Positions 1 to 45,911 of a DNA stretch of 45,911 bases are shown here, one piece after another. The position numbers and the translations under genes are program-made. The notes under the pieces were generated by a model that did no database searches, was not told the origin of the DNA, and saw nothing but the letters and a program-made list of their open reading frames with translations. This stretch comes from Paracoccaceae bacterium (GTDB lineage Bacteria > Pseudomonadota > Alphaproteobacteria > Rhodobacterales > Rhodobacteraceae). The stretch lies in assembly GCA_020447005.1 (NCBI GenBank), contig JAGRDO010000086.1, positions 1,374 to 47,284 on the forward strand, written 5' to 3'. Position 1 is the stretch's first letter, and every line of letters starts with the position of its first letter.

Positions 1-393
1 GAACCGGCGATTGCCGAAATGCCCACGCAGACCGATACCGTGCGGACCGAGACCTTTGCGCCGATCCTCTATGTCCTTGGCTATGACACGCTGGAAGAAG
101 CCATCGCCATCCAGAACGACGTGCCGCAGGGCCTCTCGTCCTGCATCTTCACGCTGAACATGCGCGAGGCCGAGGCGTTCCTGTCCTCTGCCGGTTCGGA
201 TTGCGGCATCGCCAACGTCAATATCGGCCCCTCGGGCGCCGAGATCGGCGGCGCCTTCGGCGGCGAGAAGGAAACCGGCGGCGGGCGCGAAAGCGGATCG
301 GACGCCTGGAAAGGCTACATGCGGCGGCAGACCAATACGATCAACTACTCCGCCCAACTGCCGCTGGCGCAGGGCGTGAAGTTCGACTTCTGA
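1..393 (+). CDS. ALDH7-family aldehyde dehydrogenase, C-terminal part
   Basis: The reading frame is open from base 1, so only the last 130 or so residues of a protein that is usually about 500 are present. The visible part has the ALDH signature ETFAPILYV, the GLSSCIFT segment and the glycine-rich end [13 protein letters not shown] followed by RESGSDAWK. That ending is typical of the ALDH7/antiquitin group, which oxidises 2-aminoadipate 6-semialdehyde (AASA) to 2-aminoadipate with NAD in lysine breakdown. The catalytic Cys and Glu lie before the window and cannot be checked. A saccharopine/lysine dehydrogenase-like gene follows 1.2 kb downstream on the same strand, which supports a lysine-catabolic role. 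The two are separated by an inserted regulator gene. Family assignment is strong; substrate is inferred from family and context. Confidence 0.88.
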
Positions 394-410
394 GGCATGC
401 GCGACGCAGT

Positions 411-465
411 CCCGGGCTTGACCCGGGACCTCTACCGAAACACGAGGCCCCGGATCAAGTCCGGG
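411..465. repeat. Long imperfect inverted repeat (palindromic intergenic element)
   Basis: Two 22-base arms (411-432 and 444-465) are inverted copies of each other with three mismatches, separated by 11 bases. Each arm is itself a hairpin: CCCGGG-CTTGA-CCCGGG on the left and CCCCGGA-TCAAG-TCCGGGG on the right. This palindrome-within-palindrome structure around a CTTGA/TCAAG core resembles the short mobile palindromic repeats found between genes in alphaproteobacteria. Its right half also works as a terminator for the aldehyde dehydrogenase gene. Confidence 0.7.
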
Positions 466-474
466 GCTTCTTTA
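447..474 (+). terminator. Rho-independent terminator after the aldehyde dehydrogenase
   Basis: A perfect 8-bp stem (GCCCCGGA / TCCGGGGC) with a 5-base loop is followed by TTCTTTA. It lies between the stop of the ALDH7 gene and the convergent end of the XRE regulator gene, and is the right arm of the palindromic element described above. Confidence 0.7.
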
Positions 475-502
475 CTCTGATTAGGAAATCTGGCGAAACA
501 GG

Positions 503-1249
503 TTAGAACGGGATGTCATTATCAAGATCCGACCTTCTGGATTCCATCTCGACGTGTAAATCGTCCGGCTTTCGCATCAAGTGCGATGCTGTGGTGTCGC
601 TGACAACTAGCAGCGCAACTTGCACAGCCCTGTATGGGAAGTTGTGACGAACGTACATGCAACCCTCGTCCATATCGTACCGCGGTATCTGGCGGCTAGC
701 CGGGTAGGAGCCCAAAAACACGTTGATGCCCATGTCCAACAACGATGGAAGTAGGGCATTCACCTCCGCCTGTTTTTGCAGAACATCAGCTTGGCTCGGA
801 TCGTACTGTGCCTGTGGGATTTCCCATGGTTCCGGCTTAAACGGTTCAAGCAAGGCCGCAAGCTGAGCAAGCGGCTCAATATTGTCTTTTGTGGGTTCCA
901 CATCGAAAGCAACTTCTGCCTCGAAACTGCCCCTAAGCGCCTCAATCAAACGCCGCCCAGAGCTTACCGGGACCAAGATGACCTCGTCCCATTCCTTGTT
1001 TTCTGTCTCGAAAAGTTCGAGCTGAGTTCCTCGAAGCGACGCCGGGGACACGCCTACGGCCTCCGCGATAAATGCTGCTGTCTCCAAGGCGATCGGGTCG
1101 CCGTTTTCTGCCCTCTGTATCGTTCGTTTGTTGACATTCGCCAGTATCGCCAGTTTCTCCTGCGACATCCCCTTTGCAGTGCGAAGTCTACGAAGTTTAT
1201 CACCATCAAGTGCCATGCTTGGCCTCCGTGTTTTCGATGGCTTGTTCAT
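503..1249 (-). CDS. XRE-family HTH regulator with an unrecognised C-terminal domain
   Basis: A 248-residue protein. Residues about 17-70 form an XRE/Cro-type helix-turn-helix (KLRRLRTAKGMSQEKLAILA, then VNKRTIQRAENG), so it should bind DNA. The remaining roughly 175 residues match no family I recognise; they contain an acidic stretch, a predicted alpha/beta segment with VQVALLVVSD, and a charged tail ending in DLDNDIPF. The start has a good ribosome site (GAGGAA five bases before ATG). The gene is transcribed opposite to its neighbours and separates two genes of lysine breakdown. By eye its bases and codons are clearly less GC-rich than the surroundings, which suggests acquisition by transfer. 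The phased repeats at 1307-1354 just upstream are the obvious candidate binding sites, probably for autoregulation. No partner toxin or phage gene is visible. Confidence 0.8.
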   Translation of the reverse strand: MNKPSKTRRPSMALDGDKLRRLRTAKGMSQEKLAILANVNKRTIQRAENGDPIALETAAFIAEAVGVSPASLRGTQLELFETENKEWDEVILVPVSSGRRLIEALRGSFEAEVAFDVEPTKDNIEPLAQLAALLEPFKPEPWEIPQAQYDPSQADVLQKQAEVNALLPSLLDMGINVFLGSYPASRQIPRYDMDEGCMYVRHNFPYRAVQVALLVVSDTTASHLMRKPDDLHVEMESRRSDLDNDIPF

Positions 1250-1300
1250 CGCATTTCCTCACAAGTGCGCCGACGCCACGGAGACGACGGCAGGTGGACT

Positions 1301-1354
1301 TTATAACGACAGTGTGATGACAGATGACGACAGTCAAGCGACATAAAGGCGACA
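1301..1354 (-). promoter_or_regulatory. Helically phased TGTCG repeat array and -10 element upstream of the XRE gene
   Basis: On the plus strand the pentamer YGACA occurs at 1307, 1318, 1328, 1339 and 1350, with spacings of 11, 10, 11 and 11 bases, about one helical turn each. Read in the direction of the XRE gene the unit is TGTCG. Degenerate copies continue the same phase: GGACT at 1296, CGCCA at 1361 and CGAAA at 1372. TTATAA at 1301-1306 could be the -10 box, placing the array upstream of or across the -35 region and leaving an untranslated leader of roughly 45 bases. The remainder of the 310-base interval 1250-1559 shows no gene; its right end carries the AAAAGGAAG ribosome site of the next gene. 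Confidence 0.6.
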
Positions 1355-1559
1355 GATAGACGCCAGTACGGCGAAAAACACCGTGCTGACTAAAACCGCG
1401 CCCCTCACCTCCCATCACATTGACCGATCACCCCGGCACTTTTCTGCATTCCCCCTCCAAAACCGCCGGAATACCCGAAGAAATCGCCAGCCGCGCGGGC
1501 GATTGTGCTGGCGAACCGGCGACAGGCCGGAGGGTTCAGACAAGAAAAGGAAGCGCGAA

Positions 1560-2642
1560 ATGTCGTTCAACAAGGTTGCCGTTCTCGGCCTTGGAAAGGT
1601 CGGCCATCTGGCCGCCGAACTGCTCGCCGAAGCAGGCTTTGCCGTCACCGGCGTCGATGCGCGTGAGGTCTCGGGCTGCCCCTTCCCGACAAGGGCCGCC
1701 GACCTGACCGACAAGGACGCGCTGGCCGCGATCCTGAAGGATCAGGAGGCGGTTCTCTCATGCCTGCCCTATCACCTGAATATCGGCGTCTCGACCGTCG
1801 CCCACGGGCTTGGCCTTCACTATTTCGACCTGACCGAGGACGTGCCGACAACCCAGCATATCCGCGAACTTGCCAAGACCTCGAAAGGCCTCATGGCACC
1901 GCAATGCGGCCTTGCCCCCGGTTTCGTCGGCATCGTCGGCGCGCATCTGGCCGACATGTTCGAGCGTGTCCGCTCGATCCGGCTTCGTGTCGGCGCGCTG
2001 CCCCAGAACCCCACCGGGCTTCTCGGCTATGCCTTCAACTGGTCGCCCGAAGGCGTCGTCAACGAATACCTCAACGATTGCGAGGTGATCGAGGAAGGCG
2101 TGCAGAAGACCGTCTCGGCCATGGAATGGCTGGAGACGATCTATATCGACGGGGTCAAGCTGGAAGCCTTCACCACGTCGGGCGGGCTTGGCACGATGTG
2201 CGAAACCTATGCCAGGAAGATCGAGAACCTCGATTACAAGACCATGCGCTATCCCGGCCATGTCCAGTTGATGAACTTCTTCTTTCACGAGCTTCTGATG
2301 CGGGAAAACCGCGCCGAGGCCGGGCGCATACTGACCAATGCCAAGCCGCCGGTCGATGAGGATGTCGTCTATGTCCATGTCGCGGCCGAAGGCTGGAGCG
2401 AAGGGCAACTCAAACGCCGTGAATTCGTCCGCGCCTATTACCCGCTGGAAATCGGCGGAAGACGGCGCACGGCGATCGCCTGGACAACCTCGGCCTCGGT
2501 CGTCGCGGTCATCGAGATGGTCAAGGCAGGCAGCCTGCCGCAGAAGGGATTCCTGAAACAGGAAGAGATCCCCCTGACCCCTTATCTCGAAACCCGGACG
2601 GGCAATTATTACAATATCGGGGCAAAGGGCCGTCACGGCTGA
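1560..2642 (+). CDS. Saccharopine dehydrogenase / lysine 6-dehydrogenase-like enzyme
   Basis: A 360-residue oxidoreductase. The N-terminus is a Rossmann fold (VAVLGLGKVGHLAAELLAEA), followed by the saccharopine dehydrogenase family signature CGLAPGFVG around residue 117 and the family's C-terminal domain. The length fits a stand-alone saccharopine dehydrogenase (saccharopine to AASA plus glutamate) or a lysine 6-dehydrogenase (lysine to AASA); the two cannot be told apart by eye. No lysine-ketoglutarate reductase partner is seen in the window, which slightly favours the second or a partner elsewhere. The ATG at 1560 was chosen because AAAAGGAAG lies seven bases upstream and the Rossmann motif begins at once; the open frame extends back to 1383. 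AASA would be the substrate of the ALDH7 enzyme at the window start, and the two genes were probably adjacent before the XRE gene was inserted. Confidence 0.82.
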   Translation: MSFNKVAVLGLGKVGHLAAELLAEAGFAVTGVDAREVSGCPFPTRAADLTDKDALAAILKDQEAVLSCLPYHLNIGVSTVAHGLGLHYFDLTEDVPTTQHIRELAKTSKGLMAPQCGLAPGFVGIVGAHLADMFERVRSIRLRVGALPQNPTGLLGYAFNWSPEGVVNEYLNDCEVIEEGVQKTVSAMEWLETIYIDGVKLEAFTTSGGLGTMCETYARKIENLDYKTMRYPGHVQLMNFFFHELLMRENRAEAGRILTNAKPPVDEDVVYVHVAAEGWSEGQLKRREFVRAYYPLEIGGRRRTAIAWTTSASVVAVIEMVKAGSLPQKGFLKQEEIPLTPYLETRTGNYYNIGAKGRHG

Positions 2643-2684
2643 CGCTGTTCCGGTATCCGCCGGATCGGTGGCAATCCTTCCCGG

Positions 2685-2719
2685 ACACCCTTCGCCGCGG
2701 CGGAGGGTGTTCTTTTTTG
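2685..2719 (+). terminator. Rho-independent terminator after the saccharopine dehydrogenase-like gene
   Basis: A 12-bp stem with one G-T wobble (ACACCCTTCGCC paired with GGCGGAGGGTGT), a 2-base loop and a TTCTTTTTT run. It separates the lysine gene from cysK, so cysK very likely has its own promoter between about 2720 and 2799. Confidence 0.88.
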
Positions 2720-2799
2720 CCGCGGCTTCGCCCCGGACAGTGTACGCTGCGCCGGACAGGCCCCATCTTGGGGTTGTAACGCTGAATGGGGTGCAGACT

Positions 2800-3876
2800 A
2801 TGGCCAAAGGGATCAGAACGACACATGGGCGCGGCCGGGTATTCGACTCGGTTCTCGACACGATCGGCGACACGCCGGTGATCCGGATCAACAACCTCGC
2901 CCCGGATCACGTCACGATCTATGTCAAGGCCGAAGCCTTCAACCCCGCGGCGTCGGTCAAGGACAGGCTTGCCGTGAACATCATCGAGGCCGCCGAACGC
3001 GACGGCCGTCTCAAGCCCGGCCAGACGGTGGTCGAGGCCACTTCGGGCAATACCGGGATCGGGCTTGCGCTTGTCTGCGCCGCCAAGGGCTATCCGCTTG
3101 TCGTGACCATGGCGGAAAGCTTCTCGGTCGAAAGACGCCGCCTGATGCGGATGCTCGGCGCCAGGGTCGTGCTGACACCTCGCGCCGAGAAGGCCTTTGG
3201 CATGTATCGCAAGGCGGTCGAGCTTGCGGCCGAACACGGCTGGTTCCTCGCCCGCCAGTTCGAGACAAAGGACAATGCCGATATCCATGAGGCAACGACC
3301 GCGCGCGAGATCCTTGGCGACTTCGATGGCGCAAGGCTCGACTACTTCGTTTCGGGCTATGGCACCGGCGGTACCGTCACCGGGGTCGGCCGGGTCCTGC
3401 GCAAGGAACGCCCCGAGACGAAGATCATCCTGACCGAACCGGCGAATGCGGCGCTGGTTTCCAGCGGCAAGCCCCAACCCCGCGACGCCGATAACGGCCC
3501 GGCCGAGGGCCATTCCGCCTGGCAGCCGCATCCCATTCAGGGCTGGACGCCGGATTTCATTCCCGCCGTGCTGCAAGAAGCTCTCGACCGGAAACTCTAC
3601 GACGAACTCGTTCCCGTCGCCGGGGCGGAAGGCATCGAATGGGCGAAGAAGCTTGCCCGCAAGGAAGGTATCTTCACCGGGATTTCCGGCGGCGCGACCT
3701 TTGCGGCGGCAATGAAGGCCGCAGAAACCGCCGCCCCCGGATCAGTCATCCTTGCGATGCTGCCCGATACCGGCGAACGCTACCTCTCGACCCCGCTTTT
3801 CGAGGGCATCCCCGAAGACATGGATGACGAGGAACTGACAATCTCGCGTTCGACACCGAACCACCAGATGGGCTGA
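2800..3876 (+). CDS. cysK: Cysteine synthase (O-acetylserine sulfhydrylase)
   Basis: A 358-residue PLP enzyme that makes L-cysteine from O-acetyl-L-serine and sulfide. The N-terminus GDTPVIRINNL, the PLP-lysine motif NPAASVKDR (Lys54), the substrate loop TSGNTGIGLAL, the phosphate-binding GTGGTVTGVGR and the late ISGGATFAA motif are all in family order. The protein is somewhat longer than the usual 310-330 residues because of a short N-terminal extension and a longer region around PRDADNGPAEGHSAWQPHPI before the conserved QGWTPDFIP. The start at 2800 was chosen because the open frame further upstream runs through the terminator. It stands alone between two terminators and appears not to belong to the neighbouring catabolic operons. 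Confidence 0.92.
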   Translation: MAKGIRTTHGRGRVFDSVLDTIGDTPVIRINNLAPDHVTIYVKAEAFNPAASVKDRLAVNIIEAAERDGRLKPGQTVVEATSGNTGIGLALVCAAKGYPLVVTMAESFSVERRRLMRMLGARVVLTPRAEKAFGMYRKAVELAAEHGWFLARQFETKDNADIHEATTAREILGDFDGARLDYFVSGYGTGGTVTGVGRVLRKERPETKIILTEPANAALVSSGKPQPRDADNGPAEGHSAWQPHPIQGWTPDFIPAVLQEALDRKLYDELVPVAGAEGIEWAKKLARKEGIFTGISGGATFAAAMKAAETAAPGSVILAMLPDTGERYLSTPLFEGIPEDMDDEELTISRSTPNHQMG

Positions 3877-3925
3877 CGCCCCCCCGGCCTTCCTGGCGAA
3901 AACACTCCCGCCGAAGGCGGCCTGA

Positions 3926-3984
3926 GCGGCGGCTGGAACCAGCCGCCGCGAGGCAACGTGATGCGTGCGGGCCTGCCCGCACGC
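3926..3984. terminator. Paired hairpins between the convergent cysK and hydroxyproline operon
   Basis: Two perfect GC-rich hairpins lie in tandem: an 11-bp stem with an AA loop (3926-3949) and a 10-bp stem with a CT loop (3963-3984). Only a CCTTTGG follows, so they lack a strong T-run on either strand. Their position between convergent genes suggests a two-way transcription end. Confidence 0.55.
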
Positions 3985-4003
3985 GCCTTTGGATCAGGGT
4001 CTT

Positions 4004-5035
4004 TCAGCCCGTCGCGCCCCATGTGTCGGAAAGACGGTAGCCGCCCGGCCAGGGGTCGGAAGGGTCCAGCATATGCTGATGGGTGCCGGTGATCCACGCC
4101 CGGCCCGAGATTTCGGGAATGATCGCCGGGCGGCCCGCAACCTCGGTCAGCCCGGCGATGCGGCCGGTGAAGGCGCTGTCGATGATCGACCGCGCCAAAA
4201 GCGTCTGACCGGTGGTCATGATCCCCTTCGCCTGCAAGACCGCCATGCGCGCCGACACCCCGGTTCCGGTTGGCGACCGGTCGATCTTGCCCGGACGGAT
4301 CGCCACAGCCGATCGCGCGGCAAAGCCCGTCGCGGTTTCCTCCAGCGGGCCGGCAAAAAGACAGAATGAAAAATGATCCCAGTCGGGGCGCTCGGGATGG
4401 GAAAACCCCAGCGTTTCATTCGCCGCTTTCGTGACGCGCATTCCGATTTCGGCGATATTCCGCGCCTCGCCCGGTTCGATCGCGAATCCCAGTGCCCCGG
4501 CATCGACGATGACGAAACTGTCGCCGCCAAAGGCGGTGTCAACCTTCAACTCGCCCAGCCCCTCGACCTTCAGCGTCAGATCAAGCCGGTCGGCGAAGGA
4601 GGGCAGGTTCTGAACCGTGATCCGCTCGGCCTTGCCGTTCCTGCAATCGGCCCTGACGCGCACCAGCCCGCCCGGCGCCTCAAGCACGATTTCGGTCACC
4701 GGCTCGACCATCGGCAGGATCCCCGCGTCGAGCAGCACGGTCGCCACGCAGATCGAATTCGATCCGGACATCGGCGGCGTGTCTTCCGGCTCCATGATGA
4801 TGAAGCCCATCTGCGCCCTCGGATCCTTGGGTGGCACCAGCAGGTTCACATGGCGAAAGACGCCGCCCCTCGGTTCGTTCAGCATGAAGGCGCGCAGGGC
4901 GCCGTCTTCGGCGATGAAGCGGCGCTGGTCCCAGAGGGTCGCGCCCGGCGGAGGCGCGACGCCGCCGGTGATGACATCGCCGACCTCGCCTTCGGCATGG
5001 GCGGAAATCACGTGGATCACCTTGGTCGTGCGCAA
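4004..5035 (-). CDS. Proline racemase superfamily protein with Ser/Thr at the catalytic pair; possible trans-3-hydroxyproline dehydratase
   Basis: A 343-residue member of the proline racemase fold. Racemases and 4-hydroxyproline epimerases use two cysteines in MCGHG and SPCGTG motifs. Here the first motif is PMSGSNS (Ser90) and the second is SPTGTG (Thr256), so neither cysteine is present. A Thr in the second position is known from trans-3-hydroxy-L-proline dehydratases, which need only one base; a Ser in the first position is known in some epimerases. The Ser/Thr pair therefore argues against racemase activity and suggests a dehydratase producing pyrroline-2-carboxylate, but this is inference. 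It is the last gene of the hydroxyproline operon, 10 bases after an aconitase X protein that handles the cis-3 isomer, which fits a 3-hydroxyproline role. Confidence 0.75.
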
Positions 5036-5045
5036 TGCGGCCTCC

Positions 5046-6722
5046 TCAGGTCAGCCATCCGGGGGGATCGGCGGGGGCCAACCCGGTCACGACGGCCCCG
5101 GCGCAGTCGCCCAGGCTGCCGAACCGCACGGCGCGGCCGGACAGCGCCGGGGCATAATGGGCGTATTTGCCGGAATTCGTCATCAAGGTGCGCGCCGAAG
5201 GTGGGAAGACCGGTTCGGAAATCGAACACCAGCAGATGTCCGGCACCAGCCGCACCCCGGCGGCCGCAAGCCGCGCCGCCGTGCCGTCGCCTGCGATGGC
5301 CTTCAGCGTGTCACGGCCCGCCGTCACGATCGCCGCGGTGCCCGGATGCGCCGTGCGGCCGTCCAGCAGATCGGCCAGATGCCGGCATTCGCTGGCGGAA
5401 AAATGCGGTGAGCCGAAGGCGACAAGGTCAACCTCGCGCGGGGCCGCGTTGAAATCCCGCCAGGCGCGCCGGATATCGTCGCGGGTGAGGCGCACCAAAC
5501 CGGCATCCGGCGCGGGCGGCAGATGGGCCTCGGGCGTGATGCCCGCGACATGCAGCATGGGCGCGGCCGAGCTTGTGCCAAAGGCGGCGCAAAGCGCCTT
5601 CAGGTCGTCCTCGCCCGGACGCGTCCCCTCAAGCCCGGTCAGCAGGGGGATGCGGTCGGGCGCGTGCCGCCCGGCAAGATAGCCAAGCAACGGCCAGAGC
5701 GCATCGTCATGCCCCGCGGGCAGATCGATATCGATGATGCGGCGGGGCGCGCGGTCGGCCGTCAGGTAGACCCCCGAAAGGGGGGCCCGTCCGGTCATCG
5801 CGATGCAGAGGTCAAGGAAATCCGGGTGTTTGACGGTTCGCGCGCCGAGGACCGAATTGGCGTAGATCACCGCGTTGGATTCCGACCAGCCGATGGCCTC
5901 GCCCAGGCGTGGCGCAGGCTCGATCAGATAGGGCGCGCAGGTAAAGCTCGGCCTTGCACCCATTTCCACATAGGCATCCGCCAATCGCATCGCGGGCGTG
6001 CCGAAGTTTTCGGCCACGCCCTGTCCGCGCCAGTTGGCATGATCCACCGAAATGGCGTTGGTCGTGGTCGGGATGCGCATGCGCGCGCCCAGCTCGGCCA
6101 TCGTCCGCGCAAAGACCAGGTTCGCCGGGCTGGCATAGATGCAGCCGTCGATATGGGCGCGGGTCACGTCGGTCAGGGCGGTCGCGCCCTGAGACGCAGC
6201 CATCGCCACAAGAATTTCCATCGCGGTCCGGGTCGCGCGCCCGTCGCGGCCCGCGAGCATGGCGCGATCTTCCTCGCTGAGGGTCAGTCCGCCGGTCGCG
6301 GACGCCGCAAGCGGCAGGCGAAGCCCGCCCGCCCGGATATCGCCCTCTGTGATCGTCGCGGCCTTTTCGCGGGCAAGTGCGGCATAGTCGGCCGCCCCCA
6401 GACGCAGAACGCCAAGCGGTGCGTCGTAAAGCGTGCCCGCGATCAGCGCGCCAAGGGTCAGAACGTCTTCGGCTTCGCGAAAGATCAGCGCGGCGGGCGC
6501 GTGGCCGTTCAGGACAAGTTCCAGCAGCACGCCGCTGCCCGTGCAGGAGCCGCGGCTTGTCGGCATCATCACGATCCGGCCCGCCAGTTCGGCGCCATGC
6601 TGAGGGTGATGGGCATCGATCAGCCGCCCGGTCGCGGGATCGACCCCGCCCCAGAAGCTCAGCCCTTCCTCCAGCACGAGAACCGGGCCTTCGGCGGTTC
6701 CGGCGGTGATGCGTCGGGCCAT
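5046..6722 (-). CDS. Aconitase X fusion protein, probable cis-3-hydroxy-L-proline dehydratase
   Basis: A 558-residue protein joining the two AcnX parts. The small swivel domain (DUF126 type) occupies residues 1 to about 135, with its signature [21 protein letters not shown]. The large catalytic domain (DUF521 type) follows from about 150, beginning [16 protein letters not shown]. Candidate iron-sulfur cysteines are seen in DGCIY, TCAPYL and [13 protein letters not shown], and the C-terminal [11 protein letters not shown] segment is typical. AcnX proteins in bacteria are cis-3-hydroxy-L-proline dehydratases, while archaeal ones act on mevalonate 5-phosphate. The operon with a hydroxyproline epimerase, oxidase and deaminase supports the first. 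The product pyrroline-2-carboxylate would need a reductase to give proline; none is seen here. Confidence 0.87.
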
Positions 6723-6740
6723 GCCAAACCCCTTTCCGGT

Positions 6741-7742
6741 TCAGTTCACCACAAAGCCGTGGGCGAAGGGATCGCGGTCGTCAATGAAGATCGTGTTGAG
6801 GCCGGTCATCCGCGCCCAACCCGCGATCGAGGGGATGATCGCCGCGCGCCCGCCCACCGTCGCCCGCCCTTCGATCCGCCCCTTGAACAGCGATCCGATG
6901 ATGCTTTCATGGACGAAATCCTCGCCCTCGGCCAGCCGCCCTTTCGCGGCCCAATGCGCCATGCGGGCCGAGGTTCCGGTGCCGCAGGGTGAACGGTCGA
7001 TGGCCTTGTCACCGTAAAACACGGCGTTGCGCGCGGTCGCCTCGGGGTGCCGCGCCGCACCCGTCCAGAGGATGTGCGAAAGCCCGCGAATTTCCGGCTT
7101 TTCGGGGTGGGTGAATTCGTATTTGGCGTTCAGCGCGGCGCGCAGCTTCGGGCTCCAGCCGACAAGGTCAAGCGCGCGGTGGTCGGCGATGTCGCGGAAG
7201 TTTTCCTGCGGCTCGACGATGGCGTAGAAATTGCCGCCATAGGCGACATCGACGGTGATTTCGCCCAGGCCCTCGACATGCGCGCTCATCCCTTCGGCAT
7301 AGAGGAAGGCGGGGACGTTGGTCAGCCGCACCTCTTCGACAAAGCGGCCTTCCTGACGGTATTCGGCGATCACAAGGCCCGCGGGTGTGTCAAGCCGCAG
7401 GATGCCCGGCGTCTTTGGCCGGACAAGCCCGTGTTCGATCGCCATCGTGACCGTGCCGATCGTGCCGTGGCCGCACATCGGCAGGCAGCCCGAGGTTTCG
7501 ATGAAAAGGACGGCCACATCGCAATCCTCACGCGTGGGCGGATAAAGGATCGAGCCGGACATGATGTCATGTCCGCGCGGCTCGAACATCAGGCCGGTGC
7601 GGATCCAGTCATATTCCGCCAGAAAATGGGCGCGGCGCTCCAGCATGGTCTTGCCCTGAAGCTGCGGCGCCCCGCCGGCGACAAGGCGCACGGGGTTGCC
7701 GCATGTATGGCCGTCGATGCAAAGGAAGGTGTGGCTGGTCAT
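6741..7742 (-). CDS. 4-hydroxyproline 2-epimerase (proline racemase family)
   Basis: A 333-residue protein with both catalytic cysteines of the family: LPMCGHGTIG (Cys90) and IDRSPCGTGTSAR (Cys253). The N-terminus IDGHTCGNPVRLV and the MFEPRGHDIMSGS segment are characteristic of bacterial 4-hydroxyproline 2-epimerases, which convert trans-4-hydroxy-L-proline to cis-4-hydroxy-D-proline. It lies six bases after the D-amino-acid oxidase gene, the next enzyme of that pathway, and upstream of the AcnX gene. Proline racemase activity cannot be excluded from sequence alone, but the operon makes the epimerase call strong. Its paralogue at 4004-5035 has lost both cysteines, so the two are unlikely to do the same chemistry. 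Confidence 0.9.
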   Translation of the reverse strand: MTSHTFLCIDGHTCGNPVRLVAGGAPQLQGKTMLERRAHFLAEYDWIRTGLMFEPRGHDIMSGSILYPPTREDCDVAVLFIETSGCLPMCGHGTIGTVTMAIEHGLVRPKTPGILRLDTPAGLVIAEYRQEGRFVEEVRLTNVPAFLYAEGMSAHVEGLGEITVDVAYGGNFYAIVEPQENFRDIADHRALDLVGWSPKLRAALNAKYEFTHPEKPEIRGLSHILWTGAARHPEATARNAVFYGDKAIDRSPCGTGTSARMAHWAAKGRLAEGEDFVHESIIGSLFKGRIEGRATVGGRAAIIPSIAGWARMTGLNTIFIDDRDPFAHGFVVN

Positions 7743-7748
7743 TCAGGG

Positions 7749-9005
7749 TCACCGGAAACGGTTGGGTGAAAACGGCGAAAGGTCGATGGCGGGGGCGGCG
7801 CCGGTCACAAGGTCGGCCACGATCCGGGCGGTGCCCGCCGACTGGGTCAGGCCCAGATGGCCATGACCGAAGGCGTAGATCACATCCCGAGACGCGGGGG
7901 CAGGGCCGATCACCGGCAGCGTGTCGGGCAGCGAGGGACGGTGGCCCATCCATTCCGTGCCGCCTTCGGTCTTCAGCCCCGGCATGAATTCGGCCGCGCG
8001 CTTCAGCATCGCGCGTGAACGCGCGTAATTCGGAGGCAGGTCGATGCCGCCAAGCTCGACCGCGCCGCCGATGCGGATGCCGGTGGCAAGCGGTGCGGCG
8101 ACAAAACCGTGGTCGGCAAAGGTGATATGGCGGCGCAGGTCGAACGCGCCGGGGGGCAGCGTTGTGTTGTAGCCGCGCTCGGCCTCCAGCGGGATCCTGT
8201 CACCGAGGCTTTTCGCGATGCGATGTGAAAAGGCGCCAGCGGCCAGCACGACCTTGCGCGCGGTTTCGGTCCGGCCATCGGTCAGGCGGACGGTCGCCGC
8301 CCCGGTTTCGGGCGCGATCGCGGCAACCTCGGCAATCTCGATCTTGCCGCCATCGCGCAAGAAGGCCTCGCCCAGGGCCAGCGTGTAAAGCTTTGGATCC
8401 GCAATCGCCCACCAGGCATCCGTCAGGATGGCATGGGTGAAGCGCGGGGAAAGCCCGGGCTGGGCAGAGGCAATTTCGTCCGCCCCGATCAGCGGGCGAT
8501 GGCTGTAGCCGTGACGCCCGGCATCCTGCCAATTCCGCCGGGCCGCGTCAAAGCCGCGGGCGCTTTCGAAGACGCTCATCTGCCCGGTCTTGCGCAGCAT
8601 GTCCAGCGTGCCGGTCTGGGCCATCAGATCTTCCAGCGCGGCGCGCGACTGAGCCATCAGCGCGGCCTGCGCCACTACCGAGGCGCGGACCCGGGCCGGC
8701 GTGCATTCGCGCGCGAAGCGGATCATCCACGGCAGGATCTTTGTCGCGTAGGCAAGCGGCACCGATAGCGGCCCCAGAGGGTCGACCAGCCATTTCGGCG
8801 ATTTCAGGAGAGTCCCCGGCGAGGCGAGCGGCTGGATCTCGCAGAAGGCAAACCCGCCGGCATTGCCCGCCGAGGTCCCGGCGGCGGGGCCCGCCCGGTC
8901 GATCACCGTCACCGAAAGCCCGCGTGCCAATGCGGTATTGGCGATGGAAAGACCTATGACACCGGCGCCGATGACGATCAGGTCAGTAGATACGGCGTCG
9001 GTCAC
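7749..9005 (-). CDS. FAD-dependent D-amino-acid oxidoreductase, probable cis-4-hydroxy-D-proline dehydrogenase
   Basis: A 418-residue DadA/DAO-type flavoprotein. The FAD-binding Rossmann motif is at the N-terminus (DLIVIGAGVIGLSIA), followed by a GGFAF segment, and the C-terminal FAD contact HGHLGLTQSAGTARIVADL closes the fold. Members in hydroxyproline clusters oxidise cis-4-hydroxy-D-proline to pyrroline-4-hydroxy-2-carboxylate, passing electrons to oxygen or the respiratory chain. It is the second gene of the minus-strand operon, between the deaminase and the epimerase, as that pathway requires. Substrate is inferred from context; the general D-amino-acid dehydrogenase assignment is firm. 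Confidence 0.87.
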   Translation of the reverse strand: MTDAVSTDLIVIGAGVIGLSIANTALARGLSVTVIDRAGPAAGTSAGNAGGFAFCEIQPLASPGTLLKSPKWLVDPLGPLSVPLAYATKILPWMIRFARECTPARVRASVVAQAALMAQSRAALEDLMAQTGTLDMLRKTGQMSVFESARGFDAARRNWQDAGRHGYSHRPLIGADEIASAQPGLSPRFTHAILTDAWWAIADPKLYTLALGEAFLRDGGKIEIAEVAAIAPETGAATVRLTDGRTETARKVVLAAGAFSHRIAKSLGDRIPLEAERGYNTTLPPGAFDLRRHITFADHGFVAAPLATGIRIGGAVELGGIDLPPNYARSRAMLKRAAEFMPGLKTEGGTEWMGHRPSLPDTLPVIGPAPASRDVIYAFGHGHLGLTQSAGTARIVADLVTGAAPAIDLSPFSPNRFR

Positions 9006-9042
9006 GTCGGTGCACCCCGGTGTCAGCTATTCTGCCGCATCA

Positions 9043-9954
9043 TCACGCGGCCCTGGCATATCTGGCAAGGTCCGGACGACAGGCGAGCCTTTCGCGGATC
9101 AGCGCCTCGACCCGGGCGCGGTGTTCGCCTGTCAATGCCATGCGCGGTGCGCGGACACGTTCGTTCGAACCGATCGCCATTGCCTCGGCCAGCTTGATCT
9201 GCTGGACAAGGAAGGTCGAGACATCGAGATCGAGCAGCGGGCGGAGCCAGCGATAAATTTCGCGCGCCTCGACGATGCGGCCGGCCTTTGCCAGATCGTA
9301 GATCGCCTGATTTTCCTTCGGAAAGGCGATCGAGACGCCGGAAACCCAGCCGTCGCACCCCATCAGCAGGGCTTCCAGCCCAAGGTTGTCCACCCCGGTC
9401 AGAACCTTGAAACGGTTGCCGACGGTGTTGAAGATCTCGGTGCAGCGCCGAATGTCATCACTGCTTTCCTTGATCGCCACCATCAGGGGGTTTTCGGCCA
9501 GTTCCAGCATCATCTCGGGCGTCACGTCGACGCGATAGCCGACGCGGTTCGAATAGATCATCACCGGCAGGCCGCCGGCATTGGCGATGGCGTTCAGGTT
9601 GGCGATCGTTTCGGCGCGGTTGGTGTGATAGATCGGCGACGGCACGACCATGATGCCATCCGCACCGGCCTTGGCGGCACGCGCGGCCAGAGCGCAGGCC
9701 TCGCGCGTTCCGGCCTCGGAAATCGTCAGAAGGGCGGGTTTTTTCCCGGCAACGGATTTGGCGGTCTTCAGCACCGAGAGCCGTTCGTCGGGCGACAGCA
9801 TGTTGCCTTCGCCAAGCGTGCCACAGGTGATAAGGCCCGCGTTCCCGGCATCGATCTGCAGGCCAAAGCAGCGCTCCATTTCCGCGTGATCAAGCTCTCC
9901 CGCGTCGGTGAACTTGGTCGTGACCGCGGGCATCATACCGCTCCACATGGGCAT
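9043..9954 (-). CDS. Pyrroline-4-hydroxy-2-carboxylate deaminase (DHDPS/NAL superfamily)
   Basis: A 303-residue TIM-barrel lyase of the dihydrodipicolinate synthase/N-acetylneuraminate lyase superfamily. The Schiff-base lysine is Lys162 in VAIKESS, the catalytic tyrosine is Tyr134 in MIYSNRVGY, and the GTLGEG phosphate/carboxylate loop is at 46-51. True DHDPS enzymes are usually slightly shorter, and the position first in a hydroxyproline operon points to the deaminase that converts pyrroline-4-hydroxy-2-carboxylate to 2-oxoglutarate semialdehyde. The start at 9954 has AGGAAGG just upstream; the open frame continues back into the divergent promoter region. The next enzyme, 2-oxoglutarate semialdehyde dehydrogenase, is not in the window. 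Confidence 0.88.
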   Translation of the reverse strand: MPMWSGMMPAVTTKFTDAGELDHAEMERCFGLQIDAGNAGLITCGTLGEGNMLSPDERLSVLKTAKSVAGKKPALLTISEAGTREACALAARAAKAGADGIMVVPSPIYHTNRAETIANLNAIANAGGLPVMIYSNRVGYRVDVTPEMMLELAENPLMVAIKESSDDIRRCTEIFNTVGNRFKVLTGVDNLGLEALLMGCDGWVSGVSIAFPKENQAIYDLAKAGRIVEAREIYRWLRPLLDLDVSTFLVQQIKLAEAMAIGSNERVRAPRMALTGEHRARVEALIRERLACRPDLARYARAA

Positions 9955-10018
9955 ATTCCTTCCTGAAAGGTCCGTCGGGCTGCGTCGCAGAGCAGAATCT
10001 GCGTGACATGCATAATGA

Positions 10019-10034
10019 ATATTGGATACAATAT
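10019..10034. promoter_or_regulatory. Perfect inverted repeat, candidate GntR/FCD operator
   Basis: ATATTGGATACAATAT is a perfect 6-bp inverted repeat around GATA, in an AT-rich island within GC-rich DNA. It sits between the divergent hydroxyproline operon and the GntR-family gene. A TTG...CAA half-site arrangement with a TA-rich centre is typical of FCD-type GntR operators. This location would allow the regulator to control both its own gene and the catabolic operon. Confidence 0.6.
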
Positions 10035-10062
10035 GCAATACCAAAAATTGGATGACGACCGG

Positions 10063-10722
10063 ATGCAGATCGACAGCGTGAACATTTCGCAAGGCGCCTC
10101 GGCGGCCACGATCATCTGCGATGCGCTGAGAAGGGCGATCATCGAAGGCCGCCTGAATGACGGCGACGCGTTGCGGCAGGATGAAATCGCCCGGATGTTC
10201 GGCACCAGCCGCATTCCCGTACGCGAGGCGATCGCGATGCTGGAGCAGCAGGGGCTGGTCGTTACCCAGCGCTACAAGGGCGCGGTTGTCGCGGGCATTT
10301 CACCGCAGGAAGCTGCCGAAATCTGGGATTTCCGCGCGCTTTTGGAAGGTCATGTGATCGAGGCCGCAGTTCCCCGCATGACAGCGGCGACATTTGCCCG
10401 CGCCCGCCGGCACCTTGATGCCTTCGCCAAGACCGCCAATCCCCGCGACTGGGGCGAATTGAACCGGCAGTTCCATACCACGCTCTATGCGGCGAGCGAT
10501 CTGAGCTATCATCTGACTGTGATCGACAAAGCCCTTGACCGGGTTGACCGCCTTTTGCGGGCGCAACTTTCGTTGTCGAACGGGCTTGCCCGCGCGACGG
10601 AAGAGCATGAGGCAATCCTGGCCGCGTGCGAGGCGGGAAATCCCGAGCAGGCCGGGCAGCTTACGCGCCAGCACATTCTGGGCGCAAAGGCCAATCTTCT
10701 GGCGCAGATCAACCGGGATTGA
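10063..10722 (+). CDS. GntR-family transcriptional regulator, FCD subfamily
   Basis: A 219-residue regulator. The winged helix-turn-helix spans about residues 10-75 (LRRAIIEGRLNDGDALRQDE, then FGTSRIPVREAIAMLEQQGL). The helical FCD effector domain follows; its metal/ligand histidines are likely within NRQFHTTLY and the EEHEAILAACE and RQHILGAK segments. FCD regulators usually sense small carboxylic or amino acids. The open frame reaches back to 10003 across the operator palindrome, so the ATG at 10063 is preferred, although no strong ribosome site is visible. It is divergent from the hydroxyproline operon and 378 bases before the Rieske operon; regulating the first is likely, the second possible. 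Confidence 0.87.
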   Translation: MQIDSVNISQGASAATIICDALRRAIIEGRLNDGDALRQDEIARMFGTSRIPVREAIAMLEQQGLVVTQRYKGAVVAGISPQEAAEIWDFRALLEGHVIEAAVPRMTAATFARARRHLDAFAKTANPRDWGELNRQFHTTLYAASDLSYHLTVIDKALDRVDRLLRAQLSLSNGLARATEEHEAILAACEAGNPEQAGQLTRQHILGAKANLLAQINRD

Positions 10723-11100
10723 ACGGCCGGCCGGCCGGTTCAGGCATAGCCGGCCACAGGTCCGAACGGCCGGCCCCGCCCCCGTTTCCCACACCTCTTG
10801 CACGGAAATCCTGCCGCTGAGCCGCGTCGGGATGTTCGGTTCCGATTGACAGCCGGGCCAAGGTATGAATGAATGATCGTACATTTATTCGCCGATCCAG
10901 TCTGGCGGGATCAGGGTTGGCCTTTCCCTTCCGTGGTGCAGGATGCCTGAACTTCCGATGCAAGCAGCTATGGAACCGACCGGGAAGACAAGGGGGCAAG
11001 CGGATTGTTTGCGCCTTCCGATGGCGAGGAAGGCGCAGCCCGAGGCACAGGGGCGGATACCGTTTCGCAGGAAACACGGGAAGCGGTGCGGGGCAACCTC
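10723..11100. other. Intergenic region upstream of the Rieske operon, with an imperfect palindrome
   Basis: No convincing gene is seen in these 378 bases. Just after the GntR stop there is a GC-rich hairpin (GAACGGCCGG with CCGGCCGGTTC) that may end its transcript. TTGACA at 10846-10851 is a good -35 hexamer, but no clear -10 box lies at the standard distance. At 10867-10890 there is a 24-base imperfect palindrome (18 of 24 positions symmetric, outer arms GAAT and ATTC, inner halves AATG and CATT), a candidate operator for the operon. The last 100 bases are GC-rich and featureless up to the ATG at 11101. Confidence 0.5.
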
Positions 11101-12222
11101 ATGACCGAGACATCCCCTTTGCTTGACCACTGCCCCGAAACGCTTCCGGCGGAAAGCTACCACGACCCGGAATGGTTCGCGCGGGAACAGCGCGCCATCT
11201 GGCGGCGAAGCTGGGTGAATGTCGGGCGTCTGAACGATCTGGCGCCGGGAACGATGCGGCGCCATGAAATCGGCGGCCAGAATGTGATCCTGTGCCGCGC
11301 GTCAGACGGCCGGCTTGGCGCGTTTCACAACACCTGCCGCCACCGGGGCGCCGAATTGTGCCCGGCCGATGAAAAGCCATTGGGCAAACTGATCACCTGC
11401 CCCTACCACAACTGGGCCTACGATATGTCGGGGCGTCTGGTTTCCACGGCCTTCGCAACGCCGACAGCGGATTTCGACAGGCAGGCGCACGGGTTGTTCC
11501 CCGTCCATGTCCGCCAATGGAACGGCTTCGTGTTTCTGTCCGTGGCGGATGAACCGCCAGAGCTTTGCCCCGATCTGGGGTTGTCCGCGCTGGACAACTG
11601 GCCAATGGACACGTTGCGCACCGGCCACCGGATCACCCGCGATCTGGATTGCAACTGGAAGATCTTCTGGGAAAACTACAATGAATGCCTGCACTGTCCG
11701 GGCATTCACCCCGAGCTTTGCGACATGGTGCCGATCTATCGCCAGGGGGTCATGGCCGCGAACGAGGCGCCGGGATGGGAAGCGGGGACACCGCAAGCGC
11801 CGACCCTGAAGGAAGGCGCGCGCAGCTGGACGATGTCGGGCGCCCCTTGCGGGCCGGAATTTGCCGGGCTGACGGCGCAGGAAAAGGCCAATGGCTACAA
11901 CTTCGTGACGGTTTACCCGACCATGTTCGTCGTCGCGCATGTGGATTACGTGCGCTCGGTCACGGTCACGCCGCTCGGCCCTGAACGCACCCGCCTGACA
12001 GCCGAATGGCTGTTCCCGGACGAAACGCTGGCGCAACCCGGCTTCGATGCGGCCGAGGTCGCCCGCTTTGCCACGCTGGTTCTCGATCAGGACGGGGCAG
12101 CCTGCGAGATGAACCAGCGCGGGCTGAAATCCGGGAAGTATCAGAGCGGCCGGCTGATGCCGCAGGAATTCGACATTCTGAAATTTCATAACTGGGTGCG
12201 GGCGCAGATGGAGCCTGCCTGA
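11101..12222 (+). CDS. Rieske non-heme iron oxygenase, alpha-subunit type (1)
   Basis: A 373-residue oxygenase. The Rieske [2Fe-2S] ligands are Cys79 and His81 in CRHRGAEL and Cys100 and His103 in CPYHNWAYD. The mononuclear iron site is in NWKIFWENYNECLHCPGIHP (His198 and His203), with the third, acidic ligand probably in the LDQDGAACEMN segment near residue 335. The ENYxECLHCPxxHP form is typical of oxygenases that demethylate quaternary amines, such as glycine betaine, stachydrine and carnitine, rather than ring dioxygenases with a beta subunit. No beta subunit and no reductase gene is nearby, so electrons must come from elsewhere. It is the first gene of an operon with a second Rieske protein and an importer. 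The substrate is unknown. Confidence 0.88.
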   Translation: MTETSPLLDHCPETLPAESYHDPEWFAREQRAIWRRSWVNVGRLNDLAPGTMRRHEIGGQNVILCRASDGRLGAFHNTCRHRGAELCPADEKPLGKLITCPYHNWAYDMSGRLVSTAFATPTADFDRQAHGLFPVHVRQWNGFVFLSVADEPPELCPDLGLSALDNWPMDTLRTGHRITRDLDCNWKIFWENYNECLHCPGIHPELCDMVPIYRQGVMAANEAPGWEAGTPQAPTLKEGARSWTMSGAPCGPEFAGLTAQEKANGYNFVTVYPTMFVVAHVDYVRSVTVTPLGPERTRLTAEWLFPDETLAQPGFDAAEVARFATLVLDQDGAACEMNQRGLKSGKYQSGRLMPQEFDILKFHNWVRAQMEPA

Positions 12223-12232
12223 GGGGAAGACG

Positions 12233-13450
12233 ATGAACACCGTTGCCAAGCCGGTTGCCGTGCCGAATGAATGGGATCGCCGGGGTCTGCCCGGATGGGC
12301 CTATCACTCCGCCGCATTGTTCGAGCTTGAGCGACTGGAAGTCTTTCTGACGCATTGGCAGGTCGTTGGTCATGTCAACGATATTCCCGCGCCGGGCGAC
12401 TGGCTGACCTTTGACATGCTGGGCGAGCGTGCGCTGGTGATCAGGGGCAAGGATCGCGAGGTGCGGGCGTTTCACAACCTCTGCCGTCATCGGGGCGCGC
12501 GACTGGCGGACGGGGCGCAGGGCCATTGCAAGGGCGCGATGGTCTGCCCGTTCCACGGCTGGGTCTACAACCTCGACGGCACATTGCGCGGTCCGGCCAG
12601 GCCGGAAACCTTCGGCGATCTCGATCGCGGCGAATTCGGGCTGAAGCCGGTCGAGATGGAAATCTGGCACGGGCTGATCTTTCTCAGGTTCCTTGCCGGG
12701 CCACAACCATCCGTGTCCAGGCTGATGGAGGCTTTCGAAGCCGATTTCGGCCACTATCGCGCCGAGGACCTGCTGCCTGCCGAAACCGGCTGGAGCGGTG
12801 ACAGCGTTCTGCCCGTCAACTGGAAGTCGGTCCGCGACGTGGACAACGAAGGCTATCACGTCGCCATGGCGCATCCTGCATTGCAGGATCTTTACGGCCG
12901 GACCTATCGCGACCTGACCTATCCGGGCGGCCTGTCACACTCGATCGCCGAATTCGGCGATACACCGGGGCGCCTCTGGTCCGTTCGCAATTATGTGAAG
13001 CTGAGCCCGGTTCACGATTGGCTGCCCGAAAGGCTGCGCCGGGCCTGGACCTATTACGGCATGTTCCCGAACACGGTCATCGCCTTTACGCCGGAAGGCG
13101 CGCAATATTACCACGATATTCCGCTGTCACCGGGCAAGACCAAACTGTCCGGGCGGATTTACCGTTATGCGCATGAAAGCCGCGAACAACGCGCGGCGCG
13201 TTATCTTGCCTACCGGATCGACCGTGACACATCGCAAGAGGACCAGCAGCTTTCGGTATGGTCGAACGAGTCGATGAAATCCTCGGCCTTCGAGGATTTT
13301 CATCTTTCCGACCTCGAATATGGCGTCCGGGCGCATCACGACGCTTTGCGCCGGATACTTCCGGTCGTGAAACTGGCCGATGCCCCGGATGAGGTCTCGA
13401 TGGCCGATCTGAACGACAAATTGCGTAGTGCCAACGCGAAATCCACTTAA
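12233..13450 (+). CDS. Rieske non-heme iron oxygenase, alpha-subunit type (2)
   Basis: A 405-residue oxygenase beginning ten bases after the first Rieske gene. Rieske ligands are Cys84 and His86 (CRHRGARL) and Cys105 and His108 (CPFHGWVYN). The catalytic iron motif is NWKSVRDVDNEGYHVAMAHP (His209 and His214), a different subtype from its neighbour, so this is not a simple tandem duplicate. The acidic ligand is probably in the EDQQLSVWSNE region. Two different one-component-like alpha subunits in one operon suggest two successive oxidations or demethylations, or a hetero-oligomer. No ferredoxin or reductase is encoded nearby. Family assignment is firm and substrate unknown. Confidence 0.88.
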   Translation: MNTVAKPVAVPNEWDRRGLPGWAYHSAALFELERLEVFLTHWQVVGHVNDIPAPGDWLTFDMLGERALVIRGKDREVRAFHNLCRHRGARLADGAQGHCKGAMVCPFHGWVYNLDGTLRGPARPETFGDLDRGEFGLKPVEMEIWHGLIFLRFLAGPQPSVSRLMEAFEADFGHYRAEDLLPAETGWSGDSVLPVNWKSVRDVDNEGYHVAMAHPALQDLYGRTYRDLTYPGGLSHSIAEFGDTPGRLWSVRNYVKLSPVHDWLPERLRRAWTYYGMFPNTVIAFTPEGAQYYHDIPLSPGKTKLSGRIYRYAHESREQRAARYLAYRIDRDTSQEDQQLSVWSNESMKSSAFEDFHLSDLEYGVRAHHDALRRILPVVKLADAPDEVSMADLNDKLRSANAKST

Positions 13451-13495
13451 AGTCACAAGAAAGACTGGCGCAAGAAAGTTGGGAGGAAAGACACA

Positions 13496-14599
13496 ATGAC
13501 AAAGTTGACAAGACGATCCACACTCGCAGTCATCGGCGGCACCTTGGCGACACCATATGTGCGACCGTCCTGGGCGCAGTCCGGCACGGTGAACGTCTAT
13601 AACTGGGCCGATTATATCGGCGAGACGACGCTGGCCGATTTTGAGGCGCAAACCGGGATTGGCGTTGTCTATGACACCTATTCCTCGGCCGAAGAAGCGC
13701 AGGCCAAGATGCTGGCAGGGTCGACGGGCTATGACGTTGTGGATCATGCCGGCATCGACATGCCGCGGGCGATTGCCGCTGGCATCTATGAGCCGCTCGA
13801 CAAGTCGATGCTGCCCAACTGGAAGAACCTTGACCCCGAAATCCTGCGTATTCTTTCGGGCTGGGACGAGGGCAACCAATACGGCGTGCCCTACATGTGG
13901 GGCTCGGTCGGGATGACCTATAACGTCGATCTGGTGAACGAGCGTATTCCGGGCGCCGACATGACAACCCTTGACCTGATCTTCAAACCGGAAAATGCGG
14001 CCAAGCTTGCCGATTGCGGCATCTCCATCCTGGATAGCCCGGCCGACATCATGCTGATGGTGCTTCGCTACCTCGGGCTGGACGGCGACACCACCAATCT
14101 CGACGACTATCAGAAGGTGGTCGAGGCGTTCAAACCGATCCGTCAGTACATCCGCACCTTCGACAACACCAACTATCTGAATGCCATTCCGAACGGCGAG
14201 CTTTGTGCGGTGAACAACTGGTCGGGCGATTATGCGACGGCGGCAGGCCGCGCGGCCGAGGCCGGAATCGAAATGAACCTTGCCTATTTCGTGCCAAAGA
14301 CCGGCGCGCCGGCATGGGTGGATTGCATGTGCATCACCTCGGACGCGCCGAACCGCGAAAACGCCTACAAGTTCATGGACTTCATGATGCAGGCCGAAGC
14401 GGCGGCCGGGTGCACCAATTACACCTATTATGCCTCCGGCAACCTTGCGGCGAAAGAGTTCATCCTGCCCGAAATCCTTGAAGACCCGGCGGTCTCCCCG
14501 GATGCCGAGACCATCGGGCGGATGTGGGCGCCGAAACCGTTCTCGGAAGAACAGGAACGCGCCATGACCCGCGCGTGGCAGGACATCAAGTCGGGCTGA
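13496..14599 (+). CDS. Periplasmic solute-binding protein, polyamine (PotD/PotF) type
   Basis: A 367-residue binding protein. It begins with a twin-arginine-like signal (TRRSTLAVIGG, cleavage likely after PSWAQ near residue 28). The mature part starts VNVYNWADYIGE, the hallmark of PotD/PotF proteins, and continues with YDVVDHAGIDMPRAIAAGIY and the YGVPYMWGSVGMTYN segment. In PotD/PotF, several acidic and aromatic residues hold the positively charged amine; here WADYIG and a Trp-rich WGSVG segment are kept. It is followed by ATPase and two permease genes, so the importer is complete. Given the Rieske genes beside it, the substrate may be a methylated or otherwise cationic amine rather than putrescine or spermidine. 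Confidence 0.9.
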   Translation: MTKLTRRSTLAVIGGTLATPYVRPSWAQSGTVNVYNWADYIGETTLADFEAQTGIGVVYDTYSSAEEAQAKMLAGSTGYDVVDHAGIDMPRAIAAGIYEPLDKSMLPNWKNLDPEILRILSGWDEGNQYGVPYMWGSVGMTYNVDLVNERIPGADMTTLDLIFKPENAAKLADCGISILDSPADIMLMVLRYLGLDGDTTNLDDYQKVVEAFKPIRQYIRTFDNTNYLNAIPNGELCAVNNWSGDYATAAGRAAEAGIEMNLAYFVPKTGAPAWVDCMCITSDAPNRENAYKFMDFMMQAEAAAGCTNYTYYASGNLAAKEFILPEILEDPAVSPDAETIGRMWAPKPFSEEQERAMTRAWQDIKSG

Positions 14600-14646
14600 T
14601 CGAGGAGTCTCTGCCAGTGTGACGACAAGATGACGGAGAGACCGCG

Positions 14647-15813
14647 ATGAACGAAACCGCAGCTACGGTGACGGCAGGTTCCAAGGGCAAGGCCGAGGCG
14701 CCTGTCCGGCAGAAAGCCGATGAACCCCATTTCATACGGATCGAGGGGGTCACCAAACGCTTCGGAACGTTTACCGCGGTCTCTGACGTCAATCTGGAAA
14801 TCCGGAAGGGAGAGATCTTTTCCCTTCTGGGCGGCTCGGGCTGCGGCAAGACAACGCTTTTGCGGATGCTTGCGGGGTTCGAGGAGCCGACGAAGGGACG
14901 TATCTATATCGACGGTCAGGACATGACCGACCTTCCCGCCTACGAGCGGCCCGTGAACATGATGTTCCAGTCCTATGCCCTGTTCCCCCATATGACCGTT
15001 GAAAAGAACGTGGCCTATGGGCTGAAGCACGAAAAGATGACGGCGGCCGGGCGTCAGGATCGCGTGCGCGAGATGCTGGCCCTTGTCCAGCTTACCGAGT
15101 TTTCGCATCGAAAACCGCACCAGATTTCCGGTGGCCAGCGCCAGCGCGTCGCCCTTGCCCGCGCACTGGCCCGTCAACCCAAACTTCTGCTGCTGGATGA
15201 ACCGCTTGCCGCGCTGGACAAGAAACTGCGCGAACATACGCAGTTCGAACTGATGGACATTCAGGACAAGACCGGCACGACCTTCATCGTCGTGACCCAT
15301 GACCAGGAAGAGGCCATGACATTGTCGTCGCGGCTTGCGGTCATGGACAAGGGGCAGATCAGGCAGATCGGAACCGCGACGGATGTCTATGAATATCCGA
15401 ATTCGAAGTTCGTGGCGGGGTTCATCGGTTCGATCAACCTGTTCGATGCCCGGGTGACCTCGGTCGGCGCCGAAACCGCGAAAGTCGAGGTTCCGGAGCT
15501 GGGCGGCGAGATCGAGGCGAGAGCCATCGATGGGCTGGAGGCCGGACAGGGGATTTCAATGGCGGTGCGGCCGGAAAAGATCGTGCTGTCGCGGCAAAAG
15601 CCGAAATCGGGGAACGCGGTTGCCGGCGTCGTCCGCGATCTTGCCTATTTCGGCAAGGATTCGCTTTACCGTGTCGCGACCGGCACGGGGCGGGTCATCT
15701 CGGTCAGTTCGGTCAACGCCCGCCGCGTGGGCGAGGCCGAGCGCGTCGCGGACTGGGAGGACGAGGTCTGGTTTTCTTTCGATCCGTCGGCTGCGATCCT
15801 CTTGAAGGAATAG
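14647..15813 (+). CDS. ABC transporter ATP-binding protein, PotA/PotG type
   Basis: A 388-residue ATPase. After a roughly 30-residue hydrophilic extension comes a standard nucleotide-binding domain: Walker A GGSGCGKTT, Q-loop MMFQSYALFPHMTV, signature ISGGQRQRVALARAL, Walker B LLLLDEPLAALD and the switch His in VVTHDQEEAM. The C-terminal TOBE-like domain of the Pot/CysA group follows from about residue 275. It energises the importer formed by the neighbouring binding protein and two permeases. The next gene starts four bases after its stop. Confidence 0.93.
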   Translation: MNETAATVTAGSKGKAEAPVRQKADEPHFIRIEGVTKRFGTFTAVSDVNLEIRKGEIFSLLGGSGCGKTTLLRMLAGFEEPTKGRIYIDGQDMTDLPAYERPVNMMFQSYALFPHMTVEKNVAYGLKHEKMTAAGRQDRVREMLALVQLTEFSHRKPHQISGGQRQRVALARALARQPKLLLLDEPLAALDKKLREHTQFELMDIQDKTGTTFIVVTHDQEEAMTLSSRLAVMDKGQIRQIGTATDVYEYPNSKFVAGFIGSINLFDARVTSVGAETAKVEVPELGGEIEARAIDGLEAGQGISMAVRPEKIVLSRQKPKSGNAVAGVVRDLAYFGKDSLYRVATGTGRVISVSSVNARRVGEAERVADWEDEVWFSFDPSAAILLKE

Positions 15814-15817
15814 GCGC

Positions 15818-16756
15818 ATGTCACCTTCGCATCACGACACGCCGCTTGAACGCTGGTTTCACCGTCGGGGCTGGATCAGGATCACCATCGGCACCCCCTA
15901 TCTCTGGCTGATCTTCTTCTTTCTGCTTCCCTTCATCATCGTCCTTGCGATGAGCTTCGCGACCCGCACCCCGACGGCACCGCCCTTTTCCTTCGGCGGC
16001 GAAAACCCGGTCCTGAATTTCGCCCATTACCAGCGGCTGTTTTCGGACGACCTTTATATCCGCGCCTATCTGACCTCGGTCGCGAACGCGGCCTTTGCGA
16101 CGTTTTTGTGCCTCTTGATCGGTTATCCGATGGCACTGGGGCTGACACGGGTCAGCCGGTCATGGCGCAATGTCCTGCTGATGCTGGTGATCCTGCCCTT
16201 CTGGACATCCTTTCTGCTGCGCGTCTACGCCTGGATGGGCCTCATGGGGTCCAACAGCTGGTTCAACAAGCTTTTGACCTCGATCTACAACGGGATCGTC
16301 CCGGCGGATTGGGCGCTGCGTTATATCCCGATGATGAACACGAATTTTGCCGTGATCCTTGTCACCGTCTATTCCTATCTGCCCTTCATGATCCTGCCGC
16401 TCTACGCCAATCTCGAAAAGCTGGACTTTTCGCTGAACGAGGCGGCGATGGACCTTGGTTCCCGGCCCTTCCGGGTGTTTCGCGATGTCACGCTGCCCCT
16501 GTCGGTGCCCGGCATCATCGCGGGTTCGATGCTGGTCTTCATCCCCGCATCGGGCGAATTGATCATTCCTTCGCTGGTCGGATCGTCCTCGCGCCCCATG
16601 ATCGGCCGCGTTATCGCCGACGAATTCACCTCGGCGCGAAGCTGGCCAATGGCATCCGCCGTGGCGATCGCGCTTTTGGTTCTGCTCGTGGTTCCGCTGA
16701 TGATCTACACCTATTACGACGCAAAATCCTATGAAAAGCAGCGGGAGGAAGCGTGA
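15818..16756 (+). CDS. ABC transporter permease, PotB/PotH type
   Basis: A 312-residue inner-membrane protein with about six hydrophobic segments; the first is WLIFFFLLPFIIVLAMSFA. The cytoplasmic EAA loop, which docks the ATPase, is LNEAAMDLGSRPFRVFRDVT around residue 208. The family's FIPASGELIIPSLVGSS segment follows. It overlaps the next permease gene by one base, so the two are translationally coupled and presumably form a heterodimeric pore. Confidence 0.92.
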   Translation: MSPSHHDTPLERWFHRRGWIRITIGTPYLWLIFFFLLPFIIVLAMSFATRTPTAPPFSFGGENPVLNFAHYQRLFSDDLYIRAYLTSVANAAFATFLCLLIGYPMALGLTRVSRSWRNVLLMLVILPFWTSFLLRVYAWMGLMGSNSWFNKLLTSIYNGIVPADWALRYIPMMNTNFAVILVTVYSYLPFMILPLYANLEKLDFSLNEAAMDLGSRPFRVFRDVTLPLSVPGIIAGSMLVFIPASGELIIPSLVGSSSRPMIGRVIADEFTSARSWPMASAVAIALLVLLVVPLMIYTYYDAKSYEKQREEA

Positions 16757-17595
16757 TGCGGCAACGCCCGGTCTTCCTGATCACCATGCTTTGCTTCGGC
16801 TTTGCCTTTTTCTACATCCCGATCCTGTCGATGATGGTCTATTCCTTCAACGGATCGCGGCTTGCCACGGTCTGGGGCGGTTTTTCCGTCAAGTGGTACG
16901 TATCGCTTCTGTCGAACCGGCAGATCCTCAAGGCGGTGATGCTGTCGCTTCAGATTGCGGTGACAAGTGCTACCTTCGCGACGATCCTTGGGACGATGGC
17001 CGGGATCGCCATCGCGCGGTTCAAGACATTCCGGGGGCGGACACTGTTTTCCGGCCTGATCACCGCGCCTCTGGTCATGCCGGAGGTGATCACGGGGATC
17101 GCCTCGCTGATGCTTTTCATCCTGATGGCCGAATATATCGGCTGGCCCGCCCAACGCGGGGTCACGACAGTGACGCTGGCCCATATCACCTTTTCGATGG
17201 TCTTCGTCTCGACCATCGTGCATTCGCGGCTGGTTCAGACGGACGACTCCATCGAAGAGGCCGCGATGGACCTCGGGTCGCGCCCCTGGCAGGTGATGAA
17301 GGACATCACCCTGCCGGTGATTTCTCCGGCCATCGTTTCGGGCTGGCTTCTGGCCTTCACCATCTCGCTCGACGATGTGGTGATCACCAATTTCACCACC
17401 GGTCCCGGCACCACGACCCTGCCGATCCTGATCTGGTCGAAGGTCAAGCTGGGCGTCACGCCGGACGTGAATGCGCTGGCGACGATCATGGTCTGCATCG
17501 TCGGCATCGGCATCACCATCGCCGGCATTATCCTGACCCGGGCCGAGAAACGCCGCGATCTTGATGCGCAACTGGCTTATCAGGCCAACAAATGA
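16756..17595 (+). CDS. ABC transporter permease, PotC/PotI type
   Basis: A 279-residue membrane protein, partner of the preceding permease. It has a long N-terminal hydrophobic helix (FLITMLCFGFAFFYIPILSM), about six membrane segments in all, and the EAA loop IEEAAMDLGSRPWQVMKDIT. The ISLDDVVITNFTTGPG segment is typical of PotC/PotI. The start at 16756 was chosen because GGGAGGAA lies at the right distance; a GTG three bases earlier is possible. The stop overlaps the start of the next gene (ATGA), which ties the downstream protein to the transporter operon. Confidence 0.92.
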   Translation: MRQRPVFLITMLCFGFAFFYIPILSMMVYSFNGSRLATVWGGFSVKWYVSLLSNRQILKAVMLSLQIAVTSATFATILGTMAGIAIARFKTFRGRTLFSGLITAPLVMPEVITGIASLMLFILMAEYIGWPAQRGVTTVTLAHITFSMVFVSTIVHSRLVQTDDSIEEAAMDLGSRPWQVMKDITLPVISPAIVSGWLLAFTISLDDVVITNFTTGPGTTTLPILIWSKVKLGVTPDVNALATIMVCIVGIGITIAGIILTRAEKRRDLDAQLAYQANK

Positions 17596-18488
17596 CGGTT
17601 CAGGGCGGCGAGGATCATCTGGCCTGGATCGAGTTGCAGCTTCCGCTCGGGCTGCCGGGATCGGGCCGGCAAAGATACGCTGCCGCCATGCATCTGTACC
17701 GTCGCGGATTGTTGTCGGCCGACATTCTGGAGGCCTACCGGGTCTGTTCGCCAAAGGACTGGGAGGATCCGGACCTTCTGCTTGCCGCGCGCCGGATCAG
17801 GCCGGTCGAAAAGGTCGCCGTCCCGGCTGACCGCGCAATCGCCCGCCTGATCGAGGAAATCGACCGCTATCTTTCAGGGTTTTCCGGCGTGGGGGTTGCC
17901 GAAGTGCGCGGGCGGATCGCCCGCTGGTCTGGCGGTGGGGTCCGTCCGAAACCGGGGAAAGGCAACCCGGTCGTCGACGCCAATCTCGGGCCGGCACTTT
18001 CTGCGCTCGAACAAACCCATCCGGCGCTGGCCGATGCGATATCCGTGGCATCGCCGCACCTGAGCTGGATCACCTACGGCGAATATCCACCGGATGAGAT
18101 CGGTGCTGCGTTTCTTTCGGGCCATGCCTTTGCCTCGCTTATCGGGGGCGGTGCCCCGATCCACGCGGCCGAGTTCGATCTGGGCCTGTTCATCATCGCA
18201 CCGGACGTTCTTTACCGCGATCATGCCCATCCGGCGCCGGAGCTTTACGCACCATTGACCGGTCCGCACGGATGGCGGTTCGGCCCCGAAACGCCCCTTG
18301 TCATCAAGCCCGCGCATGTCCCGGTGTGGAACCGCCCGCACGCGCCGCACATGACCAAGGTCGGACCGGTGCCGTTCCTGTGTATCTTCGGCTGGACACA
18401 GGATGTGGACCTGCCGGCCTATGTGCTGCCGGCCCGGGACTGGGCAGGGCTGGAGTCCCTGAAAATCGGAGAGCGGGATGGAAGCTGA
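17592..18488 (+). CDS. Cupin-DLL (DMSP lyase) superfamily protein of unknown substrate
   Basis: A 298-residue protein. Residues 199-224 hold the first metal motif of DMSP-lyase-like cupins: Tyr208, then HAHPAPELYAPLTG, giving His211, His213, Glu217, Tyr219 and Gly224 (HxHxxxExYxxxxG). The second motif lies in IKPAHVPVWNRPHAPHM, with His250 or His253 the likely fourth ligand. The N-terminal 130 residues are helical and not recognised. The protein is longer than DddQ (about 200) and DddL (about 230). The superfamily includes enzymes that cleave dimethylsulfoniopropionate to acrylate and DMS, but also members with other activities, so a beta-elimination or cupin-type reaction on the imported compound is plausible and DMSP cleavage is not proven. 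It starts inside the stop of the permease gene and overlaps the methyltransferase gene by 11 bases, so it belongs firmly to this operon. Confidence 0.78.
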   Translation: MTVQGGEDHLAWIELQLPLGLPGSGRQRYAAAMHLYRRGLLSADILEAYRVCSPKDWEDPDLLLAARRIRPVEKVAVPADRAIARLIEEIDRYLSGFSGVGVAEVRGRIARWSGGGVRPKPGKGNPVVDANLGPALSALEQTHPALADAISVASPHLSWITYGEYPPDEIGAAFLSGHAFASLIGGGAPIHAAEFDLGLFIIAPDVLYRDHAHPAPELYAPLTGPHGWRFGPETPLVIKPAHVPVWNRPHAPHMTKVGPVPFLCIFGWTQDVDLPAYVLPARDWAGLESLKIGERDGS

Positions 18489-19263
18489 AAATGGCGAACT
18501 TTATCACCGCCGCCTGATCGGCATGCTGGAAGCGATCTGGGGCGAAGGTTTCCTGTCGCCCGGCGGCAGGGGCGAGGTGGCCCGTCTGGTCGAGGGCAGC
18601 GATTTTCTGGGCCGGAACGTGCTTGATATCGGCTGTGGCGCCGGCGGGATCGACATCGCGCTGTGCCAGGCCCACGGGGCCGGCTATGTCTGCGGCATCG
18701 ATGTCGAGGACGGCGTGCTGAACCGCGCCCGCGAACTGATCAGCGAAGCCGGGCTGGAATCGCGGATCGGCTGCCTGAAGGTCGCGCCCGGTCCGCTGCC
18801 GTTTCCGCCGGCAACGTTCGACATCGTCTTTTCAAAGGATTCGATCGTCCACATCCCCGACAAGCACGCGCTGATGCGCGAGGTCTGCCGCGTGCTTCGC
18901 CCCGGCGGGTGGTTCGTGGCCTCGGACTGGCTGATCGGGCATGACGGAGAGCCGTCGAAGATGATGCGCGATTATATTGCGGCCGAAGGGCTGGATTTCG
19001 GCATGGCCTCGCCCGCCCGCTACCGAGAGGCGATGGAAGCGGCGGGATTTGTCGATGTGCATGTGGTCAGCCGGAACGGCTGGTACCGAGAGGTTGCCAA
19101 GACCGAGCTTGCGCGCTTGCAGGGCCCGGTCGGCGATGCCGCCGCGGCGCTGGTCGGGCGTGATTTCGTCGACGAGAACATCGGTATCTGGGGCCGGATG
19201 ATTCCGGTTCTGGACAGTGGCGAACACTGTCCGACGCATCTGAAAGCCAGAAAACCCGGCTGA
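18478..19263 (+). CDS. SAM-dependent class I methyltransferase, phosphoethanolamine-methyltransferase-like
   Basis: A 261-residue methyltransferase. The SAM-binding motif I is NVLDIGCGAGGIDIAL near residues 44-58, motif II region FDIVFSKDSIVHIPDKHALM and motif III EVCRVLRPGGWFVASDW. The segment IWGEGFLSPGG upstream of motif I is characteristic of methyltransferases that act on phosphoethanolamine or related amines. The gene overlaps the DLL-family gene by 11 bases and ends the operon. A methyl-adding enzyme in an operon with two probable demethylases is odd; it may instead move a methyl group onto a toxic thiol or amine product, or use the imported compound as acceptor. Substrate is unknown. 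Confidence 0.85.
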   Translation: MEAENGELYHRRLIGMLEAIWGEGFLSPGGRGEVARLVEGSDFLGRNVLDIGCGAGGIDIALCQAHGAGYVCGIDVEDGVLNRARELISEAGLESRIGCLKVAPGPLPFPPATFDIVFSKDSIVHIPDKHALMREVCRVLRPGGWFVASDWLIGHDGEPSKMMRDYIAAEGLDFGMASPARYREAMEAAGFVDVHVVSRNGWYREVAKTELARLQGPVGDAAAALVGRDFVDENIGIWGRMIPVLDSGEHCPTHLKARKPG

Positions 19264-19606
19264 TCTGACCCGCGAAGCGCCCGAAAGACAGGTGTGCACC
19301 CCCGCACAATGCATATGCAATCGTCGCCGGCGGCCGGACCTTCTTGACCTGCTGCCGGGAAGTTGAACGCGCGCACACCCGGTATCCGGCATTGTACCCC
19401 GGATCCGCCCTGATTTTCAGCTGATTTGCCGCCCCCCGGCGACGGGGGGTGGCCCCATGCGCGCTGTCAATGGCACGAACGTGAACTTCACCGCGATTCC
19501 GGTGTGAGCGGACTGTGATTTCCGATCCGGGCAGGCCGCCCGCATGTTCTTTGCATCGAGCCCGGAGACAGATGCTCTGGCCCGTTAGCAAACAAAGGAA
19601 ATGACC
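19264..19606. other. Intergenic region with a GC hairpin, no gene seen
   Basis: These 343 bases hold no convincing coding frame. A strong hairpin at 19428-19453 (10-bp stem, GCCGCCCCCC with GGGGGGTGGC, one wobble, 6-base loop) lacks a T-run but may mark the end of the methyltransferase operon transcript. The ribosome site AAAGGA of the following small gene is at 19594-19599. No clear promoter was recognised. Confidence 0.45.
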
Positions 19607-19840
19607 ATGAAGACGAAATTGATCACCGCCGCCGCGCTTGTTCTTGCAACCACGAGCGGAGCCTTCGCGATGAGCGCGCACGATGTCCTGAGCCCGTCGG
19701 ATGCGTATGAGGTCAAGCGCTATGTCCCCCAGGCCGATCTGACATCGCTGACGCCCGGGCAGATCGCCATGATTTCCGCGGCCCTTCACAATGGCAGTGA
19801 AGATGGCCGAGGGTACCAGATCCGCTCGATCCTGCAGTGA
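19607..19840 (+). CDS. Small secreted protein of unknown function
   Basis: A 77-residue protein with a clear Sec signal peptide (MKTKLITAAALVLATTSGAF, cleavage likely after GAFA) and a mature part of about 54 residues, HDVLSPSDAYEVKRYVPQAD and then LTSLTPGQIAMISAALHN. It has no cysteines and no membrane anchor, so it is probably periplasmic. The ATG at 19607 was chosen over 19601 because AAAGGA is correctly spaced only for the former. It is monocistronic, with its own terminator at 19867. Proteins with this layout are common in Rhodobacteraceae, but I know no function. Confidence 0.75.
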   Translation: MKTKLITAAALVLATTSGAFAMSAHDVLSPSDAYEVKRYVPQADLTSLTPGQIAMISAALHNGSEDGRGYQIRSILQ

Positions 19841-19866
19841 CGGCCTGACCCCCACGGCCGGAAACG

Positions 19867-19895
19867 GGGCGCTCCGCGGAAGCGGGGCGCCTTTT
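19867..19895 (+). terminator. Rho-independent terminator after the small secreted protein
   Basis: A 10-bp stem with one wobble (GGCGCTCCGC with GCGGGGCGCC), a GGAA loop and TTTT. It lies 27 bases after the stop codon. Confidence 0.85.
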
Positions 19896-20084
19896 CCGGC
19901 GCCGGAGCCATCGGGCCCGCCGATCACGGCAGATCACGAGATGCGGACCTTATTGTAATGGTCTTGGCCTCGGGACATGCTTGTTGCAAATTCGGGCAGG
20001 ACGCCGAAGGGGACTGGATTTGATCAAGCACGAATTGGATTTGGCCGCATCAGGGCTGATGCGGGCCGAAAAGGGCCGCCATTC

Positions 20085-22235
20085 ATGAAACGGCCTGCCC
20101 TGTTTTTCGTTTTCGTCACCATCGCGGCTGTGCTCATCATCGCGATCGGGCGCAACCCGCCCGATCTGGAAATGTTGCGCGCCCGGCTTGAGGGGGTGAG
20201 TGCGTGGCGCGCCGATCGGCCGGTCTTTGTCGCGGCCACGTTTTTTCTGGCCTATGTGGCAGTGACCGCGCTGTCGCTGCCGCTGGCGGTCTGGATGACG
20301 CTGGCGGCGGGGGCGCTTTTCGGGTTCTGGTGGGGGCTGGCGCTGGTTTCTTTCGCATCGACAACGGGGGCGACGCTGGCCTTTCTTGCCTCGCGCTATC
20401 TTCTGTCGGACTGGGTGCATGAAAAGTTCGGCAGCCGGCTGACGGCAATAACGGAAGGGATGCGGCGCGACGGGCCCTTCTATCTGTTCACCCTGCGGCT
20501 TATCCCGGCGATCCCGTTCTTTGCGATCAACCTCCTGATGGGTTTGACGCCGATCCGGGCCTTGACCTTCTACCTTGTCAGTCAGGCCGGCATGCTTGCC
20601 GGTACGGCTGTTTATGTGAATGCGGGCACCCAGCTTGCCCAGCTTGACAGCTTGTCGGGCATTCTTTCCCTGCCTCTTTTGCTGTCATTCGCGCTTCTGG
20701 GTATTTTCCCCTGGGTCGCGCGGTTCGTCCTTGGGCTGGTCAAGCGCCGCCGCGTCTATTCCGGCTGGACGCGGCCAGCGCGCTATGACCGCAATCTTGT
20801 GGTGATCGGTGCCGGTGCAGCCGGGCTTGTCTCGGCCTATATCGCGGCTGCGGTGAAGGCCAGGGTGACGCTGGTCGAGGCGCACAAGATGGGCGGCGAC
20901 TGCCTGAACTATGGCTGTGTGCCGTCCAAGGCGCTGATCAGATCGGCCAAACTGGCCCGCCAGATACGGCATGCCGATCAATACGGCCTGACGGCCTCGG
21001 TGCCGGATTATTCCTTCGGAAAGGTCTTTGAACGTATCCGTGCGGTGGTTGCAGCGATCGAGCCGCATGACAGCGCGGAGCGTTATCAGGGGCTGGGTGT
21101 CGAGGTGCTGCAGGGCTACGCGAAGCTGATCGATCCCTGGACGGTCGAGATTACCGATGCCGATGGCGCGTCGCGGCGCCTGACCAGCCGCGCGGTGATC
21201 CTCGCGACCGGCGCCGCGCCTTTCGTTCCGCCGTTGCCCGGACTTGACGAGGTGGGCTATCTCACTTCGGATACGCTTTGGGACGCGATGGGCACGCGCG
21301 ATGCGGCGCCGAAGCGGCTTGTCGTCCTTGGCGGCGGGGCGATCGGATGCGAACTGGCGCAAAGCTTCGCGCGGCTTGGATCAGAGGTCACGCAGATCGA
21401 GATGCTGCCCCGTATCCTCCATCGCGAGGATGAAGAGGTCGCGGCCCTTGTCAAAGCCTCGATGGAGGCAGACGGCGTCACGGTTCTGACGGGCCACAAG
21501 GGGGTGCGCCTCGGCACGGACAGCAAGGGAAAGTGGATCGAGGTCGAGGCGGATGGCACAACCAGCCGGATCGCGTTCGATGACATATTGGTGGCCGTCG
21601 GACGTGCGGCACGGCTGAACGGATACGGGCTTGAGGACCTTGGCATTGCCACCGGCCGCGTGATCGAGACGAACGAGTTTCTGGAAACGAAATATCCCAA
21701 TATCCTTGCGGCGGGCGATGTGGCCGGGCCATACCAGTTCACCCATACGGCCGCGCATCAGGCATGGTTCGCCTCGGTCAACGCGCTTTTTGGCACATTC
21801 AAGCGGTTCAAGGCCGATTATCGGGTAATCCCATGGGCGACCTTTACCGATCCCGAAGTGGCGCGGGCCGGGTTGAACGAACAGGAGGCGCGGGAAAAGG
21901 GAATTGCCTATGAGGTGACGCGCTATGGCATCGACGACCTTGATCGCGCCATCGCCGACGGTACGGCCCATGGTTTCGTCAAGGTGCTGACCCCGCCGGG
22001 CAAGGACAGGATCCTTGGCGTTACCATCGCAGGCGAACATGCGGGCGATCTGATGGCCGAATTCGTTCTGGCGATGAAGCACGGGCTGGGGCTGGGCAAG
22101 ATCCTTGGCACGATCCACAGCTATCCGACGCTGGCCGAGGCCAACAAATTCGCCGCCGGTGAATGGCGCAAGGCGCATGTGAATGCGCGTGCACTTGCGT
22201 TTCTGGAGCGTTTTCACACCTGGCGGAGGGGCTGA
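20085..22235 (+). CDS. Fusion of a VTT/TVP38 membrane domain with a mercuric-reductase-like flavoprotein
   Basis: A 716-residue protein. Residues 1-225 form a VTT (TVP38/TMEM64, YdjX/YdjZ-like) membrane domain with the family core AGALFGFWWGLALVSFASTT and the FTLRLIPAIPFFAINLLMG loop. Residues 236-716 are a pyridine-nucleotide disulfide oxidoreductase: FAD motif VVIGAGAAGL (241-250), redox pair CLNYGC (Cys273, Cys278), NAD motif VVLGGGAIGCELAQ, and the C-terminal His-Glu base pair in HSYPTLAEAN. The metal-binding N-terminal domain and C-terminal cysteine pair of true mercuric reductases are absent, so mercury reduction is unlikely. The ATG at 20085 matches the start of the membrane domain; the frame is open back to 19977. 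The next gene starts directly after its stop. In E. coli, VTT proteins YdjX and YdjZ sit beside ynjBCD and ynjF, as here. Confidence 0.88.
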   Translation: MKRPALFFVFVTIAAVLIIAIGRNPPDLEMLRARLEGVSAWRADRPVFVAATFFLAYVAVTALSLPLAVWMTLAAGALFGFWWGLALVSFASTTGATLAFLASRYLLSDWVHEKFGSRLTAITEGMRRDGPFYLFTLRLIPAIPFFAINLLMGLTPIRALTFYLVSQAGMLAGTAVYVNAGTQLAQLDSLSGILSLPLLLSFALLGIFPWVARFVLGLVKRRRVYSGWTRPARYDRNLVVIGAGAAGLVSAYIAAAVKARVTLVEAHKMGGDCLNYGCVPSKALIRSAKLARQIRHADQYGLTASVPDYSFGKVFERIRAVVAAIEPHDSAERYQGLGVEVLQGYAKLIDPWTVEITDADGASRRLTSRAVILATGAAPFVPPLPGLDEVGYLTSDTLWDAMGTRDAAPKRLVVLGGGAIGCELAQSFARLGSEVTQIEMLPRILHREDEEVAALVKASMEADGVTVLTGHKGVRLGTDSKGKWIEVEADGTTSRIAFDDILVAVGRAARLNGYGLEDLGIATGRVIETNEFLETKYPNILAAGDVAGPYQFTHTAAHQAWFASVNALFGTFKRFKADYRVIPWATFTDPEVARAGLNEQEAREKGIAYEVTRYGIDDLDRAIADGTAHGFVKVLTPPGKDRILGVTIAGEHAGDLMAEFVLAMKHGLGLGKILGTIHSYPTLAEANKFAAGEWRKAHVNARALAFLERFHTWRRG

Positions 22236-22841
22236 ATGTTCGACCGCCACCTCTTGCCCGTGATCCGAAGCCTTTTCGACGCGCCGGCGCGCGGGCTGAT
22301 CGCGCGCGGGATTACGGCGGATCAGGTGTCGCTGGCGGGCTTCGGGCTGGGGTTGGTTGCCGTTGGGGCATTGGCCGCGGGGGCCTACGGGACTGCGCTG
22401 GCGCTGATCATTGCGAACCGCGCCGCCGATGGGCTGGACGGCATCATCGCGCGGATGACCGCGCCGACCGACCGCGGCGCCTTTCTCGACATCGCGTTCG
22501 ACTTTGTCTTTTACGCGCTGGTGCCCCTGGGGTTCGCCCTTGCCGATCCGGCGGCGAATGCCCTTGCCGCGGCGGTGCTGATCGCCAGTTTCGTGGGCAC
22601 GGGTTCCAGTTTTCTGGCCTTTGCCTCGATCGCGGCACGGCGCGGGATGACCGCGAAGGATTATCCGGCGAAGGGCATCTACTATCTTGGCGGGCTGACC
22701 GAGGGGACCGAGACCATCGCGCTGTTCATCGCCATGTGTCTTTGGCCCTCTGCCTTTCCCGCGCTTGCCCTTGCCTTTGCCGCTCTTTGTGTGTTGACCA
22801 CCATCACCCGCTGGCATCAGGGCTGGCGAAGCTTCACCTGA
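22236..22841 (+). CDS. CDP-alcohol phosphatidyltransferase family protein, YnjF-like
   Basis: A 201-residue membrane enzyme with five or six hydrophobic segments. The CDP-alcohol motif is present as DGLDGIIARMTAPTDRGAFL followed by DIAFD, with the two final Asp residues intact. The spacing between AR and G is seven residues rather than the usual eight, which as I recall is also the case in E. coli YnjF. The segments GTGSSFLAFASIAA and YYLGGLTEGTETIALF strongly resemble YnjF too. Family members transfer a phosphoalcohol from a CDP-linked donor, usually to make phospholipids; the substrates of YnjF proteins are unknown. It follows the VTT-flavoprotein without a gap and precedes the YnjB-like binding protein. 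Confidence 0.85.
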   Translation: MFDRHLLPVIRSLFDAPARGLIARGITADQVSLAGFGLGLVAVGALAAGAYGTALALIIANRAADGLDGIIARMTAPTDRGAFLDIAFDFVFYALVPLGFALADPAANALAAAVLIASFVGTGSSFLAFASIAARRGMTAKDYPAKGIYYLGGLTEGTETIALFIAMCLWPSAFPALALAFAALCVLTTITRWHQGWRSFT

Positions 22842-22862
22842 AACAGACAGACAGGATTGTTC

Positions 22863-24050
22863 ATGCGTCTTCCCTTGCTTGCCGCGCTTGCCGCCAGTAT
22901 CGCCCTGCCCACCTTCGCCGCCGACTGGAGCGAAACGGTCGCCGCCGCAAAGGGTCAGACCGTTTACTGGAACGCCTGGGGCGGGGATGAGCGCACGAAC
23001 GATTTCATCGCCTGGGCCAGCGGCCGGCTTGAGGCGGAATACGGGGTCACGATCCAGCAGGTCAAGCTGAGCGACACGGCCGAGGCGGTGACGCGCGTCG
23101 TGGCCGAGAAAGCGGCGGGCAAGGACGACGGCGGATCGGTTGACATGATCTGGATCAACGGCGCGAATTTCCTGTCGATGAAGGAACAGGGCCTGCTTCA
23201 TGGGCCGTTCCTGGGGGACCTGCCCAACTCCAAATACCTCGATCTGTCGGACGGGTCGGCGGCACTGGTCGATTTCACCATTCCCACCGAAGGTTACGAA
23301 TCCCCCTGGCGGCTGGCGAAATTCGTGCTGACCTATGACAGCGCGCGCGTCGATCAGCCGCCCATGTCCATGGCGTCGCTGCTTGACTGGTCAAAGGCCC
23401 ATCCGGGGCGTTTCACGCATCCCGCCGTGTCGAATTTCATGGGGGCGACGTTCCTCAAGCAGGCGCTGATCGAACTTGCGCCCGATCCTGCAACGCTGCA
23501 GTCCGAGGCGACGGAGGCGAGCTTCTCCGCGGCGACGGAACCGCTCTGGGCCTGGTATGATGCGCTGCGTCCGACCCTTTGGCGTGAAGGCAAGACATTC
23601 CCCGAGAATGAAAGCGTCCTGCAACAGATGCTGAACGACGGCGAGGTCGATTTCGCCATGGCCTTCGATCCGGCGGCCGCCGCGGCGGCGGTCAAGCGTG
23701 GCCTTCTGCCGGATACGGTGCGCAGCTATGCGCCCGCCGCTGGATCGATCGGCAATATCAGCTTCGTTGCGATCCCCTACAACGCCGCCCACAAGGAAGG
23801 CGCGATGGTCGTGGCCAACTTCCTTCTTGATCCGGCGACACAGGCCATGGCCCAGAATATCGAGGTTCTCGGGTCCTATTCCGTGCTGGATCCGGCAAAG
23901 CTGGATGACGCAGCAAAGGCCGCCTTTGCCGCATTGCCGGCCTCGCCCGCGCTGCCCGCGAACGAGGCGCTGGGCGCGACCCTGAATGAGCCGCATCCCA
24001 GCTGGATGACCCGCATCGCCGAGGAATGGGCCAGACGTTACACCGAATGA
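22863..24050 (+). CDS. ABC transporter substrate-binding protein, YnjB-like
   Basis: A 395-residue secreted protein. A short Sec signal (MRLPLLAALAASIALPTFAA) is followed by WSETVAAAKGQTVYWNAWGG. It belongs to the iron/thiamine/spermidine-type binding-protein group; DMIWINGANFLSMKEQGLL and YESPWRLAKFVLTYD match the YnjB subfamily. The ATG at 22863 has AGGA upstream; a TTG six bases earlier is less likely. It overlaps the permease gene (ATGA). The ligand is unknown; the group's members often bind small anionic or cationic metabolites. Confidence 0.87.
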   Translation: MRLPLLAALAASIALPTFAADWSETVAAAKGQTVYWNAWGGDERTNDFIAWASGRLEAEYGVTIQQVKLSDTAEAVTRVVAEKAAGKDDGGSVDMIWINGANFLSMKEQGLLHGPFLGDLPNSKYLDLSDGSAALVDFTIPTEGYESPWRLAKFVLTYDSARVDQPPMSMASLLDWSKAHPGRFTHPAVSNFMGATFLKQALIELAPDPATLQSEATEASFSAATEPLWAWYDALRPTLWREGKTFPENESVLQQMLNDGEVDFAMAFDPAAAAAAVKRGLLPDTVRSYAPAAGSIGNISFVAIPYNAAHKEGAMVVANFLLDPATQAMAQNIEVLGSYSVLDPAKLDDAAKAAFAALPASPALPANEALGATLNEPHPSWMTRIAEEWARRYTE

Positions 24051-25759
24051 CCCATCGCGAGGGCCGCGCACTCAGGCTGATAGTCCTCTTCACGGTGTTG
24101 GCCGGTTTCGTCCTGCCGATCGTGGCCGGGCTTTGGGAAACCGCGCGGGCGGCCTTCGGCATCCTGCCGGCGATCGGGGCGGGCGAATGGTCGCTCGCAC
24201 CCTGGCGGCAGCTGTTCGGGCTGCCGGGCTTCGGCACGAGCGTGGCCCTGACGCTTTGGGTCGGGTTTGGCTCGACCATCATTTCGCTGCTGCTGGCCAG
24301 CGGCTTGTGCGCCTTGATCCATGGCCGGAAATGGGCGCGGGCACGGGCCGGGCGTGTCCTGGCCCCGTTCCTCGCCGCGCCGCATGCGGCGCTGGCCATC
24401 GGCCTTGCCTTTCTTCTTTCGCCGTCAGGCTGGATCGCGCGGCTCCTCAGCCCTTGGGCGACGGGCTGGAACCTGCCCCCGGACATCGCGACGGTGAACG
24501 ACCCGATGGGCTTTTCGCTGATCATCGGACTGCTGATCAAGGAAGTGCCGTTCCTGTTCCTGATGATGATGACGGCGCTCACGCAGATCCCTGCCGAAAA
24601 CCATCTGAGGGCGGGGCGCGCGCTGGGTTACGCACGCGGCCTTGTCTGGATCAAGATCATCCTGCCGCAGATCTATCCCCTGATCCGGCTGCCGGTATTC
24701 GTGGTGCTTTCCTTCGCCCTGTCGGTCGTGGACATGGCCATCATCCTCGGCCCGTCGAACCCGCCGACGCTGGCCGTGGCGATGACGCGGTGGTTCTATT
24801 CCGCCGATATCGGTCTGTTGCTTCCGGCATCGGCGGCGGCACTTCTGCAATCGGTGATCGTGCTGCTGGCGATAGGCGTCTGGCTTCTGGCCGAAGGGAT
24901 TGCCACAAGGATCGGGCGCCTATGGGTGCGGCGCGGCGGGCGCGGCATGGTATCGGGCCCGTTTCTTGCGGTTGCGGGGGCTGTCACCGGCGCGCTGATG
25001 CTGGCGGGTGCCTTGGCTTTGGCGTCGCTTCTGGTCTGGTCCTTCGCGTGGCGCTGGAGTTTTCCCGGTTTCCTGCCCGAAAGCTGGAGCATGCAGGCAT
25101 GGCTGCGCCCGGGCGCGGGCTGGGGCGCGGCATTCGCGGAAAGCTTCGGCATCGGCCTCTGCGCGACCCTGATTTCGATCCTCATCGCCATCGCATGGCT
25201 GGAAGGCGAGGACCGCGCAGGCATGCGGCGTGTGGGGTGGGCCGAAGGGCTGATCTATCTTCCGCTTCTGGTGCCGCAGGTTGCGTTTCTCTACGGTCTG
25301 TCCGTGGCGATGCTGGGCGTCGGGCTTGGCAATGGCCGGGCGACGGTGATCTGGGGGCATGTGCTTTTTGTCTTTCCCTATGTGATGGTCGCGCTGTCCG
25401 ATCCGTGGCGGGCGCTCGACAGGCGAATGGTCGGGCAGGCGGCAACACTTGGCGCCGGGCCGTGGCGGCGGTTATGGGCGGTCAAGCTGCCGATCCTTCT
25501 GGCCCCGATCCTTGTGGCCGCGGCAATCGGCTTTGCCGTCTCGGTCGCCCAATACCTGCCCACGCTGTTTCTGGGCGCCGGCCGCATCGCCACCCTGACG
25601 ACCGAGGCCGTGACCCTTTCCTCCGGATCGGACCGGCGGGTCGTGGGCGTCTATGCCGTCTTGCAGGCCGCACTTCCCTTCGCGTCCTATCTGGCCGCCT
25701 GGTGGGTGCCGCGCATGATTTACCGGGACCGCGCCGGGTTGAACGGGGGCAGGGGATGA
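24047..25759 (+). CDS. Double-domain ABC transporter permease, YnjC-like
   Basis: A 570-residue membrane protein made of two fused permease halves with about twelve membrane segments. EAA-like docking loops appear in the first half near HLRAGRALGYARGLVWIKII and in the second near RRMVGQAATLGAGPWRRLW. This fused layout is usual for YnjC and for thiamine and iron permeases (ThiP, FbpB). The gene overlaps the binding-protein gene by four bases and the ATPase gene by four bases, so the three form one translationally coupled unit. Confidence 0.88.
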   Translation: MTHREGRALRLIVLFTVLAGFVLPIVAGLWETARAAFGILPAIGAGEWSLAPWRQLFGLPGFGTSVALTLWVGFGSTIISLLLASGLCALIHGRKWARARAGRVLAPFLAAPHAALAIGLAFLLSPSGWIARLLSPWATGWNLPPDIATVNDPMGFSLIIGLLIKEVPFLFLMMMTALTQIPAENHLRAGRALGYARGLVWIKIILPQIYPLIRLPVFVVLSFALSVVDMAIILGPSNPPTLAVAMTRWFYSADIGLLLPASAAALLQSVIVLLAIGVWLLAEGIATRIGRLWVRRGGRGMVSGPFLAVAGAVTGALMLAGALALASLLVWSFAWRWSFPGFLPESWSMQAWLRPGAGWGAAFAESFGIGLCATLISILIAIAWLEGEDRAGMRRVGWAEGLIYLPLLVPQVAFLYGLSVAMLGVGLGNGRATVIWGHVLFVFPYVMVALSDPWRALDRRMVGQAATLGAGPWRRLWAVKLPILLAPILVAAAIGFAVSVAQYLPTLFLGAGRIATLTTEAVTLSSGSDRRVVGVYAVLQAALPFASYLAAWWVPRMIYRDRAGLNGGRG

Positions 25760-26406
25760 GCCTGGAGCTTGAAGGGGTTGTCATTCGCGCGGCACGGTCC
25801 GACCGGCCGCTTTTTGCGCCGTTGACCCTGACTGTCGCCCCCGGAGAGGTCGCGACGGTGATGGGGCCGTCGGGGATCGGAAAATCGACCCTTGTCGACT
25901 TTATCGGCGGGCATCTTTCCGCGGGGTTCGCACCGCAGGGCAGGGTTCGGCTGGACGGGCGCGAGGTCACGGGCCTGCCGGCCGAGGCGCGCAGGATCGG
26001 GATCCTGTTTCAGGACGCGCTTCTTTTTCCGCATCTGTCGGTGGGCGACAATCTGGCCTTCGGTCTTGCCCGCCGCATCAGGCAGGCCGGGCCACGGCGC
26101 ATGGCCGTCGAGGCTGCCCTGGCCGAGGCCGGGCTTGAAGGGTTCGGCGACCGTGATCCGGCGACGCTTTCAGGCGGTCAGCTTGGGCGGGTGGCATTGA
26201 TGCGGACCTTGCTGGCGGAACCAAGGGCCCTGTTGCTCGATGAACCGTTTTCCAAGCTGGACCCCGACCGGCGGCGTCAGATGCGTGACTTTGTCTTCGA
26301 CCATGTGCGCGGCAGGAACATACCGGTTCTGATGGTCAGCCACGATGCCGAAGACGCCGCGGCGGCTGGCGGCCAGATCCTGCGACTGTCCGAACTGGCG
26401 AACTGA
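25756..26406 (+). CDS. ABC transporter ATP-binding protein, YnjD-like
   Basis: A 216-residue ATPase without a C-terminal regulatory domain. Walker A is GPSGIGKST, the Q-loop is ILFQDALLFPHLSV, the signature is LSGGQLGRVALMRTL, Walker B is LLLDEPFSKLD and the switch His is in MVSHDAEDA. It completes the YnjBCD-like importer. Its stop lies nine bases from the end of the convergent kinase-phospholyase fusion gene, and no terminator hairpin is visible there. Confidence 0.9.
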   Translation: MSLELEGVVIRAARSDRPLFAPLTLTVAPGEVATVMGPSGIGKSTLVDFIGGHLSAGFAPQGRVRLDGREVTGLPAEARRIGILFQDALLFPHLSVGDNLAFGLARRIRQAGPRRMAVEAALAEAGLEGFGDRDPATLSGGQLGRVALMRTLLAEPRALLLDEPFSKLDPDRRRQMRDFVFDHVRGRNIPVLMVSHDAEDAAAAGGQILRLSELAN

Positions 26407-26415
26407 TCCTTGGGG

Positions 26416-29400
26416 TCAGACAACAAGCGCGGTCAGCGCCCGGTCGAGCGTATCGCAAAGCAGATCGGCCTCATCCCGGCCAAAGACCATCGGCGGCTTG
26501 AACTTCAGCACATTGTCGAGGGGGCCGTCCGTCGATGCCAGAACCCCTTCCTGACGCAGCCGGTTGACGATCAGCCCCGCCTCCTGCGTTGCCGGTTCCA
26601 GCGTTTCGCGATCGCGCACCAGTTCGATCCCGCTGAACAGCCCGGCCCCGCGCACATCGCCGATCAGCGGATGGCGTTCGGCCAGCTCTGCGAACCGGGC
26701 GAGCATGTGGTCCCCGGTCGCGCGGGCCTGTGCCTGCAGCCCCTCATCCTCGATGATGTCGAGCACGGTCAGCCCCACGGCCATCGACACCGGATTGCCC
26801 CCGAACGAGTTGAAATATTCCATGCCGTTGGCGAATTTCGCGGCCAGTTCCGGGGTTGTCACGACGGCGGCCAAGGGATGACCGTTGCCGATCGGTTTGC
26901 CCATGACCACGATGTCGGGGACCACACCCTGCAATTCGAAGCCCCAGAAGGCAGAGCCGACCCGTCCGAATCCGCATTGCACCTCGTCCGCGATACAGAT
27001 GCCTCCGGCCTTGCGCACGCGATCATAGGCTGCGCGCAGATAACCCTCGGGGTAGAGGACCTGCCCGCCGACGCCCGAGATCGATTCCGCGATGAAGGCG
27101 GCGGCGCCGGACCCGGTGCGGGCCCTGTGCGCGTCAAGGCAGCGGGCGATATCGGCGGCATAGGCGATACCCGCCGCTTCGGATCTGCCCTTGTGCGGGC
27201 CGCGAAAGGGATCGGGGAACGCGGCGATTTCCACGAAATCCGGCTTTGCATACCCGCCCTTGCGCTTGAACTTGTAGGGGCTGACATCGACCATGCCACC
27301 GGAATTGCCATGATAGGCCCAGTCGAGCACCACCGTCGATTTCGTGCCAAGTGCGGTCCGGGCGATGCGCAGCGCAAGCTCGTTCGCCTCGGTTCCCGAA
27401 TTCACGAAATAGGCCACCTTGAGATCGCCGGGCAGGGTCGCGGCCAGCCGTTCCGAAAAGGCGGGCATCAGGTCGTTCAGATACCGGCTGTTGGTATTGA
27501 GAACCGCCGCCTGTCCGGCAAGGGCCGCGACCACCCTTGGATGGCAATGGCCGACATGGGTGATGTTGTTCACCGCATCCAGATACCGCCGCCCTGTATG
27601 GTCATAAAGCCACGCGCCCTTGCCGCGCACGATCTTCAGCTTTTCGGTATAAGAGATGGACAGCGAGGGACCGATCAGGCCCGCCCGCCGTTCCAGAAGC
27701 GCCTGCGGCGGAAGGGGATCGACGCGGTAGCTTTCCGGTGGCTGGCCAAGGATCAGGTTCGGATCGATGCAGATGCCCGACCAGACATCCCAAAGACTGT
27801 CATGTCCGACACCAAAGAAATTGCCCGATTGCTCCAGCATGTCGGTCATGACCTGAAAATGCAGATGCGGCGCCCAGCCGCCATTTTCATGCCAGTCGCC
27901 GAGATGGGCGATCAGATCACCGGCCGCGACGCTCTGGCCGGGCGTCAGTAAACCCGGAAGCGATCCGCCAAGATGACCATAGAGCGTGAAGAACTCCGTA
28001 CCCGCCCCGGTTTCATGCCGCAGGATCAATGTATGGCCATAGTCCAGCGGATCGGCATTGTAGACGACCGAATGCACCTTGCCCGGCAGGGGCGCGAAGA
28101 CCGGCGTTCCCGAGGGGGCGAACACGTCGATGCCAAGGTGTCGTGTCCGCCGTTCGGCACTGGCCTTGTCGGCGAACTGGGCGCTGGCATAGACGCTGCG
28201 CGCCTCGCCATAGGGGCCAAATCCGTAGAACGCGACACTGTCCGGCAAACTCGCGGGCCGTTGTCTGGCGAACCAGTCATCGAAGGCCCGGTCTGAAAAC
28301 GCCGGCATGCCCGGATGCGTGCCATCGGTCAGAACGGCAAGGCGCGCCGCCCCCTGAAGGCCGGGCCGGAACATCGCCGCCGGGCTGACCTTTGCAAGAT
28401 ACGCCCGTACCGCGGGCTCGGCGCGCGTGGCCGCGAAGCCCGCCGACCGCCGGCAAAGTGCCGTGAAGAATTCGGGGTCGATACCGTCGAGACGTTCCAG
28501 AAGCGCAAAGGCCGGGGCCTGCGACACTTTCAGATAGGTGTTGTCCGGGTTCTCGCGCGCGCGGCGCGACGAGATGCAGACCGATGCCGCCAGACGCATA
28601 CGCATCAGGTCGAAGACAAGCTCGGCCTCATCCTCGGTGATCGGAAATTCGGACACATAGCCTTCGACGATCCTTCGCATCGCGGCATAGATGTCATCCG
28701 CATCGAGCAGCGCATAGGCGAGCGTGATCGCCAGTTCATTGATCGTGCGGCCAAAGGCCATATCGCCGAAGTCGATCAGCCCGGCGATCTTTTCGGGGTT
28801 TTCGGGATCGGTAATGACATTGTTGTCGTTGGCGTCCTGATGCAGAACCGAGGCGCGGCATCCCGCAAGGCGGGGCGCGACGCGTGAAGTGTAACGCTGG
28901 AAGAGGGCGGCGACCATGCTTCGGCGGCCCGCGTCCTCGATCGCGTCAACCCATGAGGCAAGAGAGGCGACATGATCCAGTGACCAGAGGAATTCCGGCC
29001 GGAAAGCGGCGGGGTGGCCAAAACCCTGTAACGAGCGCGTCAGGCGCCCCATGAACGCGCCGAGATTTTCCAGCTGGGCGAGGCTGCGAGGCGTGGCGCT
29101 GAGAAGCGGGCCCTCGATCCAGGTCACAAGACGCATGATGCAGTCGCGACCATTGGCCACGATCGTGACGGCCGGCTCTCCGGCAAGCGTGGGGACGATC
29201 CGGGGGGCCGCGCCAAAGCCCGTCCGTTCGAGATGCGCCATCGCGGCATTCTGCAACCCGATCTGCTCCGGGTCTTCGCCCGCATTGGCGATCTTCAGGA
29301 CATATGCCTTGCCCCCGGCCTCGATACGCGCGTTCAGATCCCGCTCGGAGTTCAGCGTCTTCGCCGTCCCGGCAAGCCCGTAATGCGCCTGCGCAAGCTG

Positions 29401-29451
29401 GGCGATTTCGCCAGAGGAAAGATCGGGCGGCGGGAAGGCGAAGGCAGACAT
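26416..29451 (-). CDS. Three-domain fusion: APH-type kinase, M23 peptidase fold, class III aminotransferase/phospholyase
   Basis: A protein of 1011 residues. The N-terminal part (about 1-350) is an aminoglycoside-phosphotransferase-like kinase with HQDANDNNV and the metal motif IDFGDM. The middle (about 440-570) is an M23-type domain keeping the zinc ligands of lysostaphin-like peptidases (HLGIDVFAPSGTPV, YGHLGG and PHLHF). The C-terminal part (about 590-1011) is a fold-type I PLP enzyme with ADEVQCGFGR and the PLP lysine in VMGKPIGNGHP. In animals the related kinase and PLP protein act in sequence on 5-hydroxylysine (phosphorylation, then phospholyase to AASA); a close relative acts on phosphoethanolamine. 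The fusion suggests the same coupled pathway here. The role of the M23 domain is unknown; no signal peptide is present, so wall hydrolysis is unlikely. The ATG at 29451 has AAAGG upstream. Confidence 0.85.
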   Translation of the reverse strand: MSAFAFPPPDLSSGEIAQLAQAHYGLAGTAKTLNSERDLNARIEAGGKAYVLKIANAGEDPEQIGLQNAAMAHLERTGFGAAPRIVPTLAGEPAVTIVANGRDCIMRLVTWIEGPLLSATPRSLAQLENLGAFMGRLTRSLQGFGHPAAFRPEFLWSLDHVASLASWVDAIEDAGRRSMVAALFQRYTSRVAPRLAGCRASVLHQDANDNNVITDPENPEKIAGLIDFGDMAFGRTINELAITLAYALLDADDIYAAMRRIVEGYVSEFPITEDEAELVFDLMRMRLAASVCISSRRARENPDNTYLKVSQAPAFALLERLDGIDPEFFTALCRRSAGFAATRAEPAVRAYLAKVSPAAMFRPGLQGAARLAVLTDGTHPGMPAFSDRAFDDWFARQRPASLPDSVAFYGFGPYGEARSVYASAQFADKASAERRTRHLGIDVFAPSGTPVFAPLPGKVHSVVYNADPLDYGHTLILRHETGAGTEFFTLYGHLGGSLPGLLTPGQSVAAGDLIAHLGDWHENGGWAPHLHFQVMTDMLEQSGNFFGVGHDSLWDVWSGICIDPNLILGQPPESYRVDPLPPQALLERRAGLIGPSLSISYTEKLKIVRGKGAWLYDHTGRRYLDAVNNITHVGHCHPRVVAALAGQAAVLNTNSRYLNDLMPAFSERLAATLPGDLKVAYFVNSGTEANELALRIARTALGTKSTVVLDWAYHGNSGGMVDVSPYKFKRKGGYAKPDFVEIAAFPDPFRGPHKGRSEAAGIAYAADIARCLDAHRARTGSGAAAFIAESISGVGGQVLYPEGYLRAAYDRVRKAGGICIADEVQCGFGRVGSAFWGFELQGVVPDIVVMGKPIGNGHPLAAVVTTPELAAKFANGMEYFNSFGGNPVSMAVGLTVLDIIEDEGLQAQARATGDHMLARFAELAERHPLIGDVRGAGLFSGIELVRDRETLEPATQEAGLIVNRLRQEGVLASTDGPLDNVLKFKPPMVFGRDEADLLCDTLDRALTALVV

Positions 29452-29646
29452 GGGGGGCCTTTCGGGTTTGGGCGGCGGCGGACGAGGTGCCGGCGGATCG
29501 GGCGGGATGCAAGGCAGGGGGCAATGCCCGCGCACCCTAAAATCCTCTGGTCCGAATACAAGCGGTGTTTTTGCGCGTGACCGATTGCGATGCCGCAAAG
29601 GGCACCCTATCCTTCATGGTCACCGGCCTGCGGGAGAAAGCGCGAA

Positions 29647-30567
29647 ATGCGACGCGATATTGTAATCCTTGGAATTTTTGTCGCGGATGTCACATTCAGG
29701 ACCGATCGCCTGCCCAAGCTTGGCGAAACACTGCTCGGGCACAGTTTTGCGCTTGGTCCCGGCGGGAAAGGATCCAATCAGGCGGTGGCGGCGGCCCGGG
29801 CGGGCGGGGCCGTGCATTTCCTGACCCGACTTGGCCGCGACGATTTCGCGGATATCGCGCGGGCAACATGGGATCGCGCCGGGGTCATCGCCCATGTGAT
29901 CGACGATCCCGAAAGCTATACGGGTTCGGCCTGCATCATGGTGGAAGAAAAGAGCGGCGACAACGCGATCATCGTCGCAGCCGGGGCCGCTGGCCGCCTA
30001 TGTGCCGCGGACGCGGATGCGAATGCGTCCCTGATCGGCGGCGCGGCGGTGTTCATGACCCAGCTGGAACAACCGTTGCCGGCCGCATTGCGCGCGCTTG
30101 AACTGGCACGCAGCGGCGGTGCACGAACAATCCTTAACCCCGCCCCCGCCGCACGATTGCCAAAGAATGTCCTGCCGCTGTGCGATTTCGTCACCCCGAA
30201 CGAACACGAGGCCGCAAGCCTGACCGGGCTGCCGGTCACCACGAATGCAGAGGCCGAACGCGCCGCCGCCGCGCTGTTGGACCTGGGGGCAGGTGCCGTC
30301 CTGATGACCCTCGGGGAGAATGGCGTCTTCTATCATGACGGGGTCCGGGCCCTGCATGTTCCTGCCTTTTCGGCGGGGAAAGTCGTGGAAACGACCGGCG
30401 CGGGCGATGCCTTCAACGGCGGTTTCGCGACGGCGCTGGCCGAGGGCGCGGACGCGGTAGAGGCGGTGCGTTTCGGCTGCGCTGTTGCCGGCATATCGGT
30501 CACGCGCCCGGGCGCCGCCGCATCGATGCCGACAAGGGCCGAAGTTCTGGCGCTGATCGGCGGATAG
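29647..30567 (+). CDS. PfkB-family carbohydrate kinase, ribokinase-like
   Basis: A 306-residue sugar kinase. The N-terminal PfkB signature GPGGKGSNQAVAAARAGG (about residues 38-55) and the C-terminal ATP/anion-hole motif ETTGAGDAFNGGFATALAEG with the catalytic Asp are intact. GGKGSNQA is the ribokinase form, so D-ribose phosphorylation at O5 is the best guess; other sugars or nucleosides are possible. The ATG at 29647 follows GGGAGAAAG. It is divergent from the fusion gene, and no ribose transporter is nearby. Confidence 0.87.
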   Translation: MRRDIVILGIFVADVTFRTDRLPKLGETLLGHSFALGPGGKGSNQAVAAARAGGAVHFLTRLGRDDFADIARATWDRAGVIAHVIDDPESYTGSACIMVEEKSGDNAIIVAAGAAGRLCAADADANASLIGGAAVFMTQLEQPLPAALRALELARSGGARTILNPAPAARLPKNVLPLCDFVTPNEHEAASLTGLPVTTNAEAERAAAALLDLGAGAVLMTLGENGVFYHDGVRALHVPAFSAGKVVETTGAGDAFNGGFATALAEGADAVEAVRFGCAVAGISVTRPGAAASMPTRAEVLALIGG

Positions 30568-30693
30568 CGCCATCCGCCCGTCGGTTGACCGGATTGGGCG
30601 GTGACAGGGGGCAGGGTCGCCGGTATCTTGCGCCCCGTGCAGATTCCCCGGGGCCTCTCCCCATCCAGAAAAACAAGACAAGGGCATCAGGGC

Positions 30694-32442
30694 GTGGCGG
30701 CAGGAACAGAGGCAGGCAGGTCGACAGGTGGGGCCGCGAACCGGTTTCACGCGCGGCTGGCGGCGCTTGCCCGTCCGGCCACGGGCTTTGTAAGCCAGCC
30801 CGAGCCGAAATCCATCGGAACCTTTGCGCGCGGCCGCCAGATGACGGCCGGGAATTTCCTCTTTGCCGGGTTCCTGATCGAATCCAAGTCCCGGTACATA
30901 TGGGACCTGCCCTCGCCCGACCCGAGGTTTGAGGAGGCGATCCACGGCTGCGGATGGCTTGACGATCTGGCCGCCGTTGCCGACGCCCCGGCGCGCGAAC
31001 GGGCGCAGGAATGGGTGTTCGAATGGATCCGGCGATTTGGCCGGGGAAGCGGGCCGGGCTGGACGCCCGACCTTACCGGGCGGCGGCTGATCCGCTGGAT
31101 CAACCACGCCATCTTGCTGCTCAACGGCCGCGAGCGCGGCGATTCCGACGCCTATTTCCGTTCGCTCGGACGGCAGACGATCTTTCTGTCGCGGCGCTGG
31201 AAGGCGGCGGCACCCGGCCTGCCACGGTTCGAAGCGCTCACGGGGCTGATCTATTCCGGACTTGCGCTGACGGGGATGGAACATCACGCGACGCCGGCCG
31301 CCCAGGCCCTTGCGCGCGAGTGCGAGCGCGAGATTGACGCCGAAGGCGGGATTCCGACACGCAATCCCGAAGAGCTTCTGGAAGTCTTCACCTTGCTGAC
31401 ATGGGCCGCCGCCGCGCTGGGCGAGGCGGGACGCACCCCCCAGCGTGAACATCTTGCGGCGATCGAGCGGATCGCGCCCACGCTGCGCGCGCTTCGCCAT
31501 GCCGATGGCGGTCTGGCGCGCTTTCACGGCGGCGGGCGCGGCGCGGAAGGGCGGCTGGATCAGGCATTGGCCAATGCCGGCGGACGGGCGTTGACCGCGC
31601 ATGGGCTGGCGATGGGGTACGCGCGGCTTGCCGCGGGGCGTACCAGCGTTATCGCCGATGCGGCGCGCCCGCCGACCGGGGCGGCATCGGCCAATGCCCA
31701 TGCGTCCACGCTGGCACTCGAGCTGACATCGGGACGCCGCCCCATAGTGGTCAACTGCGGTTCGGGGGCAAGTTTCGGGCCGGACTGGCGGCGGGCCGGC
31801 CGCGCCACGCCATCGCATTCGACCCTGAGCATCCGGGGCTATTCGTCATCGCGCCTGTCTGCCGAGGGGATCATCGCCGCCGGGCGGCGCGGCGAAATCA
31901 ACGATGCGCCCGATCTGGTCTGGGCGCAGCCCGAGAACGATGTCGATGGTCATCGCCTGCTGGCCGGACATAACGGCTATGTTCCCACCCATGGGCTGAG
32001 CCATATCCGCCAGCTTGTGCTTGATCTTGATGGCAGATCGCTGGCCGGAGAGGACACGCTGGGGGCAATGACGGTTGCCGACCGCCGGCGCTTCGAGACG
32101 ATCATGGACCGGATAAAACACCAGGGCATCGCCTTCGATCTGCGGTTCCATCTTCATCCCGATGTCGATGCGACGCTGGACATGGGCGGCACTGCCGTCT
32201 CCATGGCGCTGAAATCCGGCGAGATATGGGTCTTTCGTCATGATGGCGTGGGCGAGTTGACTCTGGACCGTTCGGTCTATCTGGAAAGCGGCCGGTTGAA
32301 GCCGCGCGCGTCAAAGCAGATCGTCCTGTCGGCCCATGTCCATGACTATGCATGTCAACTGGGCTGGACCTTGGCCAAGGCTCAGGATACGCCCTCGGCC
32401 ATTCGCGACACCGAGCGTGACGAAGGACCGACACCAGACTGA
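30694..32442 (+). CDS. Heparinase II/III-family protein
   Basis: A protein of about 582 residues. The N-terminal half is an alpha-helical toroid ([20 protein letters not shown], then [14 protein letters not shown]), and the C-terminal half is the beta-sandwich typical of heparinase II/III proteins, with [23 protein letters not shown] and [20 protein letters not shown]. It has no signal peptide, so it is not an obvious secreted polysaccharide lyase. In Rhodobacteraceae this gene usually precedes purH, as here (14 bases apart); its substrate is unknown to me. The GTG at 30694 is chosen from family length and the first conserved segment; the frame is open back to 30601. Confidence 0.82.
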
Positions 32443-32456
32443 AGGAATTTTCGACC

Positions 32457-34049
32457 GTGACCGACGCTGCCACACCCATTCGCCGCGCCCTGATTTCCGT
32501 TTCCGACAAGACCGGCCTTGTCGCCTTCGCGGCCGGGCTGGCCGAACGCGGGGTCGAGCTTCTGTCCACAGGCGGCACGGCCGGCCTTTTGCGCGATGCC
32601 GGTCTTGCGGTTCGCGATGTCGCCGATCTTACCGGATTTCCCGAAATGATGGACGGGCGGGTCAAGACGCTGCATCCGCGCGTTCACGGCGGGCTTTTGG
32701 CGCTGCGCGACAATCCCGAACATGTCGCCGCGATGGAGGCGCACGGGATCGCGCCGATCGATCTTCTGGTGGTCAACCTCTATCCGTTCGAGGCGACCGT
32801 CGCGAAAGGGGCCGATTATGACACCTGCGTCGAGAATATCGACATCGGTGGGCCGGCGATGATCCGCGCCGCGGCCAAGAACCATGGCCATGTGGCCGTG
32901 GTGGTCGATCCCGAGGATTATGCCAAGGTGCTGGGCGATATGGACCAGCACGGTGGCAAGACCTGCATGAAGTTTCGCCGAAAGTTGGCCCAGCGTGCCT
33001 ATGCGCGTACCGCGGCCTATGACGCGGCGGTTTCGAACTGGCTGGCCGGCGCAATCGGCGACACGGCGCCGCGGCGGCGCGCCTTTGCCGGAACGCTTGC
33101 CCAGACGCTTCGCTACGGCGAGAACCCGCACCAGTCGGCGGCCTTCTACGTGGACGGCTCGGACCGCGCGGGCGTCGCCACGGCGATGCAACATCAGGGC
33201 AAGGAACTGAGCTACAACAATATCAACGACACCGATGCCGCCTTCGAACTGGTCGCCGAGTTTGATCCGGCCGATGGCCCGGCCTGCGCGATCATCAAAC
33301 ACGCCAACCCCTGCGGCGTTGCGCGCGGTGCATCGCTGCTGGACGCCTATCGCGCCGCCTACGACTGTGATCGCACCTCGGCCTTTGGCGGCATTGTCGC
33401 GTTGAACCGGCCGCTCGATACGGCGACGGCCGAGGAAATCTGCCAGATCTTCACGGAAGTGGTGATCGCGCCCGGGGCGGATGACGGCGCCATGAGTGTC
33501 TTTGCCAAGAAGAAGAACCTTCGGCTTCTGACGACTTCGGGCCTGCCCGACCCCCAAGCCGGCGGGCTTGCCTTCCGTCAGGTTGCCGGCGGGTTTCTGG
33601 TTCAGGATCGCGATGGCGGATTCATCGATGAGGCAGCGCTGAATGTCGTGACGCGGCGGGCGCCGACGGCGGCGGAAATTGCCGACATGCTGTTTGCCTG
33701 GAAAGTCGCCAAGCATGTGAAGTCGAATGCGATTGTCTATGTCAAGAACGGTGCGACCGTCGGTATCGGCGCGGGCCAGATGAGTCGGATCGATTCGACG
33801 CGGATCGCGGCGCGGAAATCGGCCGACATGGCCGAAGTCCTCGGGCTGCCGGTGCCGACCGTCAAGGGGTCAGTCGTGGCTTCGGACGCCTTCTTTCCCT
33901 TCCCTGACGGGTTGCTGGCGGCGGCCGAGGCAGGGGCGACGGCCGTTATCCAGCCGGGCGGGTCGATGCGCGACGCCGAGGTGATCGCGGCGGCGGACGC
34001 GGCGGGGCTGGCGATGGTGTTCACCGGCCAGCGCCATTTCCGGCACTGA
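32457..34049 (+). CDS. purH: Bifunctional AICAR transformylase / IMP cyclohydrolase
   Basis: A 530-residue enzyme for the last two steps of IMP synthesis. The N-terminal MGS-like cyclohydrolase domain starts [20 protein letters not shown] and contains the [13 protein letters not shown] and [15 protein letters not shown] motifs. The transformylase domain from about residue 200 has [23 protein letters not shown] with the catalytic Lys-His pair, and the C-terminal [10 protein letters not shown] and FTGQRHFRH end. Translation starts at GTG 32457, with GAAGGAAT upstream. Length and motifs are standard, so it should be fully functional. Confidence 0.97.
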
Positions 34050-34057
34050 GGCGGCCG

Positions 34058-34528
34058 ATGCGTTTGCTGACCCTGACGGCGATCATCGTCTTTGCGCTGG
34101 ATCAGGCGACGAAATATGCCGTGATCCATTGGCTCGATCTCGGGTCGCGGCAGCGTATCGACGTGTTCCCGCCCTATCTGAATTTCGTCATGGCGTGGAA
34201 TCAGGGCATCAACTTCGGCCTGCTGGCAACGGGTTCGGATCTGGCGCGCTGGCTCTTGATCCTGCTTGCGGTGGTGATCTCGGGCTTTGTCGCGGTCTGG
34301 GTCGGCCGGGGCAATCAGGGACCGATCGTCCGGATCGCCGGCGGGGCGGTGATCGGCGGCGCGATGGGCAATGTCGTGGACCGGGTGCTTTTTGGCGCGG
34401 TCGCGGATTTTCTGAACATGTCGGTCCCGGGCATCCACAATCCCTATTCGTTCAACATTGCCGATATCGCGGTCTTTGCCGGGGCCTTTGCGCTGGTGAT
34501 CTTTGGCGGCAAGGAGAAGACCCCGTGA
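34058..34528 (+). CDS. lspA: Prolipoprotein signal peptidase (signal peptidase II)
   Basis: A 156-residue inner-membrane aspartyl protease that removes the signal peptide from lipid-modified prolipoproteins. The two catalytic aspartates are Asp108 in GNVVDR and Asp136 in [15 protein letters not shown] and [10 protein letters not shown] are the other conserved blocks, and four hydrophobic helices are visible. It lies eight bases after purH. The next gene encodes a lipoprotein, one of its likely substrates. Confidence 0.96.
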
Positions 34529-34580
34529 CGCGACCGATCAGTTGCGCTAAACCGGCATCAGGCAGGTGAGGGAGAAACCC

Positions 34581-35123
34581 ATGAGGGCACGTCTTGGCAT
34601 TCGCGCGGTCGCCATTTTGGCGATCATGGCGCTTGGTGCCTGTGGCGGCATCTTCGGTGGCTCGGGGAAGGACCCGAAACTGCTGAATGTCCGATCGGCA
34701 AGCCGAAGCCCGGATGAATTCATGGTTCTTCCGACCAAACCGCTGCAATTGCCAGAGGATCTGGCGTCCCTGCCCGATCCGACGCCGGGCGGCACGAACC
34801 TCACCGATCCGACGCCAGAGGCCGACGCGATCGCGGCCCTTGGCGGCCGCCCCGATCGGGGATCGGCGGGCAATGGCGCGCTGGTCAGCCATGCCGCGCG
34901 TTTCGGGATGACCCAGGACATCCGGCAGGTGCTGGCGGCCGAAGATCTGCAATACCGGCGCGACCATGACGGCCGTCTGCTCGAACGCTATTTCAGCGTC
35001 AACGTCTATTACCGCGCCTATGAACCGATGACGCTTGACCAATATGCGGAACTTGCGCGGTGGCGCGCGGCCGGTGTCAAGACCGTGGGCGCGCCGCCGG
35101 CAGAAGTGCTGAACGCCGAGTAA
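34581..35123 (+). CDS. bamF: DUF3035 lipoprotein, BamF-like component of the outer-membrane assembly complex
   Basis: A 180-residue lipoprotein. The signal peptide ends in the lipobox MALGAC, with the lipidated Cys at residue 21. Shortly after comes the conserved SRSPDEFMVLPTKPLQLPED segment; the RxPDEF motif is the mark of the alphaproteobacterial BamF protein, which joins the BamA machinery that inserts beta-barrel proteins. The C-terminal half is hydrophilic and helical and has no motif I recognise. The ATG at 34581 has GGGAG upstream. The gene follows lspA by 52 bases and converges with the aldolase gene 12 bases away, with no hairpin terminator between. Confidence 0.82.
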   Translation: MRARLGIRAVAILAIMALGACGGIFGGSGKDPKLLNVRSASRSPDEFMVLPTKPLQLPEDLASLPDPTPGGTNLTDPTPEADAIAALGGRPDRGSAGNGALVSHAARFGMTQDIRQVLAAEDLQYRRDHDGRLLERYFSVNVYYRAYEPMTLDQYAELARWRAAGVKTVGAPPAEVLNAE

Positions 35124-35135
35124 GTCACCCGCCGG

Positions 35136-35900
35136 TCACGTCGCGTAGTTGGAGCCTTCTTCATCAAGGATGGCGCAGAGTTCGGCCAGATGCCGGTCGG
35201 CCTGACCGGGATAGTCGTCAAGCTCGGCCGCGGTCTTTTCGGCGATTTCGTGGCTGAGGATGCGCAGCTTCCGGCCGGTTTGCAGGGCGCGGATATAGGT
35301 TTCGGCGGCGCGCTCGAAATAGTAGAGCCGGTTGAACGTGTCGGCGACATCCTTGCCAAGGATCAGGACACCGTGATTGCCCATGATCATGACCTTCCTG
35401 GCGGGGTCGGAAAGGGCGGCGGCGCAGCGTTCGCCCTCGGCCTCGAAGGCCAGCCCGCCGAAATGCTCGTCGATGACATAGCGGTTGTAGAAGGTCGCGG
35501 TGTTCTGGTCGATCGGCGGCAGGGTACTGTCGGCGAGGCTGGCGAGAACCGTGGCAAAGATCGAATGCACATGCATGACGCAACGCGCATGCGGGCAACG
35601 CCTGTGAACCGATCCGTGCAGGCCCCATGCGGTCGGGTCGGGCGCACCGGGGCGCGAAAGCGTGTCGGGATCATTGGCATCCAGAAGAAGGATATCCGAG
35701 GCGCGGATGCGGGAAAAATGCGCCTGATTGGGGTTCATCAGGAATTGCGTGCCCGTCTCGTTCACCGCGAGCGAGAAGTGATTGGCAACGCCTTCGTGCA
35801 GGTTGAGCCGCGCGGTCCAGCGGAACGCCGCGGCAAGTTCGACACGCTGGTTCCAATGATCGATGTTCGGGCGGGTGGCCATCGTGTCATGTTTCGTCAT
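35136..35900 (-). CDS. Class II aldolase/adducin-family protein
   Basis: A protein of about 254 residues in the zinc-dependent class II aldolase fold (L-fuculose-1-phosphate aldolase and adducin heads). The zinc ligands are in ARCVMHVHS (HxH) and the later EHFGG segment; LNLHEGVANHFSLAV and VMIMGNHGVLILGKD are the family's glycine/His loops. Proteins of this length without a recognised sugar-phosphate partner are common in alphaproteobacteria and mostly uncharacterised. No sugar-catabolic neighbour is present, so the substrate is unknown. The start is uncertain: ATGs at 35918, 35900 and 35882 are all possible. Confidence 0.83.
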   Translation of the reverse strand: MTKHDTMATRPNIDHWNQRVELAAAFRWTARLNLHEGVANHFSLAVNETGTQFLMNPNQAHFSRIRASDILLLDANDPDTLSRPGAPDPTAWGLHGSVHRRCPHARCVMHVHSIFATVLASLADSTLPPIDQNTATFYNRYVIDEHFGGLAFEAEGERCAAALSDPARKVMIMGNHGVLILGKDVADTFNRLYYFERAAETYIRALQTGRKLRILSHEIAEKTAAELDDYPGQADRHLAELCAILDEEGSNYAT

Positions 35901-36178
35901 CTCGTGCCCGTCTTTCATCGTTGAAGCGCCGCGGGCGCCCTTGTGCGGCCCGGCCTGCGGCAATCATCCCCGACTATTGGCGCGCTTTCCATAGCGTTTG
36001 CGACATCGGTTGCGCGGGCCCGGCAGACCGCGTTCTTGCGGTGTGTCCAATCCGGTCACGATCCCCCATTGATCGGGGCGACCGTTGCCGATTGATCGCA
36101 GATCGCCGCCAAGCCCCGGGAAAACTTGATTTTCGGGACGGTTGGCGCATTCTGATCAGGTGCCCGGGGGGGAGAGCG

Positions 36179-36529
36179 ATGACAAGTATTCTGCCGAAAG
36201 AGGTTCAGGCTGGCCTTGATGAGGCCCGCAAGCGCGATCTGAAGCGCAGGTCGCGGCTGCGTGTCGTCGCCGGGGACGAGATTTATCCGATCCTGCGATT
36301 CTGGAGCGACGGATTCGCGCTTGATGCCGAACAGGTCGCCCATCTTCGGGGACTGGTCGATATCTTCGACGGCTCGCGCCATCTTTATCAGTCGCTGATC
36401 ATTGCCTCGGAAGTCGAACATGGCGAGCTGATCTGCGTGATGAAGCGCTCGACGATGGCGCATGATTCCGTACCGCTTGACTATGTGCGCGATGAGAACG
36501 CGCCGGTCGGGTATCTGCCGCGCAACTGA
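36179..36529 (+). CDS. Conserved hypothetical protein
   Basis: A 116-residue soluble protein with no signal peptide. It opens with a basic helical stretch (EARKRDLKRRSRLRVVAGDE) and continues into a beta-rich part, YPILRFWSDGFALDAEQVAH then LRGLVDIFDGSRHLYQSLII and a charged tail. The LRGLVDIFDGSRHLY block looks like a conserved core, and I believe similar proteins are frequent in Rhodobacteraceae, but I know no function. A GGGGGGGAGAGCG ribosome region precedes the ATG. It is monocistronic between two genes on the other strand. The 278 bases before it form a divergent promoter region with no further gene. Confidence 0.72.
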   Translation: MTSILPKEVQAGLDEARKRDLKRRSRLRVVAGDEIYPILRFWSDGFALDAEQVAHLRGLVDIFDGSRHLYQSLIIASEVEHGELICVMKRSTMAHDSVPLDYVRDENAPVGYLPRN

Positions 36530-36569
36530 GCGGGGGCTGCGGCCTTGCGGCCGCACCACGCCGGTTTTG

Positions 36570-37742
36570 TCACTGCAGGTCGCCAAAGGCCCGTTGCATC
36601 CGTGCGATGGCGTCCTCGATCCGGGATTTCGGCATCGCGATGTTGAAGCGCAGATGGTTTTCACCGCCCAAGCCAAAGGACGGGCCGGGGCTGGCGGCGA
36701 TGATGGCATCCTTCGCGACGCGCGCAGCGATTTCCTCCTGTCCCATCCCGGTTCCCGAAAAATCCACCCAGGCCAGATAGGTTCCCTGCATCGGCATCAT
36801 CTTCAGCCCCGGAATCGCGTTGATAGCGTTCAGGAACAGACGATGATTTTCCGCGAGATAGGCGCAGCAGGCATCGAGCCATTCGGCACCTTCGGGCGAA
36901 TAGAGCGCCGGCGTCATGTGCATCGACATCGAGTTGGGTGAGATCGAGAGTTGCGCGATGCGCTTGCGGAAAGCCGCGGCCAGCGTTTTGTCGGGAATGA
37001 TCGCGTTCCCGCAATGCATGCCGGCGACATTGAAACTTTTAGACGTTGCGGAAAGCACGATCAGACGGTCGGCGATGGAAGGATCGACGAGCGGCATGGC
37101 GATGTGCTTGTGGCCCGGGAAGACGAGGTCATGGTGAATCTCGTCCGAGATCAGGATCAGATCGTGGCGGCGGGCAAAGTCGGCCATGCCCTGCAATTCC
37201 GCCTTCGTCCAGACCCGGCCGCCGGGGTTGTGGGGCGAACAGAGAATTGCGATCCGTTCCCTGCCGGTCATCTGCGCGTCCCAGGCATCGAAATCCATCT
37301 GGTACATGCCATCCGCTATCGCCAGCGGGCATTCGACGACGGAGCGGTCATTGGCGCGGATGATGCGGGCAAAGGCATGATAGACCGGCGTGAAGATCAC
37401 CACGCCGTCACCCGGTTGCGAATAGGCCTCAAGGCACATCGCGACGGCGTTGACGATACCGTGGGTGGTAAAGATCGCGCCTTCGTCCACCTGCCAGCCA
37501 TGACGCGACTGCATCCACCACTGGATGGACTTCGTATAATCGGACGTATCGCCGAAATAGGTGAAGAGGCCTTTCTCGGCCACGCTTTTCACCTTGGCGA
37601 TCATGGCTTCCGGCGGGCGAAAATCCATATCGGCGACCCACATTGCCAGCCCGTCGTCAGGAGAAACGCCAAACGCGTCCTCCATCGTATCCCACTTGCC
37701 CGAATGTTGCCCGCGATAGTCGATGATGTCGTCGAAATTCAT
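36570..37742 (-). CDS. PatB/MalY-type PLP-dependent C-S lyase (cystathionine beta-lyase)
   Basis: A 390-residue fold-type I PLP enzyme. The PLP lysine is Lys235 in SATSKSFNVAGMHCG, the pyridine-nitrogen aspartate is Asp200 in ISDEIHHDLVF, and CSPHNPGGRVW holds the phosphate-contact Asn. The N-terminal MWVADMDFRPPEAM and TYFGDTSDY are typical of MalY/PatB. These enzymes cleave cystathionine and other cysteine S-conjugates to pyruvate, ammonia and a thiol. The start at 37742 has GGAGA upstream; the open frame runs far into the divergent def gene and is not real. A short GC hairpin (GCGGCC-TTGC-GGCCGC) after its stop may end transcription from both sides. Confidence 0.9.
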   Translation of the reverse strand: MNFDDIIDYRGQHSGKWDTMEDAFGVSPDDGLAMWVADMDFRPPEAMIAKVKSVAEKGLFTYFGDTSDYTKSIQWWMQSRHGWQVDEGAIFTTHGIVNAVAMCLEAYSQPGDGVVIFTPVYHAFARIIRANDRSVVECPLAIADGMYQMDFDAWDAQMTGRERIAILCSPHNPGGRVWTKAELQGMADFARRHDLILISDEIHHDLVFPGHKHIAMPLVDPSIADRLIVLSATSKSFNVAGMHCGNAIIPDKTLAAAFRKRIAQLSISPNSMSMHMTPALYSPEGAEWLDACCAYLAENHRLFLNAINAIPGLKMMPMQGTYLAWVDFSGTGMGQEEIAARVAKDAIIAASPGPSFGLGGENHLRFNIAMPKSRIEDAIARMQRAFGDLQ

Positions 37743-37841
37743 GATTGGTCTCCGCTCGTGTCGGGCGACGTTAGCCAATGGCGCGCCGGACGCAAGTGCG
37801 CAGGCATTGCAGAGCGGCGGAGCTTGCCCTAAATCGGGCGC

Positions 37842-38363
37842 ATGACAGTGCGCCCTATCCTTATCCACCCTGATCCACGCCTGAAGAAGCGTTGCGAACC
37901 GGTCCGTGAAATCACGGATGAATTGCGCGCGGCGGCGGAGGATATGCTTGAGACGATGTATGACGCGCCGGGGGTGGGCCTTGCCGGCCCGCAGGTCGGG
38001 CTGATGCAGCGTATCCTTGTGATGGATTGCGTGAAGGATCCCGAAGCCGCACCGCGCCCGCTGGTTCTGGTGAACCCGGAAGTGACGTGGTCCTCCGAGG
38101 CGACCAATGTCCATGAGGAAGGCTGCCTGTCGATCCCCGAACAATATGCCGATGTGACCCGGCCTGCCGAGGTCGAGGTGCGCTGGCTGGGGCTTGACGG
38201 CAAGGATCATTCCGAACGGTTCGGCGGCCTTTGGGCGACCTGCGTCCAGCACGAGATCGACCACCTCGACGGCAAGCTTTTCATCGATTACCTGACCCCC
38301 CTCAAGCGGCAGCTGATCACGCGCAAGATGGTCAAGCTGAAGCGCGAGAAGGCGCGGCTGTGA
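37842..38363 (+). CDS. def: Peptide deformylase
   Basis: A 173-residue metalloenzyme that removes the formyl group from the N-terminus of new proteins. All three motifs are intact: GVGLAGPQ (45-52), EEGCLSIPE with metal ligand Cys95, and QHEIDHLDG with His137, catalytic Glu138 and His141. The GLAGPQ variant replaces the usual GLAAPQ but is seen in other deformylases. Its stop overlaps the start of a second deformylase-like gene, and fmt follows, forming the usual formylation/deformylation cluster. Confidence 0.96.
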   Translation: MTVRPILIHPDPRLKKRCEPVREITDELRAAAEDMLETMYDAPGVGLAGPQVGLMQRILVMDCVKDPEAAPRPLVLVNPEVTWSSEATNVHEEGCLSIPEQYADVTRPAEVEVRWLGLDGKDHSERFGGLWATCVQHEIDHLDGKLFIDYLTPLKRQLITRKMVKLKREKARL

Positions 38364-38863
38364 CGGTCAGGCCGTTTCTGCCCTATCCCGACAAGCGCCT
38401 GCGCACCGCCGCCGCGCCGGTTCCGGCGGTGACGGAAACGGTGCGCATGATCTGGGACGACATGGTCGAGACGATGGATGCGATGCCGGGCTATGGTCTG
38501 GCCGCGCCGCAGATCGGGATCATGTTGCGCCTTGCGGTCGTGGATTGTTCGGACAAGCGCCGTCAGGCTGTGCGGATGGCCAACCCCGAGGTGCTGCACG
38601 CTTCGGTCCAGATGCGCCGGCATGAGGAAGCGAGCCCCAACCTGCCCGGCGTCAGCGCGGTGATCGAGCGTCCGCGTGCGGTGACGGTCCGGTTCCTGAA
38701 TGAGGCGGGCGAGACCGAGGAACGGGATTTCGTGGGGCTTTGGGCGACGTCGGTTCAGCATCAGATCGACCATCTGAACGGGCGGATGTATATCGACAGG
38801 CTTTCGCCGATGCGCCGAAAGATGTTGGCGGCAAAAGCCGAAAAACTGCGCAAGCGGGGATAG
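38360..38863 (+). CDS. Peptide deformylase-like protein lacking catalytic residues
   Basis: A 167-residue paralogue of the preceding enzyme, starting at a GTG that overlaps its stop (GTGA). Motif 1 is good (GYGLAAPQIG). In motif 2, EGCLS has become EASPNLP, so the metal-binding Cys is lost (Ser92 in its place). In motif 3, HEIDH has become HQIDH: both metal histidines stay, but the catalytic Glu is Gln135. It therefore should not deformylate peptides. The frame is intact and the rest of the fold is kept, so it is probably a maintained non-enzymatic or altered-function protein rather than a decaying gene. The tight coupling to def suggests the two are made together. Confidence 0.85.
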   Translation: MTVRPFLPYPDKRLRTAAAPVPAVTETVRMIWDDMVETMDAMPGYGLAAPQIGIMLRLAVVDCSDKRRQAVRMANPEVLHASVQMRRHEEASPNLPGVSAVIERPRAVTVRFLNEAGETEERDFVGLWATSVQHQIDHLNGRMYIDRLSPMRRKMLAAKAEKLRKRG

Positions 38864-38928
38864 CGGCCGGGGGGCTTCGCGTCCCCTGACCCCCTGCGGG
38901 GGCTTTGGCCGGGAAGAAGGGGCGGGAC

Positions 38929-39820
38929 ATGCGCGTGATCTTCATGGGAACGCCCGAGTTTTCGGTACCGGCCCTTGTGGCGGTGGCCGCGGCACATCAG
39001 GTGGTTGCCGTTTATACCCAGCCGCCACGACCTGCCGGCCGGGGCAGGAAGGACCGGCCTTCGCCGGTGCATCTCAAGGCGCTTGAACTGGGTCTGCCTG
39101 TTCGCCATCCGGCCAGCCTGAAGGGACCGGGCGAGCGCGCGGACTTTGCGGCGCTTGGCGCCGATGTCGCCGGTGGCCTATGGGCTGATCCTGCCGCAGG
39201 CGGTGCTGGATGCAACGGCGAAGGGGTGTCTGAACATCCATGCCTCGCTTCTGCCGCGCTGGCGCGGGGCGGCGCCGATCCATCGGGCGGTGATGGCGGG
39301 CGATCGCGAGACAGGGGTTTCGATCATGCGCATGGAGGCGGGTCTGGATACCGGGCCGGTGCTTCTGACCGGGCGAACCGCCATTGGCGATGACGAGACA
39401 ACGGGTGAGTTGCATGACCGGCTGGCCGCGATGGGCACGCGGTTGATCGTGTCGGCCCTGGACGGGCTGGACCGGCTTGCGCCGCTGGCGCAGCCTGAAG
39501 AGGGGGTGACCTATGCCGCCAAGATTGACAAGGCCGAGGCGCGGGTGGACTGGACGCGGCCAGCGGCCGAGGTCGATCGGCAGATCCGCGGCCTTTCGCC
39601 GTTTCCGGGGTCATGGACCGATGTTGCGGGCGAGCGTGTAAAGTTGCTTCGGTCACGGGTGGTGGCCGGGCGGGGGGCGCCGGGCGACGTGATCGCGGGG
39701 TTCCGGATTGCCTGCGGTGACGGCGCGGTCGAGATCACCGAGGCGCAGCGCGAAGGCAAGCGGCCGATGACGGCGGCCGAGGTGTTGCACGGATTGCGAA
39801 TGCCCCCGCGACTGGCCTGA
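38929..39820 (+). pseudogene. fmt: Methionyl-tRNA formyltransferase with an apparent frameshift
   Basis: The gene reads as fmt in two frames. From ATG 38929 the frame gives [20 protein letters not shown] and continues to LGADVA at about 39171. The remainder, beginning [11 protein letters not shown] with [20 protein letters not shown] and the C-terminal tRNA-binding domain, is in the next frame up to 39820. The break is at GTCGCCGGTGGCC (about 39166-39178). Related proteins have, as I recall, several valines here, so the sequence may have lost five bases (or two) from a GTG run, or gained one G. Fmt formylates initiator Met-tRNA, and all other motifs look undamaged. A sequencing error or a recent mutation are both possible; a shifted gene would give a truncated protein of about 155 residues. 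Confidence 0.9.
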
Positions 39821-39845
39821 GCGGGCCGGGGGCGGCAGCCTGCGT

Positions 39846-40805
39846 TCAGGCCGCCAATCCCTTGGCGCCCATGGCAAGGAATTTCTCGCGCCGATCCTTG
39901 ATGAGTTCCGAGCGCTTCTTTCCGCCCAGCTCTTTCAACAATTCGCCAATTGCGGTGCCGACGCTGTCGATGGCCTCGGCCGGTTTGCGCTGCGCGCCGC
40001 CGAGAGGTTCGGACACGATCTTGTCGATGATGCCGAGCTTGTGGAGATCCTGAGCGGTCAGCCGCAGCGCATTGGCGGCCTCGCGCATGCGCTCGGCATC
40101 CTTCCACAGGATCGAGGCGCAGCCTTCGGGCGTGATGACCGAATAGATCGAATGTTCCAGCATCGCGACACGGTTGGCCGATGCAAGGGCGACAGCGCCG
40201 CCCGATCCGCCTTCGCCGATGATCACCGAAATCAGCGGAACGCCGATTTCAAGGCATTTCTGCGTGCAGCGCGCGATCGCTTCGGACTGGCCGCGTTCCT
40301 CGGCCCCCTTGCCGGGATAGGCGCCGGGTGTGTCGACAAGCGTGATGACCGGCAGGCGGAAACTGTCGGCAAGGCTCATCAGCCGGATGGCCTTGCGGTA
40401 CCCTTCCGGGCGGGCCATGCCGAAATTCCGTTCGATCCGGCTTTTCGTGTCCGATCCCTTTTCCTGCCCGATCACGACGACGGGCTGATCGTTGAACCGC
40501 GCGAGGCCGCCCATGATGGCGTGATCCTCGGCAAAGTTGCGGTCGCCGGCGAGGTTGGTGAATTCGGTGAAGAGCTGGTCGATATAGTCCTTGCAATGTG
40601 GCCGGTCGGCATGGCGCGCGACCTGGCATTTGCGCCAGGGATCGAGGTTCTTGTAAAGGTCGCGAAGCATGTCCGCGGCCTTCTTGTCCAGCGCGGCGGC
40701 TTCCTTGGAGACATCCATCCCTTCGTTCTTTCGCGCCATGGCGCGCAGTTCCTCGGCCTTGCCTTCGATCTCGGCCAGAGGTTTTTCGAATTCGAGATAG
40801 TTCAT
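39846..40805 (-). CDS. accA: Acetyl-CoA carboxylase carboxyltransferase subunit alpha
   Basis: A 319-residue protein of the first step of fatty acid synthesis; with AccD it transfers the carboxyl group from biotin to acetyl-CoA. The N-terminal coiled region starts [20 protein letters not shown], and the carboxyltransferase core has GRFNDQPVV-type [50 protein letters not shown] and [11 protein letters not shown]. Length and motif order are standard. The start at 40805 has AGGAG upstream, and the frame extension beyond it is not conserved in character. It converges with fmt, 25 bases apart. Confidence 0.97.
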
Positions 40806-40949
40806 CGCGTGCACACTCCTGGATCGGACGTCTATATGGTCGCTATGATGCGCCAATGCAACCGCAGCCGCCGTGCTGCGTCAAGCTCGGGCAAGCGGGC
40901 CGGCGATGGTGCGCCACCGGCCGTGACGTTCGGGGAGGCGGGGGAAAAT

Positions 40950-41906
40950 TCAGCCGGCGATCATCTCGGCCTGCCGCACGATCACCTCGGCCTGACGGAT
41001 CGATGCGATATCGACAAGCCGGCCCTTGTAGACGGTGGCACCCGCACCTTCCGACTTTGCCTTTGCCATGGCGGCAAGGATTTCCCGCGCCTCGCTGACC
41101 TGCGCGTCGGAGGGCGTGAAGACTTCGTTGGAAAGCGCCACCTGTTTGGGGTGGATCGCCCATTTTCCGACCATGCCCAGCGTCGCCGAGCGGCGCGCCT
41201 GCGCCAGAAAGCCCTCGTCATCGGAAAAATCGCCAAAGGGGCCGTCGACCGGCAGGACACCATGGGTGCGGCAAGCCGCGACGATGGCCGCCTGTGCCCA
41301 GTGCCACGGGTCCGACCAGTGTTTCTGGCCCTGATGCGCCATATAGTAATTTTCCTGTGTCCCGCCGATCCCGGTTGTCTGCATCCCCATCGAGGCGGCG
41401 AAATCGGCCGCGCCGAGGCTCATGGCCTGAAGCCGGGGGGACGCGGCGGCGATTTCCTCGACATGGGCGATGCCGGCGGCGGATTCGATGATCACCTCAA
41501 GCGAAATCCGCTTGTCGCGGCCCTTGGCGGCCTCGACCGCCGAAACAAGGGCGTCCACGGCATAGACATCGGCGGCGCAGCCGACCTTGGGGATCATGAT
41601 CTGATCGAGGCGCTCGCCAGCTTGTTCGAGAAGATCGACGACATCGCGATACCAGTAGGGCGTGTCGAGCCCGTTGATGCGGACCGAGAGGTATTTGTTG
41701 CCCCAGTCGATATCCCCGATCGCCTGAATGATGTTGGCGCGGGCGGCGGGCTTGTCATCGGGCGCGACCGAATCCTCAAGGTCGAGGTTGATCACATCCG
41801 CCGCCGAGGCCGCCATTTTTTCGAAGATCGCAGGGCGCGAGCCGGGGCCGAAAAGCTGGCAGCGATTGGGGCGGGCAGGGGCAGGCGGCTGAAGGCGGAA
41901 GCTCAT
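40950..41906 (-). CDS. mcl1: L-malyl-CoA / beta-methylmalyl-CoA lyase
   Basis: A 318-residue lyase of the CitE/HpcH superfamily, the exact length I associate with Rhodobacter Mcl1. MAASAADVINLDLEDSVAPD carries acid ligands, LEVIIESAAGIAHVEEI holds the magnesium Glu, and KWAIHPKQVALSNEVFTPSD is the CoA/substrate segment. Mcl1 cleaves beta-methylmalyl-CoA to glyoxylate and propionyl-CoA and malyl-CoA to glyoxylate and acetyl-CoA in the ethylmalonyl-CoA pathway. The start at 41906 gives the MSFRLQPPAPARPNRCQLFG N-terminus of that group. It is a single gene, 144 bases upstream of accA on the same strand. Confidence 0.9.
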   Translation of the reverse strand: MSFRLQPPAPARPNRCQLFGPGSRPAIFEKMAASAADVINLDLEDSVAPDDKPAARANIIQAIGDIDWGNKYLSVRINGLDTPYWYRDVVDLLEQAGERLDQIMIPKVGCAADVYAVDALVSAVEAAKGRDKRISLEVIIESAAGIAHVEEIAAASPRLQAMSLGAADFAASMGMQTTGIGGTQENYYMAHQGQKHWSDPWHWAQAAIVAACRTHGVLPVDGPFGDFSDDEGFLAQARRSATLGMVGKWAIHPKQVALSNEVFTPSDAQVSEAREILAAMAKAKSEGAGATVYKGRLVDIASIRQAEVIVRQAEMIAG

Positions 41907-42044
41907 GGCGCGTGTTCTCGGCAATGAAGTTACATTATCGTTGGGCAACGGGATAGATTGTTGCGCGCCGATGTGCAAGCCGGACTTTGCAGACGCAGAA
42001 ATTCCTGTTGCGCCGCAGCGGTTCCCCCGCGCGGCGACCCCCGA

Positions 42045-42467
42045 TCAGATACGGCGGCTGGGCACCCATGCGTAACCGTTTTCGCAAAGGATGACGCATT
42101 CGCGCAGCCCGTGCGGCTTGTCTGTCGGCGGTTGCAGAACCATCGCCCCGGCAAATGCCGCGGCGCGCGCCGCTGCCTCGTCCGGATCGGTCTCGTAAAG
42201 CCGGATCTCGATGCCGCCGCCGCGCGGTCCGGCCTCGGGCAGAAGCGAAGGCAGGGGATGCGCGTGATACGTGGCGTCCGCGTGCAGTTGAAAGACGTCG
42301 CCGTGATAGGTGATGATGGCAAAATCGGCCGAAAGCCGGTGCACCCCCATCGCGAAGACCTGTTGGAGAAATTCAGCAAGGTGCGCGACATCGCGAACCA
42401 GAAGGTTCAGCCCGACACCTTTCAATGACCGGCCAAAATCCCCGGCCGAAATGGTTTCGAAATCCAT
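42045..42467 (-). CDS. VOC (glyoxalase/dioxygenase) superfamily protein
   Basis: A 140-residue protein with the paired beta-alpha-beta-beta-beta units of the vicinal-oxygen-chelate fold: GVGLNLLVRDVAHLAEFLQQ at the front and EIRLYETDPDEAAARAAAFA, then VLQPPTDKPHGLRECVILCE in the second half. Some metal-ligand positions appear present (HGDVFQLHADATYHAHP), but the substrate cannot be named. It is a single gene divergent from the homocysteine methyltransferase. Confidence 0.75.
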   Translation of the reverse strand: MDFETISAGDFGRSLKGVGLNLLVRDVAHLAEFLQQVFAMGVHRLSADFAIITYHGDVFQLHADATYHAHPLPSLLPEAGPRGGGIEIRLYETDPDEAAARAAAFAGAMVLQPPTDKPHGLRECVILCENGYAWVPSRRI

Positions 42468-42639
42468 GGTTCCATTCCCTGCCAGTTCCCTGCCCGTCGC
42501 AACGGCCCGGTCGCGGGCGGTGCAACCTATGGCATTGACCTTTGCCCGAGCACGGTTTCAGGTCAGCGACGATCACGACCATCCCCGCCCGACTCGCGCA
42601 ATCTAGCCGACATCGGATCGAATGAGAAAGGGAACGAAG

Positions 42640-43536
42640 ATGAAAAAGATAACCCTTCTGGACGGCGGCATGGGCCAAGAGCTTGTTGCGCGGTCGGGAG
42701 ACGCGCCAACCCCGCTTTGGTCAACGCAGGTGATGATCGACCATCCGGGTCTGGTGCGGCAGGTTCACGCCGATTATTTTGCGGCCGGTGCAACAGTGGC
42801 GACGACCAATACCTATGCCATTCACCATGACCGGCTGATCAAGCACGGTCTCGACGATCGTTTTGCCTCGCTGCACATGCAGGCCCTGGCCGAGGCCGCG
42901 TCGGCACGGGCCGAACACGGCAGCGGGCGGATCGCCGGATCGCTTGGCCCGCTGGTGGCGTCCTACCGGCCCGAAGTGCACCCGCCCCATGACGAGGCGG
43001 TGGCCAAATACGCAGAGGTCGCGGGGCTTCTGGCGCCTGCCGTCGATCTCTTCCTTGCCGAAACGGTCGCCTCACTGGCCCATGCGCGGGCCGTCGTCGA
43101 CGGCGCCAAGGCTGCGGGCCGCCCGCTCTGGCTGTCGGTGACCGTCGATGACGAGGACGGGGCAAAGCTGCGGTCGGGCGAAGCCGTCGCGGGCCTTGCC
43201 CCGATCATCGCCTCGGGACAGGTCGATGCCGTTCTGGCCAACTGTTCCGCGCCAGAGGCGATGGCCGCCGCCCTTGCCGTTCTGAAGACGTTCGGGGTGC
43301 CTTACGGCGCCTATGCCAACGGGTTTCGTCAGATCACCAAGGAGTTCCTCAAGGACAGTCCGGTTGTCGATGTGCTGGAAGGCCGCCCCGAAATGACGCC
43401 GGAACTTTACGCGGATTTTGCCATGCGCTGGATTGAGGACGGTGCGACAATCGTCGGCGGGTGCTGCGAAACCACGCCGGCCCATATCGCGGCCATCGCG
43501 GACAGGCTTCGCGCCGCGGGATACGCGATTCACTGA
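42640..43536 (+). CDS. Homocysteine S-methyltransferase family protein
   Basis: A 298-residue zinc methyltransferase domain protein. It opens ITLLDGGMGQELVARSG and has TTNTYAIHHDRL; the zinc cysteines are Cys202 in ANCSAPEA and Cys275-Cys276 in GGCCETTPAHI. The family methylates homocysteine using S-methylmethionine, betaine, dimethylsulfonium compounds or similar donors; the donor cannot be read from the sequence. The ATG at 42640 follows AAAGGGA. Because this genome also carries a DMSP-lyase-like protein and probable demethylases, a betaine or sulfonium donor is worth considering. No riboswitch is recognised in the 172 bases upstream. Confidence 0.87.
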   Translation: MKKITLLDGGMGQELVARSGDAPTPLWSTQVMIDHPGLVRQVHADYFAAGATVATTNTYAIHHDRLIKHGLDDRFASLHMQALAEAASARAEHGSGRIAGSLGPLVASYRPEVHPPHDEAVAKYAEVAGLLAPAVDLFLAETVASLAHARAVVDGAKAAGRPLWLSVTVDDEDGAKLRSGEAVAGLAPIIASGQVDAVLANCSAPEAMAAALAVLKTFGVPYGAYANGFRQITKEFLKDSPVVDVLEGRPEMTPELYADFAMRWIEDGATIVGGCCETTPAHIAAIADRLRAAGYAIH

Positions 43537-43574
43537 GACGTGCATGTCGTCGCGACACATGATACCCCGCCGCC

Positions 43575-44231
43575 ATGATTGACGCAGACTACTGTCCACC
43601 GGATGAACCCCTGCGGGTGATCCATGCCGATCACGCGATTGCGGTTGTCGACAAACCCGCCGGGCTGCTGTCGGTGCCCGGACGCGGCGCGGACATGGAA
43701 GACTGCCTGATCGCGCGGGTACAGGGCCTTTACCCCGAGGCGCTGCTGGTCCACCGGCTGGATCGCGACACATCGGGGGTCATCGTCTTTGCATTGACCC
43801 GGCATGCGCAGCGGGAATTGTCGGCACAGTTCGAGGCGCGCAAGACCAAGAAGGCCTATCGTGCGCGGCTGTGGGGACATCTTCAGCCGAAGGAAGGCCG
43901 AGTGGACCTGCCTTTGGCCGTGGACTGGCCGAACCGGCCGCGTCAGCATGTCGATCACGCGAATGGCAGGCCCGCGCAAACCGACTGGAAGGTTCTGGGC
44001 CACAATCCGGACGGCACGACGCGGGTGCGCCTGTTTCCCGTGACCGGACGCAGCCATCAGCTGCGCGTGCACATGATGGCGCTGGGCCATCCAATTCTTG
44101 GCGATCCGCTTTACTCCGAAGGCCCGGCGCGGGATTTCCCGCGCTTGATGCTGCATGCCGAAACCCTGCGGATCGCTCACCCTGAAACCGGGCGCGGCAT
44201 GTCATTTTCCGCCCCGGTTCCCTTTGCATGA
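43575..44231 (+). CDS. rluA: RluA-family pseudouridine synthase
   Basis: A 218-residue enzyme with the length of E. coli RluA (219), which modifies 23S rRNA and some tRNAs. The catalytic motif is VHRLDRDTSGVIVFAL with Asp63; the family's GRSHQLRVHMMALGHPILGD block follows. It lacks the S4 domain of the larger RluC/RluD proteins, which favours RluA. The stop overlaps the start of the next gene by four bases. Confidence 0.88.
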   Translation: MIDADYCPPDEPLRVIHADHAIAVVDKPAGLLSVPGRGADMEDCLIARVQGLYPEALLVHRLDRDTSGVIVFALTRHAQRELSAQFEARKTKKAYRARLWGHLQPKEGRVDLPLAVDWPNRPRQHVDHANGRPAQTDWKVLGHNPDGTTRVRLFPVTGRSHQLRVHMMALGHPILGDPLYSEGPARDFPRLMLHAETLRIAHPETGRGMSFSAPVPFA

Positions 44232-44746
44232 TCGTCCGGCGACATGAAGAGGGCGGCGTGCGATCCAAAGCCGTCTATTCCGGTTGTGAAACCTATCGCT
44301 ATCTTCTGGCGCGTGACTGGGGCCCCGGCGGCCGGCTTCTCTACATCCTTCTCAACCCGTCCACGGCAAGCGAGTTGCGCAACGACCCGACGGTTGAACG
44401 GTGTCAGCGGCGCGCCCGGTATCTTGGGTTCGGCGGTTTCCGTGTCGCCAATCTCTTTGCCTTCCGCGCGACGGATCCGCGTGATCTGAAGCGTGCGGAT
44501 CAGCCTGTTGGCCCCGAAAACGACGCGGTGATCGAAGCCGAGGCCAAGGCGGCCACGCTGATCGTCTGCGGCTGGGGGGTGCATGGGGCCCACAGGGCGC
44601 GCGGACCGCAGGTGTCGCGCCGGCTTGCGACGATGGGGCTGCCGCTGGCGCATCTTGGCCTGACGCGCCACGGTGCCCCATGCCACCCGCTTTACGTGCC
44701 CTATTCCCGGGAAATTCACCCTTGGATTGATCCGCCCGCGACATAA
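44228..44746 (+). CDS. DUF1643 family protein
   Basis: A 172-residue soluble protein of a widespread uncharacterised family. Its marks are LLYILLNPSTASELRNDPTV, then RCQRRARYLGFGGFRVANLF and AFRATDPRDL, plus a VCGWGVHG segment. It overlaps rluA by four bases (ATGA), so they are probably co-translated. No function is known to me. Confidence 0.87.
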   Translation: MIVRRHEEGGVRSKAVYSGCETYRYLLARDWGPGGRLLYILLNPSTASELRNDPTVERCQRRARYLGFGGFRVANLFAFRATDPRDLKRADQPVGPENDAVIEAEAKAATLIVCGWGVHGAHRARGPQVSRRLATMGLPLAHLGLTRHGAPCHPLYVPYSREIHPWIDPPAT

Positions 44747-44860
44747 AATCGCTACAATTGCGGGTATCCTTTGGAACCGGCCTGTATCTTAACCTCTTTT
44801 TGCTGAACTCGTCCCCGGGTGCGCCGGAGAGTGGATGCCGGCGGAAGAAGGTGGTTTGAA

Positions 44861-45820
44861 ATGTTCATGCTTGCAGGGCTTCTTGGCCTCATGGCTGTCG
44901 GTGTTGCCGTTGATCTCTCGGGGCTCATGCGGTCCCCGGACGAAGGGGACGACGATGCGTTGACCGCCGATTCCAGCGGCGATGAGGCGCCGGAAAACGT
45001 GATCGAAGGCACGCCGATGGCCGATATTCTGTCCGGCGGCGATGCGGCCGACCAGATTTCCGGCGATGATGGCGACGATCAGATCGCGGGCAATGCCGGC
45101 GAAGACACCATTTCGGGCGGTGCGGGCGACGACGACCTTTATGGTGGCGCCGACGGTGATGTCATTGCCGGCGATGCGGGCAATGACAGCCTGCATGGCG
45201 GCGATGGTGATGACATGCTGTCAGGTGGCGCCGGCGATGACCTGCTTTCCGGCGACATGGACGATGACACGCTGTTCGGCGATTCCGGGAATGACGGGCT
45301 GATCGGCGGCAGTGGCAATGACAGCCTTGACGGTGGCGATGGCGATGACGCGTTGCAGGGCGCGCTTGGCGATGACACGCTTGTCGGTGGCGACGGCGCC
45401 GACACGCTGATGGGCGGGGACGGCAATGATCTTCTTGATGGTCGCGCGACGGACGATCCGGCCTATGACGATCTGCTGCGCGACTTTCTCAATGGCGGGC
45501 GTGGGGATGACACGATCATCATCGGGGCCGATGACTGGGCCAATGGCGGCGAAGGCGCGGACAGTTTCGTTCTGTCCGACGATCTGGCCGATGAGCCGGG
45601 CATGGCCGTGATCGAGGATTACAACGCGGCAGAGGATCAGCTTGTCCTGATCTATGACCCGGCGGCACATCCCGATCCGACGGTCGAGGTTCAGCCATCG
45701 CCGGATACGGCCGATGCGATGCAGATCCTGATCGATGGCCATGTCATTGCCGAAGTGTTGAACGCGGGTGACCTTGATCCCGCATCCGTCATTCTGGTCG
45801 CGGAAGATCGCGCGGCCTGA
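44861..45820 (+). CDS. RTX-repeat calcium-binding protein with an N-terminal hydrophobic helix
   Basis: A 319-residue protein. Residues 1-22 are a hydrophobic helix (MFMLAGLLGLMAVGVAVDLS), followed by an acidic linker. Residues about 45-215 hold roughly seventeen tandem RTX nonapeptides of the GGxGxDxLx type, which bind calcium in a parallel beta-roll. The C-terminal 100 residues resemble the tail of type I-secreted RTX proteins (DSFVLSDDLA and IEDYNAAEDQLVLIYD). Type I secretion substrates normally have no N-terminal signal, so the hydrophobic helix is unusual and could anchor the protein in the membrane. No transporter genes are nearby. The ATG at 44861 has AAGGTGG six bases upstream. No catalytic domain is present. 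Confidence 0.85.
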   Translation: MFMLAGLLGLMAVGVAVDLSGLMRSPDEGDDDALTADSSGDEAPENVIEGTPMADILSGGDAADQISGDDGDDQIAGNAGEDTISGGAGDDDLYGGADGDVIAGDAGNDSLHGGDGDDMLSGGAGDDLLSGDMDDDTLFGDSGNDGLIGGSGNDSLDGGDGDDALQGALGDDTLVGGDGADTLMGGDGNDLLDGRATDDPAYDDLLRDFLNGGRGDDTIIIGADDWANGGEGADSFVLSDDLADEPGMAVIEDYNAAEDQLVLIYDPAAHPDPTVEVQPSPDTADAMQILIDGHVIAEVLNAGDLDPASVILVAEDRAA

Positions 45821-45911
45821 GTTTTCCGGCTTTTCTTTTTGGCAGCGATCCCCTATATGCGCGCATCCGCCTTGATGGGGCGGACCCTCCACGGGCCTTG
45901 CTGGACGACAT

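Follow-up and report, generated by a model that had tools for sequence, protein, structure and literature searches.

Operon layout

The window analysed here—45,911 nucleotides of contig JAGRDO010000086.1, from a Paracoccaceae genome—holds eight open reading frames on its forward strand between positions 11101 and 19263 (Table 1). A check of reading frames and junctions in the window gave spacings of 10 bases (R1–R2), 45 bases (R2–potF), 47 bases (potF–potG, the largest gap) and 4 bases (potG–potH), followed by overlaps of 4 bases (potH–potI), 4 bases (potI–cupin) and 11 bases (cupin–MT). The first-pass annotation had described eight closely spaced genes on one strand, and this description holds. 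The domains found agree with its gene assignments: PF00355 with PF00848 twice, SBP_bac_8, ABC_tran with TOBE_2, BPD_transp_1 twice, DMSP_lyase (PF16867) and Methyltransf_11/25. Scans of the operon region for promoters, terminators and Rfam families added nothing of note.

Table 1: Genes and features of the operon, with positions in the window.
Feature	Position	Strand	Evidence
R1, Rieske oxygenase alpha subunit, group V type	11101..12222	+	PF00355, PF00848; ENY.ECLHC motif
R2, second Rieske oxygenase, RDVDNEGYH signature	12233..13450	+	PF00355, PF00848; motif; tree
PotF-like substrate-binding protein	13496..14599	+	E. coli PotF 7oyv the closest solved structure; acidic anchors and aromatic box
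PotG/PotA-like ABC ATPase	14647..15813	+	ABC_tran and TOBE_2; TIGR01187 potA above cut-off
PotH-like permease	15818..16756	+	BPD_transp_1; PotH equivalog below cut-off
PotI-like permease	16753..17595	+	BPD_transp_1; PotI equivalog below cut-off
Cupin, two-part: N-terminal ~60-residue domain and DMSP_lyase-type cupin	17592..18488	+	PF16867 at residues 123–263
N-terminal part of cupin protein (first 85 codons)	17592..17846	+	Profile search; separate small ORF elsewhere
MT, SAM-dependent methyltransferase	18478..19263	+	Methyltransf_11/25; fold of amine N-methyltransferases

The two Rieske oxygenases

R1 carries both the Rieske and the Ring_hydroxyl_A domain, as membership of group V demands, and its closest solved structures are 3n0q, 3vca (Stc2) and 4qup, then 6y8j (CntA). 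Published accounts of group V, in CntA numbering, describe a bridging glutamate (E205), a cysteine pair (C206/C209) present in some members and, at position 203, Tyr or Phe in clade Va but Asn in clade Vb, which includes Stc2 and GbcA (PMC7948474, PMC10952381). Motif sets for R1 and R2 were compiled with cut-offs of 36% for identity and 250 for aligned residues (lowest identity kept, 48%), leaving out L001–L027, L056–L085 and duplicate loci. All 22 R1 copies bear the motif ENY.ECLHC and keep the equivalents of CntA Tyr203, the bridging Glu205, Cys206 and Cys209. The signals are mixed, a point against the reading favoured below: overall score favours Stc2 and 3n0q, with Asn at position 203, over CntA, yet R1 has the Tyr of CntA at that position and so departs from clade Vb. 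Neither R1 (183.2 bits) nor R2 (122.3 bits) reaches the cut-off of 670 for the GbcA equivalog NF058607. By its residues, R1 is a Rieske oxygenase of the group V (quaternary-amine) type, for which activity on a quaternary amine is predicted. Four FAD_binding_6 matches, sought as candidate reductases, were found in the genome and none in the operon.

The RDVDNEGYH signature and the bridging Glu occur in 34/34 R2 copies, or 39/41 with later loci included (five more copies matched the signature pattern; the two from L131 did not). At position 203, R2 has Asp in 39 of the 41 copies, rather than the Tyr/Phe or Asn of group V, and it lacks the Cys pair seen in some group V members; in a tree it forms its own clade, with a sister clade. 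Judged on these residues, R2 departs from the characterised group V enzymes, which counts against the reading that we favour below. R2 therefore need not be a betaine demethylase.

Some loci show other arrangements. Three sister-clade clusters without a cupin (L053, L097 and L115) have an extra Rieske gene adjoining R2, with the similar motif ENYNECYHC. At L113, a lone R1 stands beside a glutamine-synthetase-family gene, its best match being gamma-glutamylputrescine synthetase, and the neighbours of R2 in L098 are an agmatinase scoring above its cut-offs and two glutamine-synthetase-family genes, with homologues in L128; the glutamine-synthetase-family genes all score below their cut-offs.

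Importer

The closest solved structure to the binding protein is E. coli PotF (7oyv, E = 7e-91), and the ATPase scores 378.3 bits against TIGR01187 potA (cut-off 355.6); a PotFGHI-type importer is thus supported. None of the corresponding equivalog cut-offs is reached, at 321.1 bits for PotF (cut-off 636), 425 for PotG (613), 300.6 for PotH (489) and 323.1 for PotI (476). We tabulated 39 substrate-binding proteins (from 59 table rows, taking only once any protein entered under both SBPs and SBPm), all of which have three Trp and one Tyr at PotF site positions. Three acidic anchors—which we take to be Asp39, Asp247 and Asp278 of PotF—are kept in the window protein and in 16/16 PotF-type proteins, and are missing from all 23 of the other type, including that of the Marivivens-type loci. 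Other site positions, presumably Ser85, Ser87 and Phe88, are changed in the window protein, and that of Phe276 is Trp.

Cupin and methyltransferase

By domain, the cupin belongs to PF16867 (63.1 bits, gathering cut-off 27), and H211, H213, E217, Y219 and H253, with their His/His/Glu/His metal motif, are invariant in the six sequences of our alignment (A1). The best solved DMSP lyase is nonetheless a remote match (E 2e-6), and no NCBIfam family matched at E 1e-3. The name cupin-DLL, under which the first-pass annotation had placed the protein, returned no result in the open-licence literature searched.

Ahead of the cupin lies a domain of ~60 residues with no Pfam match, which in other genomes is a separate ORF near R2 or near a GcvT-like gene. 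A profile search placed this domain in 23 of the 24 R2-clade loci, the remaining genome carrying it on a different contig, and in 0/12 loci of the sister clade; as the profile was made from the loci in which it was then found, only the sister-clade absence is informative. In L042, L043 and L095 the cupin part is missing, though the N-terminal domain and R2 are kept. The domain, undescribed within the open-licence literature searched, follows one R2 clade.

MT matches, over its whole length, the fold of phosphoethanolamine/sarcosine-type amine N-methyltransferases, but scores only 67.7 bits against the sarcosine/dimethylglycine N-methyltransferase family NF041675 (cut-off 550). Among relatives it is the least faithful member of the operon: it is distant from the cluster in G175 (L118), and G068 carries it on a separate contig (L117), where an amidohydrolase gene ends next to it, so that MT is perhaps contiguous with the cluster there. 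No MT was found at E 1e-50 in G077, G155 or G121, the first two of which keep R1, R2, the importer genes and the cupin. Methyl transfer had been proposed as a step of breakdown; this is doubtful, since the fold is that of enzymes which add methyl groups to amines. Such an enzyme is odd in a demethylating pathway and counts against our main reading.

Recurrence in relatives

We surveyed 248 genomes of the same family, from 247 genera, and found the cupin in 10, R1 in 20, MT in 29 and R2 in 31 (E 1e-60); across the class, R2 occurred in 7 of 337 genomes (E 1e-90). In the family survey, joint presence exceeded expectation for R1 with R2 (19 genomes against 2.5 expected), R2 with the GcvT-like gene described below (20 against 3.1) and the latter with MT (21 against 2.9), and R1 and R2 were both present in 10/10 cupin genomes. 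The order R1-R2-potF-potG-potH-potI-cupin, counting at least the N-terminal domain of the cupin protein, recurs in nine loci besides the window (L034, L035, L036, L037, L038, L040, L042, L043 and L050), which goes beyond chance adjacency and supports one conserved operon, as first proposed; five of them (L034, L036, L037, L042 and L050) have MT in the same stretch. The Marivivens-type loci L029, L031 and L032 keep R1-R2-cupin and MT with a different binding-protein and ABC set, and locus L030 stops after the cupin.

Not all eight genes travel together. Of the 20 genomes with R1, 15 have it no more than 30 kb from R2, and in 12 the two genes adjoin; 11/31 R2 genomes have no GcvT partner; and 10/29 MT genomes lack R2, six of these also lacking GcvT. 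None of the five genes searched was found in G010, a genome of the same genus. R2 also appeared in eight plasmid records, six of which we examined. One culturable carrier is Fuscovulum ytuae, whose cluster sits on plasmid NZ_CP124537. Co-occurrence of all eight genes therefore holds only in part, as MT and R1 are also found apart from the rest: the set is not indivisible, which counts against our main reading, and the unit is often longer than the eight genes of the window. No described pathway with this gene set was found in the open-licence literature searched, and we call it undescribed within that scope.

A link to hydroxyproline had also been suggested. At E 1e-20, none of the other loci examined had homologues of trans-3-hydroxyproline dehydratase, cis-3-hydroxyproline dehydratase, 4-hydroxyproline epimerase or the DapA-like protein next to the operon; the link is not borne out and hydroxyproline betaine was rejected as substrate. 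In this tally L114 appears without R2, as the R2 of that genome (G092) sits on L097, omitted there.

A linked folate and flavoprotein core

In nine relatives the operon adjoins a core comprising a GcvT-like folate protein and CrtI-like flavoproteins, often with a class III aminotransferase and a BetI-like regulator (96.7 bits, below the cut-off of 201.3). The GcvT-like gene, best matched by the folate domain of TMAO demethylase, lies directly upstream of R1 on the same strand in L034, L036, L037, L038, L040, L042, L043, L050 and L094 (the last being from the same genome as L041), and we infer that its product forms a complex with the CrtI-like proteins. MttB-like proteins are also among the adjoining genes; demethylation of glycine betaine by cobalamin methyltransferases has been reported (PMC12478193). 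The genome of the window has a related core on another contig (L086), of which FAD2, GcvT and MttB are closest to the Marivivens-type cluster.

Some labels given to neighbouring genes call for care. ‘DMGDH-like’ (L093, L101, L120) rests on the GcvT/SoxA-like C-terminal half of the L101 protein; ‘MAO-like’ was assigned by eye, and the two proteins tested had no NCBIfam match at E 1e-40; ‘AmaA-like’ reflects a score of 328.7 bits where the cut-off is 600. A ‘TMADH-like’ label was dropped as evidence for N-methyl chemistry, the best matches being FadH/OYE-type flavin oxidoreductases (mycofactocin OYE family, below cut-off).

Discussion

With moderate confidence, we favour a reading in which the operon is an uptake-and-first-attack module for catabolism of a methylated, probably quaternary, cationic amine, feeding the folate-linked core. 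The importer would take in the amine, held by the aromatic box, and R1, with O2 and electrons from a reductase encoded elsewhere, would take off a methyl group or break a C–N bond adjacent to the quaternary nitrogen. A second oxidative attack may be carried out by R2 together with its small partner domain, which in this operon is fused to a metal cupin. Products would then pass to the class III aminotransferase, the two CrtI-like flavoproteins and the GcvT-like protein, a core that might load the rest of the N-methyl carbon onto tetrahydrofolate and convert the amine to an aldehyde; in the genome studied, such a core would be supplied from another contig. Oxidation of a cationic methylated amine, part of what the first-pass annotation had inferred, is the likeliest theme and gains support from the group V residues of R1 and from the GcvT-like, MttB-like and BetI-like neighbours.

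Methylated amines are an important share of marine dissolved organic nitrogen, and most importers lack an assignment, only 18 of the 126 organic-carbon importers of R. pomeroyi being verified (as reported in PMC13390433 and PMC10130141, respectively). The cluster marks a pathway by its strong conservation, both among Rhodobacteraceae and on plasmids of rhizobia, and by its two Rieske signatures, its new small domain and the folate core; PotF-type and DMSP-lyase-type annotations are potentially misleading in operons of this kind.

Import of plain putrescine, spermidine or agmatine, with oxidative C–N cleavage by R2 (with R1) and then transamination, is unlikely but deserves some weight: the acidic anchors of PotF are kept throughout the PotF-type proteins, potFGHI of R. 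pomeroyi is reported to take up cadaverine, putrescine and spermidine (PMC10130141), and agmatinase or glutamine-synthetase-family genes accompany R2 in L098/L128 and the lone R1 in L113. The Marivivens-type R1-R2-cupin-MT loci, however, have a binding protein with none of the three acids, and a substrate devoid of N-methyl groups would hardly explain the GcvT-like, MttB-like and BetI-like partners. We give less credence to methylation-primed cleavage, in which MT would finish N-methylating a polyamine-like compound that is imported partly methylated; R1, whose conserved Tyr fits a quaternary ammonium, could then cut the C–N bond as CntA does, R2 and the small domain would make up a novel class of Rieske enzyme directed at the opposite end of the amine, and the CrtI-like/GcvT-like complex would recover the methyl carbon on folate. 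If true, a SAM methyltransferase would activate an amine for its own breakdown.

Somewhat less probable again is homarine or another N-methyl pyridine alkaloid, with the Rieske oxygenases attacking the ring of an N-methylpyridinium acid. Hosts of the homarine pathway include Rhodobacterales. The homarine operon is common in SAR11, whereas R2 is sparse in both family and class, and R1 resembles oxygenases of aliphatic quaternary amines, although a conserved pathway in environmental bacteria has been reported (as cited in PMC13390433). Biosynthesis—N-methylation of an imported amine by MT and tailoring by the Rieske enzymes to give an osmolyte or signal—is quite improbable: MT is statistically tied to the cluster and folds like the N-methyltransferases that form choline and betaine, but the importer, GcvT-like protein, aminotransferase and BetI-like regulator are typical of breakdown, and G077 and G155 had no MT match despite keeping the other genes. 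Least credible is breakdown of DMSP or another sulfonium compound, a branch of the original proposal that was not borne out; the PF16867 score and invariant metal motif speak for it, against the remoteness of solved DMSP lyases, the lack of an NCBIfam match and the loci that lose the cupin while keeping the N-terminal domain and R2.

Comparison with known systems

R1 shares with the group V Rieske systems Stc2 (stachydrine), GbcA (glycine betaine) and CntA (carnitine) its domains, bridging Glu and Cys pair and, with CntA, the Tyr. Unlike those systems, the operon codes for a pair of dissimilar Rieske proteins, has no reductase gene inside, and adds a PotFGHI-type importer, a cupin and MT. It has the same four components as the PotFGHI putrescine importer, with the acidic anchors and an ATPase above the TIGR01187 cut-off, but falls short of the four equivalogs and has several altered site residues. 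The cupin has the domain of DddQ, DddK and DddW—which we take to be cupin DMSP lyases—and their H-x-H-x3-E motif with the His of the second motif, but is remote in sequence and fused to the N-terminal domain. MT is 18–22% identical to phosphoethanolamine and sarcosine/dimethylglycine N-methyltransferases, and its genetic setting looks catabolic. Sarcosine oxidase and TMAO demethylase, like the linked core, have a GcvT-like folate domain, whereas in the core this is a separate protein beside two CrtI-like flavoproteins.

Genes of the operon and its surroundings

The first-pass annotation had described eight closely packed genes on a single strand, and analysis of ORFs, domains and junctions confirmed this arrangement. 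The operon is genuine and conserved, and is without published description in the open-licence literature searched. Its G+C content is 61.4%, compared with 64.3% for the remaining window. An Rfam scan of positions 9000–20200 gave zero matches, and terminator-like sites (10 found, shuffle mean 7.7) showed no excess over shuffles.

Beside the operon (table below), the hydroxyproline cluster also contains D-amino acid dehydrogenase-like and DapA-like genes, both under NCBIfam cut-off. The GntR gene may serve this cluster, because several operon relatives carry a BetI-like TetR regulator instead. Two gene calls at the start of the window make lysine catabolism near the operon possible.

Coordinates of features in the window and in related loci (L-numbers)
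Feature	Location	Strand	Remarks
L-piperidine-6-carboxylate dehydrogenase gene end	window 1-390		257 bits over 129 residues
Saccharopine dehydrogenase-like gene	window 1560-2642		by eye; no NCBIfam match at E 1e-30
Hydroxyproline cluster, three isomers	window 4004-9936	-	NCBIfam; trans-3-hydroxy-L-proline dehydratase, cis-3-hydroxy-L-proline dehydratase and 4-hydroxyproline epimerase all exceed cut-offs
GntR gene	window 10063-10722
Small domain	window 17592-17846		N-terminal part of cupin gene
1011-residue PRK06148 protein	window 26416-29451	-	above cut-off; C-terminal half is a class III aminotransferase
Third Rieske oxygenase	L053 18050-19267; L097 10532-11758; L115 9160-10386		motif ENYNECYHC

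Recurrence across genomes

Among 248 genomes from 247 genera of the family (own genome included in every gene count), homologues were found of the cupin in 10 (full-length, ≥50% identity), the Rieske oxygenases R1 and R2 in 20 and 31 (both E 1e-60), the methyltransferase (MT) in 29 (E 1e-50) and a linked GcvT-like gene in 25 (E 1e-70). R1 and R2 occurred together in 19 genomes (2.5 expected), R2 and GcvT in 20 (3.1 expected) and GcvT and MT in 21 (2.9 expected). These overlaps are far above independence; the P values are indicative only, because the calculation ignores shared ancestry. All ten cupin genomes had R1 and R2, nine had GcvT and eight had MT.

Of the 20 R1 genomes, 15 have R2 no more than 30 kb away (adjacent in 12), a GcvT match was missing from 11/31 R2 genomes and R2 from 10/29 MT genomes, all of which count against a single indivisible unit. 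Co-occurrence of all eight genes, suggested earlier as a check, thus held in part: overlaps of R1, R2 and cupin far exceeded expectation, but MT was also found in genomes without R2, and R1 apart from R2 at loci L111, L112, L113 and L116. Across the wider class, R2 was detected in 7/337 genomes (E 1e-90, own genome counted), two of them at 40–42% identity. A same-genus genome (G010) had none of the five genes searched (cupin, R1, R2, MT, GcvT).

A longer unit and its variants

Nine relatives (L034, L036, L037, L038, L040, L042, L043, L050, L094) carry the GcvT-like gene immediately upstream of R1, preceded by one or two CrtI-like flavoprotein genes (FAD1, FAD2) and, where the stretch is long enough, accompanied by a class III aminotransferase and a divergent BetI-like TetR. 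This core is absent from the window and from L035, which retains TetR and whose genome (G077) gave no match in the GcvT search. On another contig (C2) of the window's own genome, L086 holds genes for a substrate-binding protein (SBP), permeases, ATPase, TetR, aminotransferase, FAD1, FAD2, GcvT and an MttB-like protein. Its FAD2, GcvT and MttB are nearest to the Marivivens-type cluster, in which (L029, L031) the core adjoins R1-R2-cupin-MT; this closeness points to a peripheral role for the window operon, with L086 as a likely core, and we infer that the two work together.

Plasmids of Shinella, Rhizobium, Ensifer and Parasedimentitalea carry R2 clusters that combine an ABC importer, aminotransferase, TetR, FAD1, FAD2 and GcvT (the Ensifer record is unannotated, its gene content being assigned by homology). 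Other R2 loci contain OYE-type flavin oxidoreductases, amine-oxidase-like or DAO-type flavoproteins, or a GcvT/SoxA-like 819-residue protein, and L098 and L128 pair R2 with agmatinase and glutamine-synthetase-family genes; several of these neighbour labels rest on homology to a single tested member. Three sister-clade R2 clusters (L053, L097 and L115) include, beside ABC genes, a third Rieske protein 25–37% identical to R1 or R2, with Tyr, Glu and Cys pair as in R1. L102, L103, L104 and L120 have core and MT with a PhyH-type oxygenase (Pfam on the L103 copy, the other three being 73–76% identical) and lack R2 in the stretch, this oxygenase perhaps standing in for a Rieske enzyme; in the genome of L120, R2 lies ~37 kb from MT on one contig. 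The PhyH-type gene sits between aminotransferase and MT in all four. Near the cluster or MT, L037, L114 and L117 have genes for a long aldehyde dehydrogenase (784–790 residues if complete) and a DeoC-like aldolase (labels by Pfam for the L037 pair only, by eye for the others).

An Amidohydro_3 gene lies between cupin and MT, or 3′ of cupin, in L034, L037, L038, L050 and L041, and as a fragment after cupin in L035; the own-genome homologue (54% identity) sits elsewhere, on contig C19. The gene also adjoins a separate polyamine-type ABC importer in L137 and L138 (genomes G175 and G018), a setting which hints that its product may act on an amide or similar compound taken up by the cell.

A small domain linked to R2

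The N-terminal ~60 residues of the cupin form a separate, undescribed domain (GSGR.RYAAAM...LE.YR...D.EDP) that tracks a single Rieske clade. It occurs as a cupin fusion in 14 loci and as a stand-alone small ORF in 11, near-identical Marivivens-type loci each being counted. A profile built from loci carrying fused or separate copies matched 23/24 loci of the window R2 clade, which has a support of 0.999; in the remaining genome the domain sits on a different contig. The same profile matched 0/12 sister-clade loci (E 0.1). The domain is therefore tied to R2, not cupin, and is best read as a putative R2 partner. Loci with the domain besides the window include L043, L052, L054, L055, L090, L091, L093 and L096; the stand-alone L055 copy had no NCBIfam (E 1e-10) or Pfam (E 1e-4) match.

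Substrate and comparison with known systems

The window SBP is PotF-like (solved relative 7oyv, E 7e-91). Three acidic anchor positions, which we take to be Asp39, Asp247 and Asp278 in PotF numbering, are acidic in 16/16 PotF-type SBPs of the residue table, as a plain polyamine substrate would have it; they are Gly, Thr/Ser/Val/Leu and Cys in 23 non-PotF-type SBPs taken from loci with R2, core or MT. All 39 proteins keep Tyr314 and three Trp positions. Because the Marivivens-type R2, nested inside the window R2 clade, pairs with an SBP without these acids, a shared ligand would more likely be held by the aromatic box, a mode of binding better suited to a methylated ammonium than to a plain diamine. 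A plain polyamine is an unlikely substrate, and a methylated cationic amine is somewhat favoured. R2 and core neighbourhoods, of methyl-amine and polyamine character, set the substrate class, not the substrate itself. We consider a homarine-like compound quite improbable and a biosynthetic operon slightly more so. DMSP, to which the cupin family might point, is very improbable.

Published work on CntA assigns contact with the quaternary ammonium to Y203 and bridging of electron transfer to E205, and places C206/C209 near the iron; position 203 is Tyr or Phe in clade Va and Asn in clade Vb demethylases (PMC7948474; PMC10952381). The aligned R2 motif, RDVDNEGYH, keeps Glu, has Asp at 203 and lacks the Cys pair in 39/41 copies, and thus marks a separate Rieske subtype. 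Lacking two tested marks of Rieske-based quaternary-amine pathways, R2 should not, on these residues, be filed there, and its candidacy as a betaine demethylase is unsupported.

The operon most likely works like those pathways, whose marks R1 bears: in its motif ENYNECLHC, equivalents of CntA Tyr203, Glu205, Cys206 and Cys209 are all conserved (22/22 copies). Overall score places Stc2 and 3n0q, both with Asn at 203, above CntA, whereas R1 differs from Stc2 in having Tyr there. With DMSP lyases the cupin shares PF16867 and the metal-type His/His/Glu/His motif, but even the nearest solved lyases are remote in sequence.
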